64,000 nt of DNA from Flaviflexus salsibiostraticola. Lineage in GTDB: Bacteria > Actinomycetota > Actinomycetes > Actinomycetales > Actinomycetaceae. Location of the stretch: contig NZ_CP034438.1 of assembly GCF_003952265.1 (NCBI RefSeq), forward strand, positions 496,001 through 560,000, in the 5' to 3' direction. The position numbers and the translations under genes are program-made. Under the pieces are notes generated by a model. It did not search any database, was not told the origin of the DNA, and was given only the letters and a program-made list of their open reading frames with translations. Of this stretch, positions 1 through 64,000 are shown one piece after another; the first letter of the stretch is position 1, and the number at the start of each line of letters is the position of its first letter.

Positions 1-993
1 GTCGTCGAGCAGGTCGGCAAGCTCGGCAAGAAGGCCGGCTATGCCTATGTGCAGCCGGTCGGCGCCGTCACCGTCGGCCTCAAGGGCGAGAAGCTTGCCG
101 AGCTCGAGGCCATGTACGAGAGCCGGGCGAACGTCACGATGTTCTCCGACGATGGCATGTGCGTCTCGGACCCGGTGCTCATGCGCCGCGCCCTCGAGTA
201 CGTGCGCACCTTCGGCGGCGTCATCGCCCAGCACGCGCAGGAGCCCCGCCTGACGGAGGGTGCGCAGATGCACGAGGGGGAGGTGTCGGCCGAGATTGGC
301 CTGGCCGGATGGCCGGCGGTGGCCGAGGAGTCGATCATCGCCCGTGACTGCCTGCTCGCCAAGCATGTCGGCTCCCGCCTCCACGTGCTCCACGTGTCGA
401 CAAAGGGCAGCGTCGACATCATCCGCTGGGCCAAGGGTCTCGGCATCGATGTCACGGCCGAGGCGACGCCCCACCACATCTCCCTCGATCACACCCGGGC
501 ACGCACCTACGATCCCCGATTCAAGGTCAACCCTCCGCTGCGAACCGATGAGGACATCGATGCGCTCAAGGCCGGCCTCGCGGACGGGACGATCGACACG
601 ATCGGCACGGACCACGCACCCCACCCGGTCGAGGCGAAGGACTGCGAATGGGGGGCTGGGGCGTTCGGCATGACCGGACTCGAGACAGCCCTCGCTGTCG
701 TCCATAAGGAACTGGTCGCGCCCGGCCTCCTCGACTGGGCCGATGTTGCCCGCGTCATGTCGACCAAGCCCGCCGAGATCGGCCGCATGGCCGACCAGGG
801 CAGGCCCATCGCCGTCGGCGAACCCGCCAACCTCTGCTTCTACAATCCGGACAAACCGGTCACGGTGCGTGGAAAGGAGCAGAATACGAAGTCGACGAAC
901 ACCCCGTGGGAGGGCATGACCCTTCCCGGGCAGGTCACGCACACTGTGTTTCGCGGCCGCATCACGTGCCGCGAAGGAAAGGTCACCGAATGA
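1..993 (+). CDS. pyrC: Dihydroorotase, 5' end cut by window edge
   Basis: Class I dihydroorotase of the amidohydrolase superfamily, which cyclises N-carbamoyl-aspartate to dihydroorotate in pyrimidine synthesis. The frame is open from base 1 with no start, so about 100 or more N-terminal residues, including the first HxH metal motif, lie outside. What remains shows the family landmarks in order: [24 protein letters not shown] (metal ligands), [18 protein letters not shown] (catalytic/metal Asp region) and GAFGMTGLE. The stop overlaps the carA start (ATGA), which indicates translational coupling within a pyrC-carA-carB-pyrF operon. The product is cytoplasmic. Confidence 0.96.
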
Positions 994-2155
994 GAGAACC
1001 AGCGCTCCTCGTCCTTGAGGACGGAACGATCTTCCGCGGCAGGGCCTGGGGCAGGCGAGGCCGAACCACCGGCGAGATCGTCTTCTCCACGGCCATGACC
1101 GGCTACCAGGAGACCTTCACCGACCCGTCCTATCACCGCCAGATCGTCGTCATGACCGCCCCCCACATCGGGAACACGGGCGTCAACGCCGCGGACAGCG
1201 AATCGGATCGCGTGTGGACCGCGGGCGTCGTCGTCCGTGACCCCGCCCGCCGCGCCTCCTCGTGGCGCGCCGAGGGCGAGCTCGAGGACTACCTCATCGA
1301 GCACGACGTCGTCGGGATCTGCGAGGTCGACACCCGTGCGATCACCCGCCACATCCGCGAGCGGGGTGCCATGCGGGCAGGGATCTTCTCCGCCTCGGCA
1401 CTCCCGGCAGGTGCCGAGACCGGCACCCAGCAGGCGCTCGACATTCTCCTCGGCCTCGTCAACGACTCCCCGGCCATGGCCGGCGCTGAGCTCGCCTCCG
1501 ACGTGTCGACGACGTCCGCGTATGTCGTCGAGCCGCGGGGTGACTTCGCCGAGCCCGTGGCCCGGATCGTCGCGGTCGACCTCGGGATCAAGAACCGTAC
1601 CCCCTGGCAGTTCGCCGAGCGCGGCGTCGAGGTCACAGTCGTCCCGGCCACCGTCACGCTCGCCGAGGTCCGTGAGCTCGCCCCCGACGGGGTGTTCTTC
1701 TCGAACGGCCCGGGTGACCCGGCGACGGCGGATGCTCAGATCGAGCTGCTGCGGGGCGTGCTCGATGCGGGGATCCCGTTCTTCGGGATCTGCTTCGGCA
1801 ACCAGCTGCTCGGCCGCGCCCTCGGGTTCGGCACGTACAAGCTCGAATACGGTCACCGCGGCGCCAACCAGCCCGTTCTCGACCGTGAGACGGGCCGGGT
1901 CGAGATCACGGCCCACAACCATGGCTTCGCGGTCGACCTGCCCGTCGATGAGGCGACGCAGGCCCCGTACGCGGATGGCAGGTACGGCAGGGTCGCGGTC
2001 AGCCACGTGTCCCTCAACGACGGCGTCGTCGAGGGCATCCAGTGCCTCGACATTCCCGCCTTCTCCGTCCAGTTCCACCCCGAGGCGGCCGCCGGCCCCC
2101 ACGACGGCGAGCACCTGTTCGATCGTTTCATCTCGCTCATGAAGGAGGTGGGCTG

Positions 2156-2156
<1 letters not shown>
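990..2156 (+). CDS. carA: Carbamoyl-phosphate synthase small (glutaminase) subunit
   Basis: This subunit hydrolyses glutamine and channels ammonia to CarB for carbamoyl phosphate, a precursor of pyrimidines and arginine. The 388-residue protein has the CarA N-terminal domain ([29 protein letters not shown]) followed by a class I glutamine amidotransferase domain. Its nucleophile Cys is near residue 268 in [12 protein letters not shown], then AHNHGFAV and the His/Glu pair in [15 protein letters not shown] chose the ATG at 990 because it overlaps the pyrC stop and gives the usual family N-terminus. A longer open frame from 906 only runs back into pyrC. The stop overlaps the carB ATG by one base. 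Confidence 0.97.
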
Positions 2157-5433
<3,277 letters not shown>

Positions 5434-5437
<4 letters not shown>

Positions 5438-6234
5438 CCTTCGCACGTCGGCTCGCAGCCGCCCAGGAGCAGTTCGGCGCCGTCTGTGTCGGAGCCGATC
5501 CCCACGCCTCGATCCTCGAGGCGTGGGGGCTGCCCGACAGCCCGGCGGGCCTCGCCCGGTTCGCCGACATCTTCACGGAGGCCTTCAGCGGCTCGGTCGC
5601 CTCGATCAAGCCGCAGGTCGCCTTCTTCGAGCGGCACGGCTCGGCCGGTCTCGCAGTCCTCGAGAACCTCATCGGGGCCTTCCGGGAGGCCGGCACCCTC
5701 GTCATTGCCGACGCGAAGCGCGGTGACATCGGGTCGACGATGGCGGGGTATGCGCAGGCGTGGCTGGGGGAGGGGCCGCTCGGCTCCGACGCGGTCACCC
5801 TCAGCCCCTACCTCGGGGTCGGCGCCCTCGCGCCGGCCTTCGACCTCGCGGCCGAGAACGGCCGGGGCGTCTACGTCCTCGCCGTCACCTCGAACCCGGA
5901 GGGTGCGTCCATTCAGGGCGCAGGTGTGCCGCCTGTCGCTCAGACGGTCATCGATGAGCTCGGCGCCTGGAACGACCGCCTGTGGCCCGGGCAGGCCGGC
6001 TCCATCGGCGCCGTCGTTGGCGCGACGGCGGGGCCGAGGCTCGCCCAGTGGGGCATCTCGCTGGAGCCGCTCCACGGCCTCATCCTCGCGCCCGGGGTCG
6101 GCGCACAGGGCGCCACACGCGCCGAGGCGGAGGCCCTGGCGGTCGGAAATCTGCTGTCGGTACCCGTATCGCGTGGAATCCTTCGTGCCGGTCCGGACAT
6201 GTCCAGCCTAAAAGATTCCCATCTCACATTTTAA
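5434..6234 (+). CDS. pyrF: Orotidine 5'-phosphate decarboxylase (type 2)
   Basis: Decarboxylates OMP to UMP, the last de novo step of UMP synthesis. The 266-residue protein is of the longer mycobacterial/myxobacterial subtype, with the active-site signature [18 protein letters not shown] and the phosphate-binding [10 protein letters not shown] near the C-terminus. It begins with TTG at 5434, overlapping the carB stop by four bases, so it is probably translationally coupled to carB. The C-terminal residues after GPDMSSLKD are less conserved. The product is cytoplasmic. Confidence 0.95.
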
Positions 6235-6261
6235 TGTCCGACACCCCAGATTCTGCCCTGG

Positions 6262-6267
6262 TAATCT
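6262..6267 (+). promoter_or_regulatory. Probable -10 box upstream of mihF
   Basis: TAATCT lies 73 bases before the mihF ATG in the gap after pyrF. It matches the actinobacterial housekeeping -10 pattern. No clear -35 is visible at 17 bp. mIHF is highly expressed in relatives, so a separate promoter is plausible. Confidence 0.4.
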
Positions 6268-6340
6268 AGCGGTGCTCAGGGAGCCTGAGCACTATTCGTC
6301 GTCGTGCACAATGACCGTGCATTGGAAGTTTGGAGCATCA

Positions 6341-6652
6341 ATGGCACTTCCCTCCCTCACGCCCGAACAGCGACAGGCAGCTCTCGAGAAGGCGGCCGTG
6401 GCCCGCAAGAAGCGAGCTGAGCTGAAGAAGTCCCTGAAGGCGGGAGAGGTCCGGCTGAGCGACGTGCTCGAACTCGCGCAGACCGATGAGGTCATCGCCA
6501 AGCTTCGCGTGTCGGCACTGCTGGAGTCGATGCCCGGCATCGGCATCGCCAAGGCCCGCGCGATCATGGACCGCACGAGCATCTCGTCCTCGCGCCGCGT
6601 CGGCGGACTCGGCCCCCACCAGCGGGCGGCCCTCATCTCGATCTTCTGCTAG
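6341..6652 (+). CDS. mihF: Actinobacterial integration host factor (mIHF), nucleoid protein
   Basis: Small basic DNA-binding protein that bends DNA and organises the nucleoid. It is named for its role in phage integration and is unrelated to bacterial IHF/HU. The 103 residues begin MALPSLTPEQRQAALEKAA, a near-family-consensus start, followed by a basic helix (ARKKRAELKKSLK). The helix-two-turn-helix is LLESMPGIGIAKARAIM and ends with RRVGGLGPHQRAAL. I chose the ATG at 6341, preceded by GGAG at about 6 bp, over the upstream ATG at 6272, which adds residues not found in the family. The gene sits between pyrF and gmk, its standard position in actinobacteria. Confidence 0.95.
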   Translation: MALPSLTPEQRQAALEKAAVARKKRAELKKSLKAGEVRLSDVLELAQTDEVIAKLRVSALLESMPGIGIAKARAIMDRTSISSSRRVGGLGPHQRAALISIFC

Positions 6653-7209
6653 TGAAGACACGGGCCTTCGTCATCTGCGGCCCGACTGCGGTCGGCAAGG
6701 GGACTGTCATCCGGCAGCTCCTCGCCCGCGAGCCGAACATCTGGCTCTCGATCTCGGCCACGACGCGCCAGCCCCGCGAGGGTGAGATCGACGGGGTCCA
6801 TTACTTCTTCGTGACCCCGGAGGAGTTCGACGATCTCGTCGAGGCGGGCGACATGCTCGAGTGGGCGACCGTGCACGGCGTCAACCGGTACGGCACACCG
6901 CGGCGGCCCGTCCTCGACGCGATTGAGGCTGGCCGTGATGTCCTCCTCGAGGTCGATCTTGCCGGCGCCCGACAGGTGCGTGAGTCCTTCCCTGAGGCGG
7001 TCCAGATCTTCATCGCACCGCCGACGTTCGAGGATCTCGAACGGCGCCTCGAGACACGCGGCACCGAGGGTCCCGCCGAGCGGGCCCGCAGGCTCGAGAC
7101 GGCGCGAGTGGAGTTGGCGGCGGCAGACGAGTTCGACCACATCGTCGTCAACGACGACGTGGCACGGGCCACCGATGAGATCCTGTCGATTATGTCGAGC
7201 ATCAGATAG
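6652..7209 (+). CDS. gmk: Guanylate kinase
   Basis: Phosphorylates GMP/dGMP to GDP/dGDP. The 185-residue protein has the P-loop GPTAVGKGT at residues 10-18, the GMP-binding segment SATTRQPREGEIDGVHYFF and the core VLLEVDLAGARQV. Lid and core segments RRLETRGTE and FDHIVVND are also present. It starts with GTG at 6652, overlapping the mihF stop by one base. It is linked to rpoZ downstream, the usual actinobacterial pairing. Confidence 0.96.
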   Translation: MKTRAFVICGPTAVGKGTVIRQLLAREPNIWLSISATTRQPREGEIDGVHYFFVTPEEFDDLVEAGDMLEWATVHGVNRYGTPRRPVLDAIEAGRDVLLEVDLAGARQVRESFPEAVQIFIAPPTFEDLERRLETRGTEGPAERARRLETARVELAAADEFDHIVVNDDVARATDEILSIMSSIR

Positions 7210-7240
7210 ACTGAATCGCTGAGCAATCGGAAAGGCTGAC

Positions 7241-7510
7241 ATGTACGGAACCGTTCCAGAGCCGGAAGGCATCACCGACCCTCCCATCGACGATCTTCTT
7301 GAAAAGGTCGACTCGAAGTACGCGCTCGCCGTGTACGCCGCTGACCGCGCACGTCAGATCAACGACTACCGCCAGGAGCTGATGTCCGCCGACGGCAACG
7401 TCGTCCATGTCGGACCGCTCGTGGCCTCCGACCCGGAGGAGAAGGCCCTGTCGATCGCGCTGCGCGAGATCGTCGAAGACAAGCTCATCCTCGATCAGCC
7501 CACAGACTGA
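7241..7510 (+). CDS. rpoZ: RNA polymerase omega subunit
   Basis: Omega chaperones assembly of the beta' subunit and stabilises RNA polymerase. The 89-residue protein has the conserved core [20 protein letters not shown] and RARQINDY, plus the tail [23 protein letters not shown] element at 7207-7212, just after gmk, and a GGAAAGG ribosome site before the ATG suggest it can be transcribed on its own as well as with gmk. Its stop overlaps the coaBC start. Confidence 0.95.
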
Positions 7511-8754
7511 TGTCGGAGATGGTTGAACGGGCCCACGGTGATACCGCGGGCCCGTCTCGCATAGTCCTTGGGGTGACGGGCGGCATCGCCGCCTACAAGT
7601 CCGCGATCGTGGCCCGCCTCCTCATGAAGGCGGGTCATGACGTCCGCATCGTCCCGACCGAGTCGGCGCTCAAGATGGTGGGGGAGACGACCTTCGCCGC
7701 CCTCACGGGCCGCCCCGTCCATACGACGGTGTGGGATGACGCCGAGGGCGTCGAGCATGTCCGCGTCGGCGCCGAGGCCGACCTCATCGTCATCGCCCCC
7801 GCGACGGCCAACACGATCGCCAAGCTCGCCGCGGGTATCGCCGACAACCTCCTGACCGCGACGGCGCTCGTCGCCACGTGCCCGATCATGATCGCCCCGG
7901 CCATGCACACGCAGATGTGGAACCATCCGGCGACCCAGGCGAATGTGGCGACCCTGCGCGAGCGGGGCGTCCGCGTGCTCGAACCGGCCGAGGGCCGCCT
8001 CACCGGCGCCGACTCCGGTGTCGGCAGACTGCCCGAGCCCGAGCACATCGTCCAGGCCGCGCTCGGCCTCCTGTACGACCAGGATCTCGAGGGCGAGCGG
8101 TACGTCATCTCCGCCGGCGGCACCCGCGAGCCGATCGATCCCGTCCGCTTCCTCGGCAATCGCTCGACCGGCCGCTTCGGTGTCGCCCTCGCTCTCGCCG
8201 CGGCTCACCGCGGTGCGGACGTCGACCTCGTCGCCTGCAACGTCGACGCTGCCCTGCTGCCGCACCACCCGAGGATCACCATCCACGCGGCCGGCACGGC
8301 GCTTGAGCTGCGCGAGCGGATGCTCGGGCTCGCACCGTGCGCGCAGGTCCTCATCATGACCGCGGCGGTCGCCGACTTCCGGCCCGCGACGACGACGGAC
8401 TCGAAGGTGAAGAAGGGCGGCTCCGTGCCCGATTTCGAGCTCGTCGAGAACCCGGATATCCTCAAGGGCCTCGCAGCCGACCGCTCGCACGGCGCGTTCG
8501 TCGTCGGCTTCGCCGCGGAGACGGGCGATGAGGGTGGGAGTGTCCTCGACTATGGCCGGGCCAAGGCGCGGGCCAAGGGCGCCGACCTCCTCGTCGTCAA
8601 CCGGGTCGGCGAGACCGCCGGGTTCGGCGACGTCGACACCGCGATCACGATCCTCGACTCGGCGGGCGAAACCCGGTCCGACGCGGCGGGGACGAAGTCT
8701 CAGATGGCGGGAGTCGTCATCGACACGATCTCTTCTGCCAGAAAGGGCGTTTAG
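7510..8754 (+). CDS. coaBC: Bifunctional phosphopantothenoylcysteine synthetase/decarboxylase
   Basis: Carries out two steps of CoA synthesis: CTP-dependent addition of cysteine to 4'-phosphopantothenate, then FMN-dependent decarboxylation. The 414 residues contain an N-terminal CoaC flavoprotein domain ([41 protein letters not shown]). The CoaB domain follows from about residue 195 ([35 protein letters not shown]). The ATG at 7510 overlaps the rpoZ stop. The supply of CoA links loosely to the CoA-based pathway further downstream, but this is an ordinary essential gene. Confidence 0.96.
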
Positions 8755-8756
8755 GC

Positions 8757-9965
8757 TTGTCAACCGTGCAGCCTTTTACTTCTGAATCAGTCACAGCCGG
8801 CCACCCCGATAAGGTCTGTGATCTCATCTCCGACCGGATCCTCGACGCCATCATCGCGAAGGACCCGGACGCGCGCGTCGCCATCGAGACGATGGTGACG
8901 ACCGGACTCGTCCATGTCGCCGGCGAGCTCAACACGACCTCGTACGTCGAGATCCCGCAGATCGTCCGCGAGGCCCTGCTCGATCTCGGCTACAACAGCT
9001 CCGAGGTCGGCTTCGACGGCCGCTCCTGCGGTGTGTCCGTCTCGATCGGCCAGCAGTCCCCAGACATCTACGACGGCGTCCACACCTCACTCGAGGCCCG
9101 CCAGTCCACGAACGAGGTCGACAAGTACTCCCGCGAGGGCGCGGGCGACCAGGGTCTCATGTTCGGCTACGCGACGAACGAGACCGACGTCCTCATGCCG
9201 ATGCCGATCTTCCTCGCCCACCGCCTCGCCGAGACGCTGACCGCGGTCCGTCAGGATGGCACGGTCCGCGGGCTCCGCCCCGACGGCAAGACCCAGGTGA
9301 CGATCAACTACGACGAGTCCGACAAGCCGGTCTCGGTCGACACGGTAGTCGTCTCCTCCCAGCACGACGAGAACGTCACGCAGGAGGAGCTCCACCGGGA
9401 GATCACCGCGCACGTCATCACCCCCGTCCTCGACCGCTACGCCCCGAACCTCGACCGGACGGGCATGAAGATCCTCGTCAACCCGTCGGGACGCTTCGTG
9501 ATCGGCGGCCCCATGTCGGACGCCGGGCTGACCGGCCGGAAGATCATCGTCGACACGTACGGCGGCATGGCCCGCCACGGCGGCGGCGCCTTCTCCGGCA
9601 AGGACCCGTCGAAGGTTGACCGCTCGGCCACGTACGCGGCCCGCTGGGTCGCGAAGAACATCGTTGCCGCCGGTCTCGCCGAGCGGTGCGAGGTCCAGGT
9701 CGCCTACGCGATCGGCCAGGCGCACCCCGTCTCGGTCCGCGTCGACACGTTCGGCACGAACACGGTCCCGGTCGAGAAGATCACGAAGGCGGTCGACAAG
9801 GTCTTCGACCTCAAGCCGCTCGCGATCATCGACCAGCTGCGGCTCAAGCGCCCCATCTACGCCCAGACGTCCTCCTACGGTCACTTCGGTCGCGAGCTGC
9901 CCGACTTCACGTGGGAGCAGACCGACCGCGTCGAGGCGCTCCGCTCCGCCATCGAGTCCCTGTGA
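8757..9965 (+). CDS. metK: S-adenosylmethionine synthetase
   Basis: Makes S-adenosylmethionine from methionine and ATP. The 402 residues show the three-domain MetK family: [16 protein letters not shown] at the start, [12 protein letters not shown] (ATP-binding hexapeptide region), then [17 protein letters not shown]. It begins with TTG at 8757, preceded by AGAAAGGG; a GTG at 8766 is an alternative start three codons in. It follows coaBC by two bases. Confidence 0.97.
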
Positions 9966-9982
9966 CGTGGTGAGATAGCGGC

Positions 9983-11899
9983 GTGGACGACGCTCTCTTC
10001 GACCTGCCGACACAGCCCGCCCTGCTTCCCGCAGAGCGGGCTGTTCGCACTGTCGACAGCACGGTCGAGAACCCCATCGCCCGCGTCATTCTCGATACCC
10101 CCTTTTCGTGGCCCGACAGGGACTACGACTACCTCGTCCCCGAGAAGCTCGCCGAGGCAGCCGTCCCGGGCGTCCGGGTCCGGGTCCAGTTCGGGGCGAA
10201 GCGCCTGACCGGCTTCCTGCGGGAGCGGGGCACGACAACGGACGCGACCTCGCTCAAGCCGCTCCTCGGAGTCCTCGGCGAGCCGGTTGTCACACCCGAA
10301 CTGTTCGACCTTGCCGACCGGATTGCCGCCCGCAATGTGTGCTCACGGCACGATGTGCTGCGCGGCGCGGTGCCCCCGCGCCACGCCCGCGCCGAGAAGG
10401 CCATCACCGCCCTCGGGCAGGCGTCCTTCGCGCACATTGAGGCACCCGAGCCGTCCCCGCTCGGCGGGCTCGATCTGACGGCAGGGACGGAGCTGCTTGT
10501 CCCCGCCGGACGGTCGACGTGGGAGGCGGTCGCCTGGTCGGCCCAGGCCGCCCTCGCCGCCGGCAGCGCCGTCCTCATCGTCGTTCCGACCTCGCTCGAG
10601 GTCGACCGGGCCAGGGCGGCGATCAGCGATCGCCTGCCCGGGGAGCCGATCGCCCTCATCGAGGCGGGCACCTCCCCGGAGACCCGCTACCGACACTTCC
10701 TCTCGGCCAAGACGGGACGCGCCCGCATCGTCCTCGGCACCCGTGCCGCCGCCTTCGCACCGGTCGACGCCGGCCTCCTCATCGTCGTCGACGAACAGAA
10801 TGATGCGATGAGGGACAAGCGCAGCCCGTACATGTGGGCCGATGAGGTGCTGCGGATGAGGGGAGAGGGGCGGGCTCTTCTTCGGTTCAGCTTCCCCCCG
10901 AGGATCCACCGGTCACGGCCGCGAATGGTCGCGGGCGGGGTGTGGCCGACCGTGACGCGGGCCGAGCAGTGGGCGGGGGACCAGCGCGGACTCCTGCCGC
11001 CGGCGGCCTTCGCCACGATCCGCCGCGGGCTCGAGACCGGCCCCGTCATCGTCTCCGCGCCACGGGCCGGATACGTGCCGGCCCTGGCCTGTCAGCGGTG
11101 CGGGAAGAAGGCGGTGTGCCAGCAGTGCGGCACGAGCCTCGCCGTGCCGACCCCGGGCACCCCCGCCTCCTGTGGGACCTGTGGGAGTTCGACCTGGCGG
11201 TGCGCATGCGGGTCGTCCGACCTGCGGGCCGTGGCGCGGGGCTCGACCCGCGTCGCCCAGGAGCTCGCCGCCGCCTTCCCCGGCGTCGGAGTCGAATCGG
11301 TGCGCAGCGCCGCCCAGGACTCCACCCTCCCCATCGTCATCGCCACCCCCGGTGCGGAGCCGGACCGCGAATTCGCAGCCGGCGTCATCCTTGATGCCGG
11401 GTCGAGGCTTGCCAGCCTCTCGCTCGATGCGGAGATCGAGGCGGTCGGCCGGTGGGCACGGGTTGCCAGCCGCGTCTCCCAGCACGTGCTCCTCACTGGG
11501 GGAGTGCCACCGCACCTCGCCGAGGCGCTCGCCACCCGCAGCATCGACTTCATCGAGCCCCTCGTGGAGGAACGGGAGGCCCTCGGCCAGCCGCCCTTCC
11601 ACCGGTGGTTCGCGATCTCCGGGCAGCGAGCCGACGTCCAGCGGCTTCTCGGCGGCATCGCCGCCCGGCTTGAGGGCGAGGCGCCCCCCGAGCAGGGCAT
11701 CGCCGCCCTCCTGACGGGCGGCGGGCGCCAGGTCTTCGCCGCCGGCATCCACATCGTCGGCCCGGTTGAGGATGCTGAGGGAGTGACGCTCCACCTTCAT
11801 GAGGAGGCGCCCGCGGAGCGTCTCGCCGGCGTCCTGCGGGCGACCCTTCAGGACCTTGGTCAGATGGCGGTGCGGATCGAGGCGGATCCGATCATCTGA
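9983..11899 (+). CDS. priA: PriA-like primosomal protein N', helicase motifs degenerate
   Basis: Replication-restart protein of the PriA family. The 638 residues carry the N-terminal 3'BD domain (RVILDTPFSWPDRDYDYLVPE, VRVQFGAKRLTGFL). There is a zinc-binding segment with paired cysteines (CQRCGKKAVCQQCG, then CGTCGSSTWRCACGSS) and a C-terminal PriA domain. The Walker A position reads LVPAGRSTWEAVAW and lacks the GxGKT core, and the DEEH box reads VVDEQNDAM. Actinobacterial PriA proteins are known to lose helicase motifs, so this probably acts as a structural loader rather than an ATPase. GTG start at 9983, 17 bases after metK. Confidence 0.9.
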   Translation: MDDALFDLPTQPALLPAERAVRTVDSTVENPIARVILDTPFSWPDRDYDYLVPEKLAEAAVPGVRVRVQFGAKRLTGFLRERGTTTDATSLKPLLGVLGEPVVTPELFDLADRIAARNVCSRHDVLRGAVPPRHARAEKAITALGQASFAHIEAPEPSPLGGLDLTAGTELLVPAGRSTWEAVAWSAQAALAAGSAVLIVVPTSLEVDRARAAISDRLPGEPIALIEAGTSPETRYRHFLSAKTGRARIVLGTRAAAFAPVDAGLLIVVDEQNDAMRDKRSPYMWADEVLRMRGEGRALLRFSFPPRIHRSRPRMVAGGVWPTVTRAEQWAGDQRGLLPPAAFATIRRGLETGPVIVSAPRAGYVPALACQRCGKKAVCQQCGTSLAVPTPGTPASCGTCGSSTWRCACGSSDLRAVARGSTRVAQELAAAFPGVGVESVRSAAQDSTLPIVIATPGAEPDREFAAGVILDAGSRLASLSLDAEIEAVGRWARVASRVSQHVLLTGGVPPHLAEALATRSIDFIEPLVEEREALGQPPFHRWFAISGQRADVQRLLGGIAARLEGEAPPEQGIAALLTGGGRQVFAAGIHIVGPVEDAEGVTLHLHEEAPAERLAGVLRATLQDLGQMAVRIEADPII

Positions 11900-11974
11900 G
11901 CTCGCGGTGGGGGCGATGGTGCGGTGGTGCCGACCCACCACCAGACCGGATTCCGGCTGGATTGGTCCTTCGTC

Positions 11975-12622
11975 TCAGAGAGTCGGGTCGCCCTCGGCGA
12001 ACTCGAACGTGACGCGAATGTCGGGATCGACGGCGGTGACGATGCCCGTATAGAAGGCCTCGGCCTGATCCTCGAGCAGGTCCCTGTTCGCGTTGACGTG
12101 GGTGTCGACGTTCTGCTCGTTGAGGATCTGGTTGATGACCTCCGGCTCATCAATGTCGGGGGAGACCCAGCTCAGCGCCCCGTTATCCTCGAGCGCCGTC
12201 TTGAATGTGATGTCATCGTGGCCGATGAAGATGAACTCGGGAACGGTGATGTGGAGGCCGTCCCCGCCGCGCTGCTCGATCTCGACCTCCTCGCCATTGA
12301 TGCCGAGCTTCGCCTGGAAGTTGTATTGAAGGAAGAGCACCCTGCCGCTGCCGGGAACATTGCGGCCGAAGACCGTGCGGGAGACTCGCTCCTCGGCGAT
12401 CCCCTGAATCCCCAGACCCAGCAGAACGATCTCTTCGTTCCTCTCAAGCGAATTGACGACCAGGCTGTGGTTGGTCTGCTCCTGGGTGCCGAACAGTGTG
12501 GGAAAGGGATTCGGCAGGAGCATGCCGACGGCAAGCGCGGCCACTGCCGCGACTCCGATGGGCCAGAGGCGGAGAGGCCTTCTGTCCTGCCGGGTCCGGC
12601 CCTGCGTTGATGTGTCGACCAC
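11975..12622 (-). CDS. Membrane-anchored DUF4230-like protein of unknown function
   Basis: A 215-residue protein. It has a short basic cytoplasmic head (RTRQDRRPLRL), one membrane segment (WPIGVAAVAALAVGMLLP) and an extracytoplasmic domain. The domain pattern NEEIVLLGLGIQGI, then LGINGEEVEI and FIFIGHDDITFKTALEDNG, resembles DUF4230, although I cannot confirm the family. The start is set at the GTG at 12622, which has GGAG at 5 bp; a GTG ten codons upstream lacks a ribosome site. It is convergent with priA, and no function can be inferred from its neighbours. Confidence 0.7.
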   Translation of the reverse strand: MVDTSTQGRTRQDRRPLRLWPIGVAAVAALAVGMLLPNPFPTLFGTQEQTNHSLVVNSLERNEEIVLLGLGIQGIAEERVSRTVFGRNVPGSGRVLFLQYNFQAKLGINGEEVEIEQRGGDGLHITVPEFIFIGHDDITFKTALEDNGALSWVSPDIDEPEVINQILNEQNVDTHVNANRDLLEDQAEAFYTGIVTAVDPDIRVTFEFAEGDPTL

Positions 12623-12847
12623 GCTGTCTCCATTCCGCGCGCCACTCTGCACGCTCTACAGGCCAAGATAGCCGACGGTCGTCAACCCGGCGCGACGTTT
12701 GGATGCCTGACATATCAGGACGTGGCCGTGAGGGGCGCGGAGCAGTGGCGTCTGGGAAGACTCACCCGAAGCCCGAGAAGCATCACCCGGAGCCCAGTCG
12801 ACATCGCCTGCGCCTCGGCTCGCCCAGGTCGTTGATCTGGTGGACCG

Positions 12848-12853
12848 TAGAAT
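12848..12853 (+). promoter_or_regulatory. -10 box of fmt, likely leaderless
   Basis: TAGAAT ends 6 bases before the fmt ATG at 12860, so transcription should begin at or next to the start codon. There is no ribosome-binding site before the ATG. This spacing recurs at many starts in the window. Confidence 0.6.
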
Positions 12854-12859
12854 GAGCCC

Positions 12860-13768
12860 ATGCGCATCATCTTCGCCGGCACCCCGGCCACCGCCGTACC
12901 GTCGCTCGTCCGCCTCGCCGAGGAGCACGAGATCGTCGCCGTCCTCACGAGGGCGCCCGCCCCTGTGGGCAGGAGGCGCGTGCTCACGCCCTCACCGGTT
13001 GAGGCGAAGGCACGTGAGCTCGGCATCGACGTCCTCACGCCCACCACGCTCAAGGACCCAGCGGTCCACGAGCAGCTCGCGGAGCTGAACCCGGAGATCG
13101 TCGCCGTCGTCGCCTACGGCCTCATCATTCCTGAAGCGCTGCTGGCGGTGCCCGCCCACGGCTGGATCAACCTCCATTACTCCCTCCTGCCGCAGTGGCG
13201 GGGCGCGGCCCCCGTTCAATACGCGGTCGCCGCCGGTCAGCGGACGACCGGGATCGCGACCTTCCAGATCGAGACAGGCCTCGACACGGGGCCGGTGTAC
13301 GACATGGCGGAGGTTGAGATCGGTCACCGTGAGACCGCCGGCGAGCTGCTCGACCGGCTCTCGGAGATGGGGGCCGACCTGCTCGCCACGACCCTCGCCG
13401 CCATCGCCGATGGGACGGCACGCGCCGTGCCCCAGGAGGGTGAGCCGACCTACGCTCCGCAGCTGAAAGCCGCCGACGGGCAGCTCGACCTCAGCCGCAC
13501 AGCGGCCGAGCTCGACGCTCAGATCCGCGGTTTCACGCCCGCGCCGGGCGCGTGGACGACGTGGCACGGGGATCGCGTGAAGATCGGACCGGCGGAACCG
13601 GTCGATGTCGATCTGCCCGTCGGGCAGATCTCCGTCGGCGAGGATGTGCTCCTGGGAACGGGCGCCGGCTCACTGAAACTCGACCGGATCGCGCCCCCGG
13701 GAAAGCCGTGGATGAGGGCGGCCGACTGGGGGAGAGGACTGCGTGAGGCGGTAGTCTGGGGCTCATGA
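12860..13768 (+). CDS. fmt: Methionyl-tRNA formyltransferase
   Basis: Formylates initiator Met-tRNA with 10-formyl-tetrahydrofolate. The 302-residue protein has MRIIFAGTPATAVPSL at the start, the folate/catalytic region WINLHYSLLPQWRGAAPVQ (catalytic Asn-His) and TGLDTGPVYD with the catalytic Asp. A C-terminal tRNA-binding OB-like domain follows (QIRGFTPAPGAWT). The start overlaps a predicted transcription start, so it is probably a leaderless mRNA. The rsmB start overlaps its last four bases, and a -10-like TAGTCT inside its end may serve rsmB. Confidence 0.96.
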   Translation: MRIIFAGTPATAVPSLVRLAEEHEIVAVLTRAPAPVGRRRVLTPSPVEAKARELGIDVLTPTTLKDPAVHEQLAELNPEIVAVVAYGLIIPEALLAVPAHGWINLHYSLLPQWRGAAPVQYAVAAGQRTTGIATFQIETGLDTGPVYDMAEVEIGHRETAGELLDRLSEMGADLLATTLAAIADGTARAVPQEGEPTYAPQLKAADGQLDLSRTAAELDAQIRGFTPAPGAWTTWHGDRVKIGPAEPVDVDLPVGQISVGEDVLLGTGAGSLKLDRIAPPGKPWMRAADWGRGLREAVVWGS

Positions 13769-15171
13769 CTGACAGACCGACGAACTGGCGCCCAGGGCGC
13801 ATGGAATCAGATCCAGCACGGCTCGTGGCCCTCGATGTGCTCGAGCAGGTCCGCGACGGTGCGTACGCGAATATCGCTCTTCCCGCGACGCTGCAGAAGG
13901 CCGGTCTGACGGGGCGGGGCCGGGGCTTCGCCACCAATCTGACGTACGGCACGCTGAGGATGATGGGCAGGTGGGACGCGATCATCGAGCGCTGCGTCCA
14001 GGGCCGGCCGTTCGAGGAGATCGATCCCCTCGTCGTCGACATTCTCCGACTCGGCGCGCACCAGATCCATGGCCTCGACGTGCCGATCCATGCGGCCATG
14101 AATGAGACGGTCAACCTTGCCCGCAACGAGGCCGGCTCAGGCGCCTCGGGCTTCGTCAATGCCGTCATGCATCGCATCAGCGAGCGCACCTCGGCCGAAT
14201 GGGATGAGGTCCTCGCCACGGACCTCGCCCCGCAGGGACCCCGGGCGGTCCTCGCCGCACAGACCTCCCACCCCGAATGGATCCTCGAGGTCTATGAGAA
14301 GTCGCTCGAGGCCTCGGGCCGCACGGTCGATGATCTCGGTGATGTGCTCGCCGCCAACAACGAGCCCGCCCGCGTCGCCATCGCACCGCGCACCGTCTCC
14401 CGGGAGACCGTTGTCCGCGACGCCGAGGACGCCCGTGCAACCCCGACCGAGGGATCGCTCCTCGAGGAGGCTGTTGTCCTCGAGCGGGGTAACCCGGGCC
14501 GGATGCAGTCGATCCGGGACCACAGCGCGGGTGTGCAGGATGAGGGCTCCCAGCTCGTCGCCCACCTCGTCATCGAGGCACCTCTCGAGGGCCGGGACAC
14601 GGAGTGGCTCGACATGTGTGCGGGTCCCGGCGGGAAGACCGCGACGATGGCGGCGCTCGCCGACCCTGCCGTCACGATCTTCGCCAACGAGCTGCACGGG
14701 CACCGTCTCGACCTTGTGGCGAACGCCATCGAGCCCTTCGGTGACGCCGTCATCCTCCGCGAGGGCGACGCGCGCTCGATCGGCGAGCCGGGACGCTTCG
14801 ACCGAGTCCTCGTCGACGTTCCCTGTTCGGGCCTCGGGTCGCTCCGCCGCCGGCCGGAGGCCCGCTGGCGCAAGACGTACGAGGATGCGGAGGGGATGAC
14901 GGACCTCCAGGTGGGCCTCCTCGAGGCCGCAATCGAGTCCGCCCGTCCCGGCGGCCTCATCTGCTACTCGACGTGCTCACCCGATGTGCGGGAGACGCGG
15001 GAGATCGTCGACCGGTTCACGGACCGGGTCGAGGTTCTCGATGCGGTCGAGATCGCACGCCGCATCGTCAAGCCTGGGTCTTTGGACACGATCACCGGTC
15101 CGTATCTCCAGCTGTGGCCGGATGAGCATGATACGGACGCGATGTTCGCCGCTCTCCTCATCAAGAAGTGA
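13765..15171 (+). CDS. rsmB: 16S rRNA (cytosine-967-C5)-methyltransferase RsmB/Fmu
   Basis: SAM-dependent rRNA m5C methyltransferase. The 468 residues have an N-terminal NusB-like RNA-binding domain ([39 protein letters not shown]). The Rossmann methyltransferase domain has motif [19 protein letters not shown], motif [21 protein letters not shown] with PCSG, and the catalytic-Cys motif [11 protein letters not shown]. It overlaps fmt by four bases (ATGA). TAGTCT at 13752-13757, 7 bases before the ATG, gives a possible second leaderless start. The order fmt-rsmB-rpe is typical. Confidence 0.96.
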
Positions 15172-15184
15172 GAAACTGGGAACC

Positions 15185-15847
15185 ATGAGCATTCTGATCT
15201 CCCCCTCCATCCTCAACTCCGACATCGGCAACCTTGCCGGCGAGCTCAACAGGATCTCGAACGCGGACTGGGCCCACGTCGACGTCATGGACAACCATTT
15301 CGTTCCGAACCTCACGTGGGGCATTCCCGTCATCGAGGCCGCGAAGAAGTACTCGCCGGTCCCGATCGACGCGCACCTCATGATCGCCAACCCGGACCGC
15401 TGGGTGCCGGGCTTTGTCGAGGCCGGTGCGGACTCGGTCACGTTCCACGCCGAGGCTGTCGCGGCCCCAATCCGTCTGGCACGCGAGGTTCGTGCGATGG
15501 GAGCCAGGGCCGGTATTGCCCTCAACCCCGCCACCCAGATCGACGACTACATCGACATCCTCGATGAGTTCGACATGGTCCTGTGCATGACGGTCGAGCC
15601 GGGCTTCGGCGGGCAGCCGTTCATCGCGAGCGTCATGCCGAAGGTCGCGCGCCTGCGCGAGCTCATCAACAAGAAGGGCCTCGAGACCTGGATCCAGGTC
15701 GACGGCGGCGTCAGCGCCGACACGATCGCCCAGGCGGCCGAGGCCGGCGCGAACAACTTCGTCGCAGGGTCTGCCGTGTACAAGGCTGAGGACGCCGCGA
15801 ACGCGGTCGATACGCTGCGTGAGTTGGCTCGCAGTCACAGTCATTGA
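15185..15847 (+). CDS. rpe: Ribulose-phosphate 3-epimerase
   Basis: Interconverts ribulose 5-phosphate and xylulose 5-phosphate in the pentose phosphate pathway. The 220-residue TIM barrel has [32 protein letters not shown] (metal-binding His/Asp), [13 protein letters not shown] and [31 protein letters not shown] follows, with AGSAVY at the end. The ATG at 15185 was chosen; the frame extends upstream into rsmB. It ends 17 bases before the riboswitch aptamer begins, and ribulose 5-phosphate is also a riboflavin precursor. Confidence 0.96.
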
Positions 15848-15863
15848 CGAGATGCTACGATAG

Positions 15864-15984
15864 AGGCGTGTTTCGGGGTCGGTGAAAGTCCGAGCCGGCG
15901 GTGATAGTCCGCGACCCGCGCAAGCGGTTGATGGGGTGAAACTCCCCAACCGACGGTGAAAGTCCGGATGGGAGAAACACGCCT
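15864..15984 (+). promoter_or_regulatory. FMN riboswitch (RFN element)
   Basis: The conserved RFN consensus is present in order: CGGGGTCGGTGAAAGTCCGA, CCGGCGGTGATAGTCCGCGA, then GGGGTGAAACTCCCCAACCG and ACGGTGAAAGTCCGGATGGG. The closing P1 helix is an 11-bp perfect pairing of 15864-15874 with 15974-15984. FMN binding should switch off the downstream ribX-ribY genes. No T-tract terminator lies between aptamer and gene, but a hairpin covering the ribX ribosome site does (16019-16044), so control is probably translational. TACGAT at 15856-15861 is a plausible -10. Confidence 0.95.
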
Positions 15985-16018
15985 GGCTGTCGCGCCCAAC
16001 GTGCGCGACGCGTGCCCG

Positions 16019-16044
16019 CTGTCCCCGAAGTGCGCGGAGGACAG
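16019..16044 (+). promoter_or_regulatory. Ribosome-site sequestering hairpin of the FMN riboswitch
   Basis: 16019-16027 pairs with 16035-16044: nine base pairs with one bulged A at 16038 and a 7-nt loop. The 3' arm contains the GGAGGA ribosome site (16036-16041) directly before the TTG at 16045. A second perfect 6-bp hairpin (15989-15994 with 16004-16009) lies between it and the aptamer and could take part in switching. Confidence 0.7.
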
Positions 16045-16794
16045 TTGCGACACTTCGCACCGATCGTATTCGGGCTGCTGGTGCTGGCCCTGTGGTGGTC
16101 CGTCGCCGAAGCGGGCGCGGTCCCGACATACTTCCTTCCCCACCCCATGCGCGTGTGGGACACCCTCTGGGCCGGCCTGACCGACGGCTACCTCATCCTC
16201 GCTGCCCGTGAGACTCTCATCGCAGCCCTCTTCGGCTGCATCGCCGCCACCCTCATCGGGATTCCGCTCGGCTACCTGATCGCCCGCTCCCGCATCGTCG
16301 CGGCCACGCTCGGCCCGTACCTGGCCGCCTCGCAGGCCGTCCCGGCCGTCGCCCTCGCCCCGCTCCTCGTCATCTGGCTCGGCTACGGCCTCCTGCCGAT
16401 CACCGTGCTGTGCACGATCATCGTCATCTTCCCCGTCGTCATCTCCACCGCCCTCGGGATCCGCGAACTCGATCAGGACATCATCGACGCGGCGAGGCTC
16501 GACGGGGCAGGCAGGCTCGACCTTGTTCGGCGGATTGAGATGCCGCTGGCGCTGCCCTCGATTCTCGCCGGCATCAGGACCGGCTTCACCCTCTCCATCA
16601 CCGGCGCCGTCGTCGGCGAGATGGTCATGGGCGGGGATGGGCTCGGTGCGGCCCTCTCGAAGGGGCAGGGTTCCACGGCGAACGTGGCCCAGCTGTTCGC
16701 CGTCATCGCCATCCTCATCGTCCTCGCTGTTGGAATCTATCTCCTCCTCACCTACGTCGAGCGTGTGCTCGACATCAGAAAGGGAATCTCATGA
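16045..16794 (+). CDS. ribX: Riboflavin ABC transporter permease RibX
   Basis: Membrane permease of the BPD/taurine-thiamine-precursor type, about 249 residues with six hydrophobic segments. The EAA loop region reads ELDQDIIDAARLDGAGRLDLVRRIEMPLALP. An FMN riboswitch and a paired lipoprotein identify it as the RibX partner of RibXY, described for actinobacteria and Chloroflexus as a riboflavin importer. I chose the TTG at 16045 because GGAGGA lies just before it and the riboswitch hairpin masks that site. A GTG at 16012 in the same frame would add 11 residues. No ATPase gene is adjacent, so an ATPase encoded elsewhere must serve it. Confidence 0.85.
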   Translation: MRHFAPIVFGLLVLALWWSVAEAGAVPTYFLPHPMRVWDTLWAGLTDGYLILAARETLIAALFGCIAATLIGIPLGYLIARSRIVAATLGPYLAASQAVPAVALAPLLVIWLGYGLLPITVLCTIIVIFPVVISTALGIRELDQDIIDAARLDGAGRLDLVRRIEMPLALPSILAGIRTGFTLSITGAVVGEMVMGGDGLGAALSKGQGSTANVAQLFAVIAILIVLAVGIYLLLTYVERVLDIRKGIS

Positions 16795-17759
16795 AAAAAA
16801 TCCTCGCGGCCCTCACGGCCGTCGCCCTCCTCGGTGCCTGCGGCGCCGACACGGATGAGGCCGAATCGGTGACCGTCGGCATGTCCTACGTGCCGGACGT
16901 CCAGTTCTTCCCGTTCTACGTGGCCGACGACCAGGGCTTCTTCGAGGATGCCGGTGTCGACGTCACCCTCCGCCATCACGGCGCGCAGGAGCCACTCTTC
17001 ACGGCACTCACCACGGGTGAAGAGGATGTCCTCTTCGCCGGTGGGGACGAGGTTATGTACGCGAGGGCCGAGGGGATCGACGCCGTCAACTTCGCCACCC
17101 TCTACCAGGAGTACCCCGTCACCCTCATCGTCCCCGAGGACTCCGACATCATGAGCCCGGCCGACCTCGAGGGCCGCAGCGTCGGGCTCCCGGGGGAGTA
17201 TGGCGCGAATTGGTTCGGTCTGCTCGCCATGCTGGATCAGTACGACCTTGAGGATGTCGACGTCCAGAGCATCGGCTTCACGCAGATGGCGGCTCTGACC
17301 CGCGGGGACGTCGACGCCGTCATCGGCTTCGTCAACAACGACGCTGTGGCGATGGAGTCGCAGGGCTTCGACGTGCGCACTATCGACCTCGCACCGAACC
17401 TGCCCCTCATCGGCCCCGGCCTCACCGCGAGGGGTGACTCGTTCGACGAGCTCTCCGACGCCTACGTCGGGATCCTCGACGGCGTCGAGAAGGCGATCGA
17501 TTTCGCCGCCGAGAACCCCGAGGAGACCCTCGACATCGTGACGAAGTACGTGCCCGGCATGAGCGACCCCGAGGCGCGTGCCGCCGCTGAGCTGACCTTC
17601 ACCGCGACCCTGCCCCTCTACCAGGGCGATGGCACGGTCGGCATCCAGGACACCGAGCGGTGGGCAGCGATGAGCGAGTTCATGCACTCCGCCGGCATCA
17701 TCTCGACCGAGGTTCCCGCGGATGAGGCGATGACGACGCAGATCGTCGACGCACGATGA
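16791..17759 (+). CDS. ribY: Riboflavin-binding lipoprotein RibY (ThiY/NMT1-like)
   Basis: Extracellular substrate-binding lipoprotein of the ThiY/NMT1/SsuA fold, 322 residues. A short signal peptide MKKILAALTAVALLGAC ends with the lipobox Cys at residue 17. The mature domain begins SVTVGMSYVPDVQFFPFYVA and includes the GLPGEYGANWFG loop. The ATG overlaps the ribX stop (ATGA), so the two are coupled and both fall under the FMN riboswitch. This makes riboflavin or a flavin the likely ligand rather than a thiamine precursor. A strong terminator follows. Confidence 0.88.
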   Translation: MKKILAALTAVALLGACGADTDEAESVTVGMSYVPDVQFFPFYVADDQGFFEDAGVDVTLRHHGAQEPLFTALTTGEEDVLFAGGDEVMYARAEGIDAVNFATLYQEYPVTLIVPEDSDIMSPADLEGRSVGLPGEYGANWFGLLAMLDQYDLEDVDVQSIGFTQMAALTRGDVDAVIGFVNNDAVAMESQGFDVRTIDLAPNLPLIGPGLTARGDSFDELSDAYVGILDGVEKAIDFAAENPEETLDIVTKYVPGMSDPEARAAAELTFTATLPLYQGDGTVGIQDTERWAAMSEFMHSAGIISTEVPADEAMTTQIVDAR

Positions 17760-17770
17760 GAGCCTGCTGA

Positions 17771-17803
17771 GAGGGGTCCCGCACATCATGTGCGGGACCC
17801 CTC
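17771..17803 (+). terminator. Terminator after ribY
   Basis: A perfect 15-bp inverted repeat (17771-17785 with 17789-17803) with a 3-nt TCA loop, 11 bases after the ribY stop. The stem is GC-rich and followed by CTTGTCT, a weak T-tract. Confidence 0.85.
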
Positions 17804-18012
17804 CTTGTCTGCCCCCGATCCTGACCTCCTCGACAACCGCAAGGACAGGGACCATGACGGACCCGCGACGGCGTGGTCTGGCGACAGGTGATGCTCGCTG
17901 AGAAGAGGGCGGCACGGCGGGGCATGTAGGGGAGTGGGGCTGGTGATGCGCGATTCGGCTCTCTTCCTGGGCGCGGGGTGAGGACTGCGGCCGATGCGCA
18001 TAGACTGGGCGC
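17804..18012. other. Intergenic region with the hisE promoter
   Basis: About 200 bases between the ribY terminator and hisE with no supported gene. TAGACT at 18001-18006 ends 6 bases before the hisE GTG, which fits a leaderless start. No obvious -35 is visible. Confidence 0.5.
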
Positions 18013-18276
18013 GTGAAGAACTTCGAAGAACTGTTCGCTGAACTCAGCCAGAAGGCCCAGGAGCGCCCCGAGGGGTCGGGCACCGTCAAGGAGCTCGATG
18101 CCGGGATCCATACGATCGGGAAGAAGCTCCTTGAGGAGGCGGGCGAGGTCTGGATCGCGGCCGAGTACGAGTCGGACGAGCAGGTCGCCCTCGAAGCATC
18201 TCAACTCCTCTACCACCTCCAGGTCATGCTCATCGCCAGGGATCTGACCCTGGACGACGTCTACCGCTACCTCTAA
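18013..18276 (+). CDS. hisE: Phosphoribosyl-ATP pyrophosphatase
   Basis: Hydrolyses phosphoribosyl-ATP to phosphoribosyl-AMP, step two of histidine synthesis. This is an 87-residue all-alpha MazG-like protein with the motif [18 protein letters not shown] and [17 protein letters not shown], the metal-binding acidic residues. GTG start at 18013, probably leaderless. It is followed nine bases later by hisG, the usual actinobacterial hisE-hisG pair. Confidence 0.95.
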
Positions 18277-18285
18277 GGACTTTCC

Positions 18286-19128
18286 GTGCTGAGAATCGCT
18301 GTCCCCAATAAGGGCTCACTGTCCGAACCTGCATCGACGCTTCTCGCTGAGGCCGGCTACCGCCAGCGCCGCGACCCGAAGGAGCTCGTCCTGCTCGACG
18401 AGGCGAACGGCGTCGAGTTCTTCTTCATTCGCCCGAGGGACGTCGCCGTCTACGTCGGTGCGGGCACGGTCGACGTCGGCATCACCGGCCGCGACCTCCT
18501 CATCGACTCGGGTGCCGAGGCGATCGAGCATCGCGCCCTCGGATTCGCACGATCGACGTTCCGCTTCGCGGCACCGGGCGGCTCCATGTCGACGATCGAC
18601 GAGCTGGCGGGCAAGAGGATCGCCACGTCCTACGACCAGGTCGTCAGGAAGCACCTCGGGGAGAAGGGCATCGACGCCACTGTCGTCCACCTCGATGGCG
18701 CGGTCGAATCCTCCGTCCAGCTCGGGGTTGCCGACGCGATCGCCGACGTCGTCGAGACCGGCTCGACCCTGCGGGCAGCGGGCCTCACCGTGTTCGGCGA
18801 GCCGCTCATGCTCTCCGAGGCCGTCCTCATCCGCCGCACCGGCGAGGAGCCCGAAGGACTCAACATTCTCGACCGCCGCATCCAGGGCGTCCTCGTCGCC
18901 CGCGGCTACGTCCTCATCGACTACGACATCCACCGGAGCCACCTCGACGAGGCGGTCAAGGTGACCCCCGGACTCCAGTCGCCGACCGTGTCCCCGCTGC
19001 ACGATGGGGAGTGGTACGCGGTCCGCGCGATGGTGAAGAAGGATGACAGGAACAAGGTGATGGACTCGCTGTACGACGCCGGCGCGCGTGCCATCCTCGT
19101 CACCCCGATTCTCGCCTGCAGGCTGTGA
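18286..19128 (+). CDS. hisG: ATP phosphoribosyltransferase, long form
   Basis: First enzyme of histidine synthesis, joining ATP and PRPP. At 280 residues it is the long HisG form, with a type II periplasmic-binding-like catalytic core ([47 protein letters not shown]). The C-terminal ACT-like histidine-feedback domain follows ([21 protein letters not shown]). GTG start at 18286. The stop overlaps the GTG of the next gene. Confidence 0.96.
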
Positions 19129-19550
19129 CCGATACCTTTCGACCCCGGATGGCGAGATACGTGTGCTACGGTCTCGCCATCCTCCTCATTGCCGCCACGG
19201 CAGTCCTCTTCTCAGTCTCGCCGAGCTTCGGCATGTATGCCTGGGGGACCATCGACTACATCGGAACCCTTCTCCTCCTCGCGTTCTTCCTCTGGCTGCT
19301 CTGGATCCAGGTCCAGGTCCGCGTCGAAGTCCGTGAGGAGGGGATCTACATCAAGAACCTCATCTACTCCCACACCCTCGACTGGGCCGAGATCGTCGGG
19401 GTCGACTTCGGCGAGGGACCCTGGGTCCGGGTCGATACCTCCGAGGGCCACGTCATCAACGTTATGGCGATCCAGAGCGCCGATGGTGAGTATGCCCGCC
19501 GGGAGGCAGTGCGCCTCGCGACCCTTATCGATCGCATGCAGTCGAGGTAG
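19125..19550 (+). CDS. Membrane protein with bacterial PH-like domain
   Basis: A 141-residue protein with two membrane segments ([20 protein letters not shown] and [14 protein letters not shown]). A PH-like domain follows ([37 protein letters not shown]). It fits the PH-domain membrane proteins commonly found next to hisG in actinobacteria; its function is unknown. GTG start overlaps the hisG stop, so the two are coupled. Confidence 0.8.
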
Positions 19551-20253
19551 TCGACGTGTTCGACTGACCGGCGGAACCTCGCACCATTGCGGCCAGCCAG
19601 TCCGTCTCGCCGCCCTCATCGATCACATTCTGTCCAGCTGGTATTCAGGGCTCAGCGGTGGACCCACCGGCACCCACGCACCTCCGCACGGACACACCCC
19701 TGCGTGCTCCGCAGCGAGGCCCGTCCTGCCCAGCACCCAATGATGCGTGCGATGCGCCGGTCACGTCCTTCGCTCCTGCCGAGTTGACCATTCTCGTATC
19801 GTTCTTGCTGCCAGAGCATGGCGAAGGCGTGTCCATGCATTCCCGTGTTGATTCGCACGCAGAGACGTCATCGCATAACTATGACGACACTATTAACGCT
19901 CCGCGCCATGAGGCGTGCGTCATAACCTGCGCATTTCGGACGGAACCCGTCCACCACCTGTTGCGCTCTGGCACGGCATAGGCTCGGGACTATCGGAGCA
20001 GATCACCGAGCATGCTGGGCTCGCCGCGCCAGGCGGGGGCCTGGTGGATGGGCGCCCTCACGCCGATCGAGCGCCCGCCTATTCGGACTGGAAGCGTCCG
20101 CAGAAAGCCCACCTTGGTCCCACGACCTCGGCAAACCTGGGGCCCATGATGACTGATGTGCAGGGGCGAACTCTCGCCGGACGGCACGATCAATTTCCAC
20201 ACAGTCTTCACTGCGGCCGCTGGCGGCGCTCCCTTTTCTGAAAGGCAACACCA
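19551..20253. other. 700-bp region without a convincing gene, upstream of the cai-like operon
   Basis: No open frame here looks like protein on either strand. A relatively AT-rich patch (about 19865-19930) holds CGTCAT at 19866-19871, its reverse complement at 19881-19886 and CGTCAT again at 19918-19923, flanking a -10-like TATTAA. This patch is a candidate promoter/operator for the operon that starts at 20254, which would give a leader of over 300 bases. A GAAAGG ribosome site precedes the first gene. Nothing else recognisable. Confidence 0.5.
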
Positions 20254-21636
20254 ATGATCAATCTTCGTGAGGAGGTGCGGGCGAACGATTTGACCAAGGG
20301 TCATCGGATTTTCCTGCTTATTCTCGTATCAATGGGTAGTTCGATTATTTATGCACCTGCCTACCTCAAGAATGTCATCTATGACCCGCTCATGGAGGCG
20401 CTCAACGCCAGCAATGAGCAGATCGGTTCGCTCATCACCGCCTACGCGATCACGGCGACGATCTGCTACCTCCCGTCCGGCATCATCGCCGACAAGATCC
20501 GCATGCGCACCCTGGCCTGGGTCGGCTTCAGCTCGACCGCGGTCCTCACCTTCATGTACGGCCTGCTTCCGTCGATGGTCATGCTGCACCTCATCTTCGT
20601 CGGCATGGGCGTGACAACGATCCTCATCTGGTGGGGCATCCGCTTCAAGCTCGTCCGCCTCATCTCCGAAGAGGAGGATTACTCGCGCAACATCGGCCTC
20701 TCCTACGGCGTCTACGGCGCCGCCGGCCTCATCATGGGTGTCGTCCAGCTCGCCATCATCTCGTGGATGGCGACGAACATGGACATGGCCGTCCGCTCGC
20801 TCATCTGGATCCTCGCCGGCATCATCCTCGTCCTTGGCGTCCTCTCCTTCCTCTTCATCCCGAAGTTCGAGGGCGAGATCGCGAACACGAAGGAGAACGG
20901 CTTCTCCCTGTCGGAGCTGCGCGACGCGCTCAAGTCTCCTGTCGTCTGGATCGCCGCGGCCACGATGTTCTGCGTGTACTTCTACTACACGGGCGTCTCC
21001 TACACGACCCCCTACCTCACGTCGGTCCTCGGCGCGAGCGTCGGCATCGCCACGTTCGTCTCGGTCATCCGCACCTACGGCGTCACCCTCCTGTCCGGCC
21101 CCGCGTTCGGCTTCATGGCGAAGGCCGTCAACTCCCCGTCGAAGATCATCGCGGCAGGCTCACTCGTCACCGCGATCTCGATCGTCGTCCTCACCTTCCT
21201 CCCGTCGAACCAGGCGGCGACCATCATCGCGGCCCTCATCATCGTCCTGCTCGGCTTCATCGCAAACGGCGTGTTCGGCATCGTCTCCTCGCAGCTCACC
21301 GAGGGCAAGGTTCCGCTCACCATCTTCGGTACAGCGACCGGCCTCCTCTCGGTCGTCGGCTTCCTGCCCGACACGTTCTCCTCGAAGTGGTTCGGCGCAA
21401 TGATCGACGAGAAGGGCAACGACGCGTACCCGCAGATCTTCGGCATCCTCGCCGGCGTCGCGGTGCTCGCCATGGTCTGCGCCATCGCCCTCATCCTTTA
21501 CGTCCGCAGGACGAACGCCCGCACGGCCGACGCGGTCATCGAGGCCGAGATCGCAGCCCAGGGCACGATTCCGCCGGCAGCGGCTGAGGCAGCGCTCGCC
21601 GAAACGGCAGTCGAGGTGGAGCCGACCCGTGGTTAA
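20254..21636 (+). CDS. MFS transporter, first gene of the cai-like operon
   Basis: A 460-residue major facilitator protein with about 12 membrane segments (for example IFLLILVSMGSSIIYAPAYL and IIAALIIVLLGFIANGVFGI). The cytoplasmic loop IADKIRMRTLAW lies between TM2 and TM3, with a hydrophilic alanine-rich tail. It is not a BCCT family member, so it replaces CaiT by position rather than by homology. From the operon it probably imports the substrate (carnitine, crotonobetaine or a related compound) or exchanges it for product; this is inference. Its last eight bases overlap the next start. Confidence 0.85.
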   Translation: MINLREEVRANDLTKGHRIFLLILVSMGSSIIYAPAYLKNVIYDPLMEALNASNEQIGSLITAYAITATICYLPSGIIADKIRMRTLAWVGFSSTAVLTFMYGLLPSMVMLHLIFVGMGVTTILIWWGIRFKLVRLISEEEDYSRNIGLSYGVYGAAGLIMGVVQLAIISWMATNMDMAVRSLIWILAGIILVLGVLSFLFIPKFEGEIANTKENGFSLSELRDALKSPVVWIAAATMFCVYFYYTGVSYTTPYLTSVLGASVGIATFVSVIRTYGVTLLSGPAFGFMAKAVNSPSKIIAAGSLVTAISIVVLTFLPSNQAATIIAALIIVLLGFIANGVFGIVSSQLTEGKVPLTIFGTATGLLSVVGFLPDTFSSKWFGAMIDEKGNDAYPQIFGILAGVAVLAMVCAIALILYVRRTNARTADAVIEAEIAAQGTIPPAAAEAALAETAVEVEPTRG

Positions 21637-22600
21637 CAAGATCGATGTCCCCTCGCGCTGGACGGCAGAGACAGGCGAGGCGGTGGCGAAGCAGAACGAA
21701 CTCGCAGCCGACGTCTACTCCACCGACCAGAGCGTGGCGGAGATGAGGGAGGGCTACCGCAGGGAGCGCGCCTACTGGAACGAGGGCGGGCCGGTCATGG
21801 CCGCCACCGTCGATGGCGTCATCCCCACCGAGCACGGCGAGATCAAGGTCCGGATGTACCGTCCGACCGCCGATGCTGTCCTTCCCGCCATCTTCTTCAC
21901 CCACGGCGGCGGCTGGTGCCTCGGTGACCTTGACACCCACGACAGGATGACCCGGCTCATCGCCGAGGAGTCCGGCGCGGCGGTCATCGCCATCGACTAC
22001 GGGCTCGCCCCCGAGACGAAGTACCCGACCAACCTCCAGCAGTGCGTCGCGGTCGTCCAGGCGATTCGCGCTGCCGCCGACGAGTGGGGCATCGACAACG
22101 CCGATGTCTCGTTCGCGGGTGACTCCGGCGGGGCCCACATTGCGCTCGGCTCCTACCTCTACCTGCGGGACGTCGAAAAGGCGGCAGACAATGTTCGCGC
22201 CCTTCTCCTCTTCTACGGGTGGTACGGCCTGCGCGACTCGCCCTCGCAGCGCCGCCTCGGCGGCCCGTGGGACGGCATCACCCAGGAGGAGCTCCGCTTC
22301 TACCTGAGCCAGGCGCTGACCGATGAGAGCCAGATGACCGACCGGTTCCTCGATCTGTTCCAGAACGATCTGACGAGGGACATGCCGGCCACCTACATCG
22401 TCGCCGCGGATCTCGACCCGCTGCTCGATGACTCGCGTCTCCTCGCGGAGATCCTCAAGGACTCCGGAATCCCGGTCACGCTCGACATCTACGAGGGCAT
22501 CATCCACGCCTTCCTCCATCATTCACGGATTGTGCCCGAAGCGGGAGCGGCCATTGCGGCTGCGGCCGACTTCTATCGCGCACAGGCCGAACGGTCCTAG
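21629..22600 (+). CDS. HSL-family alpha/beta hydrolase (esterase)
   Basis: A 323-residue hydrolase of the hormone-sensitive-lipase group. The oxyanion motif HGGGW is at residues 92-96, the nucleophile Ser166 is in GDSGG, and the acid Asp263 (DLDPLLDD) and His293 complete the triad. It is encoded between the transporter and caiA in one operon, starting with GTG at 21629. The classic cai operon has no such gene. A role in splitting acyl esters such as O-acylcarnitine before CoA activation is plausible but unproven. There is no signal peptide, so it is cytoplasmic. Confidence 0.85.
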
Positions 22601-22647
22601 GTGCGGCCACGCACAACCACCACCACACAGAAAGAAGTGACATCACC

Positions 22648-23781
22648 ATGGATTTTTCGCTGAACGAAGACCAGGAGCTCATGGTCGAGGGTTATCGCCA
22701 GCTCATGGAGTCGCGCAACTGGGAGGACTACTTCCGCGAGTGCGACACGAACTCGGAGTACCCGATCGAGTGGGTTGAGGCGATCTGCGAGCTCGGCTTC
22801 GACCGGATTCTCCTGCCGGAGGAGCACGACGGCTTCGGACTAGACTGGACGGCGCTCACCGCGGCGTACGAGGAGCTGGGCCGCATGGGCGGACCGACCT
22901 ACGTCCTCTACCAGCTGCCCGGTTGGAGCACGGTCCTGCGCGAGGGCACCGAGGAGCAGAAGGAGAAGATCCTCTCCTTCGTCGGTACCGGTCAGCAGAT
23001 GCTCAACTACGCCATGACGGAGCCCGGTGCGGGCTCCTCGTGGGACGAGATGGCGACAACGTACACGCGCAGGGACGGCAAGGTCTATCTCAATGGACAC
23101 AAGACGTTCCAGACGTCGGCCATGCACGCGCCGTACATGATCGTCATGGCCCGCAACGCCGACGACATGTCGGTCTACTCCGAATGGTTCGTCGACATGT
23201 CGAAGGCCGGCATCACGAAGGAGCCGCTCAAGAAGCTCGGTCTCAAGATGGACTCGTGCGCGGAGCTCTACTTCGATGACGTCGAGCTCGAGGAGTCCGA
23301 TCTGTTCGGCACCGAGGGCAACGCGTTCATGCGCGGTGTCCAGGACTTCGACCTCGAGCGCTTCCTCGTCGCGCTGACCAACTACGGCACGGCCTACATG
23401 GCGTTCGAGGATGCGGCGAAGTACGCGAACCAGCGCGTCCAGGGCGGTGAGGCCATCGGCCGCACCCAGCTCATCCAGCTCAAGTTCGCGGAGATGAAGG
23501 TCGCCCTCGTCAACATGCGGAACATGCTGTACGAGATCGCCTGGAAGTCCGGTAACGGCACGCTCGGCCGCGGCGACTGCTCGATGGCGAAGTACTACTG
23601 CTCGCACGCGTCCAGCGAGGTCGTCGACCACGCGCTGCAGGTCCTCGCCGGCATCGGCGTCACGGGCGAGCACCGCGTCCAGCGCGCCTACCGCGACCTG
23701 CGGGTCGACCGCGTCTCGGGCGGCACCGACGAGGTCATGATCCTCGCGACCGGCCGCGCGGCGCTGCGGGACTACAGGTAA
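22648..23781 (+). CDS. caiA: CaiA-type acyl-CoA dehydrogenase (crotonobetainyl-CoA reductase)
   Basis: Flavin acyl-CoA dehydrogenase family. In enterobacteria CaiA reduces crotonobetainyl-CoA to gamma-butyrobetainyl-CoA, with electrons from FixABCX. At 377 residues the length is close to E. coli CaiA and the match is strong throughout: [11 protein letters not shown] at the start, [27 protein letters not shown] (FAD binding), [13 protein letters not shown] and [36 protein letters not shown] ends the match. A purine-rich ribosome site precedes the ATG. Thirteen bases separate it from caiB. The fixABCX operon in the same region supports the assignment. Confidence 0.92.
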
Positions 23782-23794
23782 GGGGAAGAGCTCA

Positions 23795-25018
23795 ATGGAG
23801 ACAGTGAAACCGTCATTCGGCGTCCTCGATGACGTCAAGGTCGTCTACTCGGCCGTCGAGATCGCTGCGCCCACCGCGGCCGCGATCATGGGCGAGTGGG
23901 GTGCGGATGTCACGTGGATCGAGAACGTGTGGAGCGGTGACTCCATGCGCGACACCGCCTGGGTGAAGGAGATGGAGCGCCGCAACATGCGGTCGATCTC
24001 CCTCAACGCCTTCACCGAGGAGGGGAAGGAGGCCCTTGCGGGCCTCGTCAAGGATGCGGACATCTTCATCGAGTCCTCCAAGGGCGGCACCTACGCCCGC
24101 AAGGGGATCACCGATGAGTGGCTGTGGAGCATCAACCCGAGGCTCGTCATCGTCCACGTGTCCGGCTTCGGCCTGACCGGGGTCAAGGAGCGCGTCGAAT
24201 CGGCGGCCTATGACCTGACGGTCGCGGCCTACGCCGGCATCGTCGCCCAGAACGGCACGCCCGAGCAGCCGATGAACATCCACCCCTACGGGGCGGACTA
24301 CTTCAACGCGCTCATGATCGTGTCATCCTCGCTCGCCGCCCTCCACAGGGTCGGCGTCACGGGCGAGGGCGAGTCGGTCGAGGTCGCCATGTACGAGACG
24401 ATGCTCCGCGTCGGGTCGTACTACATGATGGATTACCTCAACGCCGGCGTGACGTACGACCGTCCGGGCGGGCGCCACCAAAACCTGTGCGGCATCGGCC
24501 TCTACGAGTGCGCGGACGGCTACATCGGTCTGTGCCTGTACGGCGTCCCGCAGAACAAGTACCTGCTCGAGCAGATCGGCCTCGGCGACCTGTGGGGCAC
24601 CGAGGAGTACCCGGAGGGCACGTCCGCTCTGTGGCTCGACGGCCCCAAGGCGGAGCTCATCGAGCAGAAGCTCGAGGAGTACCTCGCCGCCCGGTCGAAG
24701 TGGGATGTCGAGAAGGACTTCGTCGCCCACAGGATCGCGGCCCAGGTCGTCAACGAGATCAAGGATGTTCTGGCCGACGAGCATGTCGCGCTGCGGAACA
24801 ACTTCATCGAGTGGGAGAACGCTGAGGGGAAGACCGTCCGCGGTCCGAACACGTTCCCGACGTTCGCGAAGAACCCGGGCGGCTTCTGGCGGCCCATGCC
24901 GAACCTCGGCCAGGACTCACGCGACGTCCTTGAGCGTGCCGGCTTCTCGGATGAGGACATCCGTCGCTTCGGCGAGTCGGGCGCAGTGAAGTTCGGAGAG
25001 CAGGTGGAGCAGCCGTAG
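23795..25018 (+). CDS. caiB: CaiB-type CoA-transferase
   Basis: Class III CoA-transferase. CaiB moves CoA from gamma-butyrobetainyl-CoA to carnitine (or crotonobetaine). The 407 residues align along the whole length with E. coli CaiB: VVYSAVEIAAPTAAAIMGEW, WIENVWSGDS, IFIESSKGG, GITDEWLWSINPRLVIVHVS. The catalytic aspartate is Asp168 in HPYGADYFNA, matching Asp169 of the E. coli enzyme. GPNTFPTFAKNPGGFWRPMP is at the end. It lies between caiA and caiC, the same A-B-C order as in E. coli. Confidence 0.92.
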   Translation: METVKPSFGVLDDVKVVYSAVEIAAPTAAAIMGEWGADVTWIENVWSGDSMRDTAWVKEMERRNMRSISLNAFTEEGKEALAGLVKDADIFIESSKGGTYARKGITDEWLWSINPRLVIVHVSGFGLTGVKERVESAAYDLTVAAYAGIVAQNGTPEQPMNIHPYGADYFNALMIVSSSLAALHRVGVTGEGESVEVAMYETMLRVGSYYMMDYLNAGVTYDRPGGRHQNLCGIGLYECADGYIGLCLYGVPQNKYLLEQIGLGDLWGTEEYPEGTSALWLDGPKAELIEQKLEEYLAARSKWDVEKDFVAHRIAAQVVNEIKDVLADEHVALRNNFIEWENAEGKTVRGPNTFPTFAKNPGGFWRPMPNLGQDSRDVLERAGFSDEDIRRFGESGAVKFGEQVEQP

Positions 25019-25028
25019 GCTGCGCGCG

Positions 25029-26582
25029 ATGACAGACATGAGTGTGGGGGAGCTGTGGGAGGCACGGTGCGTGTCTCACCCTGAGGCCGAGTTCCTCGTC
25101 TTCGAGGATCCGGATTCGGGGCGCGTCCGTCGGTACACGTACGGGCAGTTCGACTCTCGGGTCGAGGCCCTCGCGGACATCCTCGCCGATCGCGGCATCC
25201 GCGCCGGCGACCGCGTGGCCACGCTCCTCCACAACTCTGTCGAGTTCATCGAGACCCTCCTGGCGCTGGCGAAGATCGGCGGCGTCCTCGTCCCGATCAA
25301 CGCGGCCAGCACACCCTGCGAGGCCCGCTACATCCTGGGCCACACCGGGGCACGTCTCGTCGTGTCCGACCCCGATCTCGGGGCGGACCTCGAGTCCCCG
25401 CAGCTCCACATCCGGGGCTGCGCGGAGGGCGCCTACAGCACACCACCTGCGCCGCCGCGGGCACGCCGAGACAGCCCGGCGGGCAGCGACCTCTTCCAGA
25501 TCATGTTCACCTCGGGCACGACGTCCCGGCCGAAGGGCGTCATGCTGTCGCACCGCAACGCGACCTTCTCGGGCGAGTTCTGCGTGTGGCAGATGGCGAT
25601 GACGAGCACGGACCGACTGCTGACGTCGATGGCGATGAGCCATATCAACTTCCAGTTCTCGGCCCTCATGCCCGTCATCGAGGCAGGCGCGACCCTCGTC
25701 GCCCTCACACGCTACTCGGCGACGCGCTTCTGGAGGTCAGTCCGCCGCCATCGCGCCACCCTCGTCCAGGGGATGGCGATGATCGCCCGAACCATGCTCA
25801 AGCAGCCGGTCGATCCGGGGGAGAGGGATCATGTCGTGCGCGACATGCACTACTTCCTGCCGCTGAGCGATGCCGAGAAGGAGGAGTTCACCTCCCGCTT
25901 CGGCGTCACCCTGCTCAACAACTACGGCTCGACAGAGTCTCTTGTCGGCGTCATCACCGACCCGCCGGTCGGGGAGCGGCGCTGGCCCTCGATCGGCAGG
26001 ATCGGGCCCGGCTACCGGGCACGGATCTGCGCCGAGGACGGCACCGAGCAGCCAGCCGGTCAGTGCGGGGAGCTCTACATCCATGGCATCCCCGGGGTCA
26101 GCCTCATGATGGGCTACTGGAACGACCCGGCGGCGACCGCCGCTGTGCTGGCCGATGGCTGGTACCGCACCGGTGACTACGCCGTCGTCGACGAGGAGGG
26201 CTGGTTCTTCTTCCTCGACCGGCACCTCGACCTCATCAAGCGGGCCGGCGAGAACGTCTCGGCCACCGAGGTCGAGTGCGTGCTGTCCGGGTGCCCCGGA
26301 GTTGAGGCAGTCGCCGTCGTCGGCGTGGTCGACGAGGTGCGGGACATGGCGGTCAAGGCTGTCGTCGTCCCCGCATCCGAGCATGTGACCGCCCAGTCCA
26401 TCATCGACTACGCCTCCCGCAGGCTGTCCTATTTCAAAGTTCCCACAATCATCGAGTTCCGCAGCGCTCTGCCGCGCGGCGCCTACGGCAAGGTCAACCG
26501 CCAGGCCCTCAAGGAACCCGCAGAGATCTCTGACCGGCCGCGGGCCTGTCAGCCGACACCTCACATCACGACCAGTCACTAG
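25029..26582 (+). CDS. caiC: CaiC-type betaine/carnitine-CoA ligase
   Basis: AMP-forming acyl-CoA synthetase that primes the CaiB cycle by making the first betaine-CoA. The 517-residue protein has the P-loop FTSGTTSRPKGV at 160-171, identical in its core to E. coli CaiC. The RRWPSIGRIG stretch, LLNNYGSTESLVGVI (A5 region), WYRTGDYAVVDEEGWFFFLDR and the C-terminal lysine region LPRGAYGKVNRQ follow. The substrate is inferred from family and operon only. Thirteen bases separate it from the next gene. Confidence 0.9.
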   Translation: MTDMSVGELWEARCVSHPEAEFLVFEDPDSGRVRRYTYGQFDSRVEALADILADRGIRAGDRVATLLHNSVEFIETLLALAKIGGVLVPINAASTPCEARYILGHTGARLVVSDPDLGADLESPQLHIRGCAEGAYSTPPAPPRARRDSPAGSDLFQIMFTSGTTSRPKGVMLSHRNATFSGEFCVWQMAMTSTDRLLTSMAMSHINFQFSALMPVIEAGATLVALTRYSATRFWRSVRRHRATLVQGMAMIARTMLKQPVDPGERDHVVRDMHYFLPLSDAEKEEFTSRFGVTLLNNYGSTESLVGVITDPPVGERRWPSIGRIGPGYRARICAEDGTEQPAGQCGELYIHGIPGVSLMMGYWNDPAATAAVLADGWYRTGDYAVVDEEGWFFFLDRHLDLIKRAGENVSATEVECVLSGCPGVEAVAVVGVVDEVRDMAVKAVVVPASEHVTAQSIIDYASRRLSYFKVPTIIEFRSALPRGAYGKVNRQALKEPAEISDRPRACQPTPHITTSH

Positions 26583-26595
26583 AAGGAGACCAGAT

Positions 26596-27471
26596 ATGGC
26601 GATCAATACGGAGATGGTGGGCCAGACATTTGGCCCGTTCGTCCGCGAATACACGTTCCGCGACCTCGAGCTCTTCGCGCTCGGCTGCGGCGCCGGCATC
26701 GACGGCCGGGACGGCCTCGAGTACATCAACGAGAAGGATTCGACGAACCCGGAGCTCAAGGTGCTCCCGATGTTCGGCGCGATGCTCATCGTCGACTCCG
26801 AGGTCACGCGCACCATCGACTACGGCTACAACTACGCGGGCTCCCTCCACTGGGGCTTCGACATCACGTTCCATGAGCCGATCACGAAGATGGCGGACCG
26901 TCTCGAGACCTTCGTCAGGCTTGAGGGCCTCTTCGACCGCGGCGAGGGTCGCGGCCTGCTCGCCCAGCACATCGGCGACACGTACGACTCGGATGGCACG
27001 AAGCTGTTCACGACCGAGTCGTGGGACTGCCTCATCTACGACGGCGGCTGGGGCGGCCCCGCCGCACCGAAGGACATCGTCGAGATGCCGGACCGTGAGC
27101 CGGACGTTGTCGTGACCGAGCGTATCCCCGAGAACCAGGCGCTCATCTACCGCCTGTCGGGCGACTACCACCCGCAGCACATCGACTGGGACTACGCCGC
27201 CGAGAACGGCGAGCCGCGCCCGATCCTCCACGCGATCTCCTACGCGGGCGTCGTCATGCGCCACGCCATCAACGAGTTCGTCCCCGGCGAGCCGGAGCGG
27301 ATCACCCGCTTCAAGACCCGGATCACCTCACCCGTCCACCCGGGCACCACGCTCAGGACCGAGCTGTGGAAGGTCGGCGAGGGCGAGCTCCGCTTCCGCC
27401 TCGTCGATGAGGATGTCGACGCGACGGGAGCGAAGCCCCACCTCAACTGGGGAATCATCGAATTCAAGTAG
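26596..27471 (+). CDS. MaoC-type double hot-dog enoyl-CoA hydratase in the caiD position
   Basis: A 291-residue hydratase-2 family protein with two hot-dog halves. The signature lies in the second half, YRLSGDYHPQHIDWDYA, with catalytic Asp190 and His195. The family consensus GDxNPxH has His192 in place of Asn here. The first half is degenerate, as in eukaryotic and bacterial hydratase-2 proteins of about 290 residues. It sits right after caiC, where E. coli has the crotonase-fold hydratase caiD. The likely reaction is hydration/dehydration between the enoyl-CoA (crotonobetainyl-CoA) and hydroxyacyl-CoA (carnitinyl-CoA). Facial selectivity differs between the two folds, so the stereochemical outcome is open. 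Confidence 0.87.
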   Translation: MAINTEMVGQTFGPFVREYTFRDLELFALGCGAGIDGRDGLEYINEKDSTNPELKVLPMFGAMLIVDSEVTRTIDYGYNYAGSLHWGFDITFHEPITKMADRLETFVRLEGLFDRGEGRGLLAQHIGDTYDSDGTKLFTTESWDCLIYDGGWGGPAAPKDIVEMPDREPDVVVTERIPENQALIYRLSGDYHPQHIDWDYAAENGEPRPILHAISYAGVVMRHAINEFVPGEPERITRFKTRITSPVHPGTTLRTELWKVGEGELRFRLVDEDVDATGAKPHLNWGIIEFK

Positions 27472-27510
27472 GCGAACTGGAGCGGGCCACCCGCAGCGGA
27501 AGAAGGAAGA

Positions 27511-28845
27511 ATGCAGAAAGTTAGCCTCGACGATCTGGGGATGAACACATTCCTCAAACGGATCACCCTCTACTCATCGGGAGGTCCGTTCCTCGAGGGA
27601 TACGTGCTCGGCGTCATCGGCGTCGCGCTGCCCCTCATCGTCAGCGAGTTCAGAATCGATGAGCACTGGAACGGACTCCTTGGAGTCGCCTCCCTCATCG
27701 GCCTGTTCTTCGGCGCCTCTGTCGGCGGATGGCTCACCGACCTGCTCGGCCGGAAGCGGATGTTCATCATCGACATCGCGCTCATCGGCATCCTCTCCAT
27801 CATCTCCGCCTTCGTGGCGAGCCCGCTCCAGCTCTTCATCGTCCGATTCCTCATCGGCCTCGCCGTCGGCGCGGATTATCCAATCGCGACCTCGATGATC
27901 GCCGAGTTCACGCCGCGCCGCTACCGGGCGATCTCGATGGGCTTCATCGCAGCGATGTGGTACATCGGGGCGAACACGTCCTACGTGGTCGGCTACTTCC
28001 TCCTCGACCTCAAGGGCGGTTGGCGGTGGATGCTCGCGAGCTCGATCATCCCGTGCCTCATCATCCTCATTGGGCGCTGGTCGATCCCCGAATCCCCGCG
28101 CTGGCTCATGTCGAAGGGCCGCACGGACGAGGCCGAGTCCATCATGGAGTCGATCTTCCACACGCCGGTCCAGCTCGAGGATGAGACGGCAGAGAAGACG
28201 GATCTGCGCAGGCTCCTGCACGGCACCTACCTCAAGCGCATCATCTTCGTCGGCGTCATCTGGCTGTGCCAGGCAATCCCCATGTACGCCATCTACACGT
28301 ACGGCCCGCAGATCATCTCCGGGTTCGGCTTCGGCGAGGGCCGCGCGGCCCTCATCGGCGAGATCATCATCGGCACCTTCTTCATGATCGGCACCATCCC
28401 GGCCATGTTCCTCGCCGAGTACTGGGGCAGGCGCCCCCTCATCATCTGGAGCTTCGTCATCATGACGGCCTCCCTCGCGATCCTCGGCATCATCCCCGCG
28501 CCCACGATGGTCGTCGTCGTCAGCTGCTTCGCGATTTACGCGATCGCCTCGGGCGGCCCGGGCAACCTCCAGTGGCTCTACCCGAACGAGCTGTTCCCCA
28601 CGAGCGTCCGTGCAACGGCGATGGGGGCGGCCATGGCCCTGTCCCGCATCGGCACCGTCGTCTCGATCTACATCCTGCCGACGTTCCTCGCGGAGAACGG
28701 GACGGGCATGACCATGCTCGTCGGCGCGGGGATCTCCCTGCTGGGCCTGTGGATCTCGATCGCCTGGGCGCCGGAGACCTCCGGATACCCGCTGACCGAG
28801 ACCTCATCCGAGGGCTTCAATGCCCGGAAGGTGGCGTCGCGATGA
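27511..28845 (+). CDS. MFS transporter, last gene of the cai-like operon
   Basis: A 444-residue metabolite:H+ symporter/organic-cation-type MFS protein with about 12 membrane segments. It has the TM2-3 motif GGWLTDLLGRKRMF, the central PESPRWLMSKGR, the repeat AEYWGRRPLI and the TM10-11 region YPNELFPTSVRATAMG. It lies 39 bases after the hydratase gene and is convergent with the TetR gene at a five-base gap. It is unrelated in subfamily to the transporter at the operon's head, so the operon has two different porters, possibly one for import and one for product export or antiport. Confidence 0.86.
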   Translation: MQKVSLDDLGMNTFLKRITLYSSGGPFLEGYVLGVIGVALPLIVSEFRIDEHWNGLLGVASLIGLFFGASVGGWLTDLLGRKRMFIIDIALIGILSIISAFVASPLQLFIVRFLIGLAVGADYPIATSMIAEFTPRRYRAISMGFIAAMWYIGANTSYVVGYFLLDLKGGWRWMLASSIIPCLIILIGRWSIPESPRWLMSKGRTDEAESIMESIFHTPVQLEDETAEKTDLRRLLHGTYLKRIIFVGVIWLCQAIPMYAIYTYGPQIISGFGFGEGRAALIGEIIIGTFFMIGTIPAMFLAEYWGRRPLIIWSFVIMTASLAILGIIPAPTMVVVVSCFAIYAIASGGPGNLQWLYPNELFPTSVRATAMGAAMALSRIGTVVSIYILPTFLAENGTGMTMLVGAGISLLGLWISIAWAPETSGYPLTETSSEGFNARKVASR

Positions 28846-28850
28846 GGATC

Positions 28851-29471
28851 TCAGGCGAGGCGCAGGTCCCCGGCATGGTGGAGGATCCGCAGCTGATCAT
28901 CGACCAGGTCGTCGGCGTATTCGGCGAACTCGGTCTTGAAGCATTCGACATTGTCCGGGTGGAGGGTGAGGGCGCGCATGAGCGTCGATCCCTCGATGGC
29001 GTCGAGCAGGCGCGTGACGGAGATCTGCGTCGACAGCTCGCCGGCATTCTTGAGGATCCAGAGACGGTCGCGGACCGCCCGCATCGGGTAGAGGACGTGC
29101 GCGTTGTATATCTCGATGAGGGCGGGCTCGTTCTCCGTGTTCATCTCGACGAGGATGCGGCGGATCGCCTTCGAATGCTCGCCGAAGTAGAGGCCGAGGC
29201 GGTAGATCACCTCGTCGCGCAGGATCTCCCGGACCGTCGTGCCCGTGATCGGGGGGAACTCGATGAACTGGTTGAAGGAGTCGATGAGGAGGCGGTCCCG
29301 GCTGTTCCAGCGGGCGTACATCGTCGACTTTCCGACGCCGGCCAGCTTCGCCACGTTCGTCAGGTTGAACCCGTACCAGCCGGCTTCGCCGTAGAGATCG
29401 AGCGCTGCGCGCATGATCCGCTCATCCGCATCGCTGCTTCGCGGCCGCCCAACAATAGAGAACTGAGTCAC
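28851..29471 (-). CDS. TetR-family regulator, probable cai/fix regulator
   Basis: A 206-residue TetR/AcrR protein. The N-terminal helix-turn-helix reads AALDLYGEAGWYGFNLTNVA, then KLAGVGKSTMYARWNSRDRLL; a ligand-binding helical domain follows. The GTG at 29471 was chosen because GGAGGG stands 7 bases before it. An ATG 15 codons upstream at 29516 has no ribosome site. The gene separates the cai-like operon (convergent) from fixABCX (divergent), and a 23-bp inverted repeat lies in the shared fix-tetR promoter gap. Control by an acyl-CoA or betaine ligand is inference; enterobacteria use CaiF and CRP instead. Confidence 0.87.
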   Translation of the reverse strand: MTQFSIVGRPRSSDADERIMRAALDLYGEAGWYGFNLTNVAKLAGVGKSTMYARWNSRDRLLIDSFNQFIEFPPITGTTVREILRDEVIYRLGLYFGEHSKAIRRILVEMNTENEPALIEIYNAHVLYPMRAVRDRLWILKNAGELSTQISVTRLLDAIEGSTLMRALTLHPDNVECFKTEFAEYADDLVDDQLRILHHAGDLRLA

Positions 29472-29517
29472 GTGTCTTCCCTCCACAGAGCCAAAATGTC
29501 TCGCTGAACTATCCAAT

Positions 29518-29540
29518 CAGGTCCAAAGTCCGGGGACCTG
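29518..29540. promoter_or_regulatory. Inverted repeat, candidate TetR operator
   Basis: CAGGTCC (29518-29524) and GGACCTG (29534-29540) are perfect 7-bp arms with a 9-bp spacer, between the tetR start and the fixA start. Size and position fit a TetR-family operator controlling both the regulator and fixABCX. I did not find a second close copy upstream of 20254. Confidence 0.55.
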
Positions 29541-29609
29541 AGACCTAAGTCCACGCGGCCACCGCGTGCCCGGCACCACGCTGCACACCACACACAGAAA
29601 GAGGAAACC

Positions 29610-30362
29610 ATGAGCGTCGTCGTCGCTTACAAGTACGCGTTCAATCCCCAGGACGCCTCGGTCGGGGCCGATGGCCAGATCGACTGGTCGCGCGCCAAGC
29701 CCGCCGTGTCCGAATACGACCCCGTCGCCATCGGCCTTGCCCGCACGATCGCGGGCGATGGCGAGGTTGTCGGCGTCTCCGTCGGCACCGCCGCGGTCGC
29801 CAGCTCCATGGCGAAGAAGAATGCCATCTCGAAGGGCCTCGATCGGGCCCTCGTCGTCGCCGATGATGCGAGCGCCGAGTGGAACGCGACGAAGGTCGCG
29901 TCCGCCCTGGCTGGCCTCGTCCGCAGGGTCGACGATGTCGAGGTCGTCCTCGCGGGCGATTCCTCAATCGATGAGGGCGCCCGGATCGTCCCGGCGATCC
30001 TCGCCGGCCACCTCGGCTGGCCCTGCTTCCAGGACGTGCTCGGCGTTCAGAAGACCGCGGATGGCGTCACCGTCATCCAGGCCGTCACCGGCGGCACCCG
30101 CACGATCGACATCACCGGACCGGCCGTCCTCGCGGCCACGTCCGACGCGGTCGAGGTCAAGGCGGCCTCGATGAAGGACATCCTCGCCGCCGGCAAGAAG
30201 CCGCTCGAGGAGGCCACGGCCGACGAAGTGGGCGTGTCCGACGCCGCCGTCACGGTCACCGACCGCAGCAGGCCCGCCCCGCAGGCGCGTAAGAACGATA
30301 TCCGCAGCTCCGCCGACGCAGCCGGCCTGGCCGGCGAGCTCCGCGCAGCAGGCATTCTCTAG
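29610..30362 (+). CDS. fixA: FixA, electron transfer flavoprotein beta subunit
   Basis: ETF beta subunit of the FixABCX complex that passes electrons from NADH to ferredoxin and an acyl-CoA-linked acceptor. In the cai system it feeds CaiA. The 250-residue protein has VVVAYKYAFNPQDASV at the start, SEYDPVAIGLARTIAG, VVLAGDSSIDEGARIVPAILA and GGTRTIDITGPAVLAATSDA. An AGAAAGAGG ribosome site precedes the ATG at 29610. First gene of a tight fixA-fixB-fixC-fixX operon. Confidence 0.93.
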   Translation: MSVVVAYKYAFNPQDASVGADGQIDWSRAKPAVSEYDPVAIGLARTIAGDGEVVGVSVGTAAVASSMAKKNAISKGLDRALVVADDASAEWNATKVASALAGLVRRVDDVEVVLAGDSSIDEGARIVPAILAGHLGWPCFQDVLGVQKTADGVTVIQAVTGGTRTIDITGPAVLAATSDAVEVKAASMKDILAAGKKPLEEATADEVGVSDAAVTVTDRSRPAPQARKNDIRSSADAAGLAGELRAAGIL

Positions 30363-30369
30363 AAAGAAG

Positions 30370-31236
30370 ATGAACATGGCACAGATTTGGCTTATTGCAG
30401 TGAACCCCGACGTCGCGAACCTTCTTGAGCTCGCCGCGGGCCGACCCGTCACCGCCGTCACCCTCGGCGCGGACATCCCGGGCGCCGCCCGGCAGATCGT
30501 CATCCCCGTCGCCGAGGGCACGCCCGCCGAGGCGGCCGCCCCGGCCGTCGCCGAGGCGATCACGGCCGAACCCGGCGACATCATCCTCGCCGCGAACCGC
30601 TCCGCGGAGCGCGTCCTCGCCGGTGCGGTCGCCGCGAAGCTCGACGCGCCCGTCCTCTCGGGCGTCACGGCGATCGGTGACGGCACTGCCCGCCTCGCCC
30701 GCTACGGCGGCATCGTCGAGGAGACCGTCTCCTTCGAGTCCGCGGTCGTCGCGGTCGCGGATGGCGGCACGACCCCCGTGGGCGACGTCCCCGCGTCGGA
30801 GACAGGCCCCGCAACCGTCCACGCCGCCGTCGTCACCTCGACGAGCCGCTCCGATGGCGAGTCCGTCAACCTCGCGGCCGCGAAGAGGATCGTCGCCGTC
30901 GGCCGCGGCTTCAAGTCGGAGGAGGACCTGAGGCTCGCCGAGGACTTCGCGAAGGCCATCGGCGCGGAGATCGCCTGCTCGAGGCCGCTGTCCGAGGGCA
31001 CCGAGTGGCTGCCCCGCGACCGCTACATCGGGATCACCGGCCAGCATGTCGCCCCCGAGGTCTACGTCGCGATCGGCATCTCCGGCCAGATGCAGCACAC
31101 GGCCGGCATGGCAGGATCGGGCACCGTCATCTCCATCAACAGCGATGACAAGGCGCCGATGTTCTCCCAGTCCGACTACGGCATTGTCGGCGACCTCTAC
31201 GAGGTCCTGCCCGCACTGACAGAGGCGCTCGCGTGA
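30370..31236 (+). CDS. fixB: FixB, electron transfer flavoprotein alpha subunit
   Basis: ETF alpha subunit. The 288 residues have an N-terminal ETF-like domain and a C-terminal FAD-binding domain. The FAD domain shows RIVAVGRGFKSEEDLRLAE and the signature AIGISGQMQHTAGMAGSGTV, then INSDDKAPMFSQSDYGIVGDL. At 288 residues it is slightly shorter than the roughly 313 of E. coli FixB. It begins seven bases after fixA and its stop overlaps the fixC start. Confidence 0.93.
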   Translation: MNMAQIWLIAVNPDVANLLELAAGRPVTAVTLGADIPGAARQIVIPVAEGTPAEAAAPAVAEAITAEPGDIILAANRSAERVLAGAVAAKLDAPVLSGVTAIGDGTARLARYGGIVEETVSFESAVVAVADGGTTPVGDVPASETGPATVHAAVVTSTSRSDGESVNLAAAKRIVAVGRGFKSEEDLRLAEDFAKAIGAEIACSRPLSEGTEWLPRDRYIGITGQHVAPEVYVAIGISGQMQHTAGMAGSGTVISINSDDKAPMFSQSDYGIVGDLYEVLPALTEALA

Positions 31237-32525
31237 CCGACTACGACTTCGATGTCATCGTCGTCGGTGGCGGTGTCGCGGGGACGGTCTGCGCCTACCT
31301 GCTCGCGCAGGAGGGCCACGAGGTCCTCCTCGTCGAGCGGGGTGTCGAGCCGGGCTCGAAGAACCTCTCCGGCGGCGTGTTCTACTGCAGGATCATGCAG
31401 GAGATCTTCCCGAACTTCCTTGAGGAGGCGCCGGTCGAGCGGACCATCACCCGCAACTGCGTCTCATTCCTCAACGAGGGCTCGGCCGTCACCATCGACT
31501 ACTGGGACCAGCGGCTGGCGGAGCCCGTCAATGCGGTGACCGTGCTGCGGGCAAAGCTCGATGCGTGGCTCGCCGAGCAGTGCGAAGAGGCCGGCGTGAC
31601 GGTCATGCCCGGCATCAGGGTCGATGAGCTCCTCCGTGAGGGCGAGCAGTTCGTCGGCGTCCGCGCGGGCGAGGACGAGCTTCGCGCCCGCGTCGTCATC
31701 GCGGCGGATGGCGTCAATTCCTTCCTCGCCCAGAAGGCCGGCATCCGGTCCAAGGCGGAGACGAAGGACCTCGCGGTCGGCGTCAAGTCGGTCATCCGGC
31801 TCGGCGAGGACACAATCAGGCAGCGCTTCAACCTGTCGGGCAACGACGGGGCCGCGTACGCGGTCGTCGGCGACTGCACGAAGGGCGTCGCCGGCGGCGG
31901 GTTCATGTACACGAACACGGACAGCGTCTCCATCGGCGTCGTGCTTCGGCTCGATGATCTCGCCGCCAAGGGCGAGGCCTCGAGCGACGTGCACGACCAC
32001 TTCCTCTCCCACCCGTTCATCGCCCCCTTCCTCGAGGGCGGAGAGCTTCTCGAATACGGCTGTCACATGGTGCCGGAGGGCGGGCAGGGGATGATGGGGG
32101 ATGTCGTCCACCCCGGGCTCCTCATCATCGGCGACGCCTCGGGCCTCTGCCTCAACACCGGTTTCACGGTGCGGGGCATGGACCTGGCCGCGGGCTCGGC
32201 CCGCGCCGCCGCCCAGGCGGTCGACCGGGCCCTCAAGGCCGATACGGTGACGGCACAGGCGCTCGGCAGCTACACGACGTTCTTCAACGAGAGCTTCGTC
32301 GGTCAGGACATGGCGACGTATGCGAAGGCGCCCGCCTTCCTCGAGAACGAGGAGCTCTACGGGCAGATGGGTGTCCTCGTGGCGGATGTCATGCATGACG
32401 TCTTCAACCACGACCTGAGCCCCCGCAGACCGCTCGTCAAGGTCGCGCTCGGCGCCTTCAAACGGTCGGGGTTGACGGTGCGGCGCCTGGCGAAGATCGG
32501 CTACCAAGGAATGAGGTCACTCTGA
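31233..32525 (+). CDS. fixC: FixC, flavoprotein quinone-type oxidoreductase
   Basis: FAD-dependent oxidoreductase related to ETF:ubiquinone oxidoreductase, 430 residues. The N-terminal dinucleotide fold FDVIVVGGGVAGTVCAYLLA is followed by GSKNLSGGVFY and RVVIAADGVNSFLAQKAGI. HPGLLIIGDASGLCLNTGF and TVRGMDLA lie further on. It starts with GTG at 31233, overlapping fixB by four bases, and overlaps the fixX ATG by one base. It should form the membrane-facing electron acceptor of FixABCX. Confidence 0.93.
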   Translation: MTDYDFDVIVVGGGVAGTVCAYLLAQEGHEVLLVERGVEPGSKNLSGGVFYCRIMQEIFPNFLEEAPVERTITRNCVSFLNEGSAVTIDYWDQRLAEPVNAVTVLRAKLDAWLAEQCEEAGVTVMPGIRVDELLREGEQFVGVRAGEDELRARVVIAADGVNSFLAQKAGIRSKAETKDLAVGVKSVIRLGEDTIRQRFNLSGNDGAAYAVVGDCTKGVAGGGFMYTNTDSVSIGVVLRLDDLAAKGEASSDVHDHFLSHPFIAPFLEGGELLEYGCHMVPEGGQGMMGDVVHPGLLIIGDASGLCLNTGFTVRGMDLAAGSARAAAQAVDRALKADTVTAQALGSYTTFFNESFVGQDMATYAKAPAFLENEELYGQMGVLVADVMHDVFNHDLSPRRPLVKVALGAFKRSGLTVRRLAKIGYQGMRSL

Positions 32526-32821
32526 TGTCTGATTTTGTCAACGAGTCAGTCACCCAGAGGCTGGCCGGCAACCACTACGAGATCGATGAGGGCAACTCCC
32601 ACATCGAGGTCAACCAGGAGATCGCCAAGGCGACCGGCACGGGTAAGCTCCTCGTCCGGATCTGCCCCGCGCAGGTCTACTCCGAGCGTGAGGATGGCAC
32701 GATCGACGTCGAGTACGCGGCGTGCCTTGAATGCGGCACGTGTTTGGCGGTCGCCGCACCGGGCGCCCTCACGTGGCACTACCCGAGTTCCGGAACGGGC
32801 ATCGTCTTCCGCGAAGGCTAG
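32525..32821 (+). CDS. fixX: FixX, ferredoxin-like protein
   Basis: A 98-residue ferredoxin-like partner of FixC. It has one four-cysteine set (Cys47 in ICPAQVY; Cys67, Cys70, Cys73 in CLECGTC), which fits a single [4Fe-4S] cluster as in the ETF-QO/FixX family. The family-typical sequence after the cysteines, APGALTWHYP, is present. Its ATG overlaps the fixC stop and a terminator follows eight bases later. Confidence 0.93.
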   Translation: MSDFVNESVTQRLAGNHYEIDEGNSHIEVNQEIAKATGTGKLLVRICPAQVYSEREDGTIDVEYAACLECGTCLAVAAPGALTWHYPSSGTGIVFREG

Positions 32822-32828
32822 CCAGGTC

Positions 32829-32851
32829 GGCCCGCTCCCTGTGAGCGGGCC
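32829..32851 (+). terminator. Terminator after fixABCX
   Basis: GGCCCGCTC and GAGCGGGCC form a perfect 9-bp stem with a 5-nt loop (CCTGT), followed by GTTTCCGTTC, a broken T-tract. It starts eight bases after the fixX stop. Confidence 0.8.
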
Positions 32852-32935
32852 GTTTCCGTTCGCCGACTCCGTCGGAATCGTACGGCTGTGACGAATCTGC
32901 TCAGGCCGTATCGCTTGACTGCGCTGGTTGAGCGC

Positions 32936-32941
32936 TATCCT
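32936..32941 (+). promoter_or_regulatory. -10 box of the MFS gene at 32949, likely leaderless
   Basis: TATCCT ends 7 bases before GTG 32949, with TTGACT (32915-32920) 15 bases further up as a -35. No ribosome site precedes the GTG. Confidence 0.6.
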
Positions 32942-32948
32942 GGCTGGC

Positions 32949-34094
32949 GTGACTAGAACCTCTGTGCTCCGCTCCCCGGGCATGCCCCTCGTCGTTGCGA
33001 TGACGGCGCTGGCCTTCTCCGGCTACTCCGCCCTCATGCCCGTCGCGCCGCTGTGGGCGGCCCAGGGTGGGGCCGATGCGGGCGGTGTCGGGCTGGTCAA
33101 CGGCATGCTCATGCTGACGACCGTCCTCACTCAGCTCATGGTGCCGGCGGCCCTGCGTCGGTTCGGCTGGGAGTCGGTCCTCGTCACGGGCACGCTCTTC
33201 CTCGGGCTGCCGACGGCAGGCCTGTTCTTCGGCGACAGCCTCGGCCTCATCCTCCTCGTCTCGGGCCTGCGCGGCATCGGCTTCGGCATCATCACCGTCA
33301 CGGGCAGCGCCCTCATCGCCGAGCTCGTCGATCCGATGCGCAGGGGAGAGGCGATCGGCGTCTATGGTCTCGCGGTGGCCGCCCCCCAGATCCTCTTCAT
33401 CTCGACCGGGCCCTGGTTCGCCGAACGCTTCGGCTTCGAGACGATGTTCGCGGTTGGCCTCCTGCCCATCCTCGGCGCCGTGCCCGCCTACATCCTCGGC
33501 AGGCGGATGGAGCGCCTCCCGAAGCCACTCGAACGAGCCCCGTACAGGAATCTCCTGCGGCCGATCCTCCTCCTCCTGGCGGTCACCCTCGCGGGTGGCG
33601 CCATCATCACCTTCCTCGCCCAGATGGTGTCGGCGCCCTGGATGGCCATGGTCGCACTCCTCCATCTCACCGTCTTCGCCGCGGCCTCGCGGTGGCGCCT
33701 CGGCGGGCTCGCGGATGAGTTCGGCGCCCGGCGCTTCGTGTGGCCGCTCGTCGTGGCGACAACGATCGGCATGGCCCTCATCGCCTTCTCCGTCCGAGAG
33801 GAGACGACCCAGATCGCCGTCCTGCTCATGGGCACCTCCCTCGTCGGAATCGGCTATGGCGGACTGCAGAATCTCACGCTCCTCATCGCCTTCGACGGGG
33901 TCAAGCGCGCGCACTACGGATCCGCGAGCGCGGCGTGGAACATCGGCTTCGACGCGGGCACGGGCATCGGCTCCGTCGCCATCGGTGCGATCGCCGCAGG
34001 CTCCTCCTTCAGCACCGCCATCCTCGTCGGCGGCGCGATCTCGCTGCTCACGCTGCCGCTCGCGATCCGGCGGACTCCAAAGGTCAACGGCTAG
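32949..34094 (+). CDS. MFS transporter (drug/metabolite efflux type)
   Basis: A 381-residue MFS protein with about 12 membrane segments (for example MPLVVAMTALAFSGYSALMP and LILLVSGLRGIGFGIITVTG). The motif ELVDPMRRGEAIGVYGLA lies in the TM4-5 region. The substrate is unknown. GTG 32949 is preferred over an upstream TTG (32928) because the promoter places the transcript start next to the GTG. It lies beyond the fix terminator, so it is not part of that operon. Confidence 0.82.
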   Translation: MTRTSVLRSPGMPLVVAMTALAFSGYSALMPVAPLWAAQGGADAGGVGLVNGMLMLTTVLTQLMVPAALRRFGWESVLVTGTLFLGLPTAGLFFGDSLGLILLVSGLRGIGFGIITVTGSALIAELVDPMRRGEAIGVYGLAVAAPQILFISTGPWFAERFGFETMFAVGLLPILGAVPAYILGRRMERLPKPLERAPYRNLLRPILLLLAVTLAGGAIITFLAQMVSAPWMAMVALLHLTVFAAASRWRLGGLADEFGARRFVWPLVVATTIGMALIAFSVREETTQIAVLLMGTSLVGIGYGGLQNLTLLIAFDGVKRAHYGSASAAWNIGFDAGTGIGSVAIGAIAAGSSFSTAILVGGAISLLTLPLAIRRTPKVNG

Positions 34095-34177
34095 AAGGTC
34101 ACTGGCCAGACGGCCACTGGGCACGGGCAGTTGGCCCGCGCCGCGCCGCTGTTCTGCCTGTTTCCGGCAGTGCCGTA

Positions 34178-34201
34178 GGGCACAGTGGAGGGCACAGTGG
34201 A
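34178..34201 (+). repeat. 12-bp tandem duplication
   Basis: GGGCACAGTGGA occurs twice head to tail in the 130-base gap before the large nuclease/helicase gene. It may be a slippage product; no function is evident. Confidence 0.7.
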
Positions 34202-34226
34202 GTGATCATCCGGATGGGGGAGCGGC

Positions 34227-37200
34227 ATGGAGATCGACAGTGACAGACGGGTCATCGCGAGTGCGAGTGACCTCGCGGCGGCATCGTCGTGCGAGTATTC
34301 CTGGCTCAGGCGGCTCGATGAGCGGCTGGGACGCCTCGATCCACTCGAGCGGAGCGTCGACGCGATGATGGCGCGAACGGCCGGCCTCGGCGAGGTCCAT
34401 GAGCAGCGGGTGCTCAACCGACATCGGGACCTGGGCAGGCGGGTCGCAATCATCGGCCGCCCCGCCCGGCATGACCGGCTCAGCCTCGAGAAGGCGGCCG
34501 AGGAGACGCTGGCCGCGCTGAGGTCCCAGGCGGACGTGGTCTACCAGGCGGCGCTTCTCGCCGATGATGATCGTGGCCTGCCGTTCGTCGGCTTCGCCGA
34601 CTTCCTCGTCCTTCAGGAGGACGGCTCGTACCGGGTGCAGGACACGAAGCTCGCCCGCACCGCGCGGGTGACCGCGCTCCTTCAGCTCGCGGCCTACGCG
34701 GGTCGGCTGAGGGCGCTCGGCATCCCGGTCGACGATCGGGTCGATCTCGTCCTCGGCGATGGCACGATGAGCACCCATCTGCTCGCGGACATCGAGCCGA
34801 TGTATGCGCTGCGGCGCAGGAGGCTCGCCCAGATCGTCGGCGAGCGTCTCGAGGCGGCCGGGCCGGTCGAGTGGGGCGATGATCGGTACTCGAGGTGCGG
34901 CTCCTGTGAGGACTGCGCGTCTGGGATCAACGAGCATCGCGACATGTGGCTCATCCACGGACTGCGGGGTTCCCAGCGCGCCAAGCTCAGATCGGCGGGG
35001 CTACAGAGCATCGACGATGTGGCGGCCTGGCGGGAGGGCTCCCCGACAGGCGGTGTACCCGCGCGGACCATGTCGAAGCTCGCCTCCCAGGCCAGTCTGC
35101 AGATCGCGAGCGAAGGCCTGGACCAGCCCCGGTTCACGGTTATCGATCCCCAGGCGCTGGCTGCACTGCCGGCGCCAAGCGCGGGTGACATCTTCTTCGA
35201 TTTCGAGGGTGATCCGCTGTGGACGCCGGACGGGGCGACGTGGGGGCTCGACTACCTGTTCGGGCTCGTCGACGCGGCGGGTGAGTTCACGGCGTTCTGG
35301 GCGCACGATCTGAGGGAGGAGCGCCAGGCGCTCCTCGATTTCCTCGACTTCGTCGAGGCCCGCAGGGTTCAGCATCCCGACATGCACATCTACCATTACG
35401 CGAGCTACGAGCGGGCTCACCTCGCCTCGCTCGCCCAGCGGCACGCGGTCGGGGAGGATCGGGTCGACACCCTCCTGAGGGAGGGCGTCCTCGTCGACCT
35501 GTACTCGATCGTGGGCCGAGGCCTCCTCATCGGCAGCCCCTCGTACTCGATCAAGGCGGTCGAGGCGCTCCACATGGCAGGCGAGCATCGGGAGGGCGTG
35601 ACGACGGCGGCCGACAGCGTCGACCAGTACGCACTCTACGTCCAGCTGTCCGAGGCCGGGCGCGCCGATGAAGCCGCGGCGATCCTCGACGAGATCGCCG
35701 ACTACAACCGGTACGACTGCCTCTCGACGCTCAAGCTGCGCGACTGGCTCCGTGACCTTGCCGCCGAGCACCCCGCCACACCCCCGACCGGCGGCACAAC
35801 AGAGGAGAGGCCGGCGCAGCCGGAGTCTGCCGAACGCACCCGCCTCGAGGCCGAGGTCATGGAACGCGCTGGGGATCCGTTCGACCTGAGCCGGACGGCG
35901 GAGGAGAGGGCATGGGGGTTGGCGGCAGCCGCCCTCCAGTACCACCGGCGGGAGGAAAAGTCGTTCTGGTGGGAGCACTTCGCACGCCTGAGCGAGCCGG
36001 TCTCCGAGTGGGCAGGAACGCGGAACGTTTTCCTCGTCGATGAGGCGACAGTCATTCGCGACTGGTCAATCCTGCCGCGCGCCAAGACGAGGTCCCGCGA
36101 CCTTTTACTGACGGGGGAATGGGCGGCGGGCAGCACGCCGAGCGACGGCGGCTGCTTCCTCGTCTACGACGAGGGCGTCGTCTCTGAGAATCACCCCGGC
36201 CAGCGGATGGCAATCGAGTCCACCATCGTCGATCACGGCGACCGCACGGTGACCGTGAAAGAACGACTGAAGGAAGGGACGGAGTCCTACGACACCCTTC
36301 CCTTCGCGGTGACGCCCGGCTCGCCGCCCAAAATTGGCAACCTCGAGGTGAGCATCGAAGCCTGGGTGCGCCGCGCACACGACTCGGGAGCGATTCCGGC
36401 CGATCCGCTGGGGGACCTCCTGTGCCGGCGGCCTCCCCGGTTCGTGTCCGGCGGGGGTCCGGCGCCCATGAGCGTGGACGATACGGTCACACCCGTCATC
36501 GCCTCCCTTCGGGACCTCGACCATAGCTATCTTGCGGTCCAGGGCCCTCCCGGGACGGGCAAGACCTACGTCGCCGCACACACGATCGTCGAGCTGGTCC
36601 GCCAGGGCTGGCGGGTCGGCGTTGTCGCCCAGTCACACAAGGTCATCGACAACGTCCTCATCAAGGCCCACGAATACGGACTCGATCCGGAGTTCATCGC
36701 CAAAGCGCAGACCAAGGACCGCGGGCGACTGCCGCTTCCGATCACCCATGTCCCGAATGCGAGGGCTAATGAGTTCAGAGCCGGATCCGGCGCCCTCATC
36801 GGTGGCACCGCCTGGTGCTTCGCGAAAATGGCGGCGGGCGGTCTCGACCTGCTCGTCGTCGACGAGGCCGGGCAGTTCTCGCTCGCCAACACGATCGCCG
36901 CCGCGGCCTGCGCGAGGCGGCTCCTCCTCGTCGGTGATCCCCAGCAGCTGCCGCAGGTCACGGTCGGCACCCACCCGGAGCCTGTCGATATCTCGGCGCT
37001 CGGCTTCCTCAGCGCCGGGCATGACGTCCTCCCGCCCGAGTACGGGTACTTCCTCCCTGAATCGAGGCGAATGAGTGCGCCGGTGACCGCTGCGGTCTCC
37101 GCGCTGTCCTATGAGGGCAGGCTCCACTCCCACCGGTGCACCGCGGAGCGGTCACTGTCGGGCGTCGCTCCCGGTGTCGAGGCGATCCCCATGCACCACC

Positions 37201-37652
37201 GGGGTAATGTCACGTCATCTGTTGAGGAGGCGGAGGAGGTTGTTCGGATCGCCGCCTCCCATCTCGGCCAGGACTGGTTCGATGGCGAGAAGTCGAAGGC
37301 CCTCGGCCAGGGCGACATCATTGTCGTCAGCCCCTACAACGCCCAGGTCGACACCGTGCGCCGCGCACTCGATCGTGCGGGGCTGGGGGAGATCAAGGTG
37401 GGCACCGTCGACCGCTTCCAGGGTCAGGAGGCCGTCATCGCGATCACGACCCTCGCAGCCTCATCCGCTGCGGACGTGCCCCGCGGGCTCGAGTTCCTGC
37501 TCCAGCGCAACCGACTCAACGTCTCGATCTCCCGGGCCATGTGGACGTCCTACATCCTCTACTCGCCCGGCCTCATCGACCACCTGCCGCCCACCCCGGC
37601 CGGACTGGCGGAGATGAGCAGGTTCGCCCGGCTCGTCGGCGCCGACGCCTGA
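34227..37652 (+). CDS. TM0106-family RecB-like nuclease / exonuclease-like / superfamily 1 helicase fusion
   Basis: A 1141-residue nucleic-acid enzyme. The N-terminal RecB/PD-(D/E)XK-like domain has GFADFL and VQDTKLARTA (about residues 125-142), then a CGSCEDC cysteine cluster. An RNase H/DnaQ-like exonuclease domain comes next (DIFFDFEGDP near 322; HIYHYASYERAHL; DYNRYDCLST near 493). The C-terminal SF1 UPF1/DNA2-type helicase has Walker A GPPGTGKT near 773, DEAG near 878, GDPQQLPQV and QGQEAVIAIT. It fits the TM0106 family of putative nucleases, whose cellular role is unknown. It stands alone between transporter genes. Confidence 0.87.
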   Translation: MEIDSDRRVIASASDLAAASSCEYSWLRRLDERLGRLDPLERSVDAMMARTAGLGEVHEQRVLNRHRDLGRRVAIIGRPARHDRLSLEKAAEETLAALRSQADVVYQAALLADDDRGLPFVGFADFLVLQEDGSYRVQDTKLARTARVTALLQLAAYAGRLRALGIPVDDRVDLVLGDGTMSTHLLADIEPMYALRRRRLAQIVGERLEAAGPVEWGDDRYSRCGSCEDCASGINEHRDMWLIHGLRGSQRAKLRSAGLQSIDDVAAWREGSPTGGVPARTMSKLASQASLQIASEGLDQPRFTVIDPQALAALPAPSAGDIFFDFEGDPLWTPDGATWGLDYLFGLVDAAGEFTAFWAHDLREERQALLDFLDFVEARRVQHPDMHIYHYASYERAHLASLAQRHAVGEDRVDTLLREGVLVDLYSIVGRGLLIGSPSYSIKAVEALHMAGEHREGVTTAADSVDQYALYVQLSEAGRADEAAAILDEIADYNRYDCLSTLKLRDWLRDLAAEHPATPPTGGTTEERPAQPESAERTRLEAEVMERAGDPFDLSRTAEERAWGLAAAALQYHRREEKSFWWEHFARLSEPVSEWAGTRNVFLVDEATVIRDWSILPRAKTRSRDLLLTGEWAAGSTPSDGGCFLVYDEGVVSENHPGQRMAIESTIVDHGDRTVTVKERLKEGTESYDTLPFAVTPGSPPKIGNLEVSIEAWVRRAHDSGAIPADPLGDLLCRRPPRFVSGGGPAPMSVDDTVTPVIASLRDLDHSYLAVQGPPGTGKTYVAAHTIVELVRQGWRVGVVAQSHKVIDNVLIKAHEYGLDPEFIAKAQTKDRGRLPLPITHVPNARANEFRAGSGALIGGTAWCFAKMAAGGLDLLVVDEAGQFSLANTIAAAACARRLLLVGDPQQLPQVTVGTHPEPVDISALGFLSAGHDVLPPEYGYFLPESRRMSAPVTAAVSALSYEGRLHSHRCTAERSLSGVAPGVEAIPMHHRGNVTSSVEEAEEVVRIAASHLGQDWFDGEKSKALGQGDIIVVSPYNAQVDTVRRALDRAGLGEIKVGTVDRFQGQEAVIAITTLAASSAADVPRGLEFLLQRNRLNVSISRAMWTSYILYSPGLIDHLPPTPAGLAEMSRFARLVGADA

Positions 37653-37753
37653 GGACACCCATCACTCTCCAGCAGACTCCGGGGACCTTCGGCGCTGACG
37701 AGACATTCCCGACATTCCACCGATCCTGCCCTCTGAGTGACCTCGGCATGGAC

Positions 37754-37759
37754 TAGGGT
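37754..37759 (+). promoter_or_regulatory. -10 box of the MFS gene at 37766, likely leaderless
   Basis: TAGGGT ends 6 bases before GTG 37766 and no ribosome site is present. Confidence 0.5.
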
Positions 37760-37765
37760 TCTGGC

Positions 37766-39103
37766 GTGAGCAGAAGTGAGAGAGTCTATTCCACCCTCGT
37801 GACCCGCAGCCCCAAGGCGGCCGAGGCCATGCCGGACGAGGTGCGGCGCAACATCCCGAAGAACGGCATGCGCCAGGTCGTCGGCAACGCCCTCCAATCC
37901 TCGGGCGATCAGATCGTCAACGCCTCCACAGTCCTGCCCTGGCTGTTCGCCGTCCTCGGCGTCCCACCCTCGCTCACGGGCGTGCTCGTCCCGATCCGTG
38001 AATCGGGTTCGATGCTTCCGCAGGCCTTCCTCACCCCGCTCGTCCTCAAGGTCAGGCACCGGAAGTGGGTGTTCGTCACCGGAGCCCTCATCCAATCCGC
38101 CTCGGTGGCCTTCATGGCGGGCACCGCCGCGCTCGCCGAGGGCCTGACAGCCGGAGTGCTCATCATCATCGCACTCGCGGTCTTCTCACTCGGCAGATGC
38201 CTCGGATCGATCTCCTCGAAAGACGTGCAGGGTCGAACAATCCCGAAGGGTGAGCGCGGCCAGATCAATGGTCTCGCCACGACCGCCTCCGGCATCGTCG
38301 CCATCACCCTCGGTCTCGCCATCCGCGCCTTCGGCGGCGAGGATCTCTCACCGGGGCAGCTCGCGTGGATGCTGGCGGGCGGCGCCCTCCTGTGGGCACT
38401 CGTCGCCGTCGTCTATGCGGGCATCACCGAACCCTCGGAGGAGGGCACCACGGATTCCGCACGGGCTGAGGAGTCGAATGATTCGCCGAACTGGTTCGCC
38501 GGCATGGTTGCCCTGCTCCGGGACGATGATGTCTTCCGCCGTTTTGTCCTCGTCCGCAGCCTGCTGCTTGTCTCCGCGCTCAGTCCGCCCTTCATCGTCA
38601 CCATGTCGATCCAGGAGGGCTCGAATATGCTCGTCGGCCTCGGCGGCTTCGTCATCGCCTCCGGGCTCGCCGCCCTCATCGGCGGCCGGATCTTCGGCCG
38701 CTTCGCCGACAGGTCGAGCAGGCGTCTCATGAGCGTCGGCGCGGGCCTCGCCTCGGCGGTCATCATCGCCATCGTCATCGCCGTGTCCCTGCCGGGCTTC
38801 GATGGCGCGTCATGGGTCGGGACGGCCGTCTTCGTCGTCGGCTACTTCCTCATCCGGCTCACCCACACGGGAGTGCGCGTCGCACGCAAGACCTACATCG
38901 TCGACATGGCGGAGGGCGATAAGCGGACGACGTACACGGCCGTGTCGAACACGGCCATGGGGATCATCCTCCTCATCGTCGGAGCCATCAGCTCCGCCAT
39001 CGCCGCCGTTGCGATCATCTGGGCGCTGCTGTTCCTCGCGGCCATGGGCCTCATCGGTGTCTTCGCCGGCGGCACACTGCCGGACGTCTCCGCCAAGGCG
39101 TGA
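37766..39103 (+). CDS. MFS transporter of unknown substrate
   Basis: A 445-residue MFS-like protein with an unusually long cytoplasmic N-terminal stretch (about 40 residues, PKAAEAMPDEVRRNIPK) before the first membrane segment. It has the loop KVRHRKWVFVTGA between helices 2 and 3 and the conserved DVQGRTIPKGERGQINGLA. A second half resembles the first (GRFADRSSRRLMSVGAGLA). Start GTG 37766, predicted leaderless. No neighbouring gene hints at its substrate. Confidence 0.8.
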   Translation: MSRSERVYSTLVTRSPKAAEAMPDEVRRNIPKNGMRQVVGNALQSSGDQIVNASTVLPWLFAVLGVPPSLTGVLVPIRESGSMLPQAFLTPLVLKVRHRKWVFVTGALIQSASVAFMAGTAALAEGLTAGVLIIIALAVFSLGRCLGSISSKDVQGRTIPKGERGQINGLATTASGIVAITLGLAIRAFGGEDLSPGQLAWMLAGGALLWALVAVVYAGITEPSEEGTTDSARAEESNDSPNWFAGMVALLRDDDVFRRFVLVRSLLLVSALSPPFIVTMSIQEGSNMLVGLGGFVIASGLAALIGGRIFGRFADRSSRRLMSVGAGLASAVIIAIVIAVSLPGFDGASWVGTAVFVVGYFLIRLTHTGVRVARKTYIVDMAEGDKRTTYTAVSNTAMGIILLIVGAISSAIAAVAIIWALLFLAAMGLIGVFAGGTLPDVSAKA

Positions 39104-39157
39104 CCAAGACAGAGCCCTGAACGGGACCAAGGACTGCTGACGGTTCATCGCCTGCTG

Positions 39158-39179
39158 TATAGTTCAGTCCATGCTGAAC
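39158..39179. promoter_or_regulatory. cmtR promoter with overlapping inverted-repeat operator
   Basis: The -10 TATAGT (39158-39163) lies 7 bases before the ATG at 39171. GTTCAG (39162-39167) and CTGAAC (39174-39179) form a perfect 6-6-6 inverted repeat that covers the end of the -10, the start site and the start codon. This is the expected layout for an autorepressing ArsR-type sensor on a leaderless mRNA. Confidence 0.7.
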
Positions 39180-39542
39180 ATTGAAGCGGACCGCGGGGCA
39201 CGGTCCCGATCCGAGCGTCTCGACGTCATGCAGAGGCTGGGGCGGGCGATGGCGGACTCGACGCGCTCGCGGATCCTTCTCACCCTCCTCGACGGGCCGG
39301 CCTACCCGTCCGACCTCGCGCACGACCTCGGCCTGTCACGCTCGAACGTGTCGAACCATCTGGCCTGCCTGCGCGACTGCGGCATCGTCCTCGCCGTGAG
39401 CGAGGGCCGTCAGACCCGGTACGAGATGGCGGGCGGGCACCTCACACAGGCGCTCTTAGCCCTCGTCGACATCACGCTCGACGCCGACGAGTCCGCGCCC
39501 TGCCTCGATCCGGAGTGCTCCGACTGCGGGGTGGGGGCATGA
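39171..39542 (+). CDS. cmtR: CmtR-like ArsR-family metal sensor
   Basis: A 123-residue winged-helix ArsR/SmtB repressor. The recognition helix DLGLSRSNVSNHLACLRDCG contains Cys66 and Cys70, and Cys111 lies in the C-terminal tail. The spacing equals Cys57-Cys61-Cys102, the Cd(II)/Pb(II) site of Mycobacterium tuberculosis CmtR, shifted by nine. Two extra tail cysteines (Cys116, Cys119, in PECSDCG) are present. The ATG at 39171 is probably leaderless. The downstream ATPase start overlaps its stop, as expected for a metal-responsive cmtR-ctpG operon. Confidence 0.9.
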   Translation: MLNIEADRGARSRSERLDVMQRLGRAMADSTRSRILLTLLDGPAYPSDLAHDLGLSRSNVSNHLACLRDCGIVLAVSEGRQTRYEMAGGHLTQALLALVDITLDADESAPCLDPECSDCGVGA

Positions 39543-41440
39543 GCGCATGCGGATGCGAACACGACGAGCGGGAAGAGGAGACCCCCTGGTGGCGGGACAC
39601 CGAGATCCTCCTTCCAATCCTCTCCGGCCTCGCGCTGGCGGCGGGCTTCACCGCTGAACAGCTCGGCGCGGGCGGTGCGGCCTTCTACTGGGCAGGTCTT
39701 CTCCTCGGCGGGTACACGTTCGCTCCCACGGCCGTGCGGACGCTGGTCACCGAGCGCCGCCTCGGCATCGGCCTGCTCATGACGATCAGCGCACTCGGCG
39801 CCATCATCCTCGGCTATGTCGAAGAGGCGGCGGCGCTCGCCTTCCTCTACTCCATCGTCGAAGCCCTCGAGGATAGGGCGATGGACAGGGCGCGGTCCGG
39901 GCTCGGCTCGCTGCTGTCTCTCGTCCCCGAGACGGCGACGGTCGTGGTCGACGGTGCGGCCGCCGAGATCCCCGCCGCCCAGCTCACAGTCGGGGGCACG
40001 ATCCTCGTGAGGCCGGGGGAGCGGGTCCCGACCGATGGGATCGTCGCGAACGGCCGCAGCGGGCTCGACACGTCGGCGATCACCGGTGAGTCGATCCCGG
40101 TCGATGTCGGTGTGGGCGATGAGATCATCGCCGGCTCCATCAACCTCACCGCGCCGCTCACGCTGACAGCAACCGCGAGCGGCACCGACAACTCGCTGAC
40201 AACCGTCGTCAGGCTCGTCCGCCAGGCCCAGCAGGAAAAGGGCGAGCGCGCCCGCATCGCCGACCGCATCGCCCGGCCCCTTGTCCCCGGCGTTCTCATC
40301 CTCGCCGCCGCGGTCGCGATCCTCGGCTCTCTTTTCGGCGACCCGGAACTGTGGATCACCCGCTCCCTTGTCGTCCTCGTCGCCGCCTCCCCGTGCGCGC
40401 TCGCAATCTCTGTGCCGCTCACCGTTGTCGCCGGCGTCGGTGCGGCGAGCCGCTTCGGCGTCGTCTTCAAGTCGGGGTCAGCCTTCGAAGAGCTCGGCGG
40501 GATCCGGGCAATGGCATTCGACAAGACGGGCACGCTGACGATGAGCAGCCCGAGCGTCGTCCGGGTCGAGACGGCCCCCGAATACACCGCCGACGACGTC
40601 CTGTCTCTGGCCGCCGCCCTCGAGCAGCACAGCACCCACCCGCTCGCACGGGCGATCACGGACGCAGTTGCAGCACCGCCGGCCTCCGACGCCGAGGAGT
40701 CCGCGGGTTTGGGCATGACAGGGACGGTCGGCGGTGCCCGCGTCGCCGTTGGCAACCCGACGTGGCTGAGCTCAGGCCACCTCACCGCCAAGGTTAAGGA
40801 ACTGCAGGGGAGCGGCATGACCGCCGTTATCGTTCACCGTGAGGGCGAGCCGGTCGGCGCAATCGGCCTGCGCGACGAGCTGAGATCCGAGGCCGCCGAG
40901 GCCATCGGGCTCCTCCACGAGGACGGCATCGAGACGGTCATGCTGACAGGCGACAGCGAGGCGTCGGCACGGGCCCTCGCCTCAGCCGCGGGGATAGACG
41001 ACGTGCGAGCGAACCTGCGGCCCGAGGACAAGTCGGACGCGATCGCCGGGCTCACGGGCCGCGGCCGCACGGCCATGGTCGGCGATGGCATCAACGACGG
41101 TCCCGCCCTTGCCTCTGCCGACCTCGGCATCGCCATGGGCCTGACGGGTTCGGATGTCGCGATCGAATCAGCCGACATCGCCTTCCTCGGCGATGACCTG
41201 CGCCTCCTGCCGCAGGCGGTGCGCCATGCCCGTAGGGGAAGGCGCATCATCGACGAGAACATCCTCCTGTCGCTCCTCATCATCACCGCCCTCGTCCCCC
41301 TCGCCATCAGCGGCGTCCTCGGCCTCGCTGCGGTTGTCCTCGTTCATGAGGTCGGCGAGATCATCGTCATCCTCAACGGCCTGCGAGCATCCCGCAGGCC
41401 AACAGCGGGAACGAGCACGCCACAGGCAGTCACCGTCTGA
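39539..41440 (+). CDS. ctpG: CtpG-like P1B-4 metal-transporting ATPase
   Basis: A 633-residue heavy-metal P-type ATPase. It has TGES at 182-185, the transmembrane metal-site motif SPC at 284-286 (class P1B-4), phosphorylation motif DKTGT at 328-332, the HP motif (STHPLARA) and GDGINDGPALA. The last helix has HEVGEIIVILNGLR. There is no N-terminal HMA domain, only a CGCEHDE stretch that may bind metal. Its ATG overlaps the cmtR stop. By pairing with a CmtR-type sensor it likely exports Cd/Pb or another divalent metal; P1B-4 pumps also move Co, Fe or Zn, so the ion is uncertain. Confidence 0.9.
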   Translation: MSACGCEHDEREEETPWWRDTEILLPILSGLALAAGFTAEQLGAGGAAFYWAGLLLGGYTFAPTAVRTLVTERRLGIGLLMTISALGAIILGYVEEAAALAFLYSIVEALEDRAMDRARSGLGSLLSLVPETATVVVDGAAAEIPAAQLTVGGTILVRPGERVPTDGIVANGRSGLDTSAITGESIPVDVGVGDEIIAGSINLTAPLTLTATASGTDNSLTTVVRLVRQAQQEKGERARIADRIARPLVPGVLILAAAVAILGSLFGDPELWITRSLVVLVAASPCALAISVPLTVVAGVGAASRFGVVFKSGSAFEELGGIRAMAFDKTGTLTMSSPSVVRVETAPEYTADDVLSLAAALEQHSTHPLARAITDAVAAPPASDAEESAGLGMTGTVGGARVAVGNPTWLSSGHLTAKVKELQGSGMTAVIVHREGEPVGAIGLRDELRSEAAEAIGLLHEDGIETVMLTGDSEASARALASAAGIDDVRANLRPEDKSDAIAGLTGRGRTAMVGDGINDGPALASADLGIAMGLTGSDVAIESADIAFLGDDLRLLPQAVRHARRGRRIIDENILLSLLIITALVPLAISGVLGLAAVVLVHEVGEIIVILNGLRASRRPTAGTSTPQAVTV

Positions 41441-41745
41441 AGGCTGGTCGGCCCGTACCGATCGTGCAGTGGTCGACCCTGACGAGTCGGCGTCCATGAC
41501 TGCGCGGCCGGTCCGTGTCCATCGGTGCGGGGCAGGTCTGTGCCATCAGTGCGCGGCCGGCCCGTGTGAGTCGGTGCGGTGGTGCCGGCCGGGGCCTCAC
41601 TGCATCGCACAGGCTCTCAGCACTGAGCGGCGCCAGAGTTCCCCGGCGCAATCCACCCTGGGCACGGATGGAGGGAGCGCTGACGTCCGTCGATCAACGA
41701 CGCACTCCTCGTTCGGCCTGCTGCTCGAGGAGCACGAGCGAGTGC
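41441..41745. other. 300-bp convergent gap without a gene
   Basis: No protein-like frame is seen on either strand between ctpG and the DUF3866 gene. It contains the imperfect direct repeat at 41495-41579 described separately. Any coding capacity of the long plus-strand open frame here is a shadow of composition. Confidence 0.5.
41495..41579 (+). repeat. Imperfect direct repeat, two 36-bp copies 49 bp apart
   Basis: Copy 1 (41495-41530) and copy 2 (41544-41579) share TGCGCGGCCGG and TCGGTGCGG with a few substitutions. Both lie in the convergent gap. A weaker third copy may start near 41446. The function is unknown. Confidence 0.6.
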
Positions 41746-42825
41746 TCAGCGCGTGGAGGCTGTCCTCTGCGCCGCGAGGACCCCGCCGGCACCCGCGAAG
41801 GCGAAGGCCGCGTAGTCGTCGGTGAGCCCGCGCCCCATGGTCCTCAACGGGACCGGCGACTGGTGGAGGGCATCTCTGATGCCATCGACGTCGACGAGGG
41901 TCAGCCTGCCGGTCGAGAGCAAGGCGGGGTAGTCCGCTTCGATCGCGGCGAGTGCGTCCGCCTCGATTCCCTCGCTCGTGACCGGGACGAGGGCAGGCGT
42001 GAGCGCGACCCTCGTGTAGGCCGTGAGGGAGTGGTGGGAGATGCCGCGATGGCGGGGGCGATGATCGGCCTGCGAAACCCGCAGGGTCGCGATCGCTGTG
42101 CCGCCGAGGAGATTGATTGCGTTGATCGCCTCACCGACGGCTGTCCCGGAGAATCCCCACCGCGTCCCCGTTCCGACATTGCCCGGGCCCTGGACGACGA
42201 CCGCCATGTCAGCGCCGATGACATGCCGCGCCGCAAGGAGGGCTGTGTGGAGGTTGACGGCCTCGACGTCGCCGCCGAAGGACTGCCCGGAGGTGATGGT
42301 CGTGATGTCGCCGCGCTCCCGCAGGAGTGCAGCCGTTCGCGAGAACGCAATCGGCAGGGCAGCCGTGTCGGTGTGGATGTAGGCAATCGACAGCTCGGGG
42401 GAGTGGTGCCGTGCGACGGCGACAACGGCGGGCAGGGCCGAGTGCAGGTCGGCCACGACAACGGGCATGGAGTCTATGCCCTCCGCGTCGCGGAGGATCG
42501 GGTGGTGGGGGGAGTCCTGCTCATCGACGGCGAGCACCATGGTCTGCTGCGGCATGTAGCGTGCCTTGACGATGTGGCCGGGCCCCGAGCCCTCCTCGGG
42601 GATCCTGTCGAGCGGGGCGATGATGTAGAGATAGCCGCCGGTGCCGAGGCCGCGATCCGCGGCGGTCGAATTGAGGAGAACCCGATCGCCGATCGCCAGG
42701 TCGCCGACGATCTCGGTGTAGGCGAGCCCGCGGCGCCGCGTCCCCTCAACGTCGACCCACCACTCGTGGGCGCCCGCCCAGGAGTCGCCCGGCTCAAGGA
42801 TCACGCCGCTTCGCCATGTCATCAC
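41746..42825 (-). CDS. DUF3866 family protein
   Basis: A 359-residue protein of the actinobacterial DUF3866 family; function unknown. Visible features are VVVQGPGNVGTGTRWGFSG, a glycine-rich nucleotide-like loop, and HRGISHHSLTAYTRVAL. There is no membrane segment. GTG start at 42825 with a -10 TAAGAT (42832-42837 on the opposite strand) 6 bases upstream, so it is probably leaderless. It is divergent from pafB across a gap of 33 bases, a neighbourhood kept in several actinobacteria. Confidence 0.82.
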   Translation of the reverse strand: MMTWRSGVILEPGDSWAGAHEWWVDVEGTRRRGLAYTEIVGDLAIGDRVLLNSTAADRGLGTGGYLYIIAPLDRIPEEGSGPGHIVKARYMPQQTMVLAVDEQDSPHHPILRDAEGIDSMPVVVADLHSALPAVVAVARHHSPELSIAYIHTDTAALPIAFSRTAALLRERGDITTITSGQSFGGDVEAVNLHTALLAARHVIGADMAVVVQGPGNVGTGTRWGFSGTAVGEAINAINLLGGTAIATLRVSQADHRPRHRGISHHSLTAYTRVALTPALVPVTSEGIEADALAAIEADYPALLSTGRLTLVDVDGIRDALHQSPVPLRTMGRGLTDDYAAFAFAGAGGVLAAQRTASTR

Positions 42826-42831
42826 AGCCCG

Positions 42832-42851
42832 ATCTTAACGTGGGCTACTCT
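42832..42851. promoter_or_regulatory. Back-to-back -10 boxes of DUF3866 gene and pafB
   Basis: The 33-base gap holds TAAGAT on the minus strand (42832-42837), 6 bases from GTG 42825, and TACTCT on the plus strand (42846-42851), 7 bases from GTG 42859. Both genes appear leaderless, and the -35 regions must lie over each other or in the opposite coding sequence. Confidence 0.5.
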
Positions 42852-42858
42852 AGGTCCT

Positions 42859-43776
42859 GTGACAGGCACTCGAACCTATGACCCGGGCAGGCGGCTGTTC
42901 CGGCTGCTGGCCAATCTCGTCGACGAGCCGCGCAGACGCTCCGAGCTCTATGAGCTCGGCTATGACCATGCGGGAGCCGATCGAGCGAAGGCGCTTAACC
43001 GCGACATTGAGAAGCTTCGCGAGCACGGCTATCCCGTCATCCAGAGCGAGGATGACGATCCGGTCTTCGAGCTCGTCCTCGACGGACTCGTCGCACTCGA
43101 TCTCGACGCCGCCGATCTCACGCTCCTGCGGCTCGCCGCCGAGTCCCTCACGGGCAGAGCCGAGCTCCATCGGGTGGCGAAGAGGACGGTCCAGAAGCTA
43201 CTCGGCGGGGCCCGCATCACCGACGATCAGGCGGCCGTCCGCATCGCCCTTCCCGAGATCGGGCATCTCTTCGACATCGTCGACGCCATCGCCGCGCGGA
43301 CTCCGCTCCTCATCGAGTACGACAATGTCCGCAACCCGGACCGCCGCTACTACACGGTCGAGGTCCATGGGGTGTGGGAGACATACGGGCAGTACTACTG
43401 CCGCGGCGCCCGCATCGCAGTCGGCTCCGGCCGCGACGACATGATCGAGACCCCGCCGGAGACACGCAACTTCCGACTGTCCCGGATCGTCTCGGTCGAG
43501 CCGCTTGAACCGACCGCCTATACACCCGAGCCCATCACCGTCCGCTCGTTCGACCCGGTGACCGCCACGATCCACCTCGCGCCGGGAGCGGGCGATCATC
43601 TGCGGAGCCGAGGCGAGCACGTGGGTGCGGATGATGAGGGGTGGGAGGGCTACCGGTTCGCGGATGCTGATTGGCCGCGGATGCTCGACGTTCTCAACCT
43701 TCTCGGCATCGAGGCGCGCACCGATGTCGACGACTACCGCGAGCGGCTTCGCCACCTCGCAGAGCTGGGGCAGTGA
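42859..43776 (+). CDS. pafB: WYL-domain transcription regulator PafB
   Basis: A 305-residue regulator. An N-terminal helix-turn-helix segment (RRLFRLLANLVDEPRRRSELYE, KALNRDIEKLREHGYPV) precedes a WYL domain (RTPLLIEYDNVRNPDRRYYTVE; GRDDMIETPPETRNFRLSRI). With PafC it forms the PafBC activator of the LexA/RecA-independent DNA-damage response known from mycobacteria. GTG 42859 is chosen because a -10 box lies 7 bases before it and it gives the normal N-terminus; the frame is open far upstream without coding character. pafA is absent upstream. It overlaps pafC by one base. Confidence 0.88.
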   Translation: MTGTRTYDPGRRLFRLLANLVDEPRRRSELYELGYDHAGADRAKALNRDIEKLREHGYPVIQSEDDDPVFELVLDGLVALDLDAADLTLLRLAAESLTGRAELHRVAKRTVQKLLGGARITDDQAAVRIALPEIGHLFDIVDAIAARTPLLIEYDNVRNPDRRYYTVEVHGVWETYGQYYCRGARIAVGSGRDDMIETPPETRNFRLSRIVSVEPLEPTAYTPEPITVRSFDPVTATIHLAPGAGDHLRSRGEHVGADDEGWEGYRFADADWPRMLDVLNLLGIEARTDVDDYRERLRHLAELGQ

Positions 43777-44750
43777 TGGCCAATCCCGACGTCGTCCTTC
43801 TCACCGCCATGACCTCCTTCATCATCAACACGCGGCAGACGACTATCGGCGAGATCGCCGATGTCTTCAATCTGTCGCTCGACGATGCGGTGGAGGCTCT
43901 TAAGATCCTCATGATGACTGAGGTCGACAGTCGACCGAGTTTCTACTTCATCGAGCTCGTGGTCGACGCACAGGCCGACGAGGACGACAATGACCTCGTC
44001 TACAGCCGGGACGACTCGGTCTCGTGCATGCCGACCAAGTACGACGATCCGCTCGTCTACCTCACCCTCGGCGAGGCGGCCGTCTCGATCGAGATGATCG
44101 ATCAGGTGCTCAGGCTGCTCGATCCGACATCCGACGCTGCCGAGTCGCTGCGCACGGTTCGCGAGAAGATCCGCTCCGCGACCGGGCAGACGATCGGTGC
44201 GGAGCCGCCGCGGCCGCGCGGCTCTCAGGATGTGCTCGATGCGATGTGGGAGGCCCTGCGCGAGTCGCGGCGGCTCACCTTCGACTACCACGGTCCCGGC
44301 GAGCTCACCGAGAGAGTGTCGACCCGGACCGTCATCCCCTGCGCCGTCGTCTCCGAGACCGACGGCTACCTCGCCGCGCTCCAGGATGAGAAGCAGCTCC
44401 GCTGGTTCCGACTCGACCGGATGTCGAACGCGTCCGTGGGGGAGCCCGTCTCCTCGACAGAGGCCGGCAGGGCCCGCCGGACCCTGAAGAAGCAGCCCGA
44501 GCCGAAGCCCGTCGACGGTTTCCCCGTCACCTTCACGGTCAAGCCCGGGGCCGCGTGGTTCGCGGAGGCGACGCCGGGAGCCGAGGTCGTCAATCGCGGC
44601 GACAGCCTCGAGATCACCTTCACCGCGGTGTCGACGACGTGGGTCCGCGGATCTGCGCTCAAGATCGGCACCGACCTGCTCGATATTGCCCCGCGCAGTG
44701 TGAAGGACGCTGTCGCTCAGCAGGCCCGGGCGATCCTGGAGGTCCAGTGA
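43776..44750 (+). CDS. pafC: WYL-domain transcription regulator PafC
   Basis: A 324-residue partner of PafB. It has MANPDVVLLTAMTSFIINTR and a helix-turn-helix-like TTIGEIADVFNLSLDDAVEALKILM. The WYL domain begins near residue 150 (ALRESRRLTFDYHGPGELTE, TRTVIPCAVVSETDGYLAAL, RWFRLDRM). A C-terminal WCX-like extension follows. The ATG at 43776 overlaps the pafB stop, so both proteins are made together. The order pafB-pafC-tatA-tatC-helY matches the mycobacterial locus. Confidence 0.88.
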   Translation: MANPDVVLLTAMTSFIINTRQTTIGEIADVFNLSLDDAVEALKILMMTEVDSRPSFYFIELVVDAQADEDDNDLVYSRDDSVSCMPTKYDDPLVYLTLGEAAVSIEMIDQVLRLLDPTSDAAESLRTVREKIRSATGQTIGAEPPRPRGSQDVLDAMWEALRESRRLTFDYHGPGELTERVSTRTVIPCAVVSETDGYLAALQDEKQLRWFRLDRMSNASVGEPVSSTEAGRARRTLKKQPEPKPVDGFPVTFTVKPGAAWFAEATPGAEVVNRGDSLEITFTAVSTTWVRGSALKIGTDLLDIAPRSVKDAVAQQARAILEVQ

Positions 44751-45028
44751 CTCCGCTTGTGATCCTTCTCATCGTCGCCGGCGTCGCCTACCTCGCGTGG
44801 GACGTGTTCCGCGTCGTCCGGCTCAACTGGCGCGCTGCCGCGCGTCTCGGCGAATCGGTGAGCGCCGCGGCCGAGCGCATGGCATCGGTTGAGGCCCCGC
44901 CGCGCGTTGCTCCTCCCTCCGAATCACCCGCGGAGACTCTGGCCCGGATTGCCGAGGTCAGAAAATGTGGCCGAGCACAAAGAATGACTAGGACCATCGA
45001 ACGGTGGGCCGACATTTACCCCGGGTAA
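44747..45028 (+). CDS. Small single-pass membrane protein
   Basis: A 93-residue protein of unknown function. One N-terminal membrane helix (TPLVILLIVAGVAYLAWDVF) is followed by a charged, proline- and alanine-rich tail. GTG 44747 overlaps the pafC stop by four bases, so it is probably translated with pafC. Its place just before tatA suggests an envelope role, but no domain is recognised. The open frame extends upstream into pafC without meaning. Confidence 0.6.
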   Translation: MTPLVILLIVAGVAYLAWDVFRVVRLNWRAAARLGESVSAAAERMASVEAPPRVAPPSESPAETLARIAEVRKCGRAQRMTRTIERWADIYPG

Positions 45029-45072
45029 AATCGGGATAGAGTACATGTCGTAGACACACTAGGGAGCTCACA

Positions 45073-45333
45073 ATGAACCTCAGCGGTTGGGAAATTCTCA
45101 TCATCCTGCTCGTCCTCATCCTGGTCTTCGGGGCTGCCAAGCTGCCCACGATCGCCAGCTCGATCGGCAAGTCGATGAAGGTGTTCAAGAAGGAAGTGAC
45201 CGAGCTTCGCGAGGACACCGATCCGAACAAGCCGCCCCGCGCAGTCGAGCAGCAGGGCGAGGCCCCGCGCTCCAGCTATGATGCGACCGCACAGCGCGAC
45301 GAGCGGCGCGACGAGGATCAGCCGCGCCAGTGA
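45073..45333 (+). CDS. tatA: Twin-arginine translocase subunit TatA
   Basis: An 86-residue Tat pore component. The N-terminal membrane helix WEILIILLVLILVFG is followed by the hinge AAKLPTIASSIGKSMKVFKKEV, an amphipathic helix, and an acidic tail. Its Phe-Gly before the amphipathic helix is the family mark. An AGGGAGC ribosome site precedes the ATG. It overlaps tatC. No tatB is present, as in most Gram-positive bacteria. Confidence 0.94.
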   Translation: MNLSGWEILIILLVLILVFGAAKLPTIASSIGKSMKVFKKEVTELREDTDPNKPPRAVEQQGEAPRSSYDATAQRDERRDEDQPRQ

Positions 45334-46154
45334 CCGAACGGATCACGAAACGCCGTGATCCGGAAGGGCGGATGCCGCTCGCCCAGCATCTGCGGGAACT
45401 CCGGAACCGGCTCCTCTATGCCCTTCTCGGCATCGCCCTCGCATCTGTCGCGGGCTGGTTCCTCTATGAGCCGCTCGCCACGCTCATGGTTCAGCCCCTC
45501 GAGGGCATCAATGAGCGCGGCGGCAACGCGGAGCTGAACTTCGCAACAGTCGGCGTCGGCTTCGAGCTGCAGCTGAAGATGGCGGCCTTCATCGGCATCT
45601 TCATCTCCTCGCCGTGGTGGATCCTTCAGATCTGGCTCTTCATCGCGCCCGCGCTGCGGCGCAAGGAAAAGATCCTCGCGCTCAGCTTCACGCTCGTCGC
45701 CGTTGTCCTGTTCCTCCTCGGCGGGCTCCTCGGCTGGTTCATCCTGCCGCGGGCCGTCGTCATCCTCACGGGCTTCGCACCGGAGTTCGCGGTCAACATC
45801 CTCGACGCGAGAACCTACTACCGGTTCTTCATGCAGATCATCGGCGCCTTCGGCGTCAGCTTCCTCCTGCCCGTCGTCATGGTCGGAGCGAACTTCATCG
45901 GCGTCATCAAGGGCACGAGCTACCTGCGCGGGTGGCGGTGGGCCGTCGTCGGCTGCTCCGTCTTCGCCGCCATGGTCAACCCGCTGCCCGACGCCTGGTC
46001 GATGATGGCCATCCTCACCCCGATGATCACCTTCTACTTCGCGGCCACGGGCATCGCCATCATCCATGACAGGCGCAAGGCCAAGCGCCGTGCGAAGGAA
46101 CTGGGTGAGCTCTTGGGGGATGAGAGCGAGGGCCAGGATTGGCTGCAGCCCTAG
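45330..46154 (+). CDS. tatC: Twin-arginine translocase subunit TatC
   Basis: A 274-residue six-helix membrane protein that binds the twin-arginine signal. It has the N-terminal MPLAQHLRELRNRLLYALLG, the conserved periplasmic and cytoplasmic segments (FIAPALRRKEK) and the LPDAWSMMAILTPMITFYF region near the end. GTG 45330 overlaps the tatA stop. The following kinase gene starts inside its last codons. Confidence 0.95.
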   Translation: MTERITKRRDPEGRMPLAQHLRELRNRLLYALLGIALASVAGWFLYEPLATLMVQPLEGINERGGNAELNFATVGVGFELQLKMAAFIGIFISSPWWILQIWLFIAPALRRKEKILALSFTLVAVVLFLLGGLLGWFILPRAVVILTGFAPEFAVNILDARTYYRFFMQIIGAFGVSFLLPVVMVGANFIGVIKGTSYLRGWRWAVVGCSVFAAMVNPLPDAWSMMAILTPMITFYFAATGIAIIHDRRKAKRRAKELGELLGDESEGQDWLQP

Positions 46155-47041
46155 GCCTTGTCGTCAGCCCCTCCGCCGGCACGGGGAGGGGCCTCACTCT
46201 CGGCAGGGAGGCTGCCCGTCGGCTTGAGGCCGCCGGGCATCATATCGTCCCGCTCGGAGCCCCAACCGTTGACGAGACGCGCTCCCTCATCGCCCGTGCC
46301 GTCCGCGGCCGGGCGGTCGATGGGATCGTCACGATGGGCGGGGATGGCACGATCCACCTCGCTCTCCAGCACCTCGTCGGGTCCGACCTGTTCCTCGGCC
46401 ACGTGCCGTTCGGCACCGGCAACGACATTGCCCGCGCACTCGGGCTCACGACGATGTGGGAGACCGGCCTCGAGCATCTCCTCGACACGCTCGAGCGAGC
46501 GGAGCCCGTCTCTCTCGACGTCATGGAGATCACCGGGGGCCACGGAACGACCTACGGTCTCGCGGTCCTCTCCGCCGGCCTTGATGCGATCGTCAACGAG
46601 GCGGCCAACGGCTACACGTGGCCCCACGGCCACGCCCGGTACCTTCGCGCCATCGCAGCCAAGCTGCCCCGCTATTCGCCGCGGACCTACCGGATCACGG
46701 TGAACGGGCGAACCAATACGGGCAGGGCCCTCCTCGTCGCCGTCGCCAATCTCAGCTCCTTCGGCGGCGGGCTCACGATCTCGCCGGACTCGGATGGCAG
46801 GGATGGCGTTCTCGAGCTCATCCTCGCCAAGCCCCTCACCATGCCCGAGGTCATGTCCGTCTTCCCGAAGCTCTACGAGGGCCGCCACCTCGAGGCGGAC
46901 TTCATTCACGTTCACCGCACGGGAAAGGTCGTCATCGACGCGGTCGGCGAGGGTGTAACGGCCATGGTCGACGGTGAAGAGGTCGGCCCACTGCCCGTCA
47001 CGGTGACCGTCCTGCCGCAGGCGCTGCGCTTCCTCTGCTGA
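46139..47041 (+). CDS. Diacylglycerol kinase/YegS-like lipid kinase
   Basis: A 300-residue member of the diacylglycerol/sphingosine kinase catalytic family that phosphorylates a lipid alcohol with ATP. It has the glycine-rich nucleotide motif GIVTMGGDGTIHLALQ, VPFGTGNDIARALG, and a C-terminal beta domain (DGRDGVLELILA, AVGEGVTAMVDGEEV). It starts with TTG 46139, overlapping tatC by 16 bases. The tatC-kinase-helY order recurs in actinobacteria. The exact lipid is not evident. Confidence 0.88.
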   Translation: MAAALGLVVSPSAGTGRGLTLGREAARRLEAAGHHIVPLGAPTVDETRSLIARAVRGRAVDGIVTMGGDGTIHLALQHLVGSDLFLGHVPFGTGNDIARALGLTTMWETGLEHLLDTLERAEPVSLDVMEITGGHGTTYGLAVLSAGLDAIVNEAANGYTWPHGHARYLRAIAAKLPRYSPRTYRITVNGRTNTGRALLVAVANLSSFGGGLTISPDSDGRDGVLELILAKPLTMPEVMSVFPKLYEGRHLEADFIHVHRTGKVVIDAVGEGVTAMVDGEEVGPLPVTVTVLPQALRFLC

Positions 47042-47106
47042 GCGGACGCGACTGCGCCTCCTGTCGCCGCCCGGCGGTTCGATGGCGCGGCGGCGCCGCA
47101 GTCGAC

Positions 47107-47112
47107 TAGCCT
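47107..47112 (+). promoter_or_regulatory. -10 box of helY, likely leaderless
   Basis: TAGCCT ends 6 bases before GTG 47119; no ribosome site lies between. Confidence 0.55.
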
Positions 47113-47118
47113 TGCCCC

Positions 47119-49734
47119 GTGGGCATCTACCTCGATCATTACAGGGACTCGGTCTCGGCACTCGGCTTCGAGCTCGACGGTTTCCAGATCGACGCATCGC
47201 AGGCACTCGAGGAGGGGCACGATGTCCTCCTGTGCGCACCGACCGGGGCGGGCAAAACCATGGTGGCCCTGTTCGCGGTCGAGATGGCGCTGGCAACGTC
47301 GACGGACTGCATCTACACCACCCCGATCAAAGCACTGTCGAATCAGAAGTACCGCGAACTGGTCGAGCGCTACGGCAATGACATGGTCGGCCTCATGACG
47401 GGGGATGTGACGATCAACCGCGGGGCACGGATCGTCGTCATGACGACGGAGGTCCTGCGCAATCTCCTCTACGCGGGGGAGGACCTGGCGAGCCTCGGCT
47501 ACGTCGTCCTCGACGAGGTCCACTACCTTGCAGACCCGGAGCGCGGTCCCACGTGGGAAGAGGTCATCCTCGAACTCGACCGGTCCGTCCGCGTCGTCTC
47601 GCTGTCGGCGACCGTCGCCAATGCGGAGGAATTCCACGCATGGCTCGAATCGGTGCGCGGCAACACCCGCCTCGTCCAGACCAGCCAGCGGCCCGTGCCG
47701 CTCCTCCAGCAGGTTGTCATAGGCAACAGGCTCCATGACCTCTACGACGGCGGCCCGTCTGCCACTCTCGGGGCCGGGCGAAGCCCGAATAGGAAGGCGC
47801 TCGCCGCACTCGAGAACAAGAAGCTGCCCGAGAGGATCGGGCCCGCCCAGCGCCAGAAGGTGCTGCGGCTCATGGAGGAGCGCGGCCTCCTGCCCGCCAT
47901 CCACTTCATCTTCTCCCGCAAGGGCTGCGACGATGCGGTGCGAGATCTCGTCAAGGACGGGATCTCGCTCACGAGCCGCCACGAGCGGAAGCTCATCCAC
48001 CAGGCACTCGACCCGATCCGCGAGGAGCTCACGGACGAGGACCAGGAGGTGCTGCGGTTCCGGTCCTTCGAGCGCGCCCTCGCGTCCGGGTTCGCGGCCC
48101 ACCACGCCGGCGTCTATCCTCCGTTCAAGGAGATCATCGAGCGCCTCATGCAGCGCGGGCTCCTCAAGCTCGTCTACGCAACCGGCACGCTCGCCCTCGG
48201 GATCGACATGCCGGTGCGGACCACCGTGATCGAGTCCCTGACGAAGTTCAACGGGACCGAGTTCACCGACCTCACCGGCATCGAATACACCCAGCTCATC
48301 GGCCGGGCCGGGCGGCGCGGCAAGGACGATGTCGGGCACACCCTCGTCATCGCGAGCACCGATACCGATACGGACGTGCTCCTCTCCCTCGGCGCCGGCG
48401 AGCTCGAGCCCCTCATCTCCGCGTTCTTCCCCTCCTACAACACGGTCGTCAACGTGCTGGCCGAACACGAGTACCAGAGCGCCCGAGCCCTCCTCGCACG
48501 CTCATTCGCCCAGTTCCAGCGCAACCGTGAACTCGCCGCGCTCGAGGTGACCCGCGAGCGTGTCCGCATCGCCCACGAGCGGGAGGCGGCCCGCGTCCGG
48601 GGCCTGTGCGAGCACGGCGATGTGACCGAGTACGTCGAGCTGCGACGTCGTGCCGGCCGAGCGAGCGCCGCCGCCCGGAAGAAGGCGAAGCGCGCCTACC
48701 GGGAACGGGTCGCCAGCTCCTTCCAGTGGGCCTACGGCGGCGAGGTCATCGCCTATGCCTATGGGACCTCCCTCGAGTACGCCTATGTCACCCAGGTCGA
48801 CGAGGATCGCCTCCGGGTGGCGACGTGGATGGGGGATCTCGTCTGGCTGCGCCAGGACGATGTCCGCTCCGAGCTGCGCCACGTCGGCGAGTACGAGCTG
48901 CCCTCGGGGATGAAGCTCCGCGACCCCGCCCAGCGGGAGGTTCTCGCCTCCCACATCACGGACCTTGTCGCCGACCGCATCGAGGTCGGCATCGACGATG
49001 ACCTGCTCGAGTCGTGGGATAGGGGAGCGGTGCGGGAGAGCCCCGAGCTCATCGCCCACCCCGTCCACTCCTGCCCGGACCGGGAGGCGCACGTCGAAGC
49101 CGCTGCCGCCTACCGGACGCTGTCGCGCCAGCTCGAGAGCCTCGCCGACCTCGCCGAGTCCTACGACGACTCGGTGGGCGCCGAGTTCGATGCGACGTGC
49201 GAGCTCCTCGCAACCCTCGGCATCCTTCGCGGCGAGCCGGGTGACTACAGCCTCGGGTCGGGCGCCACGCCACTGCGGAGTCTCCACTCGTCGGCGGATC
49301 TGCTCATCTACGAATGCCTCAAGGATCCCCACATCGCGGGGCTCTCGCCGGCGATGCTGGCGGGGATGATGGCGGCCTTCTCGTTCAAGGACCGCAGGGG
49401 CCGGTCGAATCCTCCCGCGGACCCGCTCGCCTGGCGAGTGATCCGCCACAATCGCGATTATCTCAGCGACCTCGAGGAGCGGTTCGGCCTCGAGCGTCAG
49501 CCGGAGATCTCCGCTCATCCGACAACCGCCGTGGTCGCCTGGGCGGAGGGCGCAACGCTCCAGGCCTGCCTCTCCATCTGCCAGCTGCTGCCCGGAGACT
49601 TCATCAACGGACTGCGGCGAACGACGGATCTGCTCACCCAAGTGGTTCACGCCGCGCAGGGCTCGCCGACCTCCGACACCGCCGCCGCGGCGCGCCGACT
49701 CCTCGAAAGACCGGGTGTCACCCAGGCGATCTAG
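47119..49734 (+). CDS. helY: Ski2-like DEAD/DEAH RNA helicase HelY
   Basis: An 871-residue Ski2-family helicase. The Q-like motif FELDGFQIDASQALEEGHDV is followed by Walker A APTGAGKT (near residue 41), DEVH in VVLDEVHYLADPERG, and SLSATVANAEEF. The C-terminal helicase half has TGTLALGIDMPVRTTVIESL and QLIGRAGRRGKD. A C-terminal DSHCT domain is present (GLSPAMLAGMMAAFSFKDRRG). The length is close to that of mycobacterial HelY. It is thought to act on structured RNA. GTG 47119, predicted leaderless. Confidence 0.92.
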   Translation: MGIYLDHYRDSVSALGFELDGFQIDASQALEEGHDVLLCAPTGAGKTMVALFAVEMALATSTDCIYTTPIKALSNQKYRELVERYGNDMVGLMTGDVTINRGARIVVMTTEVLRNLLYAGEDLASLGYVVLDEVHYLADPERGPTWEEVILELDRSVRVVSLSATVANAEEFHAWLESVRGNTRLVQTSQRPVPLLQQVVIGNRLHDLYDGGPSATLGAGRSPNRKALAALENKKLPERIGPAQRQKVLRLMEERGLLPAIHFIFSRKGCDDAVRDLVKDGISLTSRHERKLIHQALDPIREELTDEDQEVLRFRSFERALASGFAAHHAGVYPPFKEIIERLMQRGLLKLVYATGTLALGIDMPVRTTVIESLTKFNGTEFTDLTGIEYTQLIGRAGRRGKDDVGHTLVIASTDTDTDVLLSLGAGELEPLISAFFPSYNTVVNVLAEHEYQSARALLARSFAQFQRNRELAALEVTRERVRIAHEREAARVRGLCEHGDVTEYVELRRRAGRASAAARKKAKRAYRERVASSFQWAYGGEVIAYAYGTSLEYAYVTQVDEDRLRVATWMGDLVWLRQDDVRSELRHVGEYELPSGMKLRDPAQREVLASHITDLVADRIEVGIDDDLLESWDRGAVRESPELIAHPVHSCPDREAHVEAAAAYRTLSRQLESLADLAESYDDSVGAEFDATCELLATLGILRGEPGDYSLGSGATPLRSLHSSADLLIYECLKDPHIAGLSPAMLAGMMAAFSFKDRRGRSNPPADPLAWRVIRHNRDYLSDLEERFGLERQPEISAHPTTAVVAWAEGATLQACLSICQLLPGDFINGLRRTTDLLTQVVHAAQGSPTSDTAAAARRLLERPGVTQAI

Positions 49735-49784
49735 ACGCGCCGAGGGCCGCGACACGCCGACTTTGTCCCATGTAGACTCGCGTT

Positions 49785-49937
49785 CACATAAGTTACTCGA
49801 CTGAAGATTTGCACAGTGCGAGTACGGTCAATACGCTTGCAGGGATGCATGGGTTGATCCCGTGTACCCGCCGCCACTCCGTTAGAAAACGTTGGACATG
49901 CGCCAACGGCCCGAGGGAGTGGCGGCGGGATTTTTTT
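49785..49937 (+). ncRNA. Candidate small RNA or lnt leader ending in an intrinsic terminator
   Basis: Between helY and lnt a promoter-like pair (GCGACA at 49749-49754, 18 bp, TAGACT at 49773-49778) predicts a transcript starting near 49785. It would end at the T-tract at 49931-49937, about 150 nt. It has a GGGAT/ATCCC hairpin (49842-49861) and a terminal branched stem. No protein frame or known RNA motif is recognised, so it could be a trans-acting RNA, an attenuator of lnt, or simply the end of the helY transcript. Confidence 0.4.
49867..49937 (+). terminator. Branched intrinsic terminator before lnt
   Basis: 49867-49880 and 49916-49929 form a perfect 14-bp GC-rich stem followed by A and seven T. 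The 35-nt loop holds its own 6-bp hairpin (CGTTGG 49890-49895 with CCAACG 49903-49908). It is the only terminator in the window with a strong T-tract, and it ends 13 bases before the lnt start. Confidence 0.85.
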
Positions 49938-49949
49938 CGATAGTGTTAT

Positions 49950-51440
49950 GTGGTGCACTACGGACTGCTCCTCCTCGCCTCCGCCCTTGGCGGGGGCCTC
50001 ATGTGGGCATCATTCGACCCGCTCGATCTGCCACTGCTCGCATTCCCGGCCCTCATGATCCTCGCGCTCGTCACTCGTGCCGGAGGAATGGTCTTCGGGT
50101 TCGCGGCGGGCACGTTCTGGGGCCTCGCCTTCTTCCTGCCGCTCATCGAATGGACATGGACGGCGGTGGGAGAGCCCCTGCCCTGGGTTGCCCTCAGCCT
50201 CTTCCAGGCGCTCTTCATCGGACTCGTCGGCGCGATCTGGGCGGGACTGTGGCGGATGGACGGGATCCCCGCGGCTGTGCTCGGCGCCATCGCCTTTGCC
50301 GGTGTCGAGGTCGTCCGCACCAACTGGCCGTGGGGCGGTTTCCCGTGGGGCATGGTCGCCTACTCCCAGGTGGGCACGCCCCTCCTCCGCACTGCCCCCT
50401 ACATTGCAGCCGTCGGCGTCACGCTGCTCACCGTCCTTGTTGCGCTGCTTCTCGCCATGGCGCTTCGATGGCTCTATGAGGGGCCCCGGCTCGCGGGACT
50501 CGCCACCGGCCTCGTCGCCGTCATCGCCGTCGCCGCGTGTGTGGCGATCCCGCTCTCGGTGCGCGGCACGGACACGATGACCGTCGGCTGGGTCCAGGGC
50601 GGTCCCGACCGGGGTGAGCATGATTCCGGCAGGGCGCTCAATGTCACCCTCCGGCACGAAGAGGAGACGGAGCGGCTGCTCGCGACAACGGATGGAATCG
50701 ATCTACTCCTGTGGCCCGAATCTGGGTCAGACCGCGACATCCGGGTGGACCCGGAGGCCGCCGCCATCGCCCGGCGGGTGAGCCTGGGCGCCGGCGTCCC
50801 GCTTCTGATCGGGACCCAGGAGTACGTCGACGAGGGTCGATACAACGACTACGCGCTCGTCATAAACGGGGAGATGGTGAGCCACTACTCGAAGTCCCGC
50901 CCCGTTCCCTTCGGTGAATACATCCCGTCGCGGGACTTCTTCCGGCGCTTCACCGAGGCGGTCGATCTTGTGACGACCGACATGCTCGCCGGCGACGGCC
51001 CCGCAACCATCACCGTCCCGATCGGAGAAAGATCGGAGATGCTGGCCGTGCCGATCTGCTTCGAGATCGCGATCGACTCCGTCATCCAGGACGCCATCAA
51101 TGCCGGCGGCCGCGCCCTCATCGTCCCCGTCAACTCCGCCTCCTTCGGGGACAGCGCGGAATCGGAGCAGCAGATGAAGCAGACGATTTTCCGGGCCGTC
51201 GAATACTCCCGTGCGGCCGTCCAGGTGTCGACCGTCGGCGTCTCCGGGGTCGTCATGCCGAACGGCACGGTCACCCAGCTCTCGGACAAGCAGACCAACG
51301 CGTCCGGGGCGGCAACGATCCCGCTGCGCGATCACCTCACCCCAGCCGCCCGCTATGGGCACCTCTACCGGGGCGTCGCCGTGGGCGGCGCTCTCCTCGC
51401 CCTCATCTGGGCGTTCGCCCTCAGGAAGGAACGGCAGTGA
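49950..51440 (+). CDS. lnt: Apolipoprotein N-acyltransferase
   Basis: Membrane enzyme that N-acylates the lipoprotein cysteine. The 496 residues have an N-terminal block of membrane helices, then a nitrilase-fold domain. The triad is Glu257 (LLLWPESGS), Lys315 (SHYSKSRPVPFGEYIP) and Cys370 (AVPICFEIA). One C-terminal helix follows (GALLALIWAFAL). GTG 49950 or the next GTG codon is the start. Its stop overlaps the ppm start by four bases; in mycobacteria the two are one fused protein, so this is the split form. RibY is one of its likely substrates. Confidence 0.92.
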   Translation: MVHYGLLLLASALGGGLMWASFDPLDLPLLAFPALMILALVTRAGGMVFGFAAGTFWGLAFFLPLIEWTWTAVGEPLPWVALSLFQALFIGLVGAIWAGLWRMDGIPAAVLGAIAFAGVEVVRTNWPWGGFPWGMVAYSQVGTPLLRTAPYIAAVGVTLLTVLVALLLAMALRWLYEGPRLAGLATGLVAVIAVAACVAIPLSVRGTDTMTVGWVQGGPDRGEHDSGRALNVTLRHEEETERLLATTDGIDLLLWPESGSDRDIRVDPEAAAIARRVSLGAGVPLLIGTQEYVDEGRYNDYALVINGEMVSHYSKSRPVPFGEYIPSRDFFRRFTEAVDLVTTDMLAGDGPATITVPIGERSEMLAVPICFEIAIDSVIQDAINAGGRALIVPVNSASFGDSAESEQQMKQTIFRAVEYSRAAVQVSTVGVSGVVMPNGTVTQLSDKQTNASGAATIPLRDHLTPAARYGHLYRGVAVGGALLALIWAFALRKERQ

Positions 51441-52176
51441 AGCCGATTGTCATCATCCCCACCTTCAACGAGATCGAGACGCTGCCGACCACGCTCGACC
51501 GCGTGCGCTCCGTTCTGCCGGACATCGCCATCCTCGTCGTCGACGACAACTCACCCGACGGCACGGGTGCCTGGGCTCAGGAGAGGTCGGAGGCCGATGA
51601 GCGCCTCCATGTCCTGCACCGCCCCGGCAAGGGCGGACTCGCCGCGGCCTACATCGCCGGATTCGGGTGGGCGCTCGATCGCGACTGCACGCACGTCGTG
51701 CAGATGGATGCGGATGGATCGCATAGGGCGGACGATCTCGCCCGGATGCTCGAGCGTGCCGCCGGGGCGGACATGCCCGATCTCGTCATCGGATCACGCT
51801 GGGTCCCGGGCGGGGAGTGGAGAACTGGCCGCTCTCGAGACAGCTCCTGTCGCGTCTGGGCAACGTCTACAATCGAGTCTCGCTCGGGTTGCCGTACACG
51901 GATATCACCGCCGGGTTCAGGGTCTACCGCTGCGACGCCCTGCGGGAGATCAACCTCGACGAGGTCGAGGTGGTCGGCTACTACTGGCAGACCGACATGA
52001 CACAGCGGATGCACTGGATGGGCGGCCACATCGTCGAGGAGCCGATCACCTTCCATGAGCGCGAGGCGGGGGAGTCCAAGCTCTCCTCAACGATCTTCTT
52101 CGAGTCGCTTAAGGAATCGACGCGTCGCGGCATTCGGCACCACATGACTCAGGCTCGAACCATCCTGCGCGGCTGA
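51437..52176 (+). pseudogene. ppm1: Polyprenol-phosphate mannosyltransferase (Ppm1), frameshifted
   Basis: GT2-family dolichol/polyprenol-phosphate mannose synthase, which makes the mannose donor for surface glycans. Frame 1 (from GTG 51437) gives PIVIIPTFNEIETLPTTLDR, VVDDNSPDGTG, HRPGKGGLAAAYIAGFGWA, MDADGSHRADDL and VIGSRWVPGG. The frame is then lost. Homology resumes in another frame with ENWPLSRQLLSRLGNVYNR, ITAGFRVYR and ESKLSSTIFFESL to a stop at 52176. One missing base in the G run at 51812-51815 would restore a 246-residue protein. It is either a true null mutation or a sequencing error in a homopolymer. Confidence 0.88.
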
Positions 52177-52223
52177 GTCCTCGAGCGCAGCCGACTCCTC
52201 ATGCCGCACCTGGGCTGACAAAG

Positions 52224-52255
52224 CATGATCGGGGACCCGCGGGTCCCCGATCATG
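52224..52255. terminator. Bidirectional terminator between ppm1 and rbpA
   Basis: A perfect 32-bp palindrome with no spacer, centred between 52239 and 52240, in the gap between convergent ppm1 and rbpA. A hairpin would have a 14-bp stem with the central four bases open. T-tracts are absent on both sides. Confidence 0.75.
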
Positions 52256-52279
52256 ACGTCTAGGCGATTCCTGCGCGCG

Positions 52280-52624
52280 TCAGCGGCTGCGCAGACCGCG
52301 CTTCTCGAGCAGCGCCATGCGCTCCTGCAGAAGCTCGTCCAGCTCCTCGAGAGAGCGGCGCTCGAGCAGCATGTCCCAGTGGGTGCGCTGAGGCTTGGCC
52401 TTCTTCGCATCCTCCGGCTCCTCAGCATCCTTGAGCAGCGCGCTGGCGCCACAATGGCACTCCCAGAGAGCGGGGACGTCCGCCTCCTCGGCGAATGTCT
52501 TGTGGAAGACGTGTCCGTTCGGGCAGGTGTATTCGTGCTCCTGGCGCGCGACGAAGCGCACGCCCTCATCTGTCTCCAGCGATGACGCACCGATTTTCAT
52601 TCCGCGAAGCGATCGTTCAGCCAT
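52280..52624 (-). CDS. rbpA: RNA polymerase-binding protein RbpA
   Basis: Actinobacterial transcription activator that binds RNA polymerase and the group 1/2 sigma factor and stabilises open complexes. The 114 residues start MAERSLRGMKIGASSLETD. A core domain with Cys-rich positions (YTCPNGHVFH, WECHCGAS) could hold zinc, as in Streptomyces RbpA. The sigma-interacting tail PQRTHWDMLLERRSLEELDE is almost the family consensus. The ATG at 52624 has AAAGGAG before it; upstream extension of the frame is not conserved. Confidence 0.95.
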   Translation of the reverse strand: MAERSLRGMKIGASSLETDEGVRFVARQEHEYTCPNGHVFHKTFAEEADVPALWECHCGASALLKDAEEPEDAKKAKPQRTHWDMLLERRSLEELDELLQERMALLEKRGLRSR

Positions 52625-52809
52625 TCTTCTCCTTTGTATCCACCCGTGTGAACGCCGGGCTCGTCGAATTTGTTCCAGGGATTGGTGTGGACGAGGGCAC
52701 TGATCGAAGGAGTGAGTGTCGCCGCGGGGGTTGTCGGATCGCCGTGCCGCCACGGGTCGTTGCTCACCGCGGCGGGTGGTAACCTGTCGCCTTGACGTGA
52801 GGAGGGTCC
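52625..52809. other. Divergent promoter gap, rbpA and uvrA-like gene
   Basis: About 185 bases with no gene. TAACCT at 52780-52785 is a plausible -10 for the gene at 52810, with a weak TTGCTC (52760-52765) 14 bp upstream and a GAGGAGGG ribosome site before the ATG. The rbpA promoter must also lie here; I cannot place it firmly. Confidence 0.4.
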
Positions 52810-55158
52810 ATGACCGTTCACCCAGCCGACAGCCATGACATGATCAGGGTCCGCGGTGCTCGGGTCAACAATCTCAAAGATGTTGACCTCGATCTGCCCA
52901 AGCGGCGGCTGACTCTCTTCACCGGTGTGTCGGGATCCGGCAAGAGCTCGCTCGCGTTCGAGACGATCGCCGCTGAATCCCAGCGCCTGGTCAATGAAAC
53001 GTACTCCGCCTTCGTCCAGGGCTTCATGCCGACGAGCGCTCGGCCGGAGGTCGACCTGCTCGACGGTCTGACCGCCGCCATCATCGTCGACCAGGAGCGC
53101 CTGGCGACAAACCCCCGCTCGACCGTGGGAACCGTTACCGACGTCAACGCCTACCTGCGGCTCCTGTTCAGCAGGCTCGCCGAGCCCCACATCGGCTCGC
53201 CGCTCGCGTACTCCTTCAACACGCCCTCGGTCAGCGCGCAGGGCGGGGTGACAGTCGCCAAGGGGAACCAGAAGAGGCAGGTCGTCACGTATGAGCTGCT
53301 GGGCGGCATGTGTCCCCGATGCGAGGGCCGCGGCACCGTCGCCGAGCTCGATATCACCCAGCTCATCGACGAGGAGCTGTCCCTCGACGAGGGCGCCATC
53401 ACCGTGCCCGGATACAAGCCGGGCGGGTGGTCCGTTCGCTACTACGGCGAATCCGGGTTCGTCGACCCGGCGAAGAAGGTCAAGGACTATACGGAGCAGG
53501 AGCGGCACGACCTCCTGTATCGGGAGCCGGAGAAGGTCTCCATCGGCGGGATCAACATGACCTACGAGGGACTCGTCCCCAAGGTCAAGGCCTCCTTCCT
53601 GCAGAAGGACCGGGCGTCGATGCAGCCCCACATCCGCAGGTTCGTCGACAGTGCAGTGACGTTCGAGGCCTGCCCCGACTGCGGCGGCACCCGCCTGGCC
53701 GAGCCGGCCCGGACCTCGCTCATCGACGGGTTGAGCATCGCCGACGTGTGTGCGATGCAGGTCGGTGACCTGCTGGGCTGGGTGCAGAACCTGGACAGGC
53801 CCGGCATCGATGCGCTCACCGAAACCCTCATCACCGCGATTGAGTCGATCATCGACATCGGTCTCGGATACCTCACACTCGACCGCCCGGCAGGCTCCCT
53901 CTCGGGCGGCGAGGCGCAGCGCATCAAGATGGTCAAACACCTCGGATCGTCGCTCACCGACATCACCTACGTGTTCGACGAGCCGACGGCGGGTCTCCAC
54001 CCGCACGACATCGACAAGATGAACGCGCTGCTCATGGCTCTGCGCGACAAGGGGAATACGGTCCTCGTCGTCGAGCACAGGCCGGAGACCATCGCCATTG
54101 CCGATCACGTCGTCGACCTCGGTCCCGGCGCGGGCACCGGCGGCGGAGAGATCACCTACGAGGGCGACCTCGAGGGTTTGCGCGGCTCCGACACCGTCAC
54201 CGGCAGGCACCTGTCCCAACGGGTCGGCCTCAAAGAGGACGTGAGGACTCCCACGGGTGCGATCGAGGTGCGCGGGGCTGATGCGCACAACCTCAAGGAT
54301 GTCGACGTCGACATTCCCCTCGGCGTTCTCACCGTCATCACCGGCATCGCCGGTTCCGGCAAGTCCTCCCTTGTTCGAGATTCAATCCCGCGGGATGAGG
54401 GGCTCGTCTACATCGACCAGAGCTCGATCCGAGGATCCCGACGCTCCAATCCTGCGACCTACACCGGCCTCCTCGACCACGTGCGAAAGGCGTTTGCCCG
54501 CGAGAACAAGGTCAAACCTGCACTGTTCAGTCCGAACTCCGAGGGTGCCTGCCAGAACTGCAGGGGACTGGCGGTCACCTTCGTCGAGCTGTCGTTCGTC
54601 GAATCGATTCCCGTTCCCTGCGAGGTGTGCGGGGGAGACAGGTTTCAGGATCACGTCCTCGAACATCTGTACAAAGGCAAGAACATCGCCGAGGTCTTCC
54701 GCATGACCGTGGGGGAGGCGGCCGAGTTCTTCGCTCAGGCGAAGCTGACGGCAGCGACGAAGATCCTCAATCGGCTCGTCAGCGTCGGGCTGGGCTACCT
54801 CACCCTCGGGCAGCCGCTGTCGACCCTGTCGGGCGGAGAGCGGCAGCGCATCAAACTCGCGAATCAGATGGGGGAGTCGGGCGGAATCTATGTGCTCGAC
54901 GAGCCGACCGCCGGCCTGCATCTGGCCGACATCCGCTCCCTGCTCGAGCTGCTCGACCACATGGTCGACTCCGGCATCTCCATCATCGCCATCGAGCACC
55001 ACCAGGCGGTGATGGCCCACGCGGACTGGATCATCGATCTGGGCCCAGGCGCCGGAAGTGACGGCGGGCAGGTCGTCTTCTCAGGCACGCCCTCGGCGCT
55101 CGTCGCCGACCCATCGACGCTGACAGGACAGCACCTCGCGCACTACATTGCACAGTAG
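52810..55158 (+). CDS. UvrA class II ABC protein (DrrC/UvrA2-like)
   Basis: A 782-residue excinuclease-like ABC ATPase, shorter than UvrA (about 950) because the UvrB-binding region is missing. It has two ATP-binding cassettes: Walker A GVSGSGKSSLAFE near residue 39 with signature LSGGEAQRIKM, and GIAGSGKSSLVRD near 515 with LSGGERQRIKLANQ. The Walker B segments are VFDEPTAGLHPHD and VLDEPTAGLHLAD, with zinc-type CPRCEGRG, CPDCGG and CEVCGGD. Proteins of this class are linked to resistance against DNA-binding drugs. A TetR gene follows 127 bases later. Confidence 0.9.
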   Translation: MTVHPADSHDMIRVRGARVNNLKDVDLDLPKRRLTLFTGVSGSGKSSLAFETIAAESQRLVNETYSAFVQGFMPTSARPEVDLLDGLTAAIIVDQERLATNPRSTVGTVTDVNAYLRLLFSRLAEPHIGSPLAYSFNTPSVSAQGGVTVAKGNQKRQVVTYELLGGMCPRCEGRGTVAELDITQLIDEELSLDEGAITVPGYKPGGWSVRYYGESGFVDPAKKVKDYTEQERHDLLYREPEKVSIGGINMTYEGLVPKVKASFLQKDRASMQPHIRRFVDSAVTFEACPDCGGTRLAEPARTSLIDGLSIADVCAMQVGDLLGWVQNLDRPGIDALTETLITAIESIIDIGLGYLTLDRPAGSLSGGEAQRIKMVKHLGSSLTDITYVFDEPTAGLHPHDIDKMNALLMALRDKGNTVLVVEHRPETIAIADHVVDLGPGAGTGGGEITYEGDLEGLRGSDTVTGRHLSQRVGLKEDVRTPTGAIEVRGADAHNLKDVDVDIPLGVLTVITGIAGSGKSSLVRDSIPRDEGLVYIDQSSIRGSRRSNPATYTGLLDHVRKAFARENKVKPALFSPNSEGACQNCRGLAVTFVELSFVESIPVPCEVCGGDRFQDHVLEHLYKGKNIAEVFRMTVGEAAEFFAQAKLTAATKILNRLVSVGLGYLTLGQPLSTLSGGERQRIKLANQMGESGGIYVLDEPTAGLHLADIRSLLELLDHMVDSGISIIAIEHHQAVMAHADWIIDLGPGAGSDGGQVVFSGTPSALVADPSTLTGQHLAHYIAQ

Positions 55159-55183
55159 GGTACTGGAGTGAGCCAAATTATGG

Positions 55184-55189
55184 TATAGT
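55184..55189 (+). promoter_or_regulatory. -10 box upstream of the TetR gene at 55286
   Basis: TATAGT within an AT-rich stretch (CCAAATTATGGTATAGTAGC) 96 bases before the ATG. The stretch stands out from the GC-rich surroundings. No strong -35 is seen. Confidence 0.5.
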
Positions 55190-55285
55190 AGCCACCACAA
55201 TTCCACGGGGCAGTCTCTGCGGAGCTGCAGAAGAGCCTGAGCGACAGCGACGCACACCATAGGCACAGTCAAGAGGAGGGGCTCC

Positions 55286-55891
55286 ATGGAAGAGTCCGAA
55301 CGTCACTACCACCACGGCGATCTGCACAACGAGATGATCCGCGTGGGCCTCGCGCTCATCGCCGAAGGAGGCACCAAGGCAGTCGGTCTCCGCGAGGTTG
55401 CTCGCAGGGTCGACGTGTCACCATCGGCGGCGTATCGTCATTTCGACAGCAAGGCCGACCTGCTCGAGGAGATCAGGAAGAGGGTCCTGCAGGATCTCTT
55501 CGCGCACCTCGAAGCAGCGCTCAACAAGCACCAGGACGAGCCGGTCGGCGACCGCATCGCCATCATCTGCCGAGCATACTTCCGATACGCCGTGGAGAAT
55601 CCGACCCAGTTCCAGGCCGCCGTCTACGAATTTCCCATCAGCGATGATCGGGAGACCGTCTCAGAACGTCCGCTGAGAATCCTCAAGGAGATGGCGATGC
55701 AGATCCACCCGCCGGTCGACGATCCGGTGCAGGTGTCACTGGCTGTCTGGGCGGCTGCGCACGGCCCGGCCACACTGTCGACATTCGGCAGCCTGCGGGA
55801 GATGCCTCTGGAGAAGAAGTGGGCACTCCTCGAGACGACGATCGACATTCTCCTCAAAGGCCTGGGCCTTTCGCAGACGACGAGGGGCTGA
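55286..55891 (+). CDS. TetR-family regulator
   Basis: A 201-residue TetR protein with the helix-turn-helix segment GTKAVGLREVARRVDVSPSA and AAYRHFDSKADLLEEIRKRV. A TetR C-terminal WHG-like domain follows (YFRYAVENPTQFQAAVYEFP). The ATG at 55286 has AGAGGAGG close upstream. It has its own promoter and may control the uvrA-like gene before it; this is inferred from adjacency only. Confidence 0.88.
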   Translation: MEESERHYHHGDLHNEMIRVGLALIAEGGTKAVGLREVARRVDVSPSAAYRHFDSKADLLEEIRKRVLQDLFAHLEAALNKHQDEPVGDRIAIICRAYFRYAVENPTQFQAAVYEFPISDDRETVSERPLRILKEMAMQIHPPVDDPVQVSLAVWAAAHGPATLSTFGSLREMPLEKKWALLETTIDILLKGLGLSQTTRG

Positions 55892-56164
55892 GAGCGGATC
55901 GGGGCCCGCTTTCCACGAATCCACCCGCTGTTCCGATAATGGATATTATGTCATTATCGGGAACGGGAATCCCTGGAGCCCGTCCTGCACTGCTCGCATG
56001 GCTCTCCCCCTGGAGAGCTGAAGCTCTGATCGTCTGAAAGCGTTGACCGCCACTCCAACGGCAGCATCCTCAGTCAGCTCGGCCCGCGGCGTCCTCAGTC
56101 GGCTCGACACCGGACTGAGTCCCAACGGCGACGATCGAGAATCTCCCACCGAGTGGCTGCGAAG
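55892..56164. other. Convergent gap with an AT-rich inverted repeat
   Basis: About 270 bases between the convergent TetR and acylase genes with no supported gene. The inverted repeat at 55933-55960 is described separately. Composition is otherwise ordinary. Confidence 0.5.
55933..55960. repeat. 28-bp AT-rich inverted repeat
   Basis: CCGATAATG (55933-55941) and CATTATCGG (55952-55960) are perfect 9-bp arms around a 10-bp AT-rich spacer. It could act as a protein-binding site or a weak bidirectional terminator between the convergent genes. The AT-rich content is atypical for a terminator stem in this genome. Confidence 0.55.
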
Positions 56165-58879
56165 TCAGCGATGACGGAACGTCCGTGGACGGTCCTCGGT
56201 GCTCGGCTCCGACCGGATCGTCATCATCGACTGCGACCGCTCCTCGACCCGTTCGCGCGTGAAGACCCACGGAAGGCTCTGTCCGCTCGCCCACATCTCG
56301 AACTGGTCGTCGACGCGCCCGGAACGCGGGTGGCCGGAGGATCCGGAAGAAATAATCCAGATCGCCTCATCAAGCCCTGCCATGTCGACCGCCATCCTCA
56401 TCGACGGCCCCGCCGTCACCTCGTAGTCGACGAGCCCGTCGCCCTCTCCCACCGCGGGCGAGAAGTGCATGGCGTTCGGGATGGCGGAGCCGCCGGGAAC
56501 GGACAGCGGATCGCCATTGAAATGTGACCGAACAATGCCGGGAATGTCCTCACCGCCGAGCACGGAGTGCGTCGGCGTCTCGACATGGACATCGCCCCAC
56601 CGCCACGACTCCATGTCCTCGCCCATCTGCGCCGACAGGTCTCGGTCCATCGCGTGGAGCGCGTTGAGCAGCGCCTCGTCGCGGCTCTCCTTGGGCTCCG
56701 ACACCCCGTTGTCCCACCAGGGGCTCGACTCCTCGAGCCCCGTGAAGAAGATGAGGTAGTCGGTCGTGTTCACCGCGTCGAATTGGGAGATCCGCTCCCC
56801 AAGTGTCTGGTCGAGAAGGTGGGCGTAGACGGAGGCCATGATCGCCGCTCCTGGCTCGTCGACGCCGGTATGGGCGCCGCGGTCGAGCCAGTCGCTCACG
56901 ATGTCCTGGGCCTGGCGGATCCTCTCGTCATCTGTCGGCACGGTGGCGAAGAGCTCCCCCAGCTCCTGGCCGAAGGGCGACTGATCGAGCAGCATGAGCC
57001 GCTCCGCATCGGCGAGGCTCATCTTTGAGCCGGAGTCGATCCTCTCCTGAATGGCCTGCCGGATCGCCTCCGAGCGGTAGCCCCCGTCCGAGTAGGAGCC
57101 GAGGAAGGGGCCCAGGTCCGACGCGGTGACCTGCTGGTTCGCTGCGACGATGAAGCCCTCGTCCGGGTTGGTAAACGCCGGCATGTCCTCCGGGGCGTAG
57201 TAGCCCTGCCAGTCGTAGGCCGAATCCCATCCGGGGCGAGGCCACCGGCCATCGGCGCCGAGGTTCTCCGGGATCTGCGCGGCCTCGAGGTCGCCGTCGG
57301 CTTCGGAGATCTCCGGGCGGATCGGGAAATGCCCCGGAGCCTGGTATCCGTACTCGCCGTCGACCGTGGCGAAGACGATGTTCTGAGCGGGAACCGCGAA
57401 GATCGCGGCGGCCTCGGCCACATCCTCCGCGTTCGCTGCCCGGTTGATGGCAAAGATCGCATCTCCCGTCAACCCGGGCTTGAGAGCTGTCCATTCGAGG
57501 GCGACGGAGAACTCCCCCGGAACACCCGGCAGGCCCGCTGTCCTCTCATCCATGAGGAGGAGGTCGGAGATGACAGGGCCGTGGACGGACTGGCGCACCT
57601 CCGCCTCGAAGGAGTCCGCTCCGGCGACGTTGAACGTCTCGGTCCAGATCTCGTACTCGACGTCCTCCCCGTCCCGCTCGTACGTCGTCTCCCCTGTGTT
57701 CCTCTCGATGACGAAGTCGGTGACATCACCGCCGAGATTGGTCAGCCCCCATGCGAGATCGGCGTTTCGGCCGATGATGAGGCCGGGCATGCCGGCGAAA
57801 GAGAAGCCACTCGCGTCATAGGTGCAGTCGTCCGTGATCTCCACGCAGTGAAGAGCGACCTGGTACCAGACGGAGGGATAGGAGATCGTCAGGTGCGGAT
57901 CGTTGGCGAGGATGGGCATCCCAGATTCCGTATGCTCTCCCCCGATGACGAATGAGTTCGAGCCGATCCCGCTGCCGCGGCCAAGCACGATCGGCATTGC
58001 GTCCAGCGCGGCCTGCGCGGAGAGAACCGCGCTCCCGATCTCGGCGCTTGCCTCCGCCTCTGCGTCCACGCTGTCCTCCGCATCCTCGGGCGCAGGACTT
58101 GGTGCAGTCGGGATGGGCCGGGACTCACCCCGCGGGTAGTCCTCTCGGGGCGTCAGGTTCGATTCAACCTCGGAGGGGACGATGGGGGTATGGCTGGTCG
58201 TGGAGAAAGCCGGGAAGAGCTCTTCGACCCGCGCGGAGTCTCTCAGGCTGTCGTAGGCGACGACTCTCGCCGTCTCCTCATCGAGGTTGTTCTTCAGGTC
58301 CCAGGCCATGGCCTTGAGCCAGGCAAGTGAGTCGATTCCCGTCCACGGTTCGATGTCCTTGACCGGCATGGACAGCGACAGCACCTGGTATTCGAGGGCG
58401 AGCTCAGAGGGTCCCCGGTCGGCGATGTAGGCATTGACCCCTTCTGCGTACGCCGTATAGAAGTCTCTCGATTCGTCGGAGATAAGGTCCCACTCCTGCT
58501 CGGCGAGCCGGCGCCAGCCCATGCTGCGGATGACGACATCGGCCTGTCTCGCCGCCTCAGCATCACCGACCAGCTCAGACAGCCGGCCGCCGGTCATGTG
58601 GCGACGGTAGTCCATCTCAAAGAATCGGTCCTGGGCATGGACGTAGCCCTGAGCCCTGAAGAGATCCTCATCCGTCGTCCCGTAGATGTGCGGAATTCCG
58701 TTCGCATCCCTCATCACCTCGATGAGTCCATCGGCCTCCGGAATGAGATGCTCGCCGCTGTGGTTCGGCAGCGGCCGGTTGAGCGCGACGAGCAGCGCCG
58801 CTCCCCCAGTCATCGCCACGACGATGATGAGGGCGAGAATGGACAGGAGGATGCGGCGGATCGTACGGCGCTGTGACAT
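56165..58879 (-). CDS. Penicillin-acylase family hydrolase (Ntn)
   Basis: A 904-residue N-terminal-nucleophile amidase precursor. An N-terminal membrane/signal segment (ILLSILALIIVVAMTGGAAL) is followed by the alpha region (DANGIPHIYGTTDEDLFRAQGY, HAQDRFFEMDYRRH). An acidic linker runs over about residues 255-285. The beta chain should begin at Ser307 (GSNSFVIGG after cleavage at Gly306), with ANDPHL and FSFAGMPGLIIGRNADLAWG nearby. Autocleavage gives two chains, probably at or outside the membrane. Substrates could be acyl-homoserine lactones, beta-lactams or other amides; no neighbour helps. GAGGTG precedes the ATG. Confidence 0.9.
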   Translation of the reverse strand: MSQRRTIRRILLSILALIIVVAMTGGAALLVALNRPLPNHSGEHLIPEADGLIEVMRDANGIPHIYGTTDEDLFRAQGYVHAQDRFFEMDYRRHMTGGRLSELVGDAEAARQADVVIRSMGWRRLAEQEWDLISDESRDFYTAYAEGVNAYIADRGPSELALEYQVLSLSMPVKDIEPWTGIDSLAWLKAMAWDLKNNLDEETARVVAYDSLRDSARVEELFPAFSTTSHTPIVPSEVESNLTPREDYPRGESRPIPTAPSPAPEDAEDSVDAEAEASAEIGSAVLSAQAALDAMPIVLGRGSGIGSNSFVIGGEHTESGMPILANDPHLTISYPSVWYQVALHCVEITDDCTYDASGFSFAGMPGLIIGRNADLAWGLTNLGGDVTDFVIERNTGETTYERDGEDVEYEIWTETFNVAGADSFEAEVRQSVHGPVISDLLLMDERTAGLPGVPGEFSVALEWTALKPGLTGDAIFAINRAANAEDVAEAAAIFAVPAQNIVFATVDGEYGYQAPGHFPIRPEISEADGDLEAAQIPENLGADGRWPRPGWDSAYDWQGYYAPEDMPAFTNPDEGFIVAANQQVTASDLGPFLGSYSDGGYRSEAIRQAIQERIDSGSKMSLADAERLMLLDQSPFGQELGELFATVPTDDERIRQAQDIVSDWLDRGAHTGVDEPGAAIMASVYAHLLDQTLGERISQFDAVNTTDYLIFFTGLEESSPWWDNGVSEPKESRDEALLNALHAMDRDLSAQMGEDMESWRWGDVHVETPTHSVLGGEDIPGIVRSHFNGDPLSVPGGSAIPNAMHFSPAVGEGDGLVDYEVTAGPSMRMAVDMAGLDEAIWIISSGSSGHPRSGRVDDQFEMWASGQSLPWVFTRERVEERSQSMMTIRSEPSTEDRPRTFRHR

Positions 58880-58988
58880 CGTTCACCTCATTGGAATGCA
58901 GTCAGGCGTCATATTACCGAACAGTAGGTGCCAGGTGGCTCGGCACGCCGGACAACCACAGCACGCAGACCGTGCGACGCACATGTTT

Positions 58989-59522
58989 TCACCTCGGCTC
59001 TGTCCCCTGCCAGTTTCTGCGCAGCATCGCCATCTGAACCGAGTCGTAGCGTTCACCCTTCCAGGAGCGTGCCTCGGGGATCCTCGTGCACTCGGTGAAT
59101 CCGAGCCGCTCCCCCGTTGCCAGCATCGCCTCGTTACCCGACCACGTTGTCATGGTGAGGACGTGGGCATTGGTGCGTCGAAAGGTGTCATCAATCCAGA
59201 GGAGTGCAGCAGCAGTGCCGATTCCCTGTCGCCGGTGAGCGGGATCGAAGATGACGATTCCCCAGTCCCACCATCCGCCGCCTGTGGGGGCGAGTTCGCC
59301 GCGGTTGACGTATCCGACCGGCTGGCCGTCGTGCTCGATAATGGCTCCGAGCCAGGTGTTGAGACCTCGACCGCTCGTGTACTCGAGGTAGGTCAGCCTG
59401 CGGGTGCGGGCGTGCAGGAAAGGCGAGTCCCACTGCTTCCAATCAGGATCGGTGAGCTCATGGCGCCAATGCCACAGCCACGGCCAGTCATCACGAGTCT
59501 CGGGCCTCAGCGTCACGGTCAT
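58989..59522 (-). CDS. GNAT-family N-acetyltransferase
   Basis: A 177-residue acetyltransferase of the GNAT fold. The acetyl-CoA motif is DPAHRRQGIGTAAALLWID (R/Q-x-x-G-x-G/A) and the C-terminal core is NEAMLATGERLGFTECTRIP. The substrate is unknown. TAGACT on the minus strand (59529-59534) lies 6 bases before the ATG at 59522, so it is probably leaderless. Confidence 0.86.
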   Translation of the reverse strand: MTVTLRPETRDDWPWLWHWRHELTDPDWKQWDSPFLHARTRRLTYLEYTSGRGLNTWLGAIIEHDGQPVGYVNRGELAPTGGGWWDWGIVIFDPAHRRQGIGTAAALLWIDDTFRRTNAHVLTMTTWSGNEAMLATGERLGFTECTRIPEARSWKGERYDSVQMAMLRRNWQGTEPR

Positions 59523-59673
59523 GAGCCGAGTCTATGGGACGGAAGGATCCGCTTCCCCTCTGATCGACCGTCACCTGCCCGTTCCGAGCGGGAAAGCAGC
59601 CAGCGATGAATTGGGGGTTCGGCCGAGCGCCAGCGGCATGAGTCCAGTGGGGGCGCCCACACCGCACTGCGTG

Positions 59674-61519
59674 TCAGGAGATCGCGACCCCGACCTCTAC
59701 GCGGGGCCGCTCAGCCTGACTCATGGCGATAAGCTCCTTTTCCTGGCGGGACGGACGTGCCGCCAGCAGCGCCCAGAGGATGCAGGCGAGGTCGACCAGC
59801 TCCTGCATCCACGCCCCGACGAAGGCCGGCATGACGCCGGTGGCGCCGATGAGCATGAGGACCACCGAGAAGATGACTCCGATGAGGATGGCCTGCCAGG
59901 CGATCTTCATCGTGCGCTGGCCGAGAAGCAGCAGGCGCGGGATGCGGGCGAAATCGTCGAGCATGATGACAACATCCGCGGACTCGACGGCTGCGGTCGA
60001 ACCGCGCGCCCCCATGGCGACTCCGACATCGGCCACCGCGAGGACGGGGGCATCGTTGACGCCATCGCCGACCATCATGACGGGTCTGTTCGGCATCGTA
60101 CTGACCGCGTTGACCTTGTCCTCGGGGAGCAGCCCGGCCCGAACATCGTCAATTCCGATCGCTGCCGCAACCCTGTTCGCCGTGTCCTCGGCATCGCCGG
60201 TCAGCATCGCCGTTGTCGGTACGCCGGCCTGGTGGACAGCGGTGAGAGTCGCGCGCGTCTCGGGCCTGATCGGATCGGACAGGTCAACACGACCGACGAG
60301 GATGCCATCGATTCCGATCCAGATGACGGTGTATCCAGCATCCGGCTCCGGGCCGGTGTCGACGCCGCCGGAATCGTCGGCGACGAACGCTCGCTTGCCG
60401 ACGCGGACATGGGCGCCACCGACGACCGCGGAGACTCCCTGCGCCGGGACCTCCTGCGCCGACGATGGGACGGGGACGTCGCCGTCACGCCGCGCTGTGG
60501 CGACGATGGCCTCACCGAGAGGGTGGGAGGAGTGAAGCTCCGCAGAGGCCGCAAGGCGGAGCATCTCCTGCTCGGTATGACCGGCGAAGCAGTGCACAGC
60601 ACTGACCTCCAGTACCCCTCGCGTGAGGGTCCCTGTCTTGTCGAACGCGACTGTGCGGACCTTCGAGACCTGCTCGATCGTCCCGGCGTTCTTCACGATC
60701 ATGCCGCCCCGCGCGGCGCGCGACATGCCGGCCATGAAGGCAACCGGGGCGGCGATGATGAGCGGGCATGGAGTTGCGACAACGAGGACCTGGGCGAACC
60801 TCATGGGATCACCAGCGATCATCCACGCAGCACCGGCGATGACGAGGGCAATGAGGGTGAAGGGAACGGCGACTCGGTCGGCTAGCCGGACGAAGGGTGC
60901 CTTCGAGTCCTGCGCCTCCTGGACGAGTTCGATGATCCGCTGGTACTGCGACGCGCTCGCGTCCGCCGTCGCAACGACCTCGATGGCGGCGTTGCCATTG
61001 AGCGATCCAGAGAGGAGCGAGTCCCCCTCGACGTGCTCGACCGGCAGCGACTCGCCCGTCAGCGAGCTCTCGTCGATGACGGCGGTGGCCGAACTCAGCC
61101 GACAGTCAACCGGAATGGTGTCGTGGGGTCGGACGAGCAGGCGGTCGCCGATCTCGACGTCCTCGACGGGAATCGGCGTCACATCGCCCGACTCCATCCT
61201 GTACGCCACCGTCGGGGCTCCCTCGAGGAGGCTCGTCAGCTCCGAGCCGGCTCGCGCCTCGGCGTAGTCCTCGAGCGCCTCACCGCCGGTGAGCATGAGA
61301 CAGACAACGAGCGTTGCCGGCACGAAGAGAATCGATCATGCCCTTGAACTGCATCGCGGCAATGACGAGGGCGATGGCAGAGACGAACCACTGCGCGCTC
61401 CGGTCCGGTCCGACGAACTCGAGGACGATGCCGATGGCCGCGGTCCCGAGGACGAGGACGACCATCGGGTAGTGCCGAAAGAAGCTGCTGAGCTTGATCA
61501 TGAGAACAGTTTCGTCCAA
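59674..61519 (-). pseudogene. P1B-type metal ATPase, broken by an internal deletion/frameshift
   Basis: Remains of a heavy-metal P-type ATPase. The N-terminal part (from ATG 61519 or 61501) encodes two membrane segments (YPMVVLVLGTAAIGIVLEFV; WFVSAIALVIAAMQFKGMI) and goes out of frame after DSLRAG near 61330. The rest continues in another frame from ATLVVCLMLTGGEALEDYA with SLTGESLPVE, TPCPLIIAAPVAF (TPC motif, class P1B-5-like), FDKTGTLT, SSHPLGEA and GDGVNDAPVLA. Compared with relatives, about 20-25 residues holding a membrane helix are missing at the junction. The C-terminal 549-residue frame starting at 61323 lacks the first helices and is unlikely to work. Confidence 0.82.
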
Positions 61520-61867
61520 GTTCTCGCGGATTACAACGAAGGCCAGGCTTGCCTACGCGCTGGTCAGAGCGATGGTGCAGCGGTTCCGAAAGCCGTCCAT
61601 CTCACCAGCATTCCATCACTGAATGTCAGCCTCGAGGACGTCCACCTCAAGGTTCTTCGATGTTCTTCGCCGACGCGCTCCCACCAGATCGCATCCCTCG
61701 GGAGACATGACACGAGATGCGCTCCCCCAACGACCATTCTCATCAGCATTCCGGAACCACCATTCACGAGATAGTTGAATGCTCAATTATGCCGGAAGCG
61801 GAGAAATTTTGTCGCCCCCGGTCGGCCCTGTTGTCATTGACGAGGAAACTTCCATGAAAGGACAAGC
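61520..61867. other. 350-bp divergent gap with an ArsR-type inverted repeat
   Basis: No gene-like frame on either strand. An imperfect 20-bp palindrome at 61771-61790 (perfect core TTGAATGCTCAA) is the main feature. It resembles SmtB/ArsR operators and may once have controlled the metal ATPase or may now control the flavin reductase. A purine-rich ribosome site precedes 61868. Confidence 0.5.
61771..61790. promoter_or_regulatory. ArsR/SmtB-like operator candidate
   Basis: ATAGTTGAATGCTCAATTAT: the core TTGA-4-TCAA is perfect and the flanks ATA/TAT pair with one mismatch between. It lies in the gap between the broken metal ATPase and the flavin reductase. No ArsR gene is adjacent. Confidence 0.45.
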
Positions 61868-62419
61868 ATGAAGATTGGCATCATCCTCGGCTCCATCCGC
61901 GAGGGCCGCGCGGGCGCGCAGGTGGCCGAGTGGGTGTACGACAGGGCCAAGGAGCACGGCGGCGCAGAGTTCGAGCTCGTCGACCTCAAGGACTACAACG
62001 TCCCGCTGCTCACGACCGGTGTCCACCCCGCCATGGCCAACCGCGACTACGAGTCGCAGGAGGTCAAGAACTGGGGCCGCAAGATCGATGAGTTCGATGG
62101 CTACATCTTCGTCACCACCGAGTACAACCACGGAGTCCCCGGCGCGTTCAAGAATGCCGTTGACTCCCTCGCACCGGAGTGGATGAACAAGATGGTCGCC
62201 TTCGTCGGCTACGGGGCCGCCAACGGCGTTCGCGCCATCGAGCAGTGGCGCGGCATTGTCGCCAACTTCAACATGTGGGACATCCGCACCACCGTCGAGT
62301 TCAACATCTTCTCGGAGTTCACGGATGGCGTGTTCGCGCCGAACGAGCGTTACGAGGGCGAGATCACCGCGCTCTTCGACCAGCTCGTCGCCGCACACAG
62401 GGCAGCGAAGGCCGCCTGA
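61868..62419 (+). CDS. NADPH-dependent FMN reductase
   Basis: A 183-residue flavodoxin-fold reductase. The FMN phosphate loop is GSIREGRAGAQVAEWV at residues 9-24, with the conserved TTEYNHGVPGAFKNAVDSL and VGYGAANGVRAIEQWRG. It reduces FMN or quinone-like substrates with NADPH. A GAAAGGA ribosome site precedes the ATG. A strong terminator follows. The neighbouring operator-like repeat hints at metal or oxidant control. Confidence 0.9.
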   Translation: MKIGIILGSIREGRAGAQVAEWVYDRAKEHGGAEFELVDLKDYNVPLLTTGVHPAMANRDYESQEVKNWGRKIDEFDGYIFVTTEYNHGVPGAFKNAVDSLAPEWMNKMVAFVGYGAANGVRAIEQWRGIVANFNMWDIRTTVEFNIFSEFTDGVFAPNERYEGEITALFDQLVAAHRAAKAA

Positions 62420-62431
62420 TCGCATGCGTGA

Positions 62432-62463
62432 GAAGGCCCTCCCACCACGGTGGGAGGGCCTTC
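62432..62463 (+). terminator. Terminator after the FMN reductase gene
   Basis: A perfect 15-bp inverted repeat (62432-62446 with 62449-62463) separated by two bases, so the effective stem is about 14 bp. A short CTCGTTC tail follows. It begins 12 bases after the stop codon. Confidence 0.85.
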
Positions 62464-62560
62464 CTCGTTCACGCGTGATGCAGGCCGTAACCTACCGCTC
62501 CGTATTCGCCCGGTACAGCAATGCCCAGCGGGTTTGGAGGGTTCTTCCAGCCGCCCTGCC

Positions 62561-62566
62561 TAGCGT
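62561..62566 (+). promoter_or_regulatory. -10 box of the gene at 62573, likely leaderless
   Basis: TAGCGT ends 6 bases before the ATG at 62573; no ribosome-binding site is present. Confidence 0.45.
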
Positions 62567-62572
62567 GGAACC

Positions 62573-63208
62573 ATGCACTTCGTGACCGCCGAACGACAGC
62601 GGCTCCTCTCGACACTCGAACGCGTTGGCGCCGATGCCCCCACCCTCTGCTCGGGCTGGGACGCGCAGGAGCTCCTCCGTCATCTGGTCCTCCGCGAGAT
62701 CCACCCCCAGGACCAGATCCTCTCGAAGATCCCGGTCAAGGCAGCCGACAGCGCCCGCGATCGGATGGCTGAGATCGACGGCATGAGCTTCGACGAGCTC
62801 GTCGAAGTCTTCCGGACCGGACGACAGACCTTCTCACCGCTGAAGATCCGCCCGGTCGACCAGGCGGTCAACACCCTCGAGTACGTGATCCATCACGAGG
62901 ATGTGCGGCGGGCTCAGAATCCCCCGCTCGGCCGCGTGCTCACATCAGATGAGCAGAAGGCGATCTTCGGTCAGCTCAGGCTCATGGCACAGCTTCTCCT
63001 CCTCACAGCGCCCGTCACCGTCGTCCTGCGGTCGCCCGAATTCGGCGACATCACCGCCCTCGCAACAAAGAGACACAAGACAACGGTGACCGTCATCGGA
63101 GAACCGCTCGAATTGGCACTGTTCGCATTCGGTCGAGATGCGGACGTGCAGTTCATGGGAGACCCGGGCGACATCGACCGACTGAAGACGTCAGATCGAT
63201 CGATCTGA
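62573..63208 (+). CDS. TIGR03085-family protein (DinB/maleylpyruvate isomerase-like)
   Basis: A 211-residue protein of the actinobacterial TIGR03085 family, related to the DinB/mycothiol maleylpyruvate isomerase N-terminal fold. It has ERQRLLSTLERVGADAPTLC, SGWDAQELLRHLVLRE (first metal-ligand His) and EYVIHHEDVRRAQNP (HHxDxxR-like metal site). GEPLELALFAFGR lies near the end. Function is unknown; a divalent metal and a thiol cofactor are expected for the fold. Confidence 0.85.
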   Translation: MHFVTAERQRLLSTLERVGADAPTLCSGWDAQELLRHLVLREIHPQDQILSKIPVKAADSARDRMAEIDGMSFDELVEVFRTGRQTFSPLKIRPVDQAVNTLEYVIHHEDVRRAQNPPLGRVLTSDEQKAIFGQLRLMAQLLLLTAPVTVVLRSPEFGDITALATKRHKTTVTVIGEPLELALFAFGRDADVQFMGDPGDIDRLKTSDRSI

Positions 63209-63275
63209 TGAGACGTGCCGCGCTGTCACTGACAGGGTGACCCGCGGTTTGACTGCCGGCAGGGGCTGGTGAATG

Positions 63276-63307
63276 TGTAGTGGCGGGGCATGTGCCCCGC
63301 CACTACA
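63276..63307. terminator. Bidirectional terminator between convergent genes
   Basis: A perfect 15-bp inverted repeat (63276-63290 with 63293-63307) with a 2-base centre, in the gap between the TIGR03085 gene and the convergent merR gene. No T-tract is present on the plus strand. Confidence 0.78.
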
Positions 63308-63338
63308 GCTTGCGAATGTCTGCGCCGATTGACTGTTG

Positions 63339-63893
63339 TCAGGAGGTTTTGCGCTTCGCCGCCCTGCGCTGTGCGAGCTCATCGACAACGCCGGCGGCGG
63401 CCTCTTCCTCAGCCCGTTCGGTCGGCAGTTCGGAGAGGGAGAATTCGATCTCCTGCCAGACGCGACCCAGCGCGATGCCGAAGACACCCTGCCCGCCGTT
63501 GACGAGATCGATGACCTCGTCATTCGACGTGCACTCGTAGACCGAGGCACCGTCGGACATCAGGGTGATACCGGAGAGATCCTGGACGCCGTACTTGTTG
63601 AGCTGGTTGATCGCGACCCTGATCTGGTGAAGCGAGACTCCCGTGTCGAGGAGGCGCTTGACCACTTTGAGGACGAGGATGTCGCGGAAGGAGTAGAGGC
63701 GCTGCGAGCCGGAGCCCTGCGCGCTGCGGATCGAGGGCGAGACGAGTCCCGTCCGGTCCCAGTAGTCGAGCTGCCGGTAGGTGATGCCGACGGCCTTGCA
63801 GGCGATGGGCCCCCGGTAGCCTTCGCTCTCGTCCAGCGGCTGCTCCCCGAAGAGGGAAGGCTGGACATAACTCGGCTGTGCGGCGTCTGTCAC
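63339..63893 (-). CDS. MerR-family regulator, Rv1830-like
   Basis: A 184-residue MerR-family protein. It closely matches the Rv1830 type: GYRGPIACKAVGITYRQLDY, WDRTGLVSPSIRSAQGSGSQ, RLYSFRDILVLKVVKRLLDT and GASVYECTSNDEVIDLVNGG. The mycobacterial homologue is reported to affect cell division genes. I chose GTG 63893 with GGAGG 5 bases upstream. The ATG at 63926 lies inside the -10 box of a strong promoter (63926-63931), so it cannot be in the mRNA. Confidence 0.88.
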   Translation of the reverse strand: MTDAAQPSYVQPSLFGEQPLDESEGYRGPIACKAVGITYRQLDYWDRTGLVSPSIRSAQGSGSQRLYSFRDILVLKVVKRLLDTGVSLHQIRVAINQLNKYGVQDLSGITLMSDGASVYECTSNDEVIDLVNGGQGVFGIALGRVWQEIEFSLSELPTERAEEEAAAGVVDELAQRRAAKRKTS

Positions 63894-63925
63894 CACGGCC
63901 TCCAATTCTTTGATCACTGAACCCA

Positions 63926-63954
63926 ACGTTAGGCTCAGCGGGTAGCCCGGTCAA
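63926..63954 (-). promoter_or_regulatory. Promoter of the merR gene
   Basis: On the minus strand, TTGACC (63949-63954), a 17-bp spacer and TAACGT (63926-63931) form a good housekeeping promoter. The transcript should start near 63919, leaving about 25 bases of leader with a GGAGG before GTG 63893. Confidence 0.75.
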
Positions 63955-64000
63955 TCATCGAGGCCGATATCGCATCGGCGTGTCGCGCCTCAACCTCACG
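63955..64000. other. Right edge of window
   Basis: The last 46 bases lie upstream of the merR promoter; no feature can be assigned. Confidence 0.3.

Follow-up and report, generated by a model that had tools for sequence, protein, structure and literature searches.

What is taught about bacterial carnitine reduction comes mostly from enterobacteria. The E. coli locus, caiTABCDE-fixABCX-yaaU, has relatives of the CaiA, CaiB, CaiC, FixABCX and YaaU proteins of the cluster studied here. Among Actinomycetota, carnitine reduction has been predicted for Propionibacterium freudenreichii and P. acnes (PMC7650540). In P. freudenreichii yogurts, the corresponding cluster was tied to acylcarnitine loss and to a gain of carnitine and putative gamma-butyrobetaine: strains with the complete cluster had less octanoyl- and decanoylcarnitine and more carnitine and putative gamma-butyrobetaine, an association across isolates and not a result of knock-outs (PMC11007987). 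The original prediction had described carnitine respiration as uncommonly reported in this lineage, which these reports contradict, as does CaiB itself, which exceeds its cut-off in 39 of the 213 Actinomycetaceae genomes, among them that of the host. A literature search found no biochemistry on any protein of the host genus. The layout of the cluster is already published for Propionibacterium, and this kind of cluster is not new. What appears to be new is the apparent age of its parts, a possible switch, and E. coli YaaU as an apparent member of the system.

Layout of the cluster and comparison with known loci

We analyzed a stretch of 64,000 nucleotides of the Flaviflexus salsibiostraticola genome, denoted the window. 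A carnitine/crotonobetaine cluster had been predicted in it, and every named gene was found in the predicted order at 20254-32851, from MFS1 to fixX, uninterrupted from start to stop. Spacing ranged from -8 to 47 bases between MFS1 and MFS2 and from -4 to 7 within fixABCX. The features are as follows.

19937-19953, + strand: distal operator-like palindrome CGGAC-N7-GTCCA; GGAC begins 316 bases upstream of MFS1; profile score 23.6
20084-20100, + strand: proximal operator-like palindrome CGGAC-N7-GTCCG; GGAC begins 169 bases upstream of MFS1; profile score 17.3
20254-21636, + strand: MFS1, transporter in the CaiT position; PF07690, 83.5 bits
21629-22600, + strand: esterase of the Aes/hormone-sensitive-lipase family; NF007547, 394 bits
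22648-23781, + strand: caiA, crotonobetainyl-CoA reductase; NF002885, 699 bits; tree
23795-25018, + strand: caiB, CoA-transferase; NF002914, 657 bits; PDB 1xa3, 362 bits
25029-26582, + strand: caiC-like betaine:CoA ligase; best model NF005947, 527 bits; PF00501, PF13193
26596-27471, + strand: maoC, MaoC-type hydratase 2 in the CaiD position; PF01575; 1s9c/3khp by sequence and fold
27511-28845, + strand: MFS2, orthologue of E. coli YaaU; 52.9% over 437 aa; PF00083
28851-29516, - strand: tetR, TetR-family regulator; PF00440, 31.0 bits (cut-off 24)
29610-30362, + strand: fixA, ETF beta-type subunit; PF01012; 31% to E. coli FixA
30370-31236, + strand: fixB, ETF alpha-type subunit; PF00766, PF01012; 39% to E. 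coli FixB
31233-32525, + strand: fixC, FixC/YdiS-like flavoprotein oxidoreductase; NF007450, NF007542; tree
32525-32821, + strand: fixX, ferredoxin-like; 39% to E. coli FixX over 92 aa; PF05187, 23.8 bits
32828-32852, + strand: intrinsic-terminator-like stem with a T-rich tail, 3' of fixX; 10 pairs, 9 of them G-C

Three terminator-like sites were found in the stretch scanned, compared with 3.8 expected from shuffles, so the location of this stem at the end of the cluster outweighs the match itself.

The closest described locus, that of P. freudenreichii DSM 20271 (L134, genome G972), has the gene set and order of the window without tetR. The two loci share 79% identity in CaiA, 85% in MaoC and 58% in MFS1, and their CaiB proteins fall in the same 42-row clade. 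The DSM 20271 caiB contains an in-frame stop, and its esterase and MFS2 each match two overlapping reading frames in different frames, whereas all genes of the cluster in the window are open. Compared with E. coli, the window has MFS1 for CaiT, MaoC for CaiD and TetR for CaiF, no CaiE among the genes of the cluster, and an extra esterase; its fix genes run in the same direction as the cai genes, unlike those of E. coli. Clusters of Bacillota (Neobacillus, Schinkia and a Peptococcaceae MAG; L038, L043 and L040) share MaoC and MFS2/YaaU with the window, and their CaiB proteins branch beside the actinobacterial clade. Unlike the window, they encode a transporter of the CaiT type, with 41-42% identity to the E. 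coli protein, and no esterase, and their fixABCX lies between caiB and caiC.

Counts across loci refer to 107 unique cai loci, from which L065 and L128 (CaiB under its cut-off) and 12 duplicates with an identical CaiB end had been dropped; 105 of them are in the CaiB tree, with L138 and L140 left out. All trees are quick trees (LG+G4, SH-aLRT only), and all but the CaiB tree cover a hand-picked part of the loci.

The reductive core

CaiA scored 699 bits against an NCBIfam cut-off of 540 (NF002885) and CaiB 657 bits against 413 (NF002914), an excess of 159 and 244 bits. CaiC stayed under its cut-off (527 vs 651 bits, NF005947), though this was its best model by 193 bits. Identities to the E. 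coli proteins were 62% for CaiA, 43% for CaiB and 40% for CaiC. Enzymes of another substrate as the closest relatives of CaiA would have spoken against the original prediction, and no such grouping was seen: in a quick tree with long branches among its outside rows, CaiA fell in a 51-row clade with E. coli CaiA (SH-aLRT 99). Of ten further paralogues, nine lay outside this clade, as did E. coli YdiO and the CaiA-like proteins encoded at L065 and L128; the tenth, inside it, is a duplicate CaiA of L113.

The active-site positions were also compared. At the position where a Glu is usual, 107 of the 108 rows of the CaiA alignment read SGG and one reads SGE. The Glu of the FDxERF stretch, which we take to be the catalytic base, as in isovaleryl-CoA dehydrogenase, is present in the 14 commonest patterns listed, and the acid residue is placed as in E. 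coli CaiA. Asp168 of CaiB aligns with the E. coli nucleophile, presumably numbered Asp169, which is Ala in the 1xvu chain; the 14 commonest patterns listed all retain this Asp (PY..DY).

The fix genes form a four-gene set ordered A-B-C-X, made up of ETF and FixC/X relatives. Cut-offs of the E. coli type were not reached by FixA (101 vs 219 bits), FixB (160 vs 549) or FixC (382 vs 610, NF007542; 437 vs 466 with NF007450), and FixX was slightly under the PF05187 cut-off of 24. FixC is 43% identical to E. coli FixC, and in the tree it lies in a clade apart from E. coli FixC and YdiS.

Because CaiA and CaiB exceed curated cut-offs, CaiA groups with E. coli CaiA and the P. freudenreichii cluster matches, the window very probably carries a TetR-linked set that reduces carnitine to gamma-butyrobetaine under oxygen limitation. 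The under-threshold CaiC and FixABC, and the differences of MaoC, MFS1 and the esterase from the E. coli parts, would also fit a cluster that serves another short betaine or enoate, such as a thio- or amino-analogue, for which CaiA and CaiB were recruited. We consider this quite improbable in view of the size of the CaiA and CaiB scores, the place of CaiA in its tree, and a P. freudenreichii layout of the same kind that tracks carnitine compounds.

The hydratase and its relation to CaiD

The hydratase of the window belongs to hydratase 2 by sequence and by fold; it had no NCBIfam match at E 1e-3 and did not match the CaiD model NF002936. It shares the double hot-dog hydratase fold, and the motif Asp and His, with 1s9c and 1pn4 (hydratase 2 / MFE-2) and with mycobacterial 3khp. 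Its motif is GDYHPQHIDW (aa 189-198), and cai-linked MaoC proteins have GDxH[PQ]QH[IV][DN][WF], whereas the proteins of solved structure aligned with it have GDxNPLHxDP. L-carnitinyl-CoA is the (R) isomer, which is the handedness used by hydratase 2 enzymes. maoC was located 3' of caiC, on the same strand and within 400 bases, in 75 of the 76 unique loci with both.

True CaiD was found in 21 of the 107 loci and MaoC in 76, with no co-occurrence. In the CaiB tree, true CaiD is confined to one clade of 21 Enterobacteriaceae rows, while MaoC is found in each half of the tree beyond the deepest split, in Bacillota and Actinomycetota on one side and in Enterobacillus, Endozoicomonas and Campylobacterales on the other. 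The cai-fix-yaaU locus of Enterobacillus tribolii (L167) resembles that of E. coli, except that MaoC takes the place of CaiD. Since MaoC spans the deepest split and true CaiD is found only in Enterobacteriaceae, CaiD is probably the newcomer, and the proposed replacement of CaiD by MaoC probably ran in the opposite direction. That MaoC instead displaced an ancestral CaiD in Actinomycetota would agree with the presence of CaiD in the reference system of E. coli, and the CaiB root depends on two long outgroup branches, the L167 branch also being long. This order of events is nevertheless unlikely given the two distributions and a MaoC tree that broadly tracks the CaiB tree (distance correlation 0.76, 76 loci).

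Strict mutual exclusion of CaiD and MaoC does not hold, as both are lacking from 10 loci. Another crotonase, 39-43% identical to CaiD, is present in five of them (L036, L039, L061, L064 and L067); six such proteins scored 173 to 208 bits, compared with the 500 required for CaiD. In L062 MaoC is cut at the contig end, L063 has neither gene in 21 kb, and L138, L140 and L143 are short contigs. The other crotonase also occurs together with MaoC in 8 loci of the Eggerthellaceae type. The exclusion is thus limited to true CaiD.

Apparent CaiC-MaoC fusions were rejected. The long reading frames of L029, L098 and L041 match cluster proteins in their MaoC part alone; their upstream part is out-of-frame sequence, with a run of unknown letters in L029 and L098. 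P0085 (443 aa), which is CaiC-like, then resembles neither protein, then is MaoC, was taken as a frame error.

Transporters and esterase

Both transporters of the cluster are MFS proteins, and no BCCT transporter was found in it. MFS1 has no PDB match by sequence; its fold model is an MFS protein (pLDDT 86) resembling many MFS proteins at 12-18% identity. It occupies the position of the P. freudenreichii MFS gene and is a candidate carnitine/acylcarnitine importer or carnitine:gamma-butyrobetaine exchanger. Among the 107 loci, MFS1 was found in 73 and CaiT in 33, never together, and none of the 73 MFS1-type loci has a CaiT match of 120 bits. The order and strand of MFS1, esterase, CaiA and CaiB are kept in 67 of the 68 loci with all four (73 unique MFS1 loci).

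MFS2 aligns with E. coli YaaU at E 1e-170, and yaaU adjoins fix in all 21 Enterobacteriaceae loci examined; the YaaU/MFS2 tree has 39 rows and no outgroup. The second MFS gene had been counted among the replacements, but it is no substitute at the caiE position: it is the orthologue of a gene that E. coli also has beside fix. E. coli YaaU, annotated only as a putative transporter, appears to belong to the carnitine-reduction system. A PDB match of MFS2 to human OCTN2 (77 bits) was rejected as a sign of carnitine transport, since the glucose transporter GlcP scored higher (153 bits).

The esterase is marginally over the cut-off of the Aes-type acetyl esterase model (394 vs 389 bits, NF007547) and matches acetyl esterase 4krx with 257 bits. 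Its catalytic motifs are present (HGGG, GDSGGA, Asp and His), and it is a candidate O-acylcarnitine hydrolase. An esterase and two transporters fit scavenging, and carnitine is a known osmolyte; the cluster could then be mainly a salvage system that takes up acylcarnitine and carnitine for use as osmolyte or carbon and respires little. We consider this highly improbable, as CaiA with FixABCX is the reductive set of E. coli and the Pfam matches found for the cluster genes include no carnitine dehydrogenase or CntA-type oxygenase.

TetR and operator-like sites

The exact pattern YGGAC-N7-GTCCR was found twice in the 64 kb window, at the two palindromes upstream of MFS1, and the third-best profile place in the window scored 5.1 compared with 23.6 and 17.3. 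Across the 2.6 Mb genome, TTYGGAC-N7-GTCCR matched these two sites and, besides them, a single other sequence that is present in seven identical copies. GGAC-N7-GTCC was present 5' of MFS1 in 34 of 35 TetR-bearing loci and in 1 of 36 without TetR (L037, L065 and L128 were left out, and L113 and L139 had no upstream sequence). Counting kinship, three independent pairs on supported branches remained, of which 2.9 agreed (sign test p 0.25, underpowered). The P. freudenreichii locus, unlike the window, has neither TetR nor the sites.

No operator-like site was found between tetR and fixA in the window, so fixABCX may be controlled otherwise. A palindrome located there (29517-29541) is unlike the operator, and Flaviflexus huanghaiensis, of the same genus as the host, has a different one at this place; the palindrome was therefore set aside. 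TetR is listed with a TTG start, and its actual start may be internal.

Repeated non-orthologous replacement around a conserved core had been proposed. MFS1 for CaiT and TetR for CaiF look like real swaps, and fix may be another; the proposal fails for MFS2 and probably for MaoC.

Proposed pathway, wider meaning and distribution

In the preferred reading, carnitine reduction, MFS1 would import L-carnitine and O-acylcarnitines, and the esterase would release carnitine from the latter, judging from the P. freudenreichii association. From what is known of their families, CaiC would prime CoA thioesters, CaiB would move CoA from gamma-butyrobetainyl-CoA onto incoming carnitine or crotonobetaine, and MaoC, a putative (R)-specific crotonobetainyl-CoA hydratase, would dehydrate L-carnitinyl-CoA. 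CaiA would then reduce crotonobetainyl-CoA, with FixABCX supplying the electrons, whose probable source is menaquinol or NADH; MenD of the host genome exceeds its cut-off. MFS2 would be the second of two transporters and might export the product or carry crotonobetaine. The GGAC-N7-GTCC sites 5' of MFS1 would be occupied by a repressor, for which the divergent TetR is the likeliest candidate, until a pathway compound releases it.

More broadly, we lean modestly towards the view that an (R)-specific MaoC, bearing an active-site signature of its own, and a YaaU-type transporter underlie bacterial carnitine reduction in general, with CaiD as a late enterobacterial substitute, E. coli yaaU as an overlooked pathway member, and the Actinomycetaceae set as a TetR regulon with GGAC-N7-GTCC operators, fed by acylcarnitine hydrolysis. 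E. coli YaaU thereby gains a testable function, and the defined operator-like sequence offers a handle for finding the inducer.

CaiB was absent at E 1e-100 from 4 of 5 other genomes of the host genus searched, which suggests that the cluster is dispensable. gamma-Butyrobetaine is a trimethylamine precursor in the gut. The sampled loci of Actinomycetaceae, Propionibacteriaceae, Cellulomonadaceae and Eggerthellaceae, several of which inhabit the mouth, skin or gut, form one coherent version of the cluster with those of Bacillota, and gamma-butyrobetaine may therefore arise from more bacteria than gene searches based on CaiT or CaiD count.

Gene content and identity of the predicted carnitine-reduction cluster

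The host genome is a single contig of 2.61 Mb, with the cluster lying in the 64 kb stretch G000:C1:496001-560000. Re-annotated ORFs and domain matches confirmed the genes and coordinates of the original prediction. The gene spacing suggests two operons, MFS1-est-caiA-caiB-caiC-maoC-MFS2 (MFS1, transporter in the CaiT position; est, Aes/HSL-family esterase; MFS2, second transporter) and fixABCX; tetR lies between the two on the opposite strand. A terminator-like stem was found 3' of fixX, and no CoA-transferase III match other than CaiB was found in the host genome. The nearest named relative found, Flaviflexus huanghaiensis, keeps the gene order, with 12 cluster proteins 86-96% identical; G005, a genome listed in the host's genus, carries the same locus as F. 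huanghaiensis.

CaiA (699 bits, cut-off 540) and CaiB (657, cut-off 413) exceeded their NCBIfam cut-offs. CaiC (527, cut-off 651) did not, nor did FixA, FixB and FixC exceed theirs. Thus, only CaiA and CaiB are named by a curated test, and the remaining parts are assigned by position, best match and domain. Grouping of CaiA with enzymes for other substrates was not observed: in a 63-row tree, the window and E. coli CaiA clustered within a 51-row group (SH-aLRT 99). This group excluded E. coli YdiO, nine of ten further paralogues and the CaiA-like proteins of L065 and L128, two loci whose CaiB is below the cut-off; the tenth paralogue, the second CaiA of L113, was inside. This locus (genome G574) holds a second est-caiA pair within the same cluster. 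SGG[TS]DE was found in 107 of 108 CaiA rows where the aligned solved acyl-CoA dehydrogenases carry Glu, and the Glu of FDxERF was present in the 14 commonest patterns listed. This may shift the catalytic base to the position that it occupies in isovaleryl-CoA dehydrogenase.

Published precedent and distribution

A 2020 metabolic reconstruction describes clustered fixABCX and caiABC homologues in P. freudenreichii and P. acnes, and suggests carnitine, converted to gamma-butyrobetaine, as their terminal electron acceptor (PMC7650540). According to the Scoary2 paper (2024), MFS and alpha/beta-hydrolase genes head the caiABC-fixABCX cluster and are associated, across 44 P. freudenreichii isolates, with depletion of octanoyl- and decanoylcarnitine and a rise in carnitine and putative gamma-butyrobetaine; the authors note that the cluster lacks caiD and caiT, gaps that an MFS gene and an enoyl-CoA hydratase gene lying between caiABC and fixABCX might fill (PMC11007987). 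Since a cluster of this kind is already published, the central claim of the original prediction is known in kind: carnitine reduction stands as the reading, novelty does not. By its sequence, the locus is a predicted intact carnitine-reduction cluster of propionibacterial type in a relative of Flaviflexus. Among the titles listed in literature searches that lacked most subscription journals, none dealt with such a cluster in Actinomycetaceae, which is weak evidence of absence. Apparently new relative to the literature searched are which hydratase replaced which, the inclusion of YaaU in the system, and a candidate operator.

P. freudenreichii DSM 20271 (L134) has the gene order of the window, except that the window has tetR and L134 does not. 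In L134, CaiB (9859-11115) contains an in-frame stop, and Est (7595-8550) and MFS2 (13617-15183) each match two ORFs that lie in different frames. This damage is consistent with the cluster decay described for many P. freudenreichii isolates.

Counting the centre genome of each sample, CaiA above cut-off was found in 8 of 396 evenly drawn Actinomycetota genomes. CaiB above cut-off was found in 39 of 213 Actinomycetaceae genomes (12 of 36 genera), 13 of 197 genomes from the family of a Propionibacteriaceae MAG, and 37 of 246 from the family of Budvicia, which we label Enterobacteriaceae because the loci of some members are 96-100% identical to E. coli (L149). Beyond the centre genome itself, no CaiB above cut-off was found in 274 Gammaproteobacteria, 299 Bacilli or 199 Campylobacterales genomes.

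Probable exchange of the transporter and the hydratase

Gene content was compared across 121 loci (75 fetched, 45 named and E. coli), covering all 39 Actinomycetaceae matches including the window, all 13 from the Propionibacteriaceae family, 21 of 37 from the Budvicia family, and the 7 other Actinomycetota genomes with CaiA above cut-off. Removing 12 duplicates and the two loci with sub-cut-off CaiB left 107, the window excluded. CaiT was found in 33 and MFS1 in 73, never together; one short contig had neither. The MFS1-type loci also carried the esterase (68), MaoC (69), MFS2 (65) and fixC (55), with some contigs ending early. The switch from CaiT to MFS1 was apparently a single genuine exchange close to the base of the actinobacterial clade. 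A Bacillota MAG has a distant MFS1 match (30%). An esterase homologue (37-43%) was also found near 11 of the 33 CaiT-type loci, a weak hint given the size of the family.

MaoC was present in 76 of the 107 loci, after caiC in 75 of them, and true CaiD in 21; none had both and ten had neither. The window MaoC is a full hydratase 2 (sequence matches 1s9c and 3khp), and its structure model (pLDDT 75) best matched 1s9c (TM 0.78). Hydratase 2 enzymes use (R)-3-hydroxyacyl-CoA substrates, and L-carnitine has the (R) configuration, so MaoC would suit the crotonobetaine/carnitine step. Its motif, GDYHPQHIDW, keeps Asp and His, whereas the aligned solved hydratases have GDxNPLHxDP. Of the 120 closest database proteins listed, 112 carried GDxH[PQ]xH[IV][DN][WF], seven differed from it by one residue and one lacked a readable motif. 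As a guess, the Trp or a His of the motif might help hold the trimethylammonium group.

We constructed a CaiB tree from 105 loci and the window, rooted with two distant CaiB-like rows. One half comprised Gammaproteobacteria and Campylobacterota with CaiT, and the other Bacillota, then Actinomycetota. The hydratase state changed at least four times, and the MaoC tree roughly paralleled the CaiB tree (distance r 0.76 over 76 loci; maximum of 300 permutations, 0.29). The alternative that MaoC displaced an ancestral CaiD in Actinomycetota gains some room from a root resting on long branches and from the long branch of L167 itself, but appears unlikely, as MaoC occurs on both halves and true CaiD is confined to a single clade of 21 Enterobacteriaceae rows. 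The most economical interpretation makes MaoC the old form, with CaiD arriving later in enterobacteria. L167, from Enterobacillus tribolii (G1469:C1:3500-23400), has E. coli-like caiTABC, fixABCX and a yaaU homologue, with MaoC in the place of CaiD.

The crotonase of Eggerthellaceae and Campylobacter cai loci scored well below the CaiD cut-off (closest models EchA19/PRK08252), and is possibly a third crotonobetainyl-CoA hydratase.

Crotonase genes in compared loci
L036, 3527-4321
L039, 5293-6201
L057, 16141-17013
L061, 3564-4367
L064, 3464-4300
L067, 652-1449

YaaU and the electron-transfer genes

MFS2 matched E. coli YaaU at 52.9% over 437 residues, a higher identity than CaiB, CaiC and the Fix proteins show to their E. 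coli counterparts. In E. coli, yaaU directly follows fixX, and an MFS2/YaaU homologue was located at the fix operon in all 21 Enterobacteriaceae loci examined (37 found). No paper naming yaaU together with carnitine was found in the literature searched; one paper, a promoter list, has yaaU and fixABCX together. The repeated non-orthologous replacement originally proposed fits the regulator and the CaiT-to-MFS1 change, is probably reversed for MaoC and CaiD, and does not extend to MFS2, the YaaU orthologue.

The midpoint-rooted FixC tree (50 rows) was strongly split (SH-aLRT 100). Actinomycetaceae-type loci and L042, L044 and L118 formed one side; the other held Propionibacteriaceae-type loci, Actinotalea (L041), Eggerthellaceae, Bacillota and Pseudomonadota, the last together with FixC and YdiS of E. 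coli. Because of this split, an exchange of the electron-transfer genes is possible as well.

A candidate TetR operator

A palindrome, approximately ATTTYGGAC-N7-GTCCRAAAT, was found upstream of MFS1 in 34 of 35 loci with TetR versus 1 of 36 without (the window among the 71). The exceptions were Varibaculum L026 (TetR, no site) and L044 (site, no TetR). Among all four-base half-sites with gaps of 0-12, GGAC-N7-GTCC ranked first in TetR-bearing loci; the same half-site at gaps 3-6 or 8-12 occurred in 0-3 loci, and shuffled upstream regions (30 rounds) gave a mean of 0.4 loci and a maximum of 2. In a kinship-aware count, TetR changed at least four times on the tree, and only 3 independent pairs lay on supported branches, of which 2.9 agreed (p 0.25), which limits the strength of the association. 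We infer that TetR would bind this palindrome. In L135, five sites are spaced at 23-24 bases. Among 29 TetR-fixA stretches scanned, including that of the window, the site was found only in L028, L029 and L049.

Candidate operator sites upstream of MFS1, the sole exact YGGAC-N7-GTCCR matches in the 64 kb
19937-19953
20084-20100

Across the host genome, TTYGGAC-N7-GTCCR had nine matches, two at the cluster and the other seven in identical repeats of a single sequence; a backward control pattern had one. The seven copies, TTCGGACTTTCTTGGTCCG, lie at G000:C1 457049, 820857, 2113509, 2295963, 2302709, 2313048 and 2449735, and are presumably part of a repeated element.

Additional gene sets and neighboring genes

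The Campylobacterales locus L059 carries extra copies after its first set, at 13779-15845: another CaiB (60% to E. coli) and another, divergent MaoC (GCYHPLHVDW, with Cys in place of the motif Asp). Tandem pairs of CaiB-like genes scoring 338-355 bits, below the CaiB cut-off of 413, were found at G532:C3:265951-268490, G913:C24:51713-54199 and G1021:C1:1812160-1814646; in L128, such a pair adjoins a CaiA-like gene at 45%. These pairs perhaps represent a related CoA-transferase pathway.

Other genes in the window
16012-17759, + strand, ABC permease with an NMT1/THI5-type binding protein, resembling thiamine-precursor uptake genes, upstream of hisG
34227-37652, + strand, 1141-aa protein with PD-(D/E)XK nuclease, RNase H-like and helicase AAA domains, shortly after the cluster
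56165-58879, - strand, penicillin-amidase family protein of 904 aa (PF01804, 655 bits)
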